Origin: a virus | Strand: one strand, 5' to 3' | Virus record (IMG/VR): IMGVR_UViG_3300025013_000131 | Coordinates: 1-42,504 of that record | Length of the DNA stretch: 42,504 bases | Shown: positions 1-42,504 of the stretch, one piece after another | How positions within the stretch are numbered: the stretch's first letter is position 1 | Layout: every line of letters starts with the position of its first letter | Made by a program: the position numbers and the translations under genes | The notes under the pieces: generated by a model | The model's database searches: none | What the model saw: only the letters and a program-made list of their open reading frames with translations | What the model was told of the DNA's origin: nothing

Positions 1-362
1 GGGGCTCTCACTGAAGACGAAAGGTAATATTCGGGCCTGAATGATACTTAAAACATGAAGGTTTGACAATAGAGAAGGTAGCGGATGACCATTTCCGCCG
101 CGCATGCGGGCATAAAGCTTATTGGAGTGTCCTGGCGCGCTTTCTCGGACTCTTGCACAAAATATGGTGGGATTGTTTACTGGGGGGAAGTGAGGGGAGG
201 AGGCCGTATCCGGTGTCTTGCAACTCATCCATTATGTCAACTGCAATATTCAAAGCAGCCGGGGCTTTAAGGACGATTAGGGGTTGCAAGAGAGGATGCA
301 CGAACTTCAGCGGATAAAGCAAAAGGGCTACCCATTACTGGATAACCCTTTGATTTTATTAT
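1..362. other. Host flank left of the prophage, no supported gene
   Basis: This stretch is AT-richer than the prophage and lies outside the attachment scar, so it is host chromosome. Short open frames exist on both strands, but none has a convincing ribosome site or a product I recognise. The only clear element is the hairpin at 321-351. I see nothing else to annotate. Confidence 0.5.
321..351 (-). terminator. Host tRNA-operon terminator
   Basis: Read on the minus strand, a 12-bp stem (two G-U wobbles) with a 6-base loop ends in CCCTTTT and then a T-rich stretch. It starts 11 bases after the CCA end of the tRNA fragment at 363. It is most simply the original terminator of the tRNA transcript, now cut off from the intact tRNA by the prophage. 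It may also end the phage late transcript, since no other terminator follows the spanin genes. Confidence 0.6.
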
Positions 363-385
363 TGGTGCGAGAGAGGGGACTTGAA
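363..385 (-). other. attL: 3' fragment of a tRNA gene
   Basis: The minus strand reads, in order, a 7-base T-loop (TTCAAGT), a 5-base T-stem strand (CCCCT), a 7-base acceptor strand (CTCTCGC), discriminator A and CCA: exactly the last 23 bases of a tRNA. The next bases (386 onward) do not complete the T-stem, so tRNA identity stops there. A 3' tRNA fragment at the end far from the integrase is the usual scar of tRNA-site integration. The acceptor sequence would fit tRNA-Leu, but the anticodon is not in the window, so the identity is a guess. Confidence 0.8.
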
Positions 386-457
386 GAAGAATGACAACGG
401 CCCGTTTTCACGTTGAAATCTGCCAGCCTCGATTTATCGGTGCCACCAAAAAAGCCA

Positions 458-700
458 TCATTTTTTGCAGGCCTCCGCCGCTTCCACAAGTCTGGCCGTG
501 GCCTCGTCAGAGAGGAGCCATCCCTTAGCCGCCGGTGATGTCGGCAAGTCTCCGGGCAGTATCCGTATCGGAACCGAGCTTTGCAGCACCACCGGCGCCA
601 CCGGCCTCTTGAACAGTGAGCACCCTGTCAATGCGCTGAGAGACAGCGCCAACATCGCCGCCGGCAATAGCCGCGCGACCGTCCTGGATCTCCGCTTCAC
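458..700 (-). CDS. Outer-membrane spanin lipoprotein (Rz1-like)
   Basis: This 80-residue protein has a basic N-terminus, a hydrophobic stretch and a lipobox (ALTGC, Cys near residue 25-27), followed by a short Pro-rich mature part, the features of an o-spanin. It largely overlaps the preceding gene in another frame, as Rz1 overlaps Rz. Spanins fuse inner and outer membranes in the last step of Gram-negative lysis. I chose the GTG at 700 because AAGGAGG lies 6 bases upstream; an ATG at 706 abuts the ribosome site directly. No homology to a named Rz1 is claimed; position, lipobox and overlap support the call. Confidence 0.72.
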   Translation of the reverse strand: MKRRSRTVARLLPAAMLALSLSALTGCSLFKRPVAPVVLQSSVPIRILPGDLPTSPAAKGWLLSDEATARLVEAAEACKK

Positions 701-803
701 GTGCATCCTCCTTCCGTCTGGGAGCCCCGTCCTCCCAGGCCTTCAAAAGCGCCAGGAGGACGGAGCCGATGATGGTGACAGCCGCCAGGATGGAGTTCAT
801 CAT
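525..803 (-). CDS. Inner-membrane spanin-like protein (Rz-like)
   Basis: This 92-residue protein has an N-terminal transmembrane segment (about residues 3-22) followed by a charged, probably helical periplasmic part. That topology and the 176-base overlap with the lipoprotein gene fit an i-spanin paired with an o-spanin. Its ATG overlaps the stop of the holin-like gene (ATGA), which suggests translational coupling. It is short for an Rz protein and the helical region is brief, so a small phage membrane protein of other function is possible. Confidence 0.62.
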   Translation of the reverse strand: MMNSILAAVTIIGSVLLALLKAWEDGAPRRKEDAREAEIQDGRAAIAGGDVGAVSQRIDRVLTVQEAGGAGGAAKLGSDTDTARRLADITGG

Positions 804-1183
804 CCCGCGGCCACCCTGGGAATCGGAGCTGCAGCCTGCTCCTCCTCCGCTCCCGTCACTTTGACAGCTACGTCCACCGCCGAACGCGCCAGCTCCGAGA
901 CCTCATGCTCCTTGGTGAGTACCGGCGGCAGCTTTGCCGCCACGGAGGCGTTGACAATGCCGGTGATCTTCTCCACCAGCTTGGCCTCATCCTTGGCGTT
1001 GTCTTTGCCGGGGATGAAGTAGCAGACCACCGCCACGAAAACGGCAATTGCCACGGTCTCCAGCGTCACGGTCCCGGTGGCCAGGACCTCCTTGAGGAGG
1101 AGCGCAATGGAGCCCAGAAGGCCCACAGCGGTTGAGTGCCAGTCCTTGGGTACGGTGGGGACATTGATGGTTACCTGTGCCAT
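800..1183 (-). CDS. Putative holin
   Basis: The 127-residue protein has two hydrophobic segments, about residues 18-35 and 41-60, then a charged C-terminal half. It sits between the endolysin and the spanin pair, where a holin is expected. Holins form the inner-membrane lesion that releases the endolysin. The frame is open further upstream, but the ATG at 1183 has AGAAAGGA at proper spacing and comes just after the endolysin stop; upstream residues would run backwards into that gene in a non-protein-like sequence. The call rests on topology and position, not on a recognised family. Confidence 0.6.
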   Translation of the reverse strand: MAQVTINVPTVPKDWHSTAVGLLGSIALLLKEVLATGTVTLETVAIAVFVAVVCYFIPGKDNAKDEAKLVEKITGIVNASVAAKLPPVLTKEHEVSELARSAVDVAVKVTGAEEEQAAAPIPRVAAG

Positions 1184-1206
1184 AGCTTTTTCCTTTCTGT
1201 GAGAGG

Positions 1207-1875
1207 TTACGCGGTGGCCTGGATCATGGACTTGAGAGCTACCGCCTCCGCATAGGTGAGCCCGTCCTTTGCCGCTTTCATTACCTGGTCGATCTCCGCT
1301 TTGCTCACGCCGTCGCGCCGCAACCACGAAGGAAGAAACTGAATCTGTGAGGCATCCGCCACCGCCCGGTCCAGCCGGTAGAATGCGGCCACGTCCTCCG
1401 CCTCCTGGAGAAGCTGCGCCGGATCGGCGGCGTTGATGGCCGCGATGGACTTTGGACCTATGGCGCCGTCCGCCTTTACACCAGCGGCCTCCTGCATCCA
1501 CTTCGCGCCACGTCCACCGGCGTTGACCACGTGGTCATACAACCAGGTGGCCACCCGCTGGTCCACTACGTCGCCGCAGCGGTTGGCATCCCAGAAGTTG
1601 GCCCGGTAGAAACTGAGCACCCACCCCTGGAGGGTGTTGTCACACTGCAGGACCGCGTTGAACTGCCGCACCCACTCGCGCCAGGAGCTGGTCCCGTAGG
1701 CCGGCTGTTTGGTCACTGTCTTCTTGGCCTTGTCGATAAAGACCCACCCGGCCCAGGAGGGATGATGCTTCCGGGCTATTCCCTTATAGGTTTCTCCACC
1801 GGTGTCCGCCGGGTTATTGGCATACCCACCCTCGTTTCCCATCACTTCCCGATGTGCCTTGCTAAAATCTGCCAT
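1207..1875 (-). CDS. Endolysin, GH108 muramidase
   Basis: The 222-residue protein begins with the hallmark of glycoside hydrolase family 108: NEGGY (Glu15, the likely catalytic acid) followed by a Gly-rich DTGGETYKGIA stretch. The rest matches the usual two-part layout of an N-terminal lysozyme-like domain and a C-terminal peptidoglycan-binding helical domain (about 125-200). It would cleave the glycan strands of peptidoglycan. I see no signal peptide or signal anchor, so release should need the holin downstream. AAGGAGGGGGGC precedes the ATG. Confidence 0.9.
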   Translation of the reverse strand: MADFSKAHREVMGNEGGYANNPADTGGETYKGIARKHHPSWAGWVFIDKAKKTVTKQPAYGTSSWREWVRQFNAVLQCDNTLQGWVLSFYRANFWDANRCGDVVDQRVATWLYDHVVNAGGRGAKWMQEAAGVKADGAIGPKSIAAINAADPAQLLQEAEDVAAFYRLDRAVADASQIQFLPSWLRRDGVSKAEIDQVMKAAKDGLTYAEAVALKSMIQATA

Positions 1876-1885
1876 GCCCCCCTCC

Positions 1886-4800
1886 TTACCTTCCGGTGAT
1901 TAATCCCCGCGTGAAATCGACGGGGCCTGATACGTCCTCTTTGCCTTGCTCCACATTTGCCAGGTAGCCGAGCGGCCTCCCCAGCGCGCCGGCCGGCAGA
2001 CCTGAAGCCATCCCCACCAGGGTGAGCACATCCCGCACCGCGCGCTTTGCGCTGCCGTCCTCTACCGTCGCAGAGTAGACCGAGAGGGGGGCCCGGAGCG
2101 CGCTTTCGATGGTCGAGACGGAGGGGGAGGTGGCCAGCCGGTCATCATAGGTTTTCTCATTCATCATGTTCAAGGTGGCCATGGTAGCTTGTCCCACCAC
2201 CGGCACCATGGCGGCGCCGCTCCGCAACTGCCCCATGAAGAAGGCATCCAGCACATTGTCCAGGTATTCCCCGTCATCGTCATCGTCCATGCGCCCCCCC
2301 ATCACCCGGACCAGAAGCTCCGAGACCACCGCGGGGATCATGAAGCCCATCATGTAGATGTAAAAGAGCCGACCGCTCCCACCCCGGAAGCCCAGCTCCC
2401 GGACCGTGTTGAGGAACTCCGTCCCCAGTAAGTTGGCCTGCATGTTGAAGTAGCTGTAGAACTGCGTGAACAGGCGCACGAAGGGAGATCCTGTCTCGCT
2501 CCTGGAGATGTCCTCCGGGTTGAAAGAGCCCTGGGTCTCGCGCACCGCCGAGTCCGCGCGGCGCACCGCCTCCTTTTCGTCCGCCCCCTCCGCCACCGCT
2601 CCGTTGTAACCTGCCGTCCAGGTGGCCACGTCCACGATGTTCTGGGTGGCGTGCTGCAGGAAGTAGCCGTAACGGACCGAGGCGTCCCGCACCTTGGTGT
2701 ACTTCGAGGGGTCCAGAAGTTGGTCAATCTCGCTCATGAGCTTGTAGGTCTCACCGTCGAGACGCTCCGCCATGAAGATGGACCGCTCCGCCGCGAAGCC
2801 GGCCACCTCATGCGGCGCACGTAAGAAGCGCCACAGCGCCCTGCGCATCTCCCCCCCGTCCACCTTCAGCATGGAGATGGAGAGCCCGGTGAACTGCTGC
2901 AAGGCGTTGGTGACGTTGAGCACCATGGCCTGCAGCCCGGTCCTGCGCCTCATCGCCTGCCAGATCCTGTCAAGCCCTTTCCCACCGAACCCCTTGGAGC
3001 CAGAAGAAAGGGATTGCTTGGCGGATCTCTCCAGCCAGGGCATGAGCATGTCATCGAGGAGCGTCTTGTCCCACTGGTCCAAGAGGTCCGCCATGCCCTG
3101 GTCCGCGATGACGCGGGTGACATCCTTGACGCGCGGCTCCAGGTGGATGAAGCGCAGCACCTTGTCTATGTGAACCGGCGCCAGGCGCATATCCAGGGAG
3201 AGCGCCTTCCGGTAATTCTCCACGCGGGACTTGGTGAAGCCGCGCCCGGTAGTGGGCCGGTCCGGGAAAAGTCTGGAGCTGTTTTCCAGCACCACGTCCC
3301 TCCCCTCCCGGATGGCCGCTTCCGAGACAATAAAGGGGTCCGTTGCCGCCGGGAAGTAGCCGCCGCGGTAGATCCCCCAGGGGGTATCAACGGGGTGTGC
3401 GGTCACCTCCGAGAAATAGAAGCCGTACATATCGCGGTGTGCCGCCTGCGCCTGAGGTTTCAGCTCGTCTAGGAGATCCCATACCGATTGAACGAAATCC
3501 CAATCCGCTTTGGTGAGCACCCCCTCCTGGTGCATCCGGTCCAGGAACATCTCCCAATTCCCGGTTGCCAGCCCCCCGTCCTCCGCGATGTACCCCCACT
3601 GCCTCCCCACCAGGAGCTTGGCCAGGTTCGACTCATTCCCGGTATGCAGGAGCGCGCCCAGGATCTCCGCCTTAGACCGGAAGGTGTACCCCTTGAGGCC
3701 CAGTTCCGGGGCCGAGATGTCCCGCGGCGCAAGGGAGTCCTCCAGGGGGCGAAACAGTTCCCGAAACCGCTGGATGTAATCGGACTTGTCCGTGCGGTAG
3801 CGGTCCGCCGCCTCGCTTATCGGTTGCCAGATGTACCGGCGGAAAGGTCCGTTGAAGTTGCCGCCGTCCATGGCGTCCGCCCAGGACTCCACCCGGCGAA
3901 GAATCGAGCGGAAGCCGGCAAAGGTGAGCCCCACCTTGTCCCGCATGGTAACGCCTCGATCCGCACCAAGGCCGTCTGAGGAAAGCCCCAGCTCATCCAG
4001 CCGCCGCGCCAGATCCCCAATCACCTCCTCCTTGGACACCAGCGCGCCGTCTATCTCCACCATGCGCTCCCGGCGGGAGAGGTGCCAAAGGTTGTCAACC
4101 GCGTCCTTCATAGCGAAGAAGTCGGAGGTGGACAGCCGAGCATAGGGGACGGCTCCCTGGGTGGCCACGTCCACGGCCATCTGGAGGTCATCAAAGAGCT
4201 GGGGGTTGTACTTCCGCACCTTCTCCAGGTAGACCAGTGCCCCCCCTTCCACCTGGGGACCTATGCCATGCGCGGAAAGGATGGCCCTGGCCGCGTTCAC
4301 CAGGTCGATGTTGCGGGTCTTGGCCAGCTTCTCATCCGGTCCGAAAACCCGCTTGAACCCCTCCAGCGCCTTCTTGATGTCCTTCTCTATGCGCGCTGCC
4401 TCGCGGTACAGATAGAAGTTGAGGAGCTGGCGCTGTTTCGCCTCCGCCGCGCCGGCATAGTCCTTTTTTTGGGCCAGCGCGTAGGCCTCCCGGCCGGCTT
4501 TGCGTTCCGCCTGCGCGTACAGGTCCGGGAAGATGGAGCCCACCGTCCGGGTGGCCATGGAAAGACGCGCCGCTTCCTTGAACGTCTCCGCGCTGGGGAT
4601 GGACTCCCTGGCCGCACGCCTGGCATCCTGCTCCGCCTTCTTCGCTTGAGCCGCCTCCTCGCGCAACTTGCGAACTTCCTCCTGGCGCGCTCCGCGCTCT
4701 ATGGCCAGGGCCAGGTCCTTCTCCGCCTGCAACCATCGGCGCTCATACTCCCGCTCCCTCTTGGCCCGGTCCAGCGCCTCACGCGCCTCCTCCTGCGCCG

Positions 4801-7800
4801 CCTGGACGTAAGGGCCCACCTCGCGCGCCTTCCTTCTGAGCGCGCGCATCTCCGCACGGAGCACCCTGGCGCTCTCCTCGCTGTGTACGGCGCTTGCCGC
4901 CTCATCCGCCAGGGAGCCGTCCATCATCATGTTCCCGTACTGCTCATTCATGCGTGCGGTCACTTCCGCCGCCACCCACCTCTTGAGCGAGGGCGCCGCC
5001 ACCATCTGGCGCACCATCTCATCCGAGGATTCAAACCCGAAGAGTTCCGCCACCAGGGACGGGTTGACACCCCCCTCCGCCGCGTAGATCCGCCCGAACC
5101 CCCTGGGGAGCTTCTTGACGAACTCCTCACCGTAGGAGGAGACCAAGGCCGCACGATCCAGTTTCATCGGTGCCGGTCCCTCGCTGCCGTCAAGCATCTT
5201 CCCGGTGGAAAGGAAGTGAAAGACCCGGTAAACCGGAGACTGGACTGCCTCCGCCATCACCTCCGCGGTCATCTCCTCCTTGCGCTCCTTCCACCATGAC
5301 TTTTGCTCCCTGAGGAGTTCCTGCAGCGCCGCCTGTTCCAGGCGCTCCACCTCCTCCTCATGCGCGGCCTCCAGATCCTGGCGGTACGCCTCGAACATCG
5401 CGGGGCTCATCCCGGCCTCCTCCGGGGTGGCAAAGATCGGCGCGCGCTCCAACTCCGCCCTCGCCTGCGTGACGCTTGCCTCCGATGCCAGTAGCCGGTC
5501 AAAGACACCGCGCACGTCCGGGGTGAGTTCCACCTGGGAAGCACGCAGCGCGGATACCAGCCGCTTAAGCCACTTCTTGAAGGTGCGGAACATCTGGCGC
5601 AGCGACTCGCTGGGAGCCTTGCCCTCCTGCAGGTAGGCCAGGAAGGAGTCCGCCCACTGCTCATGAGCCTCGCGCGGGATCGGCGCGTCATCCGGTAGTT
5701 CCGCAATTCCTAATTGCTCCTTGGCGGTCTGCCAGTCCGCTCTTACCTGGTCCGGTGCGTCCGGTGCCAGCGCGTCCTCCCGGAGTTCCTCCAGCCAAGC
5801 GTGGCCGGTCTCATGCAGGAAGGTGGAAAGGTCCGCCTTGGGGAGTAGGCCGATGTCGATCCTGTCACCGCCTGGAATGAAATAGCCGAGCTTCACGCCT
5901 ACGCCCCCGGAGAAGATAGCAAGGTTGACACCACCAGTGCTTTCTGGGATACTCTGGTTAAGGGAGGTTTCACCGCCTCCCGGCGAAGGCTCCGCACCCC
6001 CGGCTTCTATCCGGGGTAAAAGTGGGGCCTTTCGTTTTGCCAAAAGCTCCCTTGGATCGTGGTTGAGGTTGTAAAAGAGATTCCCGAAGGAGTCCTCCGC
6101 CACCGAGACCCCCACCTCCACAGTGCGGCCGTTAACCTCCACCGGTGCCGTGAAGACGTGAAAGGCCACGATGTCATCCTTCCGCGGGGAGGTTGGCTCC
6201 TGACGCCCTTGGTACTCTCCTTTTCTGATGACATCAGGAATGGCGGGAATGAGCTGCACCCGCAAGGGGTCCGTTGTGAGCCCCCGCTTCAGCTTGTCCC
6301 ACCCTTTCCCTGAGATCCTGACCTCTCCAAATCCATCCCGGTGCACGCTCTTCCCCTGCAGATGTTCCTTGAAGTAGGCACGCGCCGCCGCCACCGAGTT
6401 CTCAGGAGTGAGAGACTCCGCAACCTCCTTGCCCATGAGCGTGGCCACCGGTTCCGCCTTTTGCCACTGGATTTGATCGAGCCGGCGGCGCACCTCCTCA
6501 TTGCTCATCTGGGAGAGATCGAGGCCGGCACGGTCCAGAAGCTCCTGGGTCTGCTCCAGCATGAGCCGCTCCTGGACCAGCTTCCCGTTTTCGTTCCCCG
6601 GAGCATAAACCGCCACCCCCTTGAGTTCGCCAGCTATGGCGTCCAGGAAATCGGTTATGGTGCTCCCCTCCGGGAGGTAACCGGCCTCAACCGCCGCCGC
6701 ACGCGCACGGTCCAGGGGGAGCCCCTTCTTGCGCATGAGGTTCTTGGCGTCCATGGCCTTCAGTTCGCCGCCGCTGTCCTTAAGCCCACCCAGCCCCTGC
6801 ACGAACTTGGTGAGGGAAGGACCGAACAGGTCCGAGTCGGCGGGGATCTTCCCGGCGCGCAGCGTCTCCAGTATCGGGTCAATGGCAAGATCCACGTTGC
6901 GCCAGGGTGCCGTGGGGAAGTCGCTCCGCAGGTTCAAGGGCTTTTCCTGGTACTTCGCCGCGGCATCCTTCCCGGTCTGCTCCGCGCGTGCCTGGTAGTG
7001 CTCCGCCCATAGCTTGGCGTAAACCTCCGCAGTCCCCTGGGGAAGCTTTGCGCCCAGGAGCTGGCCCAGCACATCGTCATAGACCTGGCGCGCCCCCTCG
7101 CTCCAGTGGGGAGGAAGAGGCTCAGCCTCGCCGTGCAGCCCCTCCGCCTCCTTGAGGAGACGCTGGACGGTCTCCGCGCGCTGTGCCTCAAACTCTTGCG
7201 CCTCGCGCGCGGTCATGTCTCCGATCCTCACCCGGAGGTCCTGGGAAAGGTCCGCGTGGTGCTCCGTGCCGGCAATCTTCGCGGTGTACTCGCCCAAGGG
7301 AATGGTGATGTCTCCGCCGGTGGCCACCGCCTCCTGGAGATCCTTCCGGGAAACGCCCACCGTCTCCGCCACCGCCGCCGGGTCCATGCCTCTCTCCTGC
7401 CAGAACACCGTCCAGGCCTCTCCGGGAGCAAAGACGTTCTGAATGTCACCTCCCACCGTGAGGGTGTCCACCAGCTCCGCCAGCTTCTCCGGGAGTCGGT
7501 CCTTCAGCTTGGTGCGTTGGGTGGCGTCACCCAGGGCGGAGAAAAACTCCTGGCTGGTCTGAGCTGCGCGCGCGGCCTTGGCGTCGGAATAGAACCCGGC
7601 ACCGGCCGGGACCAGGCCCAACCAGGCCATCCCGCTAGCAGTTTTCCACGCCACATCCCAGAGGCGCGCGCCGATCTCGCCGGCTGTAGCCTCATCGAAC
7701 TCGCCAGAGGTGGCCAGCTTGCTCACCTCCTCCGCCACCACGTTGCTGATCTCCTGGGCCACCTCAGTCCCGACCTCCGCCCCTACGCCCAGGGCAAAGT

Positions 7801-8821
7801 CTTTTCCGAAGCGGGTTGTGGCGCGGCTCATCGTCTGTTGCACCAGACCGGCCTCCACCGCCTTGGTAGCGGCACCCGTCACCTCACGACGCAGGAGCCG
7901 GCGCACCGGAGCGGAGAGAACCTTGAGCCCCACCCCCTCCAGCGCACTGTTGACCACTCCCACCAGTGACGCAGCCGTGGCCGCGGTCCCCTTGTCGATT
8001 TGCTCACCGTTCGCTCCCCGGATCTCCAGGAGCCCCTGGTACGCATGGCCAGCTTCCACCTGGCGCACGTCCTCCAGCATCCCGACAGTAGCACCGGTGC
8101 CGAAAGCAGCGGAGAACGCGGCCGGGACGGTGATGACCTCCTCCGGGAGCGCCACCTGGGGACCGGCCTGGCCTGCAAGCGCGGCCACCCCGCCGGCCGT
8201 CATGCCGGCGCCCAGCCCTAGCTTGAGGGACTTCTTGCCGCTCTCCCACATCTGGCCGGCTATCTGCGCCGCTGAGAGGAGCCCCAGGTCCTTGGTGCCG
8301 TCTATGACCTCCTGCCTGCGCTCTACCTCGCCCCCCAGATAGACCAGCTTTCCGGCCGTGCCCAGGGAGTCATCCCCCAGGAGCTGCTGGTAAAGAAGGC
8401 GCCCCTGCTCCTGCTGGAGCTGCCCGGAATCGAAGGCGGAGGCTATGGCTTGTCCGGTGCGTCTGACTGCCTGCGGGAAGTCCTTGAGCGACTGGAAAGC
8501 CTTTTCCAGCACGGAGAGGTTTTCCCAATCGTCATGAGCCACGGCCGCATTTTCGTGTGCAGAAAGGAAGCGCGCCACACCGGGAGAGTGAGCCGGCAAC
8601 ATCTCCAGTTCCCGCGCCTTCACGCGCCGCTGCGCCTCCTCCCCACCATCGAGGCGCAAAGCCTCCACCGGAACCCCTGACCGCTGGGAGATCCGCACCA
8701 GAGCACTCTCCTGCTCCGGGTTTTTGGTGGCGGTCAGGTAGCCGGTACGCGCCAGCTTACCCCTGCTCTCCTCGCTCTCCTCGTCCAGGAGCTGCCCGTA
8801 TTCGTCGTTGAGTCCCGCCAC
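1886..8821 (-). CDS. Giant polyvalent/ejection virion protein with HETGH metallopeptidase motif
   Basis: At 2311 residues this is the largest gene here. It lies where T7-like phages encode the large DNA-ejection protein (gp16), after gp15- and gp14-like genes. Visible parts: a helical N-terminal part, a Gly/Ala-rich hydrophobic segment (about 200-250), a region resembling large-polyvalent-protein-associated domain 3 (about 830-930), a zinc-peptidase motif HETGH (His1003-His1007) with a later E-H-E-Q-W segment that could give the third ligand, a long Glu/Arg/Ala coiled coil (about 1320-1420), and a hydrophobic segment near 2150-2180. The GTG start overlaps the previous stop by one base with AAAGGGGG upstream. 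Packaging in the virion and injection with DNA is inferred from position. Confidence 0.75.
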   Translation of the reverse strand: MAGLNDEYGQLLDEESEESRGKLARTGYLTATKNPEQESALVRISQRSGVPVEALRLDGGEEAQRRVKARELEMLPAHSPGVARFLSAHENAAVAHDDWENLSVLEKAFQSLKDFPQAVRRTGQAIASAFDSGQLQQEQGRLLYQQLLGDDSLGTAGKLVYLGGEVERRQEVIDGTKDLGLLSAAQIAGQMWESGKKSLKLGLGAGMTAGGVAALAGQAGPQVALPEEVITVPAAFSAAFGTGATVGMLEDVRQVEAGHAYQGLLEIRGANGEQIDKGTAATAASLVGVVNSALEGVGLKVLSAPVRRLLRREVTGAATKAVEAGLVQQTMSRATTRFGKDFALGVGAEVGTEVAQEISNVVAEEVSKLATSGEFDEATAGEIGARLWDVAWKTASGMAWLGLVPAGAGFYSDAKAARAAQTSQEFFSALGDATQRTKLKDRLPEKLAELVDTLTVGGDIQNVFAPGEAWTVFWQERGMDPAAVAETVGVSRKDLQEAVATGGDITIPLGEYTAKIAGTEHHADLSQDLRVRIGDMTAREAQEFEAQRAETVQRLLKEAEGLHGEAEPLPPHWSEGARQVYDDVLGQLLGAKLPQGTAEVYAKLWAEHYQARAEQTGKDAAAKYQEKPLNLRSDFPTAPWRNVDLAIDPILETLRAGKIPADSDLFGPSLTKFVQGLGGLKDSGGELKAMDAKNLMRKKGLPLDRARAAAVEAGYLPEGSTITDFLDAIAGELKGVAVYAPGNENGKLVQERLMLEQTQELLDRAGLDLSQMSNEEVRRRLDQIQWQKAEPVATLMGKEVAESLTPENSVAAARAYFKEHLQGKSVHRDGFGEVRISGKGWDKLKRGLTTDPLRVQLIPAIPDVIRKGEYQGRQEPTSPRKDDIVAFHVFTAPVEVNGRTVEVGVSVAEDSFGNLFYNLNHDPRELLAKRKAPLLPRIEAGGAEPSPGGGETSLNQSIPESTGGVNLAIFSGGVGVKLGYFIPGGDRIDIGLLPKADLSTFLHETGHAWLEELREDALAPDAPDQVRADWQTAKEQLGIAELPDDAPIPREAHEQWADSFLAYLQEGKAPSESLRQMFRTFKKWLKRLVSALRASQVELTPDVRGVFDRLLASEASVTQARAELERAPIFATPEEAGMSPAMFEAYRQDLEAAHEEEVERLEQAALQELLREQKSWWKERKEEMTAEVMAEAVQSPVYRVFHFLSTGKMLDGSEGPAPMKLDRAALVSSYGEEFVKKLPRGFGRIYAAEGGVNPSLVAELFGFESSDEMVRQMVAAPSLKRWVAAEVTARMNEQYGNMMMDGSLADEAASAVHSEESARVLRAEMRALRRKAREVGPYVQAAQEEAREALDRAKREREYERRWLQAEKDLALAIERGARQEEVRKLREEAAQAKKAEQDARRAARESIPSAETFKEAARLSMATRTVGSIFPDLYAQAERKAGREAYALAQKKDYAGAAEAKQRQLLNFYLYREAARIEKDIKKALEGFKRVFGPDEKLAKTRNIDLVNAARAILSAHGIGPQVEGGALVYLEKVRKYNPQLFDDLQMAVDVATQGAVPYARLSTSDFFAMKDAVDNLWHLSRRERMVEIDGALVSKEEVIGDLARRLDELGLSSDGLGADRGVTMRDKVGLTFAGFRSILRRVESWADAMDGGNFNGPFRRYIWQPISEAADRYRTDKSDYIQRFRELFRPLEDSLAPRDISAPELGLKGYTFRSKAEILGALLHTGNESNLAKLLVGRQWGYIAEDGGLATGNWEMFLDRMHQEGVLTKADWDFVQSVWDLLDELKPQAQAAHRDMYGFYFSEVTAHPVDTPWGIYRGGYFPAATDPFIVSEAAIREGRDVVLENSSRLFPDRPTTGRGFTKSRVENYRKALSLDMRLAPVHIDKVLRFIHLEPRVKDVTRVIADQGMADLLDQWDKTLLDDMLMPWLERSAKQSLSSGSKGFGGKGLDRIWQAMRRRTGLQAMVLNVTNALQQFTGLSISMLKVDGGEMRRALWRFLRAPHEVAGFAAERSIFMAERLDGETYKLMSEIDQLLDPSKYTKVRDASVRYGYFLQHATQNIVDVATWTAGYNGAVAEGADEKEAVRRADSAVRETQGSFNPEDISRSETGSPFVRLFTQFYSYFNMQANLLGTEFLNTVRELGFRGGSGRLFYIYMMGFMIPAVVSELLVRVMGGRMDDDDDGEYLDNVLDAFFMGQLRSGAAMVPVVGQATMATLNMMNEKTYDDRLATSPSVSTIESALRAPLSVYSATVEDGSAKRAVRDVLTLVGMASGLPAGALGRPLGYLANVEQGKEDVSGPVDFTRGLITGR

Positions 8822-10539
8822 TATTTGCCCCCTTTCGCCTTGCGCGCCTGGCCGCGTGCATAGGTAGAGATGATGTCACCCTCCGAGGTGGAGAGACCGC
8901 GGCGCTTGCGCTCCGCCGTGATAGCCGCCCGGTGCGCCTTGGGCACATCGTCCAGGGTCATCCGGTAGGCCGGCTTATCGAGGGGTGACCAATCCACATC
9001 GACCTCATAAAGCGCCTCGCGCGCCATCTCCGCTACCTCCGAGGTTTTGGGGGCGCGGCCGTTGTCCGCCTTGAAAGCGGCCTTGCGTTGCTCGATGTAG
9101 CTAATCACCTGGTCCGCCTTTTCGGTTTTCGGCTTGATCTTCGCGGCGCCCAGAATGCGCTCTATTTCCCTAGTCTCCTTGTAAAGGGTGTCCTGGTTCG
9201 CCGCCGCGCGGCGCGCCTCCAGACTCGCACCCTGGGAAGGAGAGAGCCCCCCGGTGGCCACCATGGCGTTGATGTCCGCCACCGCCAGGTCCGCCGGTGA
9301 ACTCCAAAGATCTGCAAAGTTGCGCCGCTGGTTGACGAGTTCCTGTTTCTGCTGATCCACCAGGGACCGGCGCTCATTGCGTTCCGCCCTCGACTCCCGG
9401 CGCTCCGCGTCGGCGCGCACCTCCGCCTGGATTCCCTTGAGGATGTCGTTGGCCTTGTCCGGGTCCGTCCGTTGCAGGGTGAACCATGCCTCTTTGGGGA
9501 TGTCGCCAAGGGACGGAATGCGCCCAGCCTCGCGCGCCTTGGACATGGCGGAGTAGACGGGAGCCGCCGCCTCCGTCTGCATGATCTTGATGCCCTGCTC
9601 CCGCTCCACCGCCATCTGGGTTATCTGAGCCTCCGCGATTTCCAGCGCCTCCGGGTTGCCTTTCAACCTGGTCCTGGCATCGGTGAGCGCCTTGTCCCTG
9701 GCGGTCCAGAGGTCCCCGGTGGTGGCCGCAGCCTTGAAGGTGCTGGCCAGCTCCAGCGCCGCGTCCATGCCGGTTTGCTTCACGGTGAGCGGCTTGAGTT
9801 CCTTCCTGTAGCGCGCCACATCGGTGGCCACCATGAGATCCTGGTGCTCCTCCAGGAACTGCTGCGCCTCCGCCGGGTTGTCCAGCGCCATGCGCTCTAT
9901 CCGCTGCCCGTAGGCCTGGGAGGTGAAGGTGTCCAGACGGAACTTCTTGACGGCCGGGTCCTGGCCCTTGTTCTCCGCGTCCGTGATGATGGCCTGGCGC
10001 CCCACCGCCAACTCCTGGCCAAAGCGCGCGTCATCGGCGTAATAGTTCGAGATGTTCCGCAGGGTGGATTTTTCCATAGCCTCCTGTGAGGCGTCCCTGG
10101 CCGTCTGGAACTGTGCCGAGGCATGAGAGCGGAAGGACCGCTCCACCGTTCTCCGTCGCTCCTCCGCCATGACGTCGAAAGCCTGGCGCTGCTCATCGTT
10201 CTGAGCCGTAGCGCGCAGCTTCGCCAGCCCCTCCGTGAAAGTGGCCAGCGTGCTTTCCAACTGCTTTGGGGCATCCTCACCGCGCGTCTGTAGGAAGCCC
10301 GGAGCTTTGCCGTCTCCGAAAGCGGTAGCCGTCTCCTGATCGTCCAGCTTTACCCGAAAGTCATAGAGCGCCTTCTCATCGGCCTTCCTCTTCTCCTGCG
10401 CAGCAAGGTCCCACATGACGCGGCTGGCCTTTTCCAGCCCCGCGGCGCCGGCCGTGGGGACCGGAGCGGGACCGCCAGCCATCGGGCGCGGGTTGAGCGT
10501 CGGCTGGACTTGGCTCTGGTTGTAGACGGGAACTCTCAT
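8821..10539 (-). CDS. Internal virion protein, T7 gp15-like
   Basis: This 572-residue protein is rich in Ala, Glu, Arg and Gln and predicted mostly helical, with no membrane segment and a Pro-rich N-terminus. Size, composition and order (tail nozzle, gp13-like, gp14-like, this gene, giant protein) match the middle ejection protein of T7-like and BPP-1-like podoviruses, which helps form a conduit for DNA across the envelope. The start overlaps the preceding stop (ATGA) with GGAGGTGG upstream, so the ejection proteins are probably translationally coupled. The family assignment is by position and composition. Confidence 0.65.
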   Translation of the reverse strand: MRVPVYNQSQVQPTLNPRPMAGGPAPVPTAGAAGLEKASRVMWDLAAQEKRKADEKALYDFRVKLDDQETATAFGDGKAPGFLQTRGEDAPKQLESTLATFTEGLAKLRATAQNDEQRQAFDVMAEERRRTVERSFRSHASAQFQTARDASQEAMEKSTLRNISNYYADDARFGQELAVGRQAIITDAENKGQDPAVKKFRLDTFTSQAYGQRIERMALDNPAEAQQFLEEHQDLMVATDVARYRKELKPLTVKQTGMDAALELASTFKAAATTGDLWTARDKALTDARTRLKGNPEALEIAEAQITQMAVEREQGIKIMQTEAAAPVYSAMSKAREAGRIPSLGDIPKEAWFTLQRTDPDKANDILKGIQAEVRADAERRESRAERNERRSLVDQQKQELVNQRRNFADLWSSPADLAVADINAMVATGGLSPSQGASLEARRAAANQDTLYKETREIERILGAAKIKPKTEKADQVISYIEQRKAAFKADNGRAPKTSEVAEMAREALYEVDVDWSPLDKPAYRMTLDDVPKAHRAAITAERKRRGLSTSEGDIISTYARGQARKAKGGK

Positions 10540-11024
10540 TTTTTGCCACCTCCGAACATCCCGGCGTTCTTTGCACCTACCAGCGCGGTGGACGCCGATC
10601 CCGCCGTCTCGCCGGCCGTATTGAACATCCCGGAGGTAAAGGCCGCGTCACCCTTCCAATCCTCCAGTGCGCCCTGTGCTCTCATCCCGGAAGCCGCGTT
10701 CTGCGCGTTGTTCAGAATCCGCAGCGCGTCCAGTTCACCGAAGCCGGCGGTGTCCTCCTGGATCTTCGCCGCGCTCCCGGTCGAGGAATCCACCCCGGTG
10801 GCGGAATAGGCGGCGTTCTGGGAGGCGATCATCTGGCGCACCTTCTGGCGATGCTCCGAGGCAGCAACGGCGCCCTGCTGTGCTGCCGCCAGCGCGTTGT
10901 TTTCCGCCACGCCTTTGTTGTAGTTGCCGACCTTCCGGGCGTTGTCCGCCTGCAAGTAACCGGTAGTCGCGGTGGCCGCAATAGAAATGACAGAAAGCGC
11001 CACCGCGGTGTATGCCATGCTCAT
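10536..11024 (-). CDS. Internal virion protein, T7 gp14-like
   Basis: The 162-residue protein has an N-terminal hydrophobic segment (about residues 4-25), followed by an Ala/Gln/Asn-rich body with many small residues and a Gly-rich tail. This is typical of virion core proteins of the T7 gp14 type, which insert into the outer membrane during DNA ejection. It is coupled by ATGA overlaps on both sides to the cupin-like gene and the gp15-like gene, and has a strong GGAGGGGG ribosome site. Confidence 0.68.
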   Translation of the reverse strand: MSMAYTAVALSVISIAATATTGYLQADNARKVGNYNKGVAENNALAAAQQGAVAASEHRQKVRQMIASQNAAYSATGVDSSTGSAAKIQEDTAGFGELDALRILNNAQNAASGMRAQGALEDWKGDAAFTSGMFNTAGETAGSASTALVGAKNAGMFGGGKK

Positions 11025-11488
11025 GGTTGCCCCCCCTCCAGTAGCTCCTTGGAAACGTACTCCAGGAGTTCGTCGTAATCGTCCATGGTGTCCACGGTGA
11101 GCACCTTCTCCACCTCGTCAGGCTCCAGGAGTTCCGCCCCCTCGATGGCGTGAACCGTGACCCAGGTGGTATCCGTATGCGTGACCCCCACCCGCTTCAT
11201 GCCGGCCTCAGAGGAAAGGATGAAGGGAGCGGAAAGCCTCTTCATTCCCTGCTCCGTGAAAACGGTGATGCACCCCTCCATGAGGAAATTGAGGTGCCCC
11301 TGCAGATGCACCTTCCCCACAATGAGCGTGCCGGCCGGTATCCTAAGCTCCTTGCCGTACAGGCCCGGTGCGTAGTGGTGCACAGCCTCCATCTGCTGTT
11401 GAGGGAGCTGCAGCATCATCTTTTCCAGTGCCGCCACCTTGCCCCGGATCTCCGGGACGGGGACCGCCTGGATCTCGCTTTCCTTCAT
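11021..11488 (-). CDS. Cupin-like phage protein
   Basis: The 155-residue protein has a helical N-terminal part (about 1-40), then a beta-rich stretch (about 45-130) that reads like a single cupin barrel: an LRIPAGTLIVGKVH segment, a GHLNFLMEG segment and later His-Thr-Asp-Thr-Thr. Similar cupin-fold proteins are common among tail genes of BPP-1-like phages; their role is unknown to me. No clear metal-binding His triad is complete, so it may be structural. It is coupled to its neighbours by short overlaps. Confidence 0.55.
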   Translation of the reverse strand: MKESEIQAVPVPEIRGKVAALEKMMLQLPQQQMEAVHHYAPGLYGKELRIPAGTLIVGKVHLQGHLNFLMEGCITVFTEQGMKRLSAPFILSSEAGMKRVGVTHTDTTWVTVHAIEGAELLEPDEVEKVLTVDTMDDYDELLEYVSKELLEGGQP

Positions 11489-11955
11489 GGTCCGTTCCTC
11501 CTCATCACGAAATGGCAGAAGGAAGCCCCGAATGGTCCCATGGGCTCCCCTGGTATCGACACCTTAAAGCCCAGCCACATGAGCCACTGGAGCGCCCTCC
11601 TATTCTCCTGGTGGACATAGTTCTCCAGGGTGGAGAAAGCGGCCAGCATCTCCCGGACGCAGCCCTTGCAGCGGCGCAGGAAAACGAAGGGGTGACGGTC
11701 CAACCGATCGGTTCCCACCATCCAGGGATGCCCGACATCCCCCAGTATCACGCCGGGAGCCACCCCGAACATGCACACCGGTTCCCCGTCGATCATGCCG
11801 GTCCAGGAGAGGAGAGATTCATCGAAGGACCGGCGCAGGACCGCCGCCGGCTCCTCCCGGTACGCCAGGAACAGCTCCAGCCGGTCCGCCTGTCTCACCC
11901 TCTTGGCCACCTGTTCGATGTGTTCCGGGAGAGCCCGGACGATCTCAGGTTTCAT
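11485..11955 (-). CDS. T7 gp13-like protein (GNAT-like fold, DUF2833)
   Basis: This 156-residue protein resembles the phage gp13 / DUF2833 family: N-terminal LPEHIEQVAKRVR, a central GEPVCMFGV strand followed by a region with a conserved Gly, and a C-terminal helix-strand NRRALQWLMWLGF, as in acetyltransferase-like folds. In T7, gp13 is needed for virion assembly and is not known to act as an enzyme. I chose the second ATG (11955) because AAAGGAG is 7 bases upstream; the first ATG (11961) is only one base from it. It sits between tail-nozzle and internal protein genes, as in related phages. Confidence 0.66.
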   Translation of the reverse strand: MKPEIVRALPEHIEQVAKRVRQADRLELFLAYREEPAAVLRRSFDESLLSWTGMIDGEPVCMFGVAPGVILGDVGHPWMVGTDRLDRHPFVFLRRCKGCVREMLAAFSTLENYVHQENRRALQWLMWLGFKVSIPGEPMGPFGASFCHFVMRRNGP

Positions 11956-12229
11956 CGTCATGCTCCTTTACAGGCAACTCGCAGCCGCGGAGCTTGTGCG
12001 TCATCTTGAGCCGCTCGATGTCCAGCGCGTGGCTGTTGCGACTGTTGTAAAGCTCCTGGATTGATTGCCCCGTTGTCTCCAGAGCTTTAGCCACCGTCTT
12101 AAGAGACTCCGCCATGGCAGGGACCAGCTCCGCGTGCTTATCCACCTTGGACGCGTACACCTTGACCAGCGCCGCCATCGCGCCAAAGTTTCCCACCACC
12201 AGCCCCACCTGTACCCAATCCACCGCCAT
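11945..12229 (-). CDS. Small membrane-anchored phage protein
   Basis: The 94-residue protein has one hydrophobic N-terminal segment (about residues 4-25) and then a heptad-like helix (about 30-80) with a charged end. The topology resembles haemolysin XhlA-like or Rz-like proteins, but it lies among tail genes, not next to the endolysin. I do not recognise a specific family. Its end overlaps the gp13-like gene by 11 bases, and GGAGGGGGGG precedes the ATG. Confidence 0.6.
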   Translation of the reverse strand: MAVDWVQVGLVVGNFGAMAALVKVYASKVDKHAELVPAMAESLKTVAKALETTGQSIQELYNSRNSHALDIERLKMTHKLRGCELPVKEHDDET

Positions 12230-12263
12230 GTGTCCCCCCCTCCTCCAGTTCTTTAAGTGTTCG

Positions 12264-14648
12264 TCAGACCCCGCCGGTGCTCACTTCCGGTATCACCGCG
12301 AGCACGGAAAGCGGGAGCGGCTTTTCCTGCCTCACCACGATGCGCGCGGTTTTGGACCATGTGGCCGGGATGCTGATTGACGCCAGGCTGCTGTCCGCTC
12401 CCACCATGGAGCTGTCCCTTGTGTAAACCATCAGGTTCGCCGCGTCAGGCCCCGCCAGGACCTCCTCAGACTCGTCCACCAAAAGGCTCACGTGATTCAC
12501 CAGCTTCTGCGCCGTGCGCAGGTTGCCCTGGCTGGAGGTGATGTCCAGCGTCTCCAGTTGCGAGATGATAGGTAGCCCCACCACAACGGCGCTTGCCGGC
12601 GCCGGTAAATTGATCGAGCCCCCGGAAACCACCGCGGTCCCCGCATACTCCCCATCCGCCAGGATGCCCACCGTGAGCCCTTCCAGGTGCGAGAGCCCGG
12701 AGACGGAGGAGACAGGCGCCCCGGAGTAGGTGAGCGCAGAATCCAGGAAGATCCCGGCGGACCTGGCAGAGACCCGCTCCAGGTAATGCTTGGTTGTCCC
12801 GCTCACCATGCGATCCACCGCGAAATAGACAGCATCTTCCCCACCCTCAGACACGCAGCAAACGGCGCGGAATTGCCCGATGGTGGTGTGGTGGTGCCAC
12901 CCGGCCACGTCCTGGTCCGGGAGATAGGTGAGGCCCAAGAGCATCCCGTCCTCACGCACTACCCACAGGCAGGAATAGGGAAGGTTCTGGAAGGCCATGT
13001 CCACCATGGAGTGGTCCGAAAAAAGATGGTGCGAGATGACGGTGAGGTCGTTCCCGATGAAAGCGTCCTGCTGGAAGGAATAGCCGAGGCTCCGAAGCTG
13101 GGAGCCCTTCTCCGTGATGAAAAGCGCGTTGCTGCCGATGATGACCGGAGCGACGTGGGAGCACCCGATGGCCCCCTGGCGCTTGACGTTGACGGAGCTG
13201 GGGGTGAGCACCCCGTCACTGGTCCCCTTCATGGTCCACGATCCCCCGGAGGTGAAAAGGATGAGGTCCGACAGCTCCACGATGTGGCGGATCTCCTGGA
13301 CCTCGCGGGAGGCCACGGTAAAGGAGATGGAGTCATCGTCCAGGACCGGCGTGCTGGTGCCGAAATCGGTGTACCCCTTGGTACGTGAAAACCACAGGGC
13401 TTGAGGCTTACCCAGGGACGCGGCGAAGGCTTGACGCTGCTGGTAATAGGTGGTGGCCCCCGGATAGTTCTGGTCACCGCCCCATGCTTCCAGCGCCCAC
13501 TTGTAGGTGGGGATGGCTGCGAAGGTATAGGTCACCGAGCCGCCGCTGATGTAAGCCTGGTTATCGAAGCACCCCACCAGGTCGAAGGTGTTGGCGTCGA
13601 TAACCAAAATTTGCCAGGTGCCGTTTGCCGCGGTGGTCCCCACGACCCCCTGGACCGTCACGCTAGAAGCGTTGAAAAAACCGTGGGCGGGTATGGTGAC
13701 GCGCACCGGGACGCTGATCCCGTCCCCCGGTGTGAGCCCGGTGATGTTTTTGGGGACCGTGCTGGCCATCACCTTATCCGGTAGCCGGTTCACCACGGTG
13801 GCATTGACCACGGTTGACGAAACGATGGAGGTGATGAGCACCACCCCGGAACCGCTGTGCAGGTAGAGCCAGGGGACGCCAGGGTCCCCATCGTAGGAAG
13901 TACCCTCCGTGTGGTCCGGGCGAACCGTGCCGGTGGTGCCACCGGCTACCGCCTTGTAGTAGTTCGACCCGGCGCGGCGGATGTCGTTCACGGTGATTCC
14001 CTTCTGGACCTCCCAGCGCTGCACGGTCGAGTCCGGGGACTGCTCCAGGTAAAGAAGGCGCCCCACCATGTCCGAGGTGAAGAAGGGGACGGTAGAGGTA
14101 ACGGTGATGTTGCCGGTCACCCCGGAGCTGTACATGGTGATGGTGTCATCTACGTTGACGTCCAGAAATGGCCCCCCGGTATTGCTGAAGGCCGCAAAGC
14201 GCCAATCGTGATGATCGTAGCGGCTCAACTGCTGGGGGGGATAGTCCGGGTGGCACAGCGTCATGACGTCCGCGTTCTGGGTGAACTTGAGCCGCTGCAG
14301 CGCGGCCTCCGGGTAGATGGTGGCGATGACCACCGGCTGGCCGGCGGAAGCATGTCCCACCGGATAGACAACCTGCCCCCCGTTGGTGAAGACGCGCAGG
14401 GTGTAGTCCCCGAAGGCCAGCACGTAGGTCTGGACCGTCGAGAACTGGAAGGGGATGAGGCGCGAAGATCCCCCCAGGTCCCCCACGTAGGTGGTCCCGG
14501 TCCGGTTCGACAGTCCACCGTAAGGCCTCACCACGAAGTTGAGGATTTCACGCGCCCCGGAGTAATAGCGGTTGATGTCGCTCCTGGAGTACATCTCCGG
14601 TGCAAGCTCGCCGGCTGTGAAAGAGAGTTGGGGAATGCTTTGGCTCAT
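12264..14648 (-). CDS. Tail nozzle-like protein (tail tubular protein B position)
   Basis: The 794-residue beta-rich protein opens with a segment typical of a large podovirus tail family (SFTAGELAPEMYSR, then LNFVVRPYGGLSNRTGT). It lies directly after the adaptor-like gene and before the gp13/14/15-like genes, the position of T7 gp12. Such proteins form the distal nozzle of the short tail and contact fibres and the envelope. There is no enzymatic motif. The start overlaps the adaptor stop region, with GAGGT upstream of the ATG. Confidence 0.75.
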   Translation of the reverse strand: MSQSIPQLSFTAGELAPEMYSRSDINRYYSGAREILNFVVRPYGGLSNRTGTTYVGDLGGSSRLIPFQFSTVQTYVLAFGDYTLRVFTNGGQVVYPVGHASAGQPVVIATIYPEAALQRLKFTQNADVMTLCHPDYPPQQLSRYDHHDWRFAAFSNTGGPFLDVNVDDTITMYSSGVTGNITVTSTVPFFTSDMVGRLLYLEQSPDSTVQRWEVQKGITVNDIRRAGSNYYKAVAGGTTGTVRPDHTEGTSYDGDPGVPWLYLHSGSGVVLITSIVSSTVVNATVVNRLPDKVMASTVPKNITGLTPGDGISVPVRVTIPAHGFFNASSVTVQGVVGTTAANGTWQILVIDANTFDLVGCFDNQAYISGGSVTYTFAAIPTYKWALEAWGGDQNYPGATTYYQQRQAFAASLGKPQALWFSRTKGYTDFGTSTPVLDDDSISFTVASREVQEIRHIVELSDLILFTSGGSWTMKGTSDGVLTPSSVNVKRQGAIGCSHVAPVIIGSNALFITEKGSQLRSLGYSFQQDAFIGNDLTVISHHLFSDHSMVDMAFQNLPYSCLWVVREDGMLLGLTYLPDQDVAGWHHHTTIGQFRAVCCVSEGGEDAVYFAVDRMVSGTTKHYLERVSARSAGIFLDSALTYSGAPVSSVSGLSHLEGLTVGILADGEYAGTAVVSGGSINLPAPASAVVVGLPIISQLETLDITSSQGNLRTAQKLVNHVSLLVDESEEVLAGPDAANLMVYTRDSSMVGADSSLASISIPATWSKTARIVVRQEKPLPLSVLAVIPEVSTGGV

Positions 14649-14651
14649 GTG

Positions 14652-15299
14652 TCAGTACCTCGCCGTGATGAAATCGGATTCCGCCAGGTTCGCCCTGGGG
14701 ACTTCCTGATTGAGATCCCGCGCCCCCACCCGGAGCACGGTGGCCGCATAGCCCTGGCTAGCCGAGTTGATGAGCCCGGAGGACGTGGCCAGCGGAGGCG
14801 CCAAGTCCATGGCCAGGGACCAGCAAAAGAGGTCGATGAAGGTCTGGGGGTAGAGCGCGATGGTGGAGATGCGCGCCGTATAGATGAGGGACGCTTCCGG
14901 GATATCCGTGCAAAGTGCCAGGCCGGGGGCCGGTTCGTTCTCCACGATCTCGAAGGGCGCGCCCAGGAGCGTGGGTGCAGAACTGAGAAGGGCCAGCGGT
15001 CCGGGATCGAGCCCCCCCAGCGCGGGAAGGGGAATCATGCGCGCCGTGATGCAATCGGCCGGGAGCGCGTAGCGGTAGCCCCATCGTGCCGGCGGGGTTC
15101 CCAGATCCGTAAGGTCCGCCGTTCTGGTGGCGAACTTCCACGGCAGCTCACCCAGCGCCCGGTCCAGCGCGCCGTCATAGTACAGACGGCACTGGATAGC
15201 CTCGTTGGTCTGGTCCGTGTCCACGTTGCCGAGACGCTTTGAAACGCCGATCTTCCCCAGCGCCATCTGGCAAAGCTCCGTTTTGGTTTTCGGAGTCAT
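14652..15299 (-). CDS. Head-tail adaptor, T7 gp11-like
   Basis: The 215-residue protein starts with a helical segment (TKTELCQMALGKIG, then a YYDGALDRALGELPWKFA stretch), the signature of tail tubular protein A / gatekeeper-type adaptors of podoviruses. These attach beneath the portal after packaging and connect to the nozzle. Length agrees with the roughly 200 residues usual for the family. It is followed after 3 bases by the nozzle gene. The ribosome site before the ATG is weak (GGGGGGATG), so translation may be coupled to the upstream staple-like gene. Confidence 0.75.
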   Translation of the reverse strand: MTPKTKTELCQMALGKIGVSKRLGNVDTDQTNEAIQCRLYYDGALDRALGELPWKFATRTADLTDLGTPPARWGYRYALPADCITARMIPLPALGGLDPGPLALLSSAPTLLGAPFEIVENEPAPGLALCTDIPEASLIYTARISTIALYPQTFIDLFCWSLAMDLAPPLATSSGLINSASQGYAATVLRVGARDLNQEVPRANLAESDFITARY

Positions 15300-15302
15300 G
15301 GC

Positions 15303-15644
15303 CTACATCCCCCCCTTGTTGCCGCCGTAGAGGCTGGATGCCTTCTTCTCCATGTCCATCCCGCCCCCCATGTCCACCCCGCAGTCCGTCACCTGCAGCT
15401 CCAGGTTGCGGTCCTCGCCCTGCTGCGTCTCGCTTGCCCGGACTCCCACCACCTTCACCTGGCATTGCATGGTGAGCACCTGGCCCACCTTGGGGAGTTC
15501 CTTCATGCCGAGCTTCTTGAGTTCCTCATCACCCAGGTTGAGGCGCAGACCCCAGGGGTATTTGTCCTCTCCGCCGCCGACCGGCATTACTTCGCTGTCC
15601 TTATCCCCCTTCTTAGGGGTCATTTTCATAGAAACCATCTTCAT
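15303..15644 (-). CDS. Capsid-staple-like small head protein
   Basis: The 113-residue protein begins with repeated Met/Lys residues, then a YPWGLRLNLGDEELKKLG segment followed by beta strands ending in a Gly/Met-rich tail. Small proteins with this YP-G-L-L-EEL-KLG core occur in many phages and are annotated as capsid staple proteins. Here it lies between the tailspike and the adaptor. A structural role on the head is inferred. GGGGAGGCC precedes the ATG. Confidence 0.55.
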   Translation of the reverse strand: MKMVSMKMTPKKGDKDSEVMPVGGGEDKYPWGLRLNLGDEELKKLGMKELPKVGQVLTMQCQVKVVGVRASETQQGEDRNLELQVTDCGVDMGGGMDMEKKASSLYGGNKGGM

Positions 15645-15683
15645 GTTTTGGCCTCCCCTGCAGTAAATTGTTGATTTCCCGGA

Positions 15684-17870
15684 TTACAGCTTGACCTCAT
15701 AGGTGAAGGTGAAGGCCATAACCGAACTTGCCACGCTCGAAGAGAACCACTTGATGAGAGCCTTATTAGTGGCGGGGTTTGCGATGATAGCCGCGCCCTG
15801 GCCGGCGTTTGTGGCGCTAAACGCCACGCCAGCAACATCCTCCGCCGCAGCCAGGTCACTAACCACCGGGAGCGTGATTTCCACCTCCGTGTTGGCACCC
15901 ACCGCCGAAGGCTCCACCGTGATGATTCCCGAAACGGTTACAGATGTCCCCATGCGTAGATACTGGCACTTAGAAACCACCGGATTAGATGCGATGTTTG
16001 CCTTGATAGTGGCCACCGGGGTATAGGTCCCGTAACCAATCCCGGAATAGGTAGCGACAGCCGCCCAGCCGGTATTCCCGGTTCCGGATTCCTTAATGTA
16101 GATAGTCGCACCGGGGACCCCGTTGGTGCGGTGATAGATCGACCCGACGCCGGCTGCATAGACACCTTCCGGGCTCCCCGTCGAGCGGATGTGCCTCACG
16201 TTGGTTTGCATGTCCAGGATGTCGTAATAGTGGCTCGATCCGGTGTTGCCGATTTGCCTGCAGCCGGTCCCAAAGGTGCGCAGACCGGAAAGCGTGAACA
16301 CGTTGCCGTTGGGTACGTAGTTGTTGCTAACGTTGGTGTAGGTCTGAGCACTTGCCTGGTAGTCATAGGCCTGGGTGCAGACCAAGAAACCAAGGACGCT
16401 GTTCCCGGTCACCGTCGCAATGTCCGAGCGGTCCAGGAACACAGCCACGCCGCCGGCAACCAGGTTTTTCATCGGGTTGCCCACCACCGTGCAGTTGTCC
16501 CCGAACTTCAAATAGACAGCATTCCCGGATGCATGATTGACCGTTATCGGACAGCCCACCACCGCGGTGCGGTCCATCCGGTAACCTGAGGACATCGAGC
16601 CGAAAACCCCGCAGGTCCCGGCCTTGATGTTCACGCCCGTTATGCCGTTATCGTTGGAGTTGGCGTCCGTCCCGTCGATTACCACCCCGTAGGTCAGAGC
16701 GTTGATCGTGCCCCCGGTCAACTGGCAGTTGCTGGACCCCGCGAACTCCACGCCCCAGACGGCGCCGGTAAGGTTGTTGCCGGTCCCGCTCCCCCCCGTA
16801 GACCTGTCGATGGAGATGCTCATGTACCCGCCGGTGACAACGTTCGAGTCCACCACGTAATCGTCCGCCCGGATACCTATGCCGATGTCATCCGCCACCA
16901 GGTTGGTGGTTGGCAGGGTGACGTGGTTGCCGTTGGCCGTCGCCTTCTTGATCGTGCCGCCGTTGTCCCTTTGGATCAAAATGGCGGGGAGGTGATAAGA
17001 ACTCATGCTCCGGTCAACCACGTTGTAACTCACGTCCGGATTGAGAACGTCCACACCCGATTGAGCCTTGATGAAAACGCACTGAATGTCCGTGTTGAGG
17101 ATACGGTTGAGCCTTACCGAAAGGTTCTGAGAGTCCTGGCCGAAAACGCCGTTGCCGGCGGTATCGTGGATGTAGGTGCCCAGGACCTTCCCGTTATCGG
17201 CAGAAATGAACTCGATGCCTGCGGCACCGTAGTTTTGCCGGGTCTGGTTTGCTGCGTTGCCGTCGATCTCGCCGCCGGTGACGGTCACATCCGCAGCCGT
17301 GGCAGAAATGACAGGTGCGTTACTGCCGTCTTTCAGTTTCAAGATGGCGCCAGGCATGAGCATGATGGTCGTTCCGGGCACGTCCGCGGTGACCCCGGTG
17401 ACCAGCCACACCCCCGGCGGGATGGTGACGTTGCCACCCAGCGCAAGAGCTGTGTTGATGATCGTGGTCGTATCCGTGGCGCCTGGCACCTCGTTTTCCC
17501 CATGGACGCGCACATCGCCCAGAGGGCCACCAGCCACAACCTCATGCCCTACGAGCACCCCAAAGGTCCGCCTTTCCGTGGAGGATACAACAGCCTCCTT
17601 CGGGTAATTGTCGGACCCCCACCAGAGTCCCCTGGCCTCTTTCAGACCTCTCACGTTGTAATAGCCAGGACCGTAAAAGACCTGGTAAGGACCGGCCTCG
17701 AAAGGTCCGTTGATGGTCAGGATCTTCCCGGACGAGATGGAAAACCCGCCACCATTCACGACACGGACGGCCACCCCGCTAGGGTAGGTGACATCTGCGG
17801 TTATCGGTATGATCGTCCTGATAACGATTTCTTTGTCCGCGCTGATAAGAGGGGTATTCCAGCTTGTCAT
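15684..17870 (-). CDS. Tailspike / tail fibre with parallel beta-helix
   Basis: The 728-residue protein has a short N-terminal adaptor part and then many repeats of the V-x-G-N-x-V and N-x-I-x-G type (about residues 150-560) characteristic of right-handed parallel beta-helices such as pectate-lyase-like tailspikes. The last 150 residues look like a separate beta-rich tip domain. It should bind, and perhaps cleave, a surface polysaccharide of the host. I cannot pick out catalytic residues. A terminator hairpin lies just upstream (17890-17920), so it may have its own or a read-through transcript. I see no variable-repeat pair that would mark a retroelement target. Confidence 0.78.
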   Translation of the reverse strand: MTSWNTPLISADKEIVIRTIIPITADVTYPSGVAVRVVNGGGFSISSGKILTINGPFEAGPYQVFYGPGYYNVRGLKEARGLWWGSDNYPKEAVVSSTERRTFGVLVGHEVVAGGPLGDVRVHGENEVPGATDTTTIINTALALGGNVTIPPGVWLVTGVTADVPGTTIMLMPGAILKLKDGSNAPVISATAADVTVTGGEIDGNAANQTRQNYGAAGIEFISADNGKVLGTYIHDTAGNGVFGQDSQNLSVRLNRILNTDIQCVFIKAQSGVDVLNPDVSYNVVDRSMSSYHLPAILIQRDNGGTIKKATANGNHVTLPTTNLVADDIGIGIRADDYVVDSNVVTGGYMSISIDRSTGGSGTGNNLTGAVWGVEFAGSSNCQLTGGTINALTYGVVIDGTDANSNDNGITGVNIKAGTCGVFGSMSSGYRMDRTAVVGCPITVNHASGNAVYLKFGDNCTVVGNPMKNLVAGGVAVFLDRSDIATVTGNSVLGFLVCTQAYDYQASAQTYTNVSNNYVPNGNVFTLSGLRTFGTGCRQIGNTGSSHYYDILDMQTNVRHIRSTGSPEGVYAAGVGSIYHRTNGVPGATIYIKESGTGNTGWAAVATYSGIGYGTYTPVATIKANIASNPVVSKCQYLRMGTSVTVSGIITVEPSAVGANTEVEITLPVVSDLAAAEDVAGVAFSATNAGQGAAIIANPATNKALIKWFSSSVASSVMAFTFTYEVKL

Positions 17871-17889
17871 GGTTCACTCCTTGAAGACG

Positions 17890-17920
17890 AAAAAGGCGGA
17901 GGAGGATGACCTCCCCCGCC
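17890..17920 (-). terminator. Intrinsic terminator upstream of the tailspike gene
   Basis: On the minus strand an 11-bp GC-rich stem (one G-U pair) with loop TCAT is followed by TTTTT. It lies between the HeH-protein gene and the tailspike, so transcripts from the head genes would partly stop here. Confidence 0.7.
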
Positions 17921-17930
17921 AGGTGATGGT

Positions 17931-18209
17931 TTACTGAGCGGCCTTCTCCAGCTCCACATCCAGGAGCTTCTGAAGCGCCTCCGTTCCCGCCCGGACGTTG
18001 TACTGCACGCCCATGGCGTCAAGTGCGGCCTTTACCTGGTCCCTGGTAAGGGTGCCGCCTTCCCCTTCACCATCTTCGCCGTCCTCGTCCTCGCCGGCCT
18101 TCTCCAGCTCCTGCATCCAGGAGCCTTTGGGACCGTCGAAGTCGAACTCCTCACCCTCTTCGATGAGACGCCCGGCGAAACCGCGTGCCGTTGCCTTATA
18201 ACGCGCCAT
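17931..18209 (-). CDS. Small HeH/LEM-like head protein
   Basis: The 92-residue protein has a basic N-terminal beta part, an acidic Glu/Asp/Gly linker (about 36-52) and a C-terminal helix-extension-helix unit (LTRDQVKAALDAMGV, then a second helix) of the HeH/LEM type. Proteins with this layout follow capsid and cement genes in many phages, where they may be minor head proteins. A precise role is unknown. GGGAGGGG precedes the ATG. Confidence 0.65.
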   Translation of the reverse strand: MARYKATARGFAGRLIEEGEEFDFDGPKGSWMQELEKAGEDEDGEDGEGEGGTLTRDQVKAALDAMGVQYNVRAGTEALQKLLDVELEKAAQ

Positions 18210-18223
18210 AGGTCACCCCTCCC

Positions 18224-18658
18224 TTAGAGCACAGAGAAGCCGCTGGGATACTGGTCGTGAGCGTCCACGTCCTTGGCTATCCAGGCATCGAACTTGCCGG
18301 CGGTGAGGTCCGCGGTGCCGACCACGTAGCCCACGCCCAGGTAACGCTTGTAGCTGCCCACCGGGAGCTTGAGCTTGTAGGTCTTGCCGGCCACCAGAGT
18401 GGCCTTGGCGATGGCGCCGGTGGAGAGAAGAACGTCCGCGCTGGAGAGGTCCGCGTTGGCGGAGGTCTGGAGCTGGATGTCCACGGTGGCGGCGCCGAGG
18501 GAGGTGACGGCGGTGTCTACGCGCACGAAGAGATAGAGATCGTCCCCGGCGCCGATGTTGCGCGCGCTGCCCAAGTCGATGACGTTGGTGGAGACGGTGG
18601 TCCCCTGCGCGGTGAAAGCCTGTGCCAGGCTCATTTCGAGGCTTTTATCCAGAATCAT
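18224..18658 (-). CDS. Bbp16-like capsid cement protein
   Basis: The 144-residue protein matches the Bbp16 cement family in its opening (MILDKSLEMSLAQAFTA, then TNVIDLGSARNIG) and in the following beta strands ending with YLGVGYVVG. In Bordetella phage BPP-1 this protein clamps the capsid shell, and its gene follows the major capsid gene as here. I chose the ATG at 18658 because AAAGGAGGAG lies just upstream; an open extension to 18760 would run through the hairpin and into the capsid gene. Confidence 0.85.
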   Translation of the reverse strand: MILDKSLEMSLAQAFTAQGTTVSTNVIDLGSARNIGAGDDLYLFVRVDTAVTSLGAATVDIQLQTSANADLSSADVLLSTGAIAKATLVAGKTYKLKLPVGSYKRYLGVGYVVGTADLTAGKFDAWIAKDVDAHDQYPSGFSVL

Positions 18659-18686
18659 GAGATGCTCCTCCTTTGGAAGCGATAGG

Positions 18687-18710
18687 GGGGAAGGGCTCAC
18701 GCCCCTCCCC
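18687..18710 (-). other. Intergenic hairpin after the major capsid gene
   Basis: A 10-bp stem (one G-U pair on the minus strand) with loop GTGA lies between the capsid stop and the cement ribosome site. There is no T-run, so it is unlikely to be a strong terminator. It may stabilise the capsid mRNA or cause partial polarity. Confidence 0.5.
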
Positions 18711-18722
18711 GGTTGTGATGGA

Positions 18723-19715
18723 CTAGCTGACCGCCGCCTCCGTGTTGAGGAGCTGGTCACAGGTCTTGATGGGGATGCCCAGGAACTGCGTGGAGAACTG
18801 GCCGGCGGACTCCCTGATGGAAAGCGCGTTGCTCGACTTGTTGAGCGCCTGGATGTCCAGCATCTCGCGCACGGTCCTGTTGGCGTAGAACACCGGGCGC
18901 CCCATGGTGAGGAACGGGATGCGGTGCATGGCCTTTATCATGAGCTTGATGAGGTCCGCCGCGGAGGACTCGCCGGTGAGGTTGGAAACGTCGATGTTGC
19001 AGATCCTCACCGCATACCTCCAGTCCTTCACCACCAGACCGCACTTCCACTGCCACCAGTCCTTGTATGCCCGGTAGTAGCCGCCGTTTGCGTCCTGGAC
19101 GTCCTGGAGCCCCAGGTTCTCATGCTGCAGGCCGGCCTTGCTCCCCTTGGGGTAGAAGCCGTGCACGGTGTTGTCCCCCCAGACGATGAGCCAGATGGAG
19201 GTGTTGTCCGACTGGCTACCGGAGGCGCTGATGACGTTCTGGGAGACCGGGACCGAGGTGGAAAGGGTGTTGTACCTGGGGGTGAGCCCGGTGAACCTTT
19301 CCGGGTTGGCGGTGTGGTCCCCGTAGAAGACGGTTCCGGCCATGGTCTGGTTCATGGCCTCCACTTCCGCCACCGCCTCCGAGAGACGGAAGGCCTCCGT
19401 GTTGCCGTTCTCCTCCGCCACGTCCTTGTCCACGTGGTTGCGCGCTTCCAGCATCCCGCAGGTGTCCACAACCGGGGTCCTGGTGGACTTGGAAGGCTGC
19501 ACACCCTCGTACAGCTTGCGCCAGGTGGCGCTGGGGAGGCCGGTCCTGATGACGGAGCGGTGGCCGCTGACCTGGTTGCCTTCCTTGAAGGGCATGTCCT
19601 CCAGGAGAGCGTTGGTCTGGTTGAGGAGTTCCGCGACGTCCGCCACACGTCCCTGGGGGTCGAGGGAGTTGGCGATGTCGATAAGGGTTGCCCCCTTGTT
19701 GCCGATGACTGCCAT
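18723..19715 (-). CDS. Major capsid protein (BPP-1 Bbp17-like)
   Basis: The 330-residue protein lies between the scaffold and the cement gene, has no signal or membrane segment and has the mixed alpha/beta composition of HK97-fold shell proteins. Features seen in this podovirus capsid group include the N-terminal ATLIDIANSLDP, the central RLSEAVAEVEAMNQTMAGT helix and the GRPVFYANRTVREMLD motif near residue 275. Length agrees with the roughly 330 residues of the BPP-1 shell protein. AGGAGGAACATC precedes the ATG. Confidence 0.88.
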   Translation of the reverse strand: MAVIGNKGATLIDIANSLDPQGRVADVAELLNQTNALLEDMPFKEGNQVSGHRSVIRTGLPSATWRKLYEGVQPSKSTRTPVVDTCGMLEARNHVDKDVAEENGNTEAFRLSEAVAEVEAMNQTMAGTVFYGDHTANPERFTGLTPRYNTLSTSVPVSQNVISASGSQSDNTSIWLIVWGDNTVHGFYPKGSKAGLQHENLGLQDVQDANGGYYRAYKDWWQWKCGLVVKDWRYAVRICNIDVSNLTGESSAADLIKLMIKAMHRIPFLTMGRPVFYANRTVREMLDIQALNKSSNALSIRESAGQFSTQFLGIPIKTCDQLLNTEAAVS

Positions 19716-19727
19716 GATGTTCCTCCT

Positions 19728-19762
19728 GGCGGGTAGTTATCCCGCAAAGGTTTGTACCCGCC
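19728..19762 (-). promoter_or_regulatory. Leader hairpin at the capsid ribosome site
   Basis: An 8-bp perfect stem (GGCGGGTA with TACCCGCC) and a 19-base loop end 2 bases before the AGGAGGA of the capsid gene. Such a 5' structure may protect the mRNA or tune capsid translation. Function is inferred from position only. Confidence 0.4.
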
Positions 19763-19801
19763 GGCCGGTGTTCTCCGACAAAACGGGGAGGTTGAACCGA
19801 T

Positions 19802-20635
19802 CTACTTGGTGCCGCCGTAAAGTCTTGTGGCCATATCGCCCTTGTCCCCGCCGCCCTGCGCGCCGGGAATCACCATCCCGTCCTCCCGGACGGCCTTGCC
19901 GATCCTCACCATGAGCCGGATCATCTCCGGGTGATTGCCCACCTTGTACTGGTTCAGCATGGTCTTGAGTTCCGGGGTGCCGAAGGTGTTGAGCGCGCGC
20001 TGCGCCACGGTGATGTTTTCATCCCAGCCGTCGCCGCCGATCTCCGCGTCCTTCTTGGCCGTTTCCACCCAGCCCAGGGCCATCTGGTTGTATGCCTCCT
20101 GGCGGTTAGCGGCCACCTTCAGCTCAAAGTCCGCCAGCTTCTGCGCCTGCTCGTTGTTGAGCCCCAGTTCCTTGGCCAGGGGGGTGAACTCCGCTAAGAG
20201 TTCCGGGACCGGCTCCATCCCTTCCGGGAATTTGATGTCATAGGTCTCCGGGACCGTCTTGGCCGCTTCTGCCTTGGCCTTCTCAGCGTCCTCCGCGTCA
20301 CGTTGCTCCTGGGTGAGACCGGCGCGGTGGGTCTCCTCCGCCTTGGCAGCGGCCAACTCCGCCTTGCGTGCCTCGATGAGTTCCGGGGTGAACAGCTTGG
20401 CCAGATCATCGCCACCGGCGCCGGGATCTCCACCCCCGCCGGCTCCCTTGTCCCCAGCAGCACCTCCGTCCCCGCCGAGGACAGAGCCGCCGCCAGCGCC
20501 ACCATCGCCCCCGGCCTTGCCGTCCCCACCAGCAGCACCACCCGCGCCGCCATCGTCAGGGACTCCCACTCCCAGCGTCAGCGGAATCAACAGAATCGTC
20601 AGGATCAGCCTCCACCACATGGAACGCTTCTTCAT
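19802..20635 (-). CDS. Scaffold protein
   Basis: This 277-residue acidic, Gly/Ala/Glu-rich protein directly precedes the capsid gene. After a Gly-rich stretch (about 25-75) come a helical segment (about 78-125), the YDIKFPEGMEP motif often seen in phage scaffolds, and a helical C-terminal part. It should guide procapsid assembly. The ATG at 20635 has AAGGAGGGAG but gives a 20-residue hydrophobic N-terminus that lies within the overlap with the upstream gene. A GTG about 22 codons on would remove it. The start is therefore uncertain, the identity much less so. Confidence 0.75.
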   Translation of the reverse strand: MKKRSMWWRLILTILLIPLTLGVGVPDDGGAGGAAGGDGKAGGDGGAGGGSVLGGDGGAAGDKGAGGGGDPGAGGDDLAKLFTPELIEARKAELAAAKAEETHRAGLTQEQRDAEDAEKAKAEAAKTVPETYDIKFPEGMEPVPELLAEFTPLAKELGLNNEQAQKLADFELKVAANRQEAYNQMALGWVETAKKDAEIGGDGWDENITVAQRALNTFGTPELKTMLNQYKVGNHPEMIRLMVRIGKAVREDGMVIPGAQGGGDKGDMATRLYGGTK

Positions 20636-20903
20636 TTGCCCTCTCCCTCCTTGCCTTTGAACTCTGTAAAAGGTTGATGTACTTCTCCGGGCAGGCCTGG
20701 AGGATGTCCCCCAGGACCCAGAGCCCTATGTTGCGTTGCCCCTCCTGCATCGCCATGACAGCGGGGTCACTGTTGAAGGAGGTCCTGTAAATCCCGGTCC
20801 TCTCCAGGAGCCGCCAGACGAACCGCGCCCCGGCTGGGGTGGCCAGGATCTCGTTGACGTCCAGGAGGTGCTGGGGTTGGGCCTTGGCCTTCTTCCCTGC
20901 CAT
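20556..20903 (-). CDS. Bbp19-like phage protein
   Basis: The 115-residue protein carries the core of the Bbp19 family: FVWRLLERTGIYRTSF, then a MQEGQRNIGLWVLGDI helix and CPEKYINLL. In BPP-1-like phages this gene lies between portal and scaffold, as here. Its role is unknown, presumably in head assembly. The ATG overlaps the portal stop (TGATG), with GGGGGTGAGG upstream. The acidic C-terminal end overlaps the scaffold start by 80 bases in another frame. Confidence 0.75.
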   Translation of the reverse strand: MAGKKAKAQPQHLLDVNEILATPAGARFVWRLLERTGIYRTSFNSDPAVMAMQEGQRNIGLWVLGDILQACPEKYINLLQSSKARRERANEEAFHVVEADPDDSVDSADAGSGSP

Positions 20904-22582
20904 CACCTCACCCCCAGGAGGCGCGTGAGCGCGCTGGCGTCTTCGATGTTGGTCTCCGAGAGCGTCTTAGCGGCCGTGGCCACGCTCCCCATGGCCGGCG
21001 CCGCCTCCGCCATCGCCTTAGCCTGTGCCTGCTGTGCGCGTGCATCCCGGATCTTGGCCACCTCGTCGCTGGTCCTTATGACCGTGGGGGGGACGCCGTG
21101 CATCCCGGCGTATTCGTCCACGGCCGCGTCCACGTTGAGCTTGTCCACCGCGTCCGGGTTGAAGTTGGCCAGGTTGCCGATGTACCCGGCCACCCTTTCC
21201 ATGGAAGCGGTCCCCACCAGCTTTTGCGCCTGCGCCATCACGCTGATGTACTCCACCTTGAGCGGCTGGCCGTGCAGCTCCTGGGGAGGAGGCGGAACCT
21301 CTCCCCGGCGGAGCATGAGAGCAAAGGTCCGATCAATCGCCGGGTCATAAAGCTCCTCCCCGCACCTCTCGATGGTGGGACCCAGCACCAGGAGCTTCTC
21401 CTGGTGGCGCTCCTCCACCTCCCGCGCCGTCACCTGGTTGATGTCCGAGGTGGCGAACATGAGCATGAGGTCCTCATAGAAGATCTTGCGGATCTCCGCC
21501 TTTTGAGCCTCGATGTCCGCGCGCAGCTCGTTGATGTGCGGCTGGAACTGGTACGCGGGACGGAAAGCCGCGTGCTGCTGCGCCGCCAGGTTGTCGATGT
21601 AGGTCACGCCACCGGGGACTATGCTGGAGCCCGACTCCTTGAGCGCCGAGTCCGCGAGCATCGGAGGACGCACTAGCTTGTCCAGCGCCTCCGCCTTGCG
21701 CTTCTCCGTGAACTGGAGCCCTTTGACCGTCCCCAGCGCGTCCATTCCCGGAGAGTAGCCATAGACGTCATCACCCTCCACGTCCCAGCGGGGGGCCATG
21801 ACCGGGAACTCATCGAACCCGGACTCCGAGAGGAAGAGATCCCCCTGGGACTTGCCGCCCGACTCCCAATAGATGGAGCGAAAGGGCTTATCCCTGGCGT
21901 CCAGCTTCGAGGGGTCCCGGCCCACGTTGGGCTCTATGGCGTGGGTCACCTCCACCTGTTGCTCATAGCTCCCGCGGTCCCAGAGGGTTTTAATGGTCTG
22001 AGAGCACCGCTCCAGGCCGAACTGCATGACCACCTGGCGCACGGTCATGGAGAACTGCCGGTATAAGGTGTCGCACTTGAGCCGGTCGTTAAGCGCGATG
22101 TAGAAGGAGCCGACCGGGAAGGGATAGCAGCGGATGGTGGTTCTGGGGTCTTCGAGGATGGCCATGGCCGCGGTGCCGTGCCCCCCCAGCGCCCCGTACA
22201 TGGAGGGCATGACGTTGTAGAAGTTGGACCGCGCAAAAACCGTCCTCATTCTGGTCTCCATCTCGAAGAGCCAGGACTTGACCGGCTTGAACTTCATGAG
22301 GTCCTCATCCTCGATCATGAGGCGGAACCAGGGGCGGGACTGCGAAGTCATGCCGGCGTGCATCCCGGACTTCAGCGTCCGCAGCGACGTGGTGGCACAA
22401 CTGTTGATGATGGCATCGTTGGCCTTGGCCCCCTTGGTCCGGTTGGTCGTGAGATAGCGCCCGGTCCTGGGAGAAAGGAACTTAGTAAGCTCTTGCCAGT
22501 GCGGGAAGAAGGACTCCCGCTCCGCCTTGAGTTCCGCCAGCCGGCGCTCCAACTGTTGCCGTTTGGTCATGGTTTCCGCCAT
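20903..22582 (-). CDS. Portal (head-to-tail connecting protein)
   Basis: The 559-residue protein matches the podovirus head-tail connecting portal family: N-terminal helix, FFPHWQELTKFLSPRTGR, SLRTLKSGMHAGMTSQSRPWF, and central GYSPGMDALGTVK with a long helical stretch following. It forms the dodecameric ring through which DNA is packaged and leaves. Length is usual for the family. AGAGGTGATAG precedes the ATG. The first 100 bases are shared with the end of a zinc-ribbon gene in another frame. Confidence 0.92.
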   Translation of the reverse strand: MAETMTKRQQLERRLAELKAERESFFPHWQELTKFLSPRTGRYLTTNRTKGAKANDAIINSCATTSLRTLKSGMHAGMTSQSRPWFRLMIEDEDLMKFKPVKSWLFEMETRMRTVFARSNFYNVMPSMYGALGGHGTAAMAILEDPRTTIRCYPFPVGSFYIALNDRLKCDTLYRQFSMTVRQVVMQFGLERCSQTIKTLWDRGSYEQQVEVTHAIEPNVGRDPSKLDARDKPFRSIYWESGGKSQGDLFLSESGFDEFPVMAPRWDVEGDDVYGYSPGMDALGTVKGLQFTEKRKAEALDKLVRPPMLADSALKESGSSIVPGGVTYIDNLAAQQHAAFRPAYQFQPHINELRADIEAQKAEIRKIFYEDLMLMFATSDINQVTAREVEERHQEKLLVLGPTIERCGEELYDPAIDRTFALMLRRGEVPPPPQELHGQPLKVEYISVMAQAQKLVGTASMERVAGYIGNLANFNPDAVDKLNVDAAVDEYAGMHGVPPTVIRTSDEVAKIRDARAQQAQAKAMAEAAPAMGSVATAAKTLSETNIEDASALTRLLGVR

Positions 22583-22766
22583 CTATCACCTCTGTTAAAT
22601 GCCAGTCGTTGCACTTCGGACACTTGTAAACTCGCAGCCTCACCAGGAAGTCCGCGGCCACCATGTTGGCGCCGGTTAAAGCCTGTTTCCGCTTCCGGTA
22701 GCGCCTCTTACCGGATGCCAGGCAGACCACGCGCCCGTTGTGGTTATCCGGTGCGCGCGCCGCCAC
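22482..22766 (-). CDS. Small zinc-ribbon-like phage protein
   Basis: The 94-residue product has a basic N-terminal half (KRRYRKRKQAL) and a YKCPKCNDWHLTE motif, the CxxC-x3-H pattern seen in many small phage proteins next to portal or terminase genes. It may bind zinc and nucleic acid. It begins with GTG one base after the previous stop, which suggests coupling. The last 33 residues overlap the portal start and are low in recognisable structure. The family's role is unknown to me. Confidence 0.6.
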   Translation of the reverse strand: MAARAPDNHNGRVVCLASGKRRYRKRKQALTGANMVAADFLVRLRVYKCPKCNDWHLTEVIDGGNHDQTATVGAPAGGTQGGAGVLLPALARAY

Positions 22767-22767
22767 G

Positions 22768-22959
22768 CTACTGGCCCAGGAGCGTCTTGACCGCGGTGAT
22801 GGCCTTGCCGCTGGCCCCCTGGGAGCCGGTGAGGACGGTGTTGCTTGCCGCCATGCGGCGCCTCAGTCTTTCGCTGTCACGCGCCGAGACCACACCGGCG
22901 TCCTGTTCCTCGGGGGGTGGAACAACCGGAGGAGGGGAAGGGGGAGAACCGCCGCACAT
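22768..22959 (-). CDS. Small Pro-rich phage head protein
   Basis: The 63-residue protein has an N-terminal Gly/Ser/Pro-rich stretch, then a basic helix (ARDSERLRRRMAA) and a TVLTGSQGASG segment ending in a short Leu-containing tail. I recognise this pattern from small proteins encoded just before portal genes in many podoviruses and siphoviruses, but its role is not known. The ATG at 22959 has GCGAGG upstream. A strong terminator ends 48 bases before its start. Confidence 0.65.
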   Translation of the reverse strand: MCGGSPPSPPPVVPPPEEQDAGVVSARDSERLRRRMAASNTVLTGSQGASGKAITAVKTLLGQ

Positions 22960-23006
22960 AAGCACCTCGCATTAAGAGAATTTGCAGACGGCCGCGATTT
23001 GAGCAC

Positions 23007-23031
23007 AAAAAAAGGGGGCCAATTAGCCCCC
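23007..23031 (-). terminator. Intrinsic terminator between terminase and portal blocks
   Basis: On the minus strand, GGGGGC, a 6-base loop and GCCCCC are followed by seven T residues. It is textbook in form and lies between the small DNA-binding gene and the portal cluster, all read in the same direction. I see no good promoter between it and the portal cluster. Confidence 0.85.
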
Positions 23032-23071
23032 TCAACCTACGATAACCACCTATAGCCGCGCGGTGACGCGC

Positions 23072-23311
23072 CTATGGGTCCTCTTCCACCAGCACGGAAC
23101 AGGGAAGGTATCCCCTCCGTTCAGCTTCCAGGACGCTGGCCACGTCCACGCGCATCCCCCTGGCTCCCTCCTTTCCTTCCGGGTGCCACAGCTTGATTAC
23201 CCCCTTGCTGGCCAGCTCACGCACCAGATCCACGCTGCACTCCCAGCGCGCCATGAGGGTGGAAACCCTGGCAAACTTTTTCATCTCGAACGGCAGCGGG
23301 ACCACAGCCAT
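23072..23311 (-). CDS. Small putative DNA-binding protein
   Basis: The 79-residue protein contains a helix-turn-helix-like stretch (about residues 17-35: STLMARWECSVDLVRELAS) followed by IKLWHPEGKEG and a second basic helix. It resembles small winged-helix or excisionase-type proteins. Its ATG overlaps the terminase stop (TGATG) with GGAGGG upstream. A role in packaging or gene control is possible, but I recognise no specific family. Confidence 0.6.
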   Translation of the reverse strand: MAVVPLPFEMKKFARVSTLMARWECSVDLVRELASKGVIKLWHPEGKEGARGMRVDVASVLEAERRGYLPCSVLVEEDP

Positions 23312-24852
23312 CACAGCCCTCCATGCGGATCGTAATCAACCACGTGCCGGGTCTTGCCCGGTGGCAGTGCCTGGCGCTTCGGCGTCTCCACGCTGGCGTA
23401 AATGATGGCGTCCCCCTTGTCCGGGGAGCGCCCTATCCTCTTGATGAGGTCATCCTTGCTCTCGATGAGGATCTTTCCTGCGCGCAGCGTCCAGGTAGGT
23501 GCGCAAAGGTCCGCGCGCACGTCCTGGCCAGGGGGGAGAGCAATGGGGGGGACCGCGTTAGGGTCGAGCGCTTCCCGGAACTGCCACCAGAGTTGAGCGC
23601 GGAGGTTGTAGAACCTGAGCCGGCCGCTCTTGTCCGTGCCATGGCCCACGTCCGCGCCGTTGATCCCCACCACATGCACCCCGGCACTCTTGAGGTGGTC
23701 ATAGGGGGAGGTGCCGACACCCACCACGTCCACATGGATGGGAGCGCCGTCCTTCTGCGCGGCGAGTGCGACAGCCGCGGCGCTGGGTCCGTCCGGGGTG
23801 GCCGCACCGGGGAAGGCCAGGAGCTTGTCATACCAGGAGCCATGACGCCGGGAGATGATCGTCTCGCAGCGCCCCCCGCGCGCCACGTCCTGCCCGATGG
23901 AATCCATGGGGGTCTTCTTGCCGTCCTCGCTCCATCTGGCTTGTGCGGCCTTCACCCACTCCGAGGGGATGACCTGGAAGGGGTTTTCCATCTTGCCGGC
24001 CTGGAAGTTTCCATCCCGCATCATGGAGCGCAGCGGCTCCGGGAGAGCGTCCAGGGTGGCGTCATAACCGGTTTCCATGAGGAAAGGGTTGTCCTCCACC
24101 TTGGAAGGGATGAAGGTCCTGGACTCCGCTTTCCTCATCTTCCCGCTGGCCGTCTGGTGTTCGCCTGGCCCATCCACCTCCAGGTCCTTCCCGTCATCGT
24201 CCGTGATGAAATAGCGAAGCTCCCCAGGCTTGGCCGGGTTGGGGTGGTCAGGATCGAGCCAAGGGGCAAAGAAGCGGATAACCCACTCCCCTTGGGCGTC
24301 AACCGGCGGGTTGCCGGTGAACACCACCCGGCAGCGTTGCCCCTTGATGGTGGTCCTCTTCCAGGTGATGAGGAACCGGACCTGAGACTCCGGGAAACTG
24401 GTCACCTCATCGAACACCTTGAGGTCATGGGGACGCCCCTGATACTTCTTTTCGTCCCCCATGTTGGGAACTGCGCCGAACTCCACTTGACGCTTACCGA
24501 CGCCGGGGACGCGCCAGATGCCTTTCTGGGAGTTGAGCCCCACGTCCGTCCCCAGGATCTCCTGCATCCTGTCCTGTATCGCCTGGAGTTCCGTGCCGAT
24601 CTTGCGGAAGATGATAGAGCGCGTATGCTCCGTGAGCGCCAGCCCTATCACCAAGTCCGTCTTGCCGCCGCCGGCCGCTCCGCCGTAGAAAACAATATCC
24701 GCCTCCGACTCGTAGGCCTCCCGCTGCGGCCCCTCGAACATCGGAACCCACACCGGCGTGGCCGCGCGCATGAGCATGGCCAGTTCCGCCTTCTCCTCCT
24801 CCGTGGCATACCCCAGGAGATCCTTGAGCTTACTGAGCGGAGCCATCGTCAT
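23311..24852 (-). CDS. Terminase large subunit
   Basis: The 513-residue packaging motor has an N-terminal ATPase with Walker A GGAAGGGKT (57-65) and Walker B LKVFDE (144-149), then FTGNPP as the coupling motif (about 178-183). The C-terminal nuclease domain has an acidic residue at Asp322 (GQDVARGG) and a late DKGDA segment (about 488) as likely metal ligands. It cuts concatemeric DNA and pumps it into the procapsid through the portal. Its ATG overlaps the preceding stop. Length and motif spacing are normal. Confidence 0.95.
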   Translation of the reverse strand: MTMAPLSKLKDLLGYATEEEKAELAMLMRAATPVWVPMFEGPQREAYESEADIVFYGGAAGGGKTDLVIGLALTEHTRSIIFRKIGTELQAIQDRMQEILGTDVGLNSQKGIWRVPGVGKRQVEFGAVPNMGDEKKYQGRPHDLKVFDEVTSFPESQVRFLITWKRTTIKGQRCRVVFTGNPPVDAQGEWVIRFFAPWLDPDHPNPAKPGELRYFITDDDGKDLEVDGPGEHQTASGKMRKAESRTFIPSKVEDNPFLMETGYDATLDALPEPLRSMMRDGNFQAGKMENPFQVIPSEWVKAAQARWSEDGKKTPMDSIGQDVARGGRCETIISRRHGSWYDKLLAFPGAATPDGPSAAAVALAAQKDGAPIHVDVVGVGTSPYDHLKSAGVHVVGINGADVGHGTDKSGRLRFYNLRAQLWWQFREALDPNAVPPIALPPGQDVRADLCAPTWTLRAGKILIESKDDLIKRIGRSPDKGDAIIYASVETPKRQALPPGKTRHVVDYDPHGGL

Positions 24853-25103
24853 GAATGCCCCCGGACGGACATCTCCGCGCGCCGCATCGCATCACGCTTT
24901 CGGGTGTACCCCGCCAGAGGGACTATCACAGGGAGGAGGACCAGACACGCCACCGCCTCAAGAAAGGTGGCCAGCGTGCACAACGCCTCCCACCAATCAC
25001 CCCACGGCCAATAATGCAACCTGACTACCACCATGAACGCCTGGCCGCAGTGATACAAATACCCGGCCTCCGCCTCGCTTCTTATGGTCTTAACTCTCGT
25101 CAT
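24849..25103 (-). CDS. Small membrane protein between terminase genes
   Basis: The 84-residue protein has one or two hydrophobic segments (about residues 22-34, rich in Trp and Tyr, and 42-65) and a basic C-terminus. It overlaps both terminase genes by a few bases. I do not recognise it. Position suggests a late protein, perhaps an accessory lysis or exclusion factor, but nothing in the sequence proves this. GGGAGGCGCAG precedes the ATG. Confidence 0.55.
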   Translation of the reverse strand: MTRVKTIRSEAEAGYLYHCGQAFMVVVRLHYWPWGDWWEALCTLATFLEAVACLVLLPVIVPLAGYTRKRDAMRRAEMSVRGHS

Positions 25104-25653
25104 CTGCGCCTCCCTTCCCGTTGGCGCGCGCCTCCAGCTTGGAGATGAGCGTCAACATCCTGTTGGCAATCTCCAGGTCCGACATCTCCCCGCGCACGCC
25201 GAGGTTACCCGACAGCTCCAGCTTGTTGGTGAACATGCCCAGGTGACGCCCCAGGAGGTCCTGGCTGGTGGTCTTGTTGGCGAACTTGAGCACGAAGTTT
25301 CCCAGCTTGTCCCAGCCCCAGCCGACGATGCAGCGGCGCACATGCTCCGGGAGGCAGGCGATACACCCCGGCCTGGTCACCCGATACCCCACCAACTCCG
25401 CCGGATCGAAGAACGCAGCCACCGCCAGCTCCTGCACCACGCGGTCAACGTCCACCTCCGTCCGCTTTGAACGCTCCGCCATGAGAGCCTGCACCACAGC
25501 CTTGACGCTAGGATTCGCTAAGAGAGCCGCCGCCTGCTCGTTGGCCGTCCTCTCCGAGTATCCCGCACGGATAGCGGCCTGAGTACCGTTGAGGTCCTTG
25601 AGATACTCCTCCACAAATCGGCGCCTTTTCGGTGGCAAATCGTCAATTTTCAC
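25090..25653 (-). CDS. Terminase small subunit
   Basis: The 187-residue protein has the Terminase_2-type N-terminus: PPKRRRFVEEYLKDLNGTQAA, then IRAGYSERTANEQAAALLANP, which form the DNA-binding helix-turn-helix helices. It recognises the packaging site and regulates the large subunit. Two Cys residues in CIACLP (about residue 97) are notable. I chose the GTG at 25653 because AGGAGG lies 5 bases upstream; the open frame further upstream would run through the terminator hairpin. The gene begins the late block. Confidence 0.87.
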   Translation of the reverse strand: MKIDDLPPKRRRFVEEYLKDLNGTQAAIRAGYSERTANEQAAALLANPSVKAVVQALMAERSKRTEVDVDRVVQELAVAAFFDPAELVGYRVTRPGCIACLPEHVRRCIVGWGWDKLGNFVLKFANKTTSQDLLGRHLGMFTNKLELSGNLGVRGEMSDLEIANRMLTLISKLEARANGKGGADDES

Positions 25654-25673
25654 CACTTCCTCCTGAGAAACAC

Positions 25674-25713
25674 AAAAAAAGAAGGCGATTCCGTTAGCCG
25701 GGACCGCCTTTTT
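25674..25713 (-). terminator. Terminator before the late block (possibly bidirectional)
   Basis: An 8-9 bp stem (AAGGCGAT with ACCGCCTT, one G-U on the minus strand) with a 13-base loop is flanked by seven A residues on the left and TTTTT on the right, so it can act on both strands. On the minus strand the T-run is broken by one C after the stem. It lies between the candidate late promoter and the small terminase start. Confidence 0.7.
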
Positions 25714-25714
25714 A

Positions 25715-25738
25715 TGCACCATTTAACCCATTTGCACC
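25715..25738. promoter_or_regulatory. Operator-like repeats at the late promoter
   Basis: Two copies of TGCACC (25715-25720 and 25733-25738) lie 18 bases apart, the second within TTTGCACC. The same TTTGCACC motif is repeated in the repressor region at 40002 and 40024. They lie just downstream of the candidate late promoter, where a bound protein could block transcription. Function is inferred from repetition and position. Confidence 0.35.
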
Positions 25739-25750
25739 GGCTCCCCTGCG

Positions 25751-25779
25751 GTGTACTACTAGAAGCCGTTCATTGTCAA
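25751..25779 (-). promoter_or_regulatory. Candidate late promoter
   Basis: On the minus strand a perfect TTGACA (25779-25774) is followed at 15-17 bases by weak -10 candidates (TAGTAC or GTACAC). It lies in the only intergenic gap of over 180 bases in the minus-strand genes. A start near 25745 would give a leader containing the TGCACC repeats and the terminator before the small terminase gene. The weak -10 suggests activation, or another true -10. Confidence 0.4.
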
Positions 25780-25838
25780 GAAATCAGGACCGAGAATCTT
25801 TTTTTCTCCGTCGCAGATGGAGCACACACCGGCGCCCG

Positions 25839-26216
25839 TCACGCCCTCCCCTTGCAGGTCGGGCACTCGATCAAGCCGTCACCTTTGGATTGCAGCGGAA
25901 CAGCCGAGGACCATGCTAACCGCGCTTCGCCCAACTCCTCCACCTGGAGCCGCTCATAGATGACACCAAGCTTTCCCACCACCGCCTCATTGAGCGCGCC
26001 GGCACCGCCGAACTCCCGGACGATGTGGCACATGATGAAGAGGACATCCGCCGCCTCCTCCGCAATAGGCCCAGGCTCCCCGTTGATGACCGCCTGGATG
26101 AACTCGCCCACCTCCTCCCCGAACTTCCGCATGGTCGCGGCGATGTCGAGATCCACCCGGCCGAATTTCCGGCCGTGCCAGTTCTTGAGCTGTTCCTCCA
26201 CCATTGCCAGGTTCAT
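25839..26216 (-). CDS. MazG-like nucleotide pyrophosphohydrolase
   Basis: The 125-residue protein has the MazG signature EEVGEFIQAV (about residue 37-46) and, after a short insert, EEAADVLFIMCHI (about 58-70), giving the paired acidic Mg-binding helices. It should hydrolyse NTPs or dNTPs to monophosphates. Phage MazG proteins are thought to affect nucleotide pools or alarmones. It ends with a CPTC pair that looks like half of a zinc knuckle. The ATG at 26216 has GGGAGG at 6 bases. It is the last gene of the early block. Confidence 0.82.
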   Translation of the reverse strand: MNLAMVEEQLKNWHGRKFGRVDLDIAATMRKFGEEVGEFIQAVINGEPGPIAEEAADVLFIMCHIVREFGGAGALNEAVVGKLGVIYERLQVEELGEARLAWSSAVPLQSKGDGLIECPTCKGRA

Positions 26217-27136
26217 GCGCACCCTCCCGGAAGGATGATCCTGGGGCCGTCCTCCTTCTTTTCACTGGGGACCATGGTGGAAAGCGCGTCATCCGCCAGA
26301 ACAAGGAGCTGCGACTGGCTCAACACGGAGGTGAGCCGCTGCGCCTCCATCTCCTGGCGCACCGCGTCCCTGGCTATCTCGATCCCCTTGACCATGTGCC
26401 GCATGGTGGCCTGATAGTTGGCCAGGACCTCCCGATGCATCCCCAGGATGGTGATGAGCTGGCCCACGCGCTTCTCCGGGGAGCCCTCCAGCGTCTCCGT
26501 CTCCGGGAGCACCGCGGCCAGCGCCTGCATCACCATGTCATCCACGGCGATGAGTTCACGCGCGCAGTCCTGACCGCTACCCGGTATCCCCAGGTGCTCC
26601 CGATAGCGCCGGGTTTCCTCCTCGTCCCGGTGCACCTCGATGTCCAGGAGCCCATCCTCCCGCAAGTCGTATCCGATGGAGTGGAAGGTCCCGCAGTCCG
26701 CGCAGACGAAGCCGAAGGGATTGACGCCCATCTGGATGATGCCAGCGGAAGCCATGGCCACCAGCCCCCCGTCCTTGGTCTGGAACTTTCGCGCCTCGCC
26801 GGCCTCGTCATCCGGTTTCCTGCAGCCCTCGCACTCCCGCGGGTCATCGGTGCAGCACGGCTCTTTTACCTCCGCGGCCACCGGCCCGGTGATGACGCCC
26901 AACTCCGCCGGTCTGGTCGAGCTGGGGAGTTGAGGCTGGAGCGGCTGGTTGAAAGTGAGCTGGGAGAGCCAGATCCTCCCGGTCCTTTCCAAAATGAGCT
27001 TGTCATTGGGCTCCAGTTCCCAGCAGGAAATGACGGTCCCGGCGGTGTCTCCTACTCGGTAGGCAGGAAGCGGCTGGTACTGAGGCTGGCCAGCCCCCAG
27101 GACGATGTTGTGACCTTCAAAAGTTACCGGTTTCAT
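26213..27136 (-). CDS. Unknown early protein with a common phage N-terminal domain
   Basis: The first 75 residues (KPVTFEGHNIVLGAGQPQY..., then VISCWEL and GRIWLSQLTFNQP) match a small stand-alone phage protein of unknown function that I have seen often. Here it is joined to about 230 further residues: a Cys pair region CCTDDPRECEGC (about 93-104), a CADC pair (about 144) and a helical C-terminal half. It looks like a fusion that may bind zinc. It overlaps the radical-SAM-like gene and MazG gene by four bases each, so all three are probably coupled. No function can be assigned. Confidence 0.6.
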   Translation of the reverse strand: MKPVTFEGHNIVLGAGQPQYQPLPAYRVGDTAGTVISCWELEPNDKLILERTGRIWLSQLTFNQPLQPQLPSSTRPAELGVITGPVAAEVKEPCCTDDPRECEGCRKPDDEAGEARKFQTKDGGLVAMASAGIIQMGVNPFGFVCADCGTFHSIGYDLREDGLLDIEVHRDEEETRRYREHLGIPGSGQDCARELIAVDDMVMQALAAVLPETETLEGSPEKRVGQLITILGMHREVLANYQATMRHMVKGIEIARDAVRQEMEAQRLTSVLSQSQLLVLADDALSTMVPSEKKEDGPRIILPGGCA

Positions 27137-27927
27137 GCTCTGTTGCCTCCTGATTTGTTATTTTCCAGCACTACCTTGATGCTGTCCTTCCAGCGGATGG
27201 CCGGGTTGCCCTTGAGAGAGTCCACCAGACGGAGGATTTCCTCATCCCGCTGCAGTTCCTCCACGCGGCGGATGGCCTCCAGGACCTCCTGGCGCTTGTC
27301 CGCCACCCTCACCCGGATCTTGTTCATCTTGCCGATCCACACGCTTTCCGGCTCAAAGGGCATGCACATCCGAACCACCCGGAGCGTTTCCTCCACTCCG
27401 CCCAGCATCGGCTCAATGGAGACCGAGAATGCAAAGCCCCGATGCCCCGCCACGCGCAGGCAAAAGAGCCTCTCCGAAGGGGACGGCGCCCCCGGCTCCC
27501 AGAGCGCGGTGAGACCGGCGTCCATACTCCCGATGGTGAAGCGAAGGAGTATCTGGTCCCGCCAGGGGGACAGTTCCTCCATGACGCGCAGCATGATGTC
27601 CAGGCGCGGCTTGGTGACGATGAGGAGCTTGTTTCCCTTGGCAAGGATGAGCTTGGCCACCTTGATGAAGGCCTCCACGTTGAACTGCGTGATGTCATGA
27701 GCGCTGGGGAACATGACCACGCCCTCCTTGGCCGGGTAACTCCGCATGTTGGCGCGCCGAGTGAGTTCCTCCCTGGCCCACTCCGCGCGGTCGCGGCGCC
27801 GGAACCTGTTGGCGTTGTTCGCCGCGTAGCAGTACAGGCAATCGTTGACGCACCCCAACTGTATGTTTTCCGTCACCTCCGCCCACTCGCGGGTCCCGGT
27901 GCCGGTCCTCTCAGAATCGAATTTCAT
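27133..27927 (-). CDS. DUF5131 / phage Gp37-Gp68 radical-SAM-like protein
   Basis: The 264-residue protein has a three-Cys motif C-x3-C-x2-C (Cys26, Cys30, Cys33, CVNDCLYC), the arrangement that binds a 4Fe-4S cluster in radical SAM enzymes, followed by strands such as LLIVTKP and FAFSVSIEPML expected of a TIM-like barrel. This is the PF07505 (Gp37/Gp68) family, whose substrate is unknown. Some relatives are encoded beside a three-Cys-motif partner (TcmP); I see none here. I chose the ATG at 27927 with AAGGAGGAG upstream. It lies next to two DNA methyltransferases. Confidence 0.85.
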   Translation of the reverse strand: MKFDSERTGTGTREWAEVTENIQLGCVNDCLYCYAANNANRFRRRDRAEWAREELTRRANMRSYPAKEGVVMFPSAHDITQFNVEAFIKVAKLILAKGNKLLIVTKPRLDIMLRVMEELSPWRDQILLRFTIGSMDAGLTALWEPGAPSPSERLFCLRVAGHRGFAFSVSIEPMLGGVEETLRVVRMCMPFEPESVWIGKMNKIRVRVADKRQEVLEAIRRVEELQRDEEILRLVDSLKGNPAIRWKDSIKVVLENNKSGGNRA

Positions 27928-27940
27928 GGTTTGCTCCTCC

Positions 27941-28996
27941 TTATGTTCCATCTAAGCACCTCCTATACAGCCGCAAGAACGCCTCTGCTGCGCATCTTGG
28001 AACCTGTCCGTTTCCAAGGGCTCGCAGTCGGTCCACCCGATAGGCCACCCCATTAGCCACTCGACCCACGTCGGGTTCAACTGGCCAGTCTGGGACACCT
28101 CCATTCCTTCCAGTTCCGCAATCTGTGAGGCCAGCGTATCCGCTTTCCCATTGTGACGGCCACCGGCCTTTGTACCTAGAGAGGCAGTCGGGGTCATGTA
28201 AGAGCGCGGTGATCGAGCCTTGCCCTTGTCCGCCCCTCTCATGTGAACCGCCTTCGTGTTGCTTGCCGTGGGCGTCGGGTACAGAAAGACAAAAGTCCGA
28301 AGGTTCAGTCCCCCCGATCTCCCCTGACATCCCGGACCACCCGTCCCGTCCGATTTCGTGGGAGGCGGATACATCGCCCTGGTCACCGCTTCGGGCAACC
28401 TGACCCCGCGCGGACTCTCCGCTGCTCTCTCCGCTGCTCTCTCCGCTGCTCTCTCCGCTGCTCTCTCCGCTGTGACCGAACCTTTGTGGTCTGAAGCTAT
28501 AGGCGTGGGCCACAATCCAGATCCTTTCCCTTTCGTGAGGTGCACCAACGTGGCACGCTCCCAACACTCCCCATTCCGCATCGTACCCGAGCGAGGCCAG
28601 ATCCCCGAGAACTCGTCCGAGTCCCCTAGAAGTGAGCATTGGCGAATTTTCCACGAAGACGAAGCGGGGTAAAACTTCACCGATGATTCGGGCCATTTCC
28701 ACCCACAATCCTGACCGTGAGCCGTTATCAATCCCCCCCCCCCGGCCGGCCGCGCTGATGTCTTGGCAGGGAAACCCGCCCGAAACCACATCAACAATGC
28801 CGCGCCAAGGTCTTCCGTCAAAGGTCGACACGTCAGACCAAATTGGGAAGGGCTCCAGGACTCCATCGTTTTGTCTCTGTGCCAGAATGGATGCAGCGTA
28901 GGCATCACGTTCAACTGCACACACGGTTCTCCACCCAAGGAGAACCCCTCCGAGTATGCCTCCACCAGCGCCTGCGAAAAGAGCCAGCTCATTCAA
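27941..28996 (-). CDS. C5 cytosine DNA methyltransferase
   Basis: The 351-residue protein has the ordered C5 motifs: I LFAGAGGG (6-13), IV GGFPCQDIS (73-81, catalytic Cys77), VI ENSP (116-119), VIII HERERIW (154-160) and IX-X RALGNGQVP (325-333). The variable part between VIII and IX holds a 12-bp tandem repeat (SGES units, about 176-195) and should contain the target-recognition region. It starts with TTG, with AAGGAGG 5 bases upstream. A G11 tract follows motif IV directly. A second frame is open along almost the whole gene. The likely role is self-protection from host restriction or epigenetic control. Confidence 0.9.
   Translation of the reverse strand: MNELALFAGAGGGILGGVLLGWRTVCAVERDAYAASILAQRQNDGVLEPFPIWSDVSTFDGRPWRGIVDVVSGGFPCQDISAAGRGGGIDNGSRSGLWVEMARIIGEVLPRFVFVENSPMLTSRGLGRVLGDLASLGYDAEWGVLGACHVGAPHERERIWIVAHAYSFRPQRFGHSGESSGESSGESSGESSGESARGQVARSGDQGDVSASHEIGRDGWSGMSGEIGGTEPSDFCLSVPDAHGKQHEGGSHERGGQGQGSITALLHDPDCLSRYKGRWPSQWESGYAGLTDCGTGRNGGVPDWPVEPDVGRVANGVAYRVDRLRALGNGQVPRCAAEAFLRLYRRCLDGT
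27952..28992 (-). CDS. Overprinted second frame inside the C5 methyltransferase gene
   Basis: Shifted by one base from the methyltransferase, a 346-residue frame is open over 98% of its length. Its ATG overlaps the upstream methyltransferase stop (ATGA) and lies 9 bases from the same AAGGAGG. Its translation contains motifs I recognise from many deposited phage proteins: SPSQFGLTC, SSSWKIRQ, WPRSGTMRNGECWER, LWPTPIASD and LNPTWVEWLMGWPIGW. Such proteins often accompany C5 methyltransferases. The resemblance could come only from conservation of the main frame with a similar codon bias, so a real product is unproven. Codon-level selection analysis would decide. Confidence 0.4.
   Translation of the reverse strand: MSWLFSQALVEAYSEGFSLGGEPCVQLNVMPTLHPFWHRDKTMESWSPSQFGLTCRPLTEDLGAALLMWFRAGFPAKTSARPAGGGGLITAHGQDCGWKWPESSVKFYPASSSWKIRQCSLLGDSDEFSGIWPRSGTMRNGECWERATLVHLTKGKGSGLWPTPIASDHKGSVTAERAAERAAERAAERAAESPRGVRLPEAVTRAMYPPPTKSDGTGGPGCQGRSGGLNLRTFVFLYPTPTASNTKAVHMRGADKGKARSPRSYMTPTASLGTKAGGRHNGKADTLASQIAELEGMEVSQTGQLNPTWVEWLMGWPIGWTDCEPLETDRFQDAQQRRSCGCIGGA
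28415..28472 (-). repeat. 12-bp tandem repeat in the methyltransferase gene
   Basis: The plus strand has 4.8 head-to-tail copies of ctctccgctgct. Being a multiple of three, copy changes keep all frames: the methyltransferase reads SGES units and the overlapping frame reads AERA units. It lies in the variable region that should contribute to target recognition. Confidence 0.9.
28733..28743 (-). repeat. G11 homopolymer tract in the methyltransferase gene
   Basis: Eleven C residues on the plus strand (G11 in the coding sense) lie about 8 codons after the catalytic Cys of the C5 methyltransferase. Tracts of this length are prone to slipped-strand mispairing; a one-base change would shift the reading frame. 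Confidence 0.9.
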
Positions 28997-29972
28997 ACAG
29001 ACCTCCTTGCACCGGCTTATTGGTCACCTCCCGCAGGAACTTGCACCCCTGCTGCCAGTAGGTAGGGTGTAACTCCGTCCCGATGAACTTCCTCCCCATC
29101 TCCAGGGAGGCCACTCCCTCGGAACCGATCCCCCCGAACCAGGACGCCACCACGTCGCCGGGATTGGTCCAGAGTTCCAGGCAGCGCTTAGTGAGGTTCA
29201 TGGGCATCGGGCAGAGATGTTTCTCCGCCTTGTCATCGGCGGCGCACTTGACGTTGAGGACATCGGTGGAAGGGAGCCCCCCATCACCGCGCCCCGGCTC
29301 CGTCTTGTTCCAGATGAGCGGCCACGGATAGCCAAGGGTGCGGTCCATGCCTTCCTCGTAGGCTGTCCAGATAGGAGATGCGAGGTCCTGCCAGGTCTCC
29401 AGGGGGACTTTGGCTTTTGGATGCAGCACAGGCCGCACGAGGTCCTCCTGCCCCGGCTTGGCCCATTTGCGGAAAACCATGATGTACTCAGGCATCCCGA
29501 CGCGGCAGAAGGAAGCATCCCCCTGGAAGGTTTTCCAGAGGAGTCCATGTGCGTTGGTCTTAGCGCGTTCGAGAACGGGATCTCGGAAGATGCTGATGCG
29601 GCAGTGAAAGGAGAAACCCTCCTCCTCGTGGATCTTCCTGCAGCCGTCCGAGAAGGCACGCAGTCCCGCCGATCCGTCGCCGCTGGAGTTCTGATAGTAG
29701 ACAAGATCCTTGACGTGGATGGCGACCAATCGCCCCGGCCGGGTGACGCGGTACTGCTCGCGCACCAGATACCGGTACTGCTCGAAAAACTCAGCATCGT
29801 TCTTGACGTTCCCCATGTCCGCGATGCTCTCCGAGTAGACGTAGAGCAGAGAGAACGGCGGGGGGGAGACGCTGAAATCGATGCAATTATCCGGGAGCCC
29901 CTGCGCGAAGGTTACGCAGTCGGCGTTGTAAAAGCTCCAGTCTTTGCCGTGTTGTTCGTTGAGTACTTTCAC
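28989..29972 (-). CDS. N4/N6-type DNA methyltransferase
   Basis: The 327-residue protein has the catalytic motif IV in the form SPPPF (36-40) near the N-terminus and the SAM-binding FGGIGSEG (about 283) with GTELHPTYW near the C-terminus, which is the beta-type order of N4-cytosine or N6-adenine enzymes. The variable middle part holds the target-recognition region. I chose the GTG at 29972, with AAGGAGG upstream and a GTGA overlap with the helicase stop; the open frame further upstream lies within the helicase gene. It is coupled to the C5 enzyme that follows. Confidence 0.85.
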   Translation of the reverse strand: MKVLNEQHGKDWSFYNADCVTFAQGLPDNCIDFSVSPPPFSLLYVYSESIADMGNVKNDAEFFEQYRYLVREQYRVTRPGRLVAIHVKDLVYYQNSSGDGSAGLRAFSDGCRKIHEEEGFSFHCRISIFRDPVLERAKTNAHGLLWKTFQGDASFCRVGMPEYIMVFRKWAKPGQEDLVRPVLHPKAKVPLETWQDLASPIWTAYEEGMDRTLGYPWPLIWNKTEPGRGDGGLPSTDVLNVKCAADDKAEKHLCPMPMNLTKRCLELWTNPGDVVASWFGGIGSEGVASLEMGRKFIGTELHPTYWQQGCKFLREVTNKPVQGGLFE

Positions 29973-31345
29973 GCTACCTCCTTCAACCACGCCGGAAGCG
30001 TTGCGGCCATCGACGGGCAATAGTTCAGTTTCACCTTGCGGTGTTCGTGAGCGGCTTTCATTGCCGCCCTCATGTGGTTTTTCATGGCCTCATGGTCGTG
30101 AGACTTGCGGCTTATCGCCTGCCAGATGTTGTTCTCCGTGTCCGCCATGATGACGTGAGCGTCAACGGGACGTGTCTGGCCAAAGCGCCAGGAGCGCCGC
30201 ACGGCCTGATAAAACTTCTCATAGGAGAAGGAAAGCCCGATGAAGGCCTGCCTGGCGCAATGCTGCCAGTTGAGCCCAAACCCGGCGATGTCGGGTTTCG
30301 TGATAATGCCCCGTATACTTCCGCTGCTGAACCCGATGAGCGCCGACTCCTTGCGTTCCGCACTCATGGAACCACGCACCTCCACGAAGCCGGGGAGCAC
30401 CCTGACCAGCTCGTCAGCTTCATAGTCGGTGTCACACCAGACGATCCACGCCTCATCCGGTTCCGACATCACCACCTCTGCCGTCATCCGAGCCCTAGCC
30501 TCCGCCGTGAGCCGCTTTTCCTTGTGGATAGCCGTCGCGCTCGTATCAGGAGTACGGAACAGAGCATCCCCTGCGTCATGCGTGAGATCCGCCTGGACCA
30601 CATGTCGGTGCAGGTTGAGCGGGGGAAGGGTGAAACCCTCGTCACTGTAGCCAAGATCGGAAGGCTTGGACATGCAGCGCGCCCAGCTTGCGACCCATGC
30701 CCAAAAGGACTTGACGCCGTGATGCTTGAGCCGATAGCGCCCCATGTTCCGCTGGTCCGCGATGAACCACCTGGAGAGCATCTCGTTGCTAGGCATGGCC
30801 CCCAGGAACTGCGAGTGCTGCCCGAGTTCCATGTGATCGTTCGGCGCCGGTGTCGCGGTGCAGGCCAGCCGGAACGGGATGCTGTCCGCGAACTGCATGA
30901 GCTTTCGTGTGGTAATCCCGGTAAAGCTCTTGATGATGGAGGACTCGTCCAGGACGATCCCGCCAAGTCCGCCCTGCTTGAAAAGGTGCAGCCGCTCATA
31001 GTTGGTGACGTTGACACCGGGGCCTATATCGTCCTGGCACTTGGCCACTCGCGCCTCCAGCCCGAACTTGTGGGCCTCGGCCACGTGCTGGTGGGAGACT
31101 GCAAGGGGGGCCAGCATAAGCACCGGAGCCTTGGTATGTTCGTGCACCACACGCCCCCACTCCAGGGAGATGAGGGACTTGCCTAGCCCGGTGTCCAGAA
31201 AGGCGGCACCACAGCCCGCGCGGAGCAGGAACTCTGTCACGTCCCGCTGGTAGGGGAACATCGAGGAGGAGAGCGCCGGGACCGACTCCATACCGCGCAA
31301 CGGTGCCAGTTCTATCTTGCTTTGGAGAAAATCAAGATAACTCAC
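29969..31345 (-). CDS. SNF2-like superfamily 2 helicase/translocase
   Basis: The 458-residue protein has helicase motif I DTGLGKS (51-57), motif II DESS (133-136), motif III TATP (163-166), and a C-terminal RecA domain ending in motif VI QAVRRSWRFGQ (about 393). The motif VI form is typical of SNF2/DEAD-like phage helicases. It lies between the DnaC-type loader and two methyltransferases, so a role in replication, recombination or DNA modification is possible. GTG start with AGGGGG upstream; the start overlaps the loader stop. Confidence 0.86.
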   Translation of the reverse strand: MSYLDFLQSKIELAPLRGMESVPALSSSMFPYQRDVTEFLLRAGCGAAFLDTGLGKSLISLEWGRVVHEHTKAPVLMLAPLAVSHQHVAEAHKFGLEARVAKCQDDIGPGVNVTNYERLHLFKQGGLGGIVLDESSIIKSFTGITTRKLMQFADSIPFRLACTATPAPNDHMELGQHSQFLGAMPSNEMLSRWFIADQRNMGRYRLKHHGVKSFWAWVASWARCMSKPSDLGYSDEGFTLPPLNLHRHVVQADLTHDAGDALFRTPDTSATAIHKEKRLTAEARARMTAEVVMSEPDEAWIVWCDTDYEADELVRVLPGFVEVRGSMSAERKESALIGFSSGSIRGIITKPDIAGFGLNWQHCARQAFIGLSFSYEKFYQAVRRSWRFGQTRPVDAHVIMADTENNIWQAISRKSHDHEAMKNHMRAAMKAAHEHRKVKLNYCPSMAATLPAWLKEVA

Positions 31346-32208
31346 CGCTTCCCCCTGTAGCTCTCCCAGCCGAAGGTGAGCACCCCAGTGGCACCTTCCC
31401 TCATCCGGTCCAGAACGCGCTCCCCCAGGTAGGCCTGCAGCTCCGCCATCTCCGTAAGGTTGGAGATGAGGATGGTGGGCCGCTTCTCCTCGTACCGGCC
31501 GTTGAGCGCCTCGAAGGTGAGGATCTTCTCCGCCTCGCTCCCGAACTGGACGCCGATCTCATCCACCACCAGGAGGTCCGGGAGAGCGAAGGAATCAATG
31601 ACATCCTGTTCCAGTTCCTTGGAGTCCTTGCGCCATGTGGTTTTGATCCTGCGAAGCATCTTGAGGACCGTGGTGTGCACCGCGGTGAAGCCCTCCCGCG
31701 CCACATGGTTGCAGATGCACGCGGCCAGCATGTTCTTGCCGGTCCCGTAGTTGCCGAGCATGAGGAGGTTATCCCCGTTGGCCAGACGTTGCGGGAAGGT
31801 GCTAGCGTAACCCCGGCATCGCGCCAGGACCTTCACAGCTTCCTCGCAAGTGGGCCGGTAGTCATCGAACTTGGCGCCCTGATACCTGGCACCCAGGCGA
31901 ATCCCGCCCAGGAGCTTCTCCACCTTCTCCGCCTGTGCCTTGACCTTCTTGCTGTGCGACTCCAGGCGCTGCTCCTCGCACACCTCGCAGCAAAAGGCGT
32001 TTTTTTCGTCCAGCACGGTGTGGTGGATCTCACACCGCCGTATCGGCCCACTCGTCGGAGCGGTCTTCAAAAGCTCCAGCCGGTCCAGCATCCCGTACCT
32101 TTCCAGCATCGACCCCACCGCGTCCGGTTCCTTGGGGCCGGGTGGGATATCCTTTCTCTTTTCCTCCAGGCGCCGCTGCGCCGCTTGCAATTCGTTGTTG
32201 TTTTCCAT
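31342..32208 (-). CDS. DnaC-like helicase loader
   Basis: The 288-residue AAA+ protein has Walker A GNYGTGKN (152-159; the final Asn is as in Escherichia coli DnaC), Walker B LLVVDE (212-217) and a later SNLTEM segment with an Arg-rich C-terminus. An N-terminal Cys/His cluster (Cys59, His62, Cys73-74, Cys77) may bind zinc. It should load the host replicative helicase at the phage origin. I chose the ATG at 32208, 8 bases from AAAGGA; the ATG at 32217 is too close. The first 60 codons overlap the DUF1376 gene in another frame. Confidence 0.88.
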   Translation of the reverse strand: MENNNELQAAQRRLEEKRKDIPPGPKEPDAVGSMLERYGMLDRLELLKTAPTSGPIRRCEIHHTVLDEKNAFCCEVCEEQRLESHSKKVKAQAEKVEKLLGGIRLGARYQGAKFDDYRPTCEEAVKVLARCRGYASTFPQRLANGDNLLMLGNYGTGKNMLAACICNHVAREGFTAVHTTVLKMLRRIKTTWRKDSKELEQDVIDSFALPDLLVVDEIGVQFGSEAEKILTFEALNGRYEEKRPTILISNLTEMAELQAYLGERVLDRMREGATGVLTFGWESYRGKR

Positions 32209-32902
32209 GGATGTCATCCTTTCGGTTCTTGAGGAACTTGGAAATGTAGAGCCAGAGGTCCGGTCCAGGTGACCGGTCCCGCGTCTTCACCACCATCTCC
32301 TCCAGGTGGATGTTGATCTCCCCGTCATCCAGCCCGAAGTTGGACCGGATGAAGTCACGCTTTTCCTCAACCATCTCCCGGAGCATCCGCTCCACCATGG
32401 GCATGTCCGCCCTTATAGGAGGTGGTTTATAAGGTTCTTGTGGTTGTGGTTGTGGATGCACTGTTTTTGCACCCCCGTTTGCATCGTTTTTTTCTGCAAT
32501 TGCATGTTTTTTTCCTGCATTTGCATGACCGTCTGCATTTGCACCTGCATTTGCATCGTTTTTCCCTGCAATTGCACGGCGCTCATGGCTCTTTCTGGCA
32601 GCTTCCGCCCTTTTATCGGACACTTCGCGCGCTTTCGCTATCACGCTGTCCGCCTTGGTGTTGTGGAGACCACTCTCCCGCTCCTCAAAGAACTCCGAGA
32701 GGATGAACTGGACCGCCGTTCTCTCCTCCGGGGAAAAGGCCCTGCAGACCCGTTGCAGTCGTTCCTGGTCCGCCGGCAGCGGCCCCCCCGTCGAATAGTA
32801 GTAATCCAGCAGCCTCCGGTAATAGCAGTCTTCCATTAGCGAGAGGTGCACGGTATCCCTGGCGTAATCACCAGGGAAAAATGGATACCACTGGTTAGAC
32901 AC
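32030..32902 (-). CDS. DUF1376 replication-associated protein
   Basis: The 290-residue protein opens with the DUF1376 (YdaU-like) signature: WYPFFPGDYARDTVHLS, then EDCYYRRLLDYYY. This is a winged-helix-type domain often encoded before dnaC-like genes in phages. The middle (about 110-148) is low-complexity, with repeated Ala-Asn-Ala and Ala-Ile-Ala, encoded by an AT-rich repeat array. After it comes a helical domain (about 168-230) and a Gly-rich tail that overlaps the loader gene by 179 bases. By analogy with lambda O and its intragenic origin, it may bind the array. GTG start, GGAGGGCCA upstream. Confidence 0.82.
   Translation of the reverse strand: MSNQWYPFFPGDYARDTVHLSLMEDCYYRRLLDYYYSTGGPLPADQERLQRVCRAFSPEERTAVQFILSEFFEERESGLHNTKADSVIAKAREVSDKRAEAARKSHERRAIAGKNDANAGANADGHANAGKKHAIAEKNDANGGAKTVHPQPQPQEPYKPPPIRADMPMVERMLREMVEEKRDFIRSNFGLDDGEINIHLEEMVVKTRDRSPGPDLWLYISKFLKNRKDDIHGKQQRIASGAAAPGGKEKGYPTRPQGTGRGGVDAGKVRDAGPAGAFEDRSDEWADTAV
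32461..32577. repeat. Iteron-like array inside the DUF1376 gene (candidate origin)
   Basis: Copies related to CTGCAWTTGCAY start at 32494, 32515, 32533, 32545 and 32566, with more diverged ones at 32461 and 32473. Start-to-start distances are 12, 18 or 21 bases, all multiples of three. T-rich tracts separate them, making this an AT-rich island in GC-rich DNA. A longer 24-base repeat recurs at 32481 and 32553 with two differences. The pattern and its location in a replication gene resemble lambda-type origins. Drift in an Ala-Asn-Ala coding repeat is the alternative. Confidence 0.6.
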
Positions 32903-33149
32903 TGGCCCTCCTTATCAACGCATATTCGCCGCTGGCCGCTATCTCCAGGAGGGAAAGGATGTGGTCTTCCGGGTCTATCTCATGCGCTCTAGCATCCTCC
33001 GCTATCGCCTCGTAGATCCTTGATGCCATCGTGAGCCGCACCGTCCTGGTGGGCTCCCCGTCGCACCCGATACATTCCACGTTTCTGTATGCTCTGAGCG
33101 CGGCGCACTTCTCCGTGGTCATCTTCGCTGAAAGTCTGCATCCCGGCAT
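32895..33149 (-). CDS. Small putative DNA-binding early protein
   Basis: The 84-residue protein has a CIGC Cys pair (about residues 26-29) and then a TRTVRLTMASRIYEAIAEDARAH stretch, a strand followed by a helix as in ribbon-helix-helix proteins, and a second helix. It overlaps the DUF1376 gene by 8 bases. A regulatory or replication accessory role is possible; I do not recognise a named family. AGGAGGGGCAACC precedes the ATG. Confidence 0.6.
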   Translation of the reverse strand: MPGCRLSAKMTTEKCAALRAYRNVECIGCDGEPTRTVRLTMASRIYEAIAEDARAHEIDPEDHILSLLEIAASGEYALIRRASV

Positions 33150-33168
33150 GGTTGCCCCTCCTGGAGTT

Positions 33169-33192
33169 GGCGCCGGGAATTACCCCGGCGCC
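33169..33192. other. Perfect intergenic hairpin
   Basis: A 9-bp perfect inverted repeat (GGCGCCGGG with CCCGGCGCC, 6-base loop) fills the gap between two minus-strand genes. No T-run follows on either strand, so it is not a clear terminator. It lies just before the ribosome site of the next gene and may affect mRNA stability. Confidence 0.5.
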
Positions 33193-33197
33193 TGCCC

Positions 33198-33629
33198 TTA
33201 CTTCTTCATCACTATTTGGACCTCGATGCCATGCACCGATTTCATGAGGTGGAGTTTGGCCCGGAAGAGGTCCTCCCGCGCGGTGATCGGGCTCTTGAAG
33301 TCCTCCACCACCCGCTCCCCGGCCCGGTAGTAAACGAAGTCCGCCACGTACCGGAGCGCCGGCTTGGTTTTGCCGTGGAGCTTGACGGGCGGGGCCAGGA
33401 TGAAAGTCACCTGGCGCTGGAGGTCCTGGATGACGCCGCCCTTCTGCAACATCTGGAGTTCCTTCCACCGCTGGAACTCATGCTTGGAGTCCCAGGTGAT
33501 CCCGTCCGCCACCACCTTGGTGTTGTGGAACTTCCCCGGTTTGCTCTTTACCGGAGCCTCCGCCGGGAGCTGGTGACGATCCTGGAAAGCCTTGAGTTGC
33601 TCCTCACTCCACCTGAGTCCGCCGGCCAT
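33198..33629 (-). CDS. DUF1064 nuclease-like protein
   Basis: The 143-residue protein has the DUF1064 core: TWDSKHEFQRWKELQMLQKGGVI, later RYVADFVYYRAGERVVEDFKS, and a C-terminal K-L-H-L-M-K helix. The E...ADF...EDFK pattern matches a restriction-endonuclease-like fold with acidic metal ligands and a catalytic Lys. Phage members are thought to be resolvase-like or to process recombination intermediates. It lies next to recombination genes. GAGGAGTAGG precedes the ATG. Confidence 0.82.
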   Translation of the reverse strand: MAGGLRWSEEQLKAFQDRHQLPAEAPVKSKPGKFHNTKVVADGITWDSKHEFQRWKELQMLQKGGVIQDLQRQVTFILAPPVKLHGKTKPALRYVADFVYYRAGERVVEDFKSPITAREDLFRAKLHLMKSVHGIEVQIVMKK

Positions 33630-33632
33630 GGC

Positions 33633-35393
33633 CTACTCCTCGACCGCCAGAGCCGCACCCAGGGGGTCCTCTTCTTCCTCCGGGTCCTGGACAAAGCCGG
33701 CCTCTTCTTGAGCCTCCTGCAGCGCCTCGCCCACGTGATCCGGGTCCATCGGGTAACCGTTGCCCACCAGCTCCCCAGCCGGCGCCGCTATCTGGGTGTT
33801 CTTGAGGAAGAAGGGGGGAGCCGGTACCTCCACGTCATCGTTGTCCGAAGCCTGCAGATGGACCGCCCCGGCCCACTCCTGCGCCGCCAGGAGGTCCTGG
33901 TCCGACTGCTGGGAGAGAATCTCCATGGCCACGTCACGCCCCACCAGCGCCAGAAGCGCCTGCAGTTCCTCCAGGTTGATCGGGGCGATCTCCTGGAGCT
34001 TGATGTGGTGGAACTCCGGGAAGTTGAGGAGGCAGTCCGTGTTATCGCCCGTCTCGTTGGCGAGTCCGAAGCACTTGACCGCCAGGGGGCAAAGCCTCCA
34101 GTCCTTGCATACGCCGTTGCGGTACTCCTCTGCGTCCAGCGTGATGGCCGAGCGGTGGCCGGTGCAGGCGGTCAACTTGCTGCTGGGGTCATGCAGTGTT
34201 CCGTCCTCCTCGCAGTTGCCGACGCAGGCCGCGCAGATGGAGCGGATCTCCTCCTCTGCGTGATTGCCCAGCGCCTGCTGCATCTCCCGCAGTTTCTCCA
34301 CCGCATTGGCGGATGACCTGTCCAAGTCCAGGGAGAGCTGGCGCTCCTCCACGGTGAGGGTCTCGCGCTTCACGATCTTCCAAGTGTCGCAGCGGCGCAG
34401 CGCCTTCTCCCCGGCGGCGAAGTCGTATTCCCACTGGCAATCAACCGGCTCCATGCGCGCCTGGTCCTGGATGATCTCCTCCAGCTCAACCATGCGAGCC
34501 TCACAACGGTCCGTCACCTCCTTGCAGGCCTTGGTGAACTTCTTGAGGTCCAGCTTGGTCTTGCGCCAGGTGCCAAACTGCTCCGCCATCTCGGTCCCCA
34601 GCTTACCCAGTTCCTCGTCATCGACGGAGACCGGCATGAGTTCCTGGAAGCGCGAGGAGATCTTGTGCGGCTCCCGCGTCACGTAGCTGGTGGACCTCTC
34701 CTCCGGGACAAACGCCTCCCGGTGGTCCTCCCCCTCTCCGGTGGACTCGGCAGGTTCGGCTTCTTCGAGTGGACCGGAGATGAACGTCTTGCACTCCCGT
34801 ATCTCGTCCCAGCCGAGTACATTGCAACCGGTCCCGCTGCCGTCCGCCGCGTAGTTATCGCAGGTATGATTGACACAAGGTCGCTGCGTCACATCGCCGG
34901 TGTCATCGGAGAAGGGAGAGGTGGCCGGGCCGTCCCCTGGGGAAACCTCACGGCCGCAAAGGCCAGCGTCAGCACATCCCCCATCTACCACGTCACAACC
35001 GTCCTGGCAGATGCCCAGGTCTTTCTCCGCCGCCTGGACAGCGGCCTCCGTCTCCGGGTCGCCGTCCTGGACCGCCGGGAACCTGCCAGGAGCCGGCTGG
35101 CGGTCCCCCATGTCCTTCCCGCAGTCGCAAAAGAGGCCAGAGAGTTCCGAGCCTATCAGTTTCCAGTTCCTGGAGAACGGGGGATGAGTGCACATCTGGC
35201 CGGTCTTTGCGTCGATCCCGCTACCGGCTCCCACGTCTGCCGGTATGTTGACCTCGCACATCGTCCAGCCGCAGACCCCACAGATGCGATCACCCTTGCC
35301 GGAACCGTCATTGCGCGGCTCGTTGAAGGCCTTGTCCTCCGGGTGGAGGCACTCACCGGCCGTTGCTTTTGCTGCAGTCTTCTGTCTGGTCAT
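33633..35393 (-). CDS. Cys-rich mosaic early protein, function unknown
   Basis: The 586-residue protein has several parts: a Cys-rich N-terminal third (CGVCGWTMC at 38-46, CDCG at 89-92, CVNHTC at 173-178 with later Cys190 and Cys201), a helical stretch with acidic and basic heptads (about 260-315), a CQWEYDFAAGEKALRRCDTW segment (319-338) that resembles a short stand-alone phage protein, a second Cys cluster (about 387-441) and an acidic C-terminus. It reads like several small phage proteins fused together, probably with multiple zinc or metal sites. It is between the DUF1064 nuclease and the annealing-type gene. I cannot assign a function. Confidence 0.6.
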   Translation of the reverse strand: MTRQKTAAKATAGECLHPEDKAFNEPRNDGSGKGDRICGVCGWTMCEVNIPADVGAGSGIDAKTGQMCTHPPFSRNWKLIGSELSGLFCDCGKDMGDRQPAPGRFPAVQDGDPETEAAVQAAEKDLGICQDGCDVVDGGCADAGLCGREVSPGDGPATSPFSDDTGDVTQRPCVNHTCDNYAADGSGTGCNVLGWDEIRECKTFISGPLEEAEPAESTGEGEDHREAFVPEERSTSYVTREPHKISSRFQELMPVSVDDEELGKLGTEMAEQFGTWRKTKLDLKKFTKACKEVTDRCEARMVELEEIIQDQARMEPVDCQWEYDFAAGEKALRRCDTWKIVKRETLTVEERQLSLDLDRSSANAVEKLREMQQALGNHAEEEIRSICAACVGNCEEDGTLHDPSSKLTACTGHRSAITLDAEEYRNGVCKDWRLCPLAVKCFGLANETGDNTDCLLNFPEFHHIKLQEIAPINLEELQALLALVGRDVAMEILSQQSDQDLLAAQEWAGAVHLQASDNDDVEVPAPPFFLKNTQIAAPAGELVGNGYPMDPDHVGEALQEAQEEAGFVQDPEEEEDPLGAALAVEE

Positions 35394-35396
35394 CGT

Positions 35397-36449
35397 CTAG
35401 TTCCCTCCTTCGGTCTGGAAATCTTCCGGGGGTTCGGCCTCCGGGCAGCTATCGGCATGTCCGCCAATCTGGCGGCAGTGTTTGCAGGGGACGGCGGTGG
35501 ACTTGGAGCAATGTGGGTCATGGCCCTCGGTGGCCCCGCACTCCTGGCAGGTCCCCCCCTCTCCCTCTTGGGGAGGGGTCGCAAAGGCGTTACCGTTGGG
35601 CTTTTCTGTCTCCGGGTCTTGCCCCTTAGCGCTGTTTTTGAGGTGCTCGAAGATCTCTTTAGACCGGCTCACCTTCTCCCCGGTCTCCACGATGAACGCC
35701 TTCTCTATCGTGGTGGTGCCCTCCTTGATGGCCGTGGCGATCCCGCGCAGGAGGGTGAGCTCATCCAGCCCGATGTCCTCCACCCCCTGCAGTCCCAAGA
35801 ACTCCAGGATGGTCTCCTGTGCAACCTGCATCTTCTGGAAATAGGCCATCATCTCCGTGCGCTTCTTCACGAGGGTTTTGGCGTCCCCGATGGCGCAGGC
35901 CTTGGCCTCGTCGTAAAGCACGGACCAGAGAGCTTTCGGGATGCCCTGCAGTGCGGCGTTGCGCCTAGCGATGGAACATGCCGCGTTGACCGTGACGCCT
36001 ATCATGTCCTCGTTGAACCGCTGCCCCTGGCTCCCGGTAATCCGGCGCCGCACCTCCGTGATGGTGGTGACGTTCTTCTCCAGGTCGTGAAAGACACCCT
36101 GCGCCGTGATGTGGCCGCGCTCCTCCCCCATCGGGCGGGAGCCGCACCGTGCGTTGCCCCAGGCACTGGCCAGGATCTCAGCGAAGCGGACGCTGGGACC
36201 CTCGATGAACTTCTGCACCATCTTCCCGCTGGCGTCCCGCTCCTTGCCGCGCGGTATGGCGAAAATGCAATCCTCCGCCACCTTCTCCGTGAGCGTCACC
36301 AGCTCGCGCGCCTCCTGGAGGAACGCCTTGATGGAGCGGGGAAACTTCTTGGCGGTGGCCACTGCCTGGTCTATCTCCGCCGCGCTGATGATGGCCAGCG
36401 CGGAGGTGTCCGCCACGATTTCCGGTTTTACTGCCTCTTCCTTTGCCAC
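35397..36449 (-). CDS. Phage protein in recombination block, possible annealing-type
   Basis: The 350-residue protein has a conserved-looking core EGPSVRFAEILASAWGN (about 83-99), a VEFD-like segment FHDLEKNVTTITEVRRRIT (about 120-138) and a helical part. Similar GPS-R-AE-L-WGN proteins are common early phage proteins encoded near PD-(D/E)XK exonucleases, and could act as single-strand annealing proteins; I do not place it in a named recombinase family. The last 60 residues hold two Cys/His clusters (CQECGATEGHDPHC and CKHCRQIGGHADSC) that look like zinc knuckles. GTG start, AAAGGAGG upstream. Confidence 0.65.
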   Translation of the reverse strand: MAKEEAVKPEIVADTSALAIISAAEIDQAVATAKKFPRSIKAFLQEARELVTLTEKVAEDCIFAIPRGKERDASGKMVQKFIEGPSVRFAEILASAWGNARCGSRPMGEERGHITAQGVFHDLEKNVTTITEVRRRITGSQGQRFNEDMIGVTVNAACSIARRNAALQGIPKALWSVLYDEAKACAIGDAKTLVKKRTEMMAYFQKMQVAQETILEFLGLQGVEDIGLDELTLLRGIATAIKEGTTTIEKAFIVETGEKVSRSKEIFEHLKNSAKGQDPETEKPNGNAFATPPQEGEGGTCQECGATEGHDPHCSKSTAVPCKHCRQIGGHADSCPEAEPPEDFQTEGGN

Positions 36450-36462
36450 GTGATCCTCCTTT

Positions 36463-36729
36463 CTAGTGGATAAGCCCGGAACCGGGCGCCTTGGTGGGGG
36501 TGTCGATTGCTTGGATGCCCTGGACGTGGCGTTTCTCCACCACCATGACCTCCTCCATCTGGTCCGCGGTCAGAGGGTCGAGACCCAGCACGGAGATATA
36601 GAGCTGCAGCGCCTCCGCGTCCGGGGCCACAACCACAATCTCCAGGCCACCCTCCGACTGGACGGTAAAACGCGCCGCCACGCCTTGCTCCGGACCGGTG
36701 CCCATGAACCTTTCCAGTTTCCGCTTCAT
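36463..36729 (-). CDS. Small unknown early protein
   Basis: The 88-residue protein starts MKRKLERFMG and is mainly beta strands followed by helices (DAEALQLYISVLGLDPLTADQ). I do not recognise a family. It begins 2 bases after the ATPase stop with GGGAGGTAG upstream, and lies between the ATPase and the annealing-type gene, so it may belong to the recombination set. An open extension upstream lies within the ATPase gene and is not credible. Confidence 0.55.
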   Translation of the reverse strand: MKRKLERFMGTGPEQGVAARFTVQSEGGLEIVVVAPDAEALQLYISVLGLDPLTADQMEEVMVVEKRHVQGIQAIDTPTKAPGSGLIH

Positions 36730-36731
36730 GG

Positions 36732-38123
36732 CTACCTCCCGCAGGCGGGGCAGTCCCCACCCGTCCCGTTGCAGCCGCTGAAAACACCCGGCTCTATCTC
36801 GATCCCTTGGCACGCCCCCTTGACGGCGCCGTCTTCGATGATGATCCCCATCTCACCGGGGTCCCCCACCCGCTCCATGAGGAGCTGATAGCCGGCGCCC
36901 TCCGCCATCTCGGTGATGACCTGGAAATTGTGCGGGTCCAGGGACTCCGCCCTGGAGATCCGAATCACCTTGAGCTGGGGGCTCATGGCCATGGCGATGG
37001 CCACGCATACCCGCATCTTCTCCTCCGTGGAGCACTGGCCGAAGGGAACGCCCTTGAAGGTGATGGCCTCGTCATCGACGGACAGACCCTCCACCGGGAA
37101 CTTCGCTCCCTTGAGCGCGTTCTCTTTGGCCTGGTCGAGATCCTTGAGCTTCGCGGTGAGCTGGTCGCTCTCCAGTTGCACCTTCTGGAGTTCGTTGGCG
37201 GTCTCCCGGTACGCCTTGTTTGCGCGCACCCTGGCGTTGATCTTCTCCAGGTCCTGGAGCTTGGCGCTGAAGACGGAGAGGTCCGGGTCCTGGAGCGCCT
37301 GGACTTTCTGGTGCTGCTCCTTCCCCTTGGCCATGAGCTTTTCCATGTCCGTCTCCCAGGTGACCAGCTCCTCCTCATGCCTGGCCAGTTCGCGGCGAAG
37401 GTCCTCTATGGTTGCCTTCTTCCCATGGATTTTTGCCTTGAGGGAGTCGTGGTCATGGATGAGCCCCTGCAGTTCGCGGCGCTGCGCGTCGTTCGCCTCT
37501 TTGACTTTCTGCGCCGCCTGCTGCTCTTCCAAGACGGAGGCCATGGAGACCTCTTCCGCCGGGTCATCCGCCGCCGGCTGCTCCAGCCCCTCCAGTTGCT
37601 TCGAGAGGCGCAGCACGTCCCGGTTGACCGCGGTGCGCTGGTCGAACACCGTTTTTCTCTCCGTCGCGTGTGCGTCCAACGAGAAGCCACCCAGGTCCAC
37701 CAGTTTGAGGAGAAGTTCCCGCTGGTCCTTGGCCTTCATGGTCGAGAACTCGAAGGGGTCGAACATCCGCCCCATGAGCGCGTCCAGCATCCGCTGGGGG
37801 GAGGGATATTTCGCACCGTCCTTGTTCACCACCTCCAGATACTCGTTGCTCCCGCCGTCCTCCTTTTTCTTCCACTTCCGGCGGACGATGAGGTCACCCA
37901 GGTCCAGTTCCACCCTGGCGTCCGTCTCCCCCTTGCGGACCGGCTCCGAGATCTCCAGCGCGCTCATGGCCGAGGAGCCACCGAGCGCCACCCAGAAGGC
38001 GTTGAGGAGGGAGGATTTCCCTTGCTCGTTCATCCCCCCGATGACGAGGCTTTTCCCGTCGAGCTGCAGCGCCACCATTCCCAGGCGCATGAAGTTGTCT
38101 ACCTTGATAGCGTTTATGTGCAT
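36732..38123 (-). CDS. SMC/RecF-like coiled-coil ATPase
   Basis: The 463-residue protein has the N-terminal ABC-type Walker A GGMNEQGKSS (29-38), a long coiled coil (about 150-340), and a C-terminal half with a signature-like FGQCSTEEKMR and a Walker B position reading LKVIRISRAESLD, where the usual Asp-Glu pair is changed. Such SMC-like proteins pair with nucleases in recombination (SbcC-like). Its last 28 residues form a C-x2-C type cluster (GCNGTGGDCPACGR) likely to bind zinc. The neighbouring RecE-like nuclease may be its partner. Confidence 0.82.
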   Translation of the reverse strand: MHINAIKVDNFMRLGMVALQLDGKSLVIGGMNEQGKSSLLNAFWVALGGSSAMSALEISEPVRKGETDARVELDLGDLIVRRKWKKKEDGGSNEYLEVVNKDGAKYPSPQRMLDALMGRMFDPFEFSTMKAKDQRELLLKLVDLGGFSLDAHATERKTVFDQRTAVNRDVLRLSKQLEGLEQPAADDPAEEVSMASVLEEQQAAQKVKEANDAQRRELQGLIHDHDSLKAKIHGKKATIEDLRRELARHEEELVTWETDMEKLMAKGKEQHQKVQALQDPDLSVFSAKLQDLEKINARVRANKAYRETANELQKVQLESDQLTAKLKDLDQAKENALKGAKFPVEGLSVDDEAITFKGVPFGQCSTEEKMRVCVAIAMAMSPQLKVIRISRAESLDPHNFQVITEMAEGAGYQLLMERVGDPGEMGIIIEDGAVKGACQGIEIEPGVFSGCNGTGGDCPACGR

Positions 38124-38138
38124 CGTGAAAGCTCCCCC

Positions 38139-38351
38139 TTAGTTCTCAGAAGTAGCGCCGCATCTGGTGCAGCGGTAAAAGGTTGTTCCGTCCTCCGCGC
38201 GGCCTGCAAACTTCCAGTTGTGGCCGTTTGCTTCACAGCTCCAGTACTCCGGGTGTTCCATCCCCCCGGCCAACGCCGGCCGGTTGATCCACCAGATGAA
38301 AACCGCGCCGATGAGATTGAGCCCGACGATAACCGCGGCATCCGTCAGCAT
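38139..38351 (-). CDS. Small membrane protein with zinc-ribbon tail
   Basis: The 70-residue protein starts with a transmembrane segment (about residues 4-22, VIVGLNLIGAVFIWWI) and ends with a Cys/His ribbon (SCEANGHNW, then YRCTRCGAT). I chose the ATG at 38351, with GGGGAGGG upstream; an ATG at 38378 would lie deeper in the nuclease gene. Function is unknown. It overlaps the nuclease gene by 7 bases. Confidence 0.6.
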   Translation of the reverse strand: MLTDAAVIVGLNLIGAVFIWWINRPALAGGMEHPEYWSCEANGHNWKFAGRAEDGTTFYRCTRCGATSEN

Positions 38352-39247
38352 CCCAGCACCCTCCCCGGAATGGTCCACTCCTCCAGGAGGTCATACGGCT
38401 GGAGCTGCGAGTAAGAGAAGATGTGCTCCGGGACGGTAAAGTTGGGCCAGAAGTCCAGCTCCACGCTCTCCAGATACAGGCCGATGAGCCGCACCGCCTC
38501 ATGCTGTGCCCACTGGAGGGAGCGCTCCGAAAGCAGACCGGTGCGAATGCGGAAAGGTTCGTCCGTCTCCCCGAAGAGGAAGCCGAAGGCCTTGACCGGC
38601 TCGCCGTTGGCAATGAGCCCGTTGGAGTAGTGGCCGGCCTGGATGTCATAGTTGAGTTCGGCCATGGTCCAGAGAAGGCGGTCAATCTGGCCGGTGCTCT
38701 TGTAGTCGGAGGGGACGCCCTGGCGATACCAGTCAATCCTGGCCTTGCACAGGACCTCGCGCATGTCCGGGAGCCTCTGCACCCAGATCACGGTGAGTTC
38801 GTCGGCACCGGTCTCCATGAAGGTGGAGGCCATGGGGTGGTTGCGGAGTCCCTGGTCCAGCGATTCCACCGCCAGGCCTTCCTCTGCGGAGAGGCGGATC
38901 TTCCCGATGATGGAGGCCTCGAAACCGGCCACCAGGTCCTTGTACTCGTTGGTGTTCTTCCATCCCTTGGGATTGCGCCCGACCGGACAGGGGAACTCCG
39001 GGGCTACCGCGTAGCGGGAGTTAAAGGCCGCGCGCCCCTCAAGGGAAAGCGCGTGAGAGGCGTCCCCCACCACCAGGAAGCGGGAACGCTTGGAGACGTC
39101 GAAAGGCTCCCGGCACGTTGCCGGGTTCTTGCGGTACTTCTTGAGGGTGGAGGAGCCCAGCGCGTTGATGCTGTGGTAGACCTCCGAGGGGATGCCGGGG
39201 TAGATCCCCGGAACCGGGTTGTTGATGTCGATGCTGTTTTGTGCCAT
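38345..39247 (-). CDS. RecE-like PD-(D/E)XK exonuclease
   Basis: The 300-residue protein resembles the exodeoxyribonuclease VIII-type PD-(D/E)XK family (DUF3799): VYHSINALGSSTLKKYRKNPA near the N-terminus, His65 in GDASHALSLE, then the catalytic core KARIDW (Asp172) with PSDYKST (Asp181, Lys183). It should resect DNA ends to give single strands for annealing. It is the first large gene of the recombination block. AACGGAGGG precedes the ATG. Confidence 0.82.
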   Translation of the reverse strand: MAQNSIDINNPVPGIYPGIPSEVYHSINALGSSTLKKYRKNPATCREPFDVSKRSRFLVVGDASHALSLEGRAAFNSRYAVAPEFPCPVGRNPKGWKNTNEYKDLVAGFEASIIGKIRLSAEEGLAVESLDQGLRNHPMASTFMETGADELTVIWVQRLPDMREVLCKARIDWYRQGVPSDYKSTGQIDRLLWTMAELNYDIQAGHYSNGLIANGEPVKAFGFLFGETDEPFRIRTGLLSERSLQWAQHEAVRLIGLYLESVELDFWPNFTVPEHIFSYSQLQPYDLLEEWTIPGRVLGC

Positions 39248-39284
39248 GATGCCCTCCGTTCTAGATGTGATGCTGCTTTGTCAT

Positions 39285-39311
39285 GGCCCGTTGCCGCGGG
39301 CCTTTTCTTTT
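39285..39311 (+). terminator. Plus-strand terminator in the early region
   Basis: GGCCCG, a 6-base loop and CGGGCC are followed by TTTTCTTTTT on the plus strand. On the minus strand, the direction of the neighbouring genes, there is no T-run after the hairpin. It could stop antisense transcription from the left. Confidence 0.6.
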
Positions 39312-39319
39312 TCCAGGAG

Positions 39320-39490
39320 TTACTGCCTGGCCAGTTGTTCCAGCGCCAGGTGCTTTGCGGCGCCGCGAAGATCCTTGACGTTGACCTTCTCCGGTTCGAT
39401 CTTGGGAGCCGTAGCCCAGGCGATGAAGAGAATCACCAGCCCCCAGAAGATCCGCATCAGGAACTCCATCCTTTCCGGGTCACGCCTCAT
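39320..39490 (-). CDS. Small single-pass membrane protein
   Basis: The 56-residue protein has a hydrophobic helix (about residues 9-27, FLMRIFWGLVILFIAWA) and a charged tail. I chose the ATG at 39490, with GGGGAGGAAGG upstream; an ATG at 39514 lies deeper in the regulator gene. It overlaps the AlpA-like gene by 11 bases. Its role is unknown. Confidence 0.55.
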   Translation of the reverse strand: MRRDPERMEFLMRIFWGLVILFIAWATAPKIEPEKVNVKDLRGAAKHLALEQLARQ

Positions 39491-39692
39491 CTTCCTTCCT
39501 CCCCATCCGGTCAATGAGATCCCGGATGTCTTCCGCCCTCCATGCCGTGGTCCTCACACCCAGCTTGACCGCCGCCGGAAAGCGCCCCGCTCTTACCCCC
39601 CGCCACCAAGTCGCTGGGCTCACCGGAATCAGTGCCAGAACTTCCGGAAGGCGGAGGAACCCCGTCTCAGGTAAAGCCGCGGTGCCGGTCAT
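39480..39692 (-). CDS. AlpA-like regulator / excisionase
   Basis: The 70-residue protein has the AlpA/MerR-type winged helix: GFLRLPEVLALIPVSPATWWRGVRAGRFP, then WRAEDIRDLID. AlpA-like proteins act as activators or directionality factors in P4-like elements with the same integrase type as here. Its start overlaps the XRE gene stop (ATGA), so the two are coupled. AAAGGAGG precedes the ATG. Confidence 0.85.
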   Translation of the reverse strand: MTGTAALPETGFLRLPEVLALIPVSPATWWRGVRAGRFPAAVKLGVRTTAWRAEDIRDLIDRMGRKEDEA

Positions 39693-39946
39693 GCCGTCCT
39701 CCTTTCCTGGCTTTGGTGCACGCCTTGTGCTCCATTTGCACCACCGTCAACAAAAAAAAACGTTGCCGGTGACTCCAATGCCGTCATGATCTTCGCCAGA
39801 TTATCGGCCCCCGGCTTAACCTGACCGCGCTCCCACTCCGAAAGCTGCTGAGACGATACACCAAGCTTTTCAGCCAGTTGAGCCTGGGACATCCCCCTTG
39901 ACTCTCGCGCCAGCGTTATCCTGTTCGGGACAAAAGCCACTGCCAT
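39689..39946 (-). CDS. XRE-family regulator (Cro-like)
   Basis: The 85-residue protein carries a helix-turn-helix of the XRE type (ITLARESRGMSQAQLAEKLG, then SSQQLSEWERGQVKPG). It is the first gene of the minus-strand early operon, divergent from the plus-strand repressor, the layout of a cI/cro switch. It may therefore be Cro-like. AAAGGAGGTG precedes the ATG. Its own gene contains a copy of ATTTGCACCA (39734-39743). Confidence 0.85.
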   Translation of the reverse strand: MAVAFVPNRITLARESRGMSQAQLAEKLGVSSQQLSEWERGQVKPGADNLAKIMTALESPATFFFVDGGANGAQGVHQSQERRTA

Positions 39947-40095
39947 CTCTGTTTCACCTCCTTTCTAATGTGTGCCACGCGTCAAGAGCTATCATGAACC
40001 ATTTGCACCAGTCAAGATATTTTTTTGCACCATACGAAAAACTATGATACTGTACTGGCACTAATTTATTGAAATGGTTGAAGAAGGAGGGGGCC
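39947..40095. promoter_or_regulatory. Divergent lysis-lysogeny control region
   Basis: Between the two HTH genes lie two copies of TTTGCACCA (40002-40010 and 40024-40032), 22 bases apart, on the same face of the helix. On the plus strand a good -10 (TATGAT, 40043-40048) has only a T-rich -35 at 17 bases. On the minus strand TTGACT (40015-40010) is a possible -35 with weak -10 candidates near 39990. The promoter calls are tentative; the repeated motif is clear. Confidence 0.5.
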
Positions 40096-40446
40096 GTGAA
40101 CAGACTTCAAAAATATATCTCGGACAAGTTGCGCGCTGGGATGACGTTACGGGAAATGTCGAGGGAATCAGGAGTTAGCCACACCAACCTGTCACGCTAC
40201 CACAACCAGGGAAAGGAACCCGACTCCGTTAACTTGACGAAGCTGGCCCATTACTTCAACGTCGAGTTCCATGACCTCCTTGAACCATTTGACCCACGCA
40301 AGCCGGCTTTTAACTTAGGTCCGACTCTTGAGGATCAACTGGCCTACCAGGAATGGCAGACTCTTTCACCTGACCAAAAACTTCAAGCAGTGCAGATGCT
40401 CCGTAGATTGAAAGCAGAGAACAAAACAGGGGATCGGGAAAAATAA
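40096..40446 (+). CDS. HTH repressor (cI-like)
   Basis: The 116-residue protein has an N-terminal helix-turn-helix (GMTLREMSRESGVSHTNLSRYHNQ) followed by a short helical C-terminal part with no peptidase catalytic residues, so it is not a self-cleaving LexA-like repressor. As the only leftward-facing-away regulator it is the likely lysogeny repressor. I chose the GTG at 40096, with AAGGAGGGGG upstream; a TTG at 40069 has no ribosome site. Confidence 0.8.
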   Translation: MNRLQKYISDKLRAGMTLREMSRESGVSHTNLSRYHNQGKEPDSVNLTKLAHYFNVEFHDLLEPFDPRKPAFNLGPTLEDQLAYQEWQTLSPDQKLQAVQMLRRLKAENKTGDREK

Positions 40447-40603
40447 GGGGAGTTTTTTCCATAGGGACAACCTCACAGTTTTAGGAGTTCGCTGAGAGGA
40501 AAAGATACCCGGTGAGACTCTAATGAACAAGAGGCGGAATGACCTGTTGCGACAATATACGTCGCGACGTTGGATTATCGAGGAGTTACAAGGGGATACT
40601 GAT

Positions 40604-40834
40604 ATGGGCAAGAAATACCTCTGGTATATCATCATCTGCTGGCCGTTGATACTATTTTGGGGAATGTCTGCCCTGGTTTTGTTTCTTCATCCCAATTGGC
40701 TAAGCAATACTTTATTTGTCATCCTGTTCTTAATGGGATGCGTTGCGCCAAAAATCTGGACAGATTACCTTTATTACACAAAGAGGGAAGATAAAATCTT
40801 GGACTATTTGGGTATTGACAGAACAACATTATGA
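40604..40834 (+). CDS. Two-helix membrane protein (cargo gene)
   Basis: The 76-residue protein has two transmembrane segments (about residues 5-25 and 33-50) and a charged C-terminal tail. The ATG at 40604 has AAGGGG about 9 bases upstream; an ATG at 40523 would add 27 charged residues and cannot be excluded. This region is clearly AT-richer than the phage. Position beside the repressor on the same strand suggests expression in the lysogen, as for lysogenic conversion or exclusion genes. No family is recognised. Confidence 0.55.
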   Translation: MGKKYLWYIIICWPLILFWGMSALVLFLHPNWLSNTLFVILFLMGCVAPKIWTDYLYYTKREDKILDYLGIDRTTL

Positions 40835-40850
40835 TTAACAGGGGGGGAGC

Positions 40851-41303
40851 ATGCACAGATTATACGTCAGGAGAAAACTGCTTAGAATCGTTGCAGGCAT
40901 TTTCTCAATCGCCTTTATAGCGGGTTGTGGAAGTGGAGGTGAAGATGCCAGCTTTACAGCCCCTGCGACAGACACAGCATCGCAGACGATTAACCTATCA
41001 GGCACATGGGCGGGGACAATCGTCACCCCTGCAATTGGTAGACGCTCGATCTCCATGACACTCCAACAGTCTGGAAACGTTATTACCGGAACAGTATTAA
41101 TACCGGGAATCGCCGCTAACGTAGAAGGGACCGTCCAGAACAATGTCCCCCAGCTACGTCTCACAGGTTCAGCTAGTGGATGCGTTGGAACCTACGGAGG
41201 CACTCCAAGCATAAACGGCACAACTATGACTATTCCATTAACCGGCTTTTTGGAAGCACCGTGTAATCTACAGGATGGAGGCACTGCCACCTTGACGAAG
41301 TAG
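40851..41303 (+). CDS. Lipoprotein (cargo gene)
   Basis: The 150-residue protein has a basic N-terminus, a hydrophobic segment and a lipobox (FIAGC, Cys26), then Gly/Ser, so it should be exported and lipidated. The mature part is beta-rich with NLSGTWAGTIV and SMTLQQSGNVITGTV, resembling small beta-barrel-like lipoproteins of environmental bacteria. Two Cys residues in the C-terminal half may form a disulfide. It could be a superinfection-exclusion factor, but this is inference. AGGGGGGGAGC precedes the ATG. Confidence 0.75.
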   Translation: MHRLYVRRKLLRIVAGIFSIAFIAGCGSGGEDASFTAPATDTASQTINLSGTWAGTIVTPAIGRRSISMTLQQSGNVITGTVLIPGIAANVEGTVQNNVPQLRLTGSASGCVGTYGGTPSINGTTMTIPLTGFLEAPCNLQDGGTATLTK

Positions 41304-41307
41304 CAGA

Positions 41308-42504
41308 TTATTTTTTCAGCTTATCCAGATAATCCGCCCACCGCTGCATCATGGCGTGCCGAGCAGGGAGATGAGAAGTCCGATTGTAGGCTCGCCCGTT
41401 GGGATCTCGCACAGCATGAGCCAGTTGATGCTCAATGAGGTCCACCCTCTCCTCCAGAACCTCGTCCAGGATCGTCCTGGCCATCGCACGGAACCCATGG
41501 CCGTGGATCTCCTCCTTAGTGAACCCCATACGCCGCAGCGCCGCCGTCACTGCGTTCTCCGACATGCACCGGAGGCGAGTCCTCCCGGAAGGGAAAACGA
41601 ATCGTCCCCCGCCGGTGTAAGCCTTCAGCTCCTGGAGGATCTCCACGGCCTGATCACAGAGCGGGACGATGTGCGCCTGCCCCATCTTCATCCTCTCCGC
41701 CGGGATGGAGTAGGTTCTCCCCTCCAGGTCGATCTCCGACCATTCGGCGCTCCTGAGTTCCCCAGGCCTACAGAACCAGAGCGGAGCAAGGCGAAGTGCG
41801 CACTTGACCACAAAGGACCCATCATAGGCATCTATGGCGCGCAGGAGCGGCGCCACGTCCTTAGGATCTACCGGGGCGGACATCCCTTTAGGATTCTTCG
41901 CCCGAATGACACCGCGGAAGTCAGCGGCCGGATTGCTCTTGATGATCCCCCCAAAGGATGCCCAACGAAACACCTGATAGAAAATCGTCTTGAGACGGTG
42001 GCCGGTCTCCAGCGTCTGGCCGGCAACTCGCCGCAGGATCTCCACCAGCTCAGGGGTCTCGATCTCCGCAATAGGTCGCGCGCCGAGGGAAGGAAAGACG
42101 TAGATCTCCAGGCGCCTCCAGACGTGATGAGCATGGTGGTCGCTCCACTCCTCTTTCTTTTCGTCATACCAGCGCTGAGCCACCGCCTTGAAAGTGTTTT
42201 CCGCACGTGCCTGGACAGCCTTCTTTTGTGCCTGTTTCTCCGCTCCAGGATCGACACCCCGTTCCAGGGCCTCCCTAGCATCGTCCCTCCGCTTGCGCGC
42301 CTCCAGGAGCGACACGGCAGGGTAGGCACCCATGGCCAGCTTCTTTTGCTTGCCGGCATACCGGTATTGGAATCGCCAGAGCTTACCGCCGGATGGTGTC
42401 ACCAGAAGGTGAAGACCCAGACCATCGGAGAGCTTGTATTCCGTCGCTTGAGGTTTAGCGTTCTTCACCTTCAATTCGGTGAGTGGCTGAATCCGCTTAG
42501 GCAC
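41308..42504 (-). CDS. P4-type tyrosine integrase
   Basis: The 398-residue protein has the N-terminal DUF4102 domain (DGLGLHLLVTPSGGKLWRFQYRY), a SAM-like core-binding domain (about 100-185) and the catalytic domain with Arg246 (CRPGELR), His336/Arg339 (HGHGFR), His363 and Tyr373. It recombines attP with a tRNA 3' end, in accord with attL at 363. GTG start on the last base of the window; a longer start outside cannot be excluded. Only 4 bases separate its stop from the converging lipoprotein gene, and I see no terminator there. Confidence 0.95.
   Translation of the reverse strand: MPKRIQPLTELKVKNAKPQATEYKLSDGLGLHLLVTPSGGKLWRFQYRYAGKQKKLAMGAYPAVSLLEARKRRDDAREALERGVDPGAEKQAQKKAVQARAENTFKAVAQRWYDEKKEEWSDHHAHHVWRRLEIYVFPSLGARPIAEIETPELVEILRRVAGQTLETGHRLKTIFYQVFRWASFGGIIKSNPAADFRGVIRAKNPKGMSAPVDPKDVAPLLRAIDAYDGSFVVKCALRLAPLWFCRPGELRSAEWSEIDLEGRTYSIPAERMKMGQAHIVPLCDQAVEILQELKAYTGGGRFVFPSGRTRLRCMSENAVTAALRRMGFTKEEIHGHGFRAMARTILDEVLEERVDLIEHQLAHAVRDPNGRAYNRTSHLPARHAMMQRWADYLDKLKK

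Follow-up and report, generated by a model that had tools for sequence, protein, structure and literature searches.

A lysogeny-switch word beside a terminator upstream of terS suggests direct control of late genes in a putative Geobacter-like temperate phage

How are the packaging genes of a temperate phage transcribed when an intrinsic terminator lies immediately before the small terminase gene (terS)? The question is raised by a virus record of 42,504 nt with 62% G+C, which was analysed over its whole length (hereafter, the window) and which, as judged from its open reading frames and from family searches, is a temperate short-tailed phage. Relatives of its large terminase subunit (TerL), with 73–75% identity, are located in genomes of the class containing G003 (Geobacteraceae), from which we infer a host among Geobacter-like bacteria. 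On the minus strand, two early regulatory genes (Cro-like and AlpA-like) are followed by recombination, replication and methylase genes, then by terS and the late genes; the DNA methylase gene (27941–28996, minus strand) contains a repeated SGES stretch (SGESSGESSGESSGES). The terS region comprises the following features, read from the sequence and, for T1, from folding, for the conserved block, from a comparison with the relative L084, and for terS, from family searches.

25774–25779, minus strand: TTGACA, a −35-like hexamer with no good −10 after it, retained in L084
25743–25773, minus strand: conserved block with GGCTTCTAGTAGTA and ACCGCA
25713–25738, minus strand: operator-like direct repeats, GGTGCAAATGG...GGTGCAT, 18 bp apart, retained in L084
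25674–25710, minus strand: intrinsic terminator T1, a hairpin and U-tract; the hairpin occurs in L084 with changed letters
25659–25664, minus strand: AGGAGG, ribosome site of terS
25090–25653, minus strand: terS, terminase small subunit (Terminase_2, phrog_51), with a GTG start codon at 25653

The minus-strand order of TTGACA, repeats, terminator hairpin, ribosome site and terS had been described in a first-pass annotation of this DNA and is borne out by the sequence. All parts are ordered likewise in L084, the one close relative, a virus record of 40784 bases with ca. 80% DNA identity and an order in common over most of the part compared. The element persists despite a differing preceding gene, which is MazG-like in the window and not MazG-like in L084. 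T1 consists of AAGGCGGTCCCGGCTAACGGAATCGCCTT plus CTTTTTTT, folds at about −15.8 kcal/mol and has a run of seven U; its counterpart in L084 reaches −18.6 kcal/mol with a hairpin retained in different letters. On the minus strand, T1 was not picked up by a simple terminator scanner, probably owing to a mismatch in the stem. The terminator ends ca. 20 bases before the start of terS, a gap too short to hold a usual promoter, and transcripts from upstream must thus cross T1 to reach the gene, as the annotation had held. T1 is also terminator-like on the plus strand (25709, −11.7 kcal/mol, followed by TTTTTATGC), and the scan of L084 listed no opposite-strand copy.

A late promoter at TTGACA had likewise been proposed. 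The hexamer is there and is kept in L084, but the −10 is poor, with at most 3 of 6 positions matched by eye, and a promoter scan of 22000–30000 found no sigma-70-type site. With no good −10, a promoter at TTGACA is presumptive, and its activity would depend on an activator or some additional feature. Conservation between TTGACA and the repeats nevertheless exceeds the neutral rate: 63 of 76 positions are identical in the window and L084, as against 859 of 1341 (64%) at the 4-fold sites of eight gene pairs (P ~2.5e-4, treating sites as independent). Within this stretch, the block at 25743–25773 is possibly a promoter core or an activator site. The element had no Rfam match at the gathering threshold, BLASTN against phages retrieved short chance matches only, and when viral contigs were scanned with the conserved block as a DNA pattern, L084 was the sole match. 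The repeats can be read by eye as sigma-54-like (GG-N10-GC), a reading that we consider weak.

The annotation had noticed the repeats as TGCACC (GGTGCA on the minus strand, starting at 25738 and 25720), but it missed that they carry the same word as the immunity region, whose features, assigned by family searches (with the open reading frame list for the integrase) and by sequence reading, are as follows.

41308–42504: integrase
40069–40446, plus strand: CI-like HTH protein, candidate binder
39999–40031, minus strand: early operator, with GGTGCAAA (40031–40024) and GGTGCAAATGG (40009–39999)
39689–39946, minus strand: Cro-like HTH protein, candidate binder (families: best 25 of 59)
39714–39743, minus strand: GGTGCAAATGG where the Cro-like gene ends (3'), immediately ahead of the alpA-like gene
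39480–39692, minus strand: AlpA-like excisionase/regulator, candidate binder

The window contains exactly three copies of GGTGCAAATGG, each on the minus strand: one before terS (25738–25728), one at the end of the Cro-like gene (39742–39732) and one in the early operator. Dinucleotide shuffles contained a mean of 0.01 copies, and none of 100 reached three. The early-operator copy directly follows TTGACT in the interval that separates the divergent HTH genes; GGTGCAAA lies 22 bp away, and this operator is identical at 40 of 42 positions in L084 (P ~2.2e-6 against 4-fold sites). The copy before the alpA-like gene is accompanied by an inverted TGGTGCA (39714–39720, plus strand), and its DNA is identical in L084. 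Indeed, each of the three places carries GGTGCAAATGG in L084 too, and the 33.9 of its 40.8 kb that were compared contain the word nowhere else. Because the terS repeats share their word with the immunity region, direct control by the lysogeny regulator is indicated. Taken by itself, however, a word common to two regions is not as striking as the shuffles would make it: of 3000 random pairs of same-size stretches drawn from the window, 2933 were left after dropping those less than 500 bases apart, and 108 of these 2933 (3.7%) shared a word of at least 11 bases. The case for an operator rests, then, on the joint pattern at three places and not on one shared word.

Several observations count against an operator or narrow its range. 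The element is carried by only two phages, the window and L084, and GGTGCAAATGG is not palindromic; a non-palindromic site is unusual for an HTH_3 dimer. The word is absent from six TerL-related prophage regions, read for 19.5 kb upstream, whose immunity regions differ; likewise, by eye, no such word is found in the operator region of L118, a record without a TerL match that encodes a 36% relative of the CI-like protein. In pattern scans of viral contigs, the repeat word also matched three records (L097, L098 and L099) in unrelated settings. The 22-base repeat of L084, GGTGCAAATGGTGTAAATGGTG, is found unchanged in the unrelated contigs L097 (9857–9878) and L098 (22–43), where a terS-like gene of a different type lies a few hundred bases away.

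Our best explanation, which we put forward tentatively and rate at slightly under an even chance as a whole, is that early and late genes meet at the terS region in a short-tailed temperate phage of Geobacter-like bacteria, that the GGTGCAAATGG copy there is an operator of the lysogeny regulator of the phage, and that one shared regulator silences the late genes until induction. The protein that regulates the early promoter, 14 kb away, would also bind the terS repeats as its operators; the CI-like and the Cro-like HTH proteins are the likeliest candidates. In a lysogen, this regulator, bound at the late start or slightly downstream of it, would silence terS and the genes behind it, while T1 would stop early or stray transcripts. 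Upon induction the regulator would leave, late transcription would begin near 25745, and enough polymerase would cross T1, by leakiness of the terminator or with an additional factor. What is observed is that one word is shared and is conserved at three places in two phages, that T1 is present, and that a promoter would not fit between T1 and terS; binding, repression, the start site and read-through are the proposed part.

The lambda repressor controls the late genes solely indirectly, via Q. A lysogeny regulator acting at the late promoter itself would be a shorter circuit than that of lambda, and it would explain how packaging genes are silenced in phages without a recognisable Q. New here is the lysogeny-switch word GGTGCAAATGG beside a terminator before terS, an arrangement that, from its sequence, suggests direct control of late genes by the switch protein and that gives environmental Geobacter-like phages a clear site for testing late control. 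Literature searches combining Geobacter, prophage, terminase and terminator yielded no paper, and the excerpts of PMC9782041, PMC7326022, PMC9283540 and PMC8787464 do not describe this arrangement in Geobacter-like phages.

Two further strong terminators, identified by scanning and conserved in L084, lie inside the late operon.

23005–23033, minus strand: terminator T2, ca. 40 bases before the next gene
17890–17920, minus strand: terminator T3, ca. 20 bases before the next gene

Neither T2 nor T3 leaves room for a promoter before the next gene. Together they fit antitermination, which the annotation had raised as a possibility, and they fit equally well leaky terminators that grade expression. 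As in lambda pR'/Q/tR', a promoter-like hexamer, a conserved block and a terminator precede the late genes, and transcription could start at the late promoter with an unrecognised antitermination factor that modifies polymerase at the conserved block and carries it through T1, T2 and T3. Such a Q-like system would account for three terminators that are strong, conserved and set 20–40 bases before the next gene, and a Q-binding site would be expected to show the conservation seen from TTGACA to the repeats. We nonetheless consider it rather unlikely. Family scans of the window proteins found no match to Q, in agreement with the annotation, which had recognised none (very divergent or small N-like factors would escape such scans); the leader is shorter than in lambda; the poor −10 weakens the promoter; and comparable positions in phage epsilon15 also have terminators. 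Terminators that leak are an ordinary alternative where they follow packaging and capsid genes. A variant in which neither Q, N nor put of known kind takes part, and in which polymerase modified at the TTGACA-to-repeat block under the control of the lysogeny regulator ignores T1–T3, appears improbable to us. By comparison, phage YA3 has a Q homolog, and its late promoter is followed after 224 bases by a terminator, according to the excerpt of PMC7326022.

The annotation had also allowed that T1 just ends early transcription, in which case the late start would lie within the T1 hairpin, farther down than it, or within terS. This agrees with the recurrence of terminators before terS, found within 160 bases of the gene in 10 of 56 non-redundant loci versus 61 of 1979 control tiles, and the GG-N10-GC spacing, sigma-54-like by eye, would start transcription inside the hairpin. 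The survey started from 85 loci, of which 56 were non-redundant and had enough upstream sequence; five of 79 terS loci (L037, L039, L042, L048 and L051) lay outside it, and without the window and L084, both among the ten, the count is 8 of 54. The control tiles are mostly coding, so that the enrichment is partly an effect of gene boundaries; moreover, the gap between T1 and terS is only ca. 20 bases, the scanned proteins included no recognisable sigma-54 activator, and the upstream conserved block would be left unexplained. We regard this account as unlikely. The recurrence of terminators directly before terS raises the general question of how they are read past. That the repeats are instead a packaging site bound by TerS is suggested by their position, since they adjoin terS and cos or pac sites can be direct repeats beside this gene; the same word in the immunity region and before alpA makes it very unlikely. 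The hexamer and T1 are also suitably spaced for a short RNA of ca. 70 bases starting at TTGACA, but the absence of an Rfam match at the gathering threshold and of a common fold before T1 in the two leaders renders it highly improbable. Attenuation, finally, would have the leader RNA toggle between T1 and an antiterminator fold, and by eye an upstream ACCGC could pair with GCGGT of a T1 arm in both phages. Folded with or without the 3' arm, the leaders show no common structure that sequesters the 5' arm of T1, nor did we see any other alternative fold shared by the window and L084. This counts against the simple attenuation that had been suggested, which is extremely improbable.

For direct control by the lysogeny regulator, the closest known parallel is Salmonella phage epsilon15 (Uetakevirus, NC_004775.2). 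Its record has annotated repressor sites before terS (12–27) and in the immunity region, and also before gp3 and before the tail fibre gene. As in the window, a terminator (annotated at 39646–39672) immediately precedes terS when the map is closed into a circle; a second one (7664–7686), at a place like that of T3, precedes the tail genes, and the head-tail adaptor is related. In each phage, one operator-like word recurs in the immunity region and before terS, and an intrinsic terminator stands at the junction. However, the order in epsilon15 is terminator, operator and terS, whereas in the window a direct repeat lies before the terminator, and the operator of epsilon15 is a different, palindromic word, TTACC-N5-GGTAA, with 11 matches in its record and absent from the terS element of the window. 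Repressor sites at an early/late junction are, by these annotations, of a known kind, with another order and another type of candidate operator here. The layout in the window, with three copies of one asymmetric word on the strand of transcription and one of them beside a terminator, also resembles the stoperators of cluster A mycobacteriophages, as described in the excerpt of PMC9283540; stoperators occupy more than 20 places across the genome versus three exact 11-mer copies in the window.

Bordetella phage BPP-1 (Rauchvirus) resembles the window in its TerL (49% identical), similar size, late gene order and integrase at the end, but a scan of 20139–29737 found no strong terminator before its terS, and its terS and cI/cro regions have no word of more than 8 bases in common. 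In Acinetobacter phage 4316, the two regions have no word of more than 9 bases in common. In both BPP-1 (2926–3165 of L121) and phage 4316 (1186–1400 of L124), the interval from the primase gene to the terS operon contains long inverted repeats, each built from a tandem pair of 9-base units.

Among 277 genomes of the class of G003, a DNA search with the element gave short matches of ca. 21–45 bases in 5 genomes, and a TerL search gave matches in 8. No strong terminator before terS was found by scanning the seven genomes whose TerL is at least 73% identical; L082/L130 has a weaker hairpin there, by eye, and a terminator before terS is present in L133, which is the same locus as L081. The terL match in L133 (G004:C343) contains one in-frame TAG. 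Limnohabitans phage DC33 (PQ492659.1, L122) is filed under Inoviridae, yet its terminase large subunit is 55% identical to that of the window.
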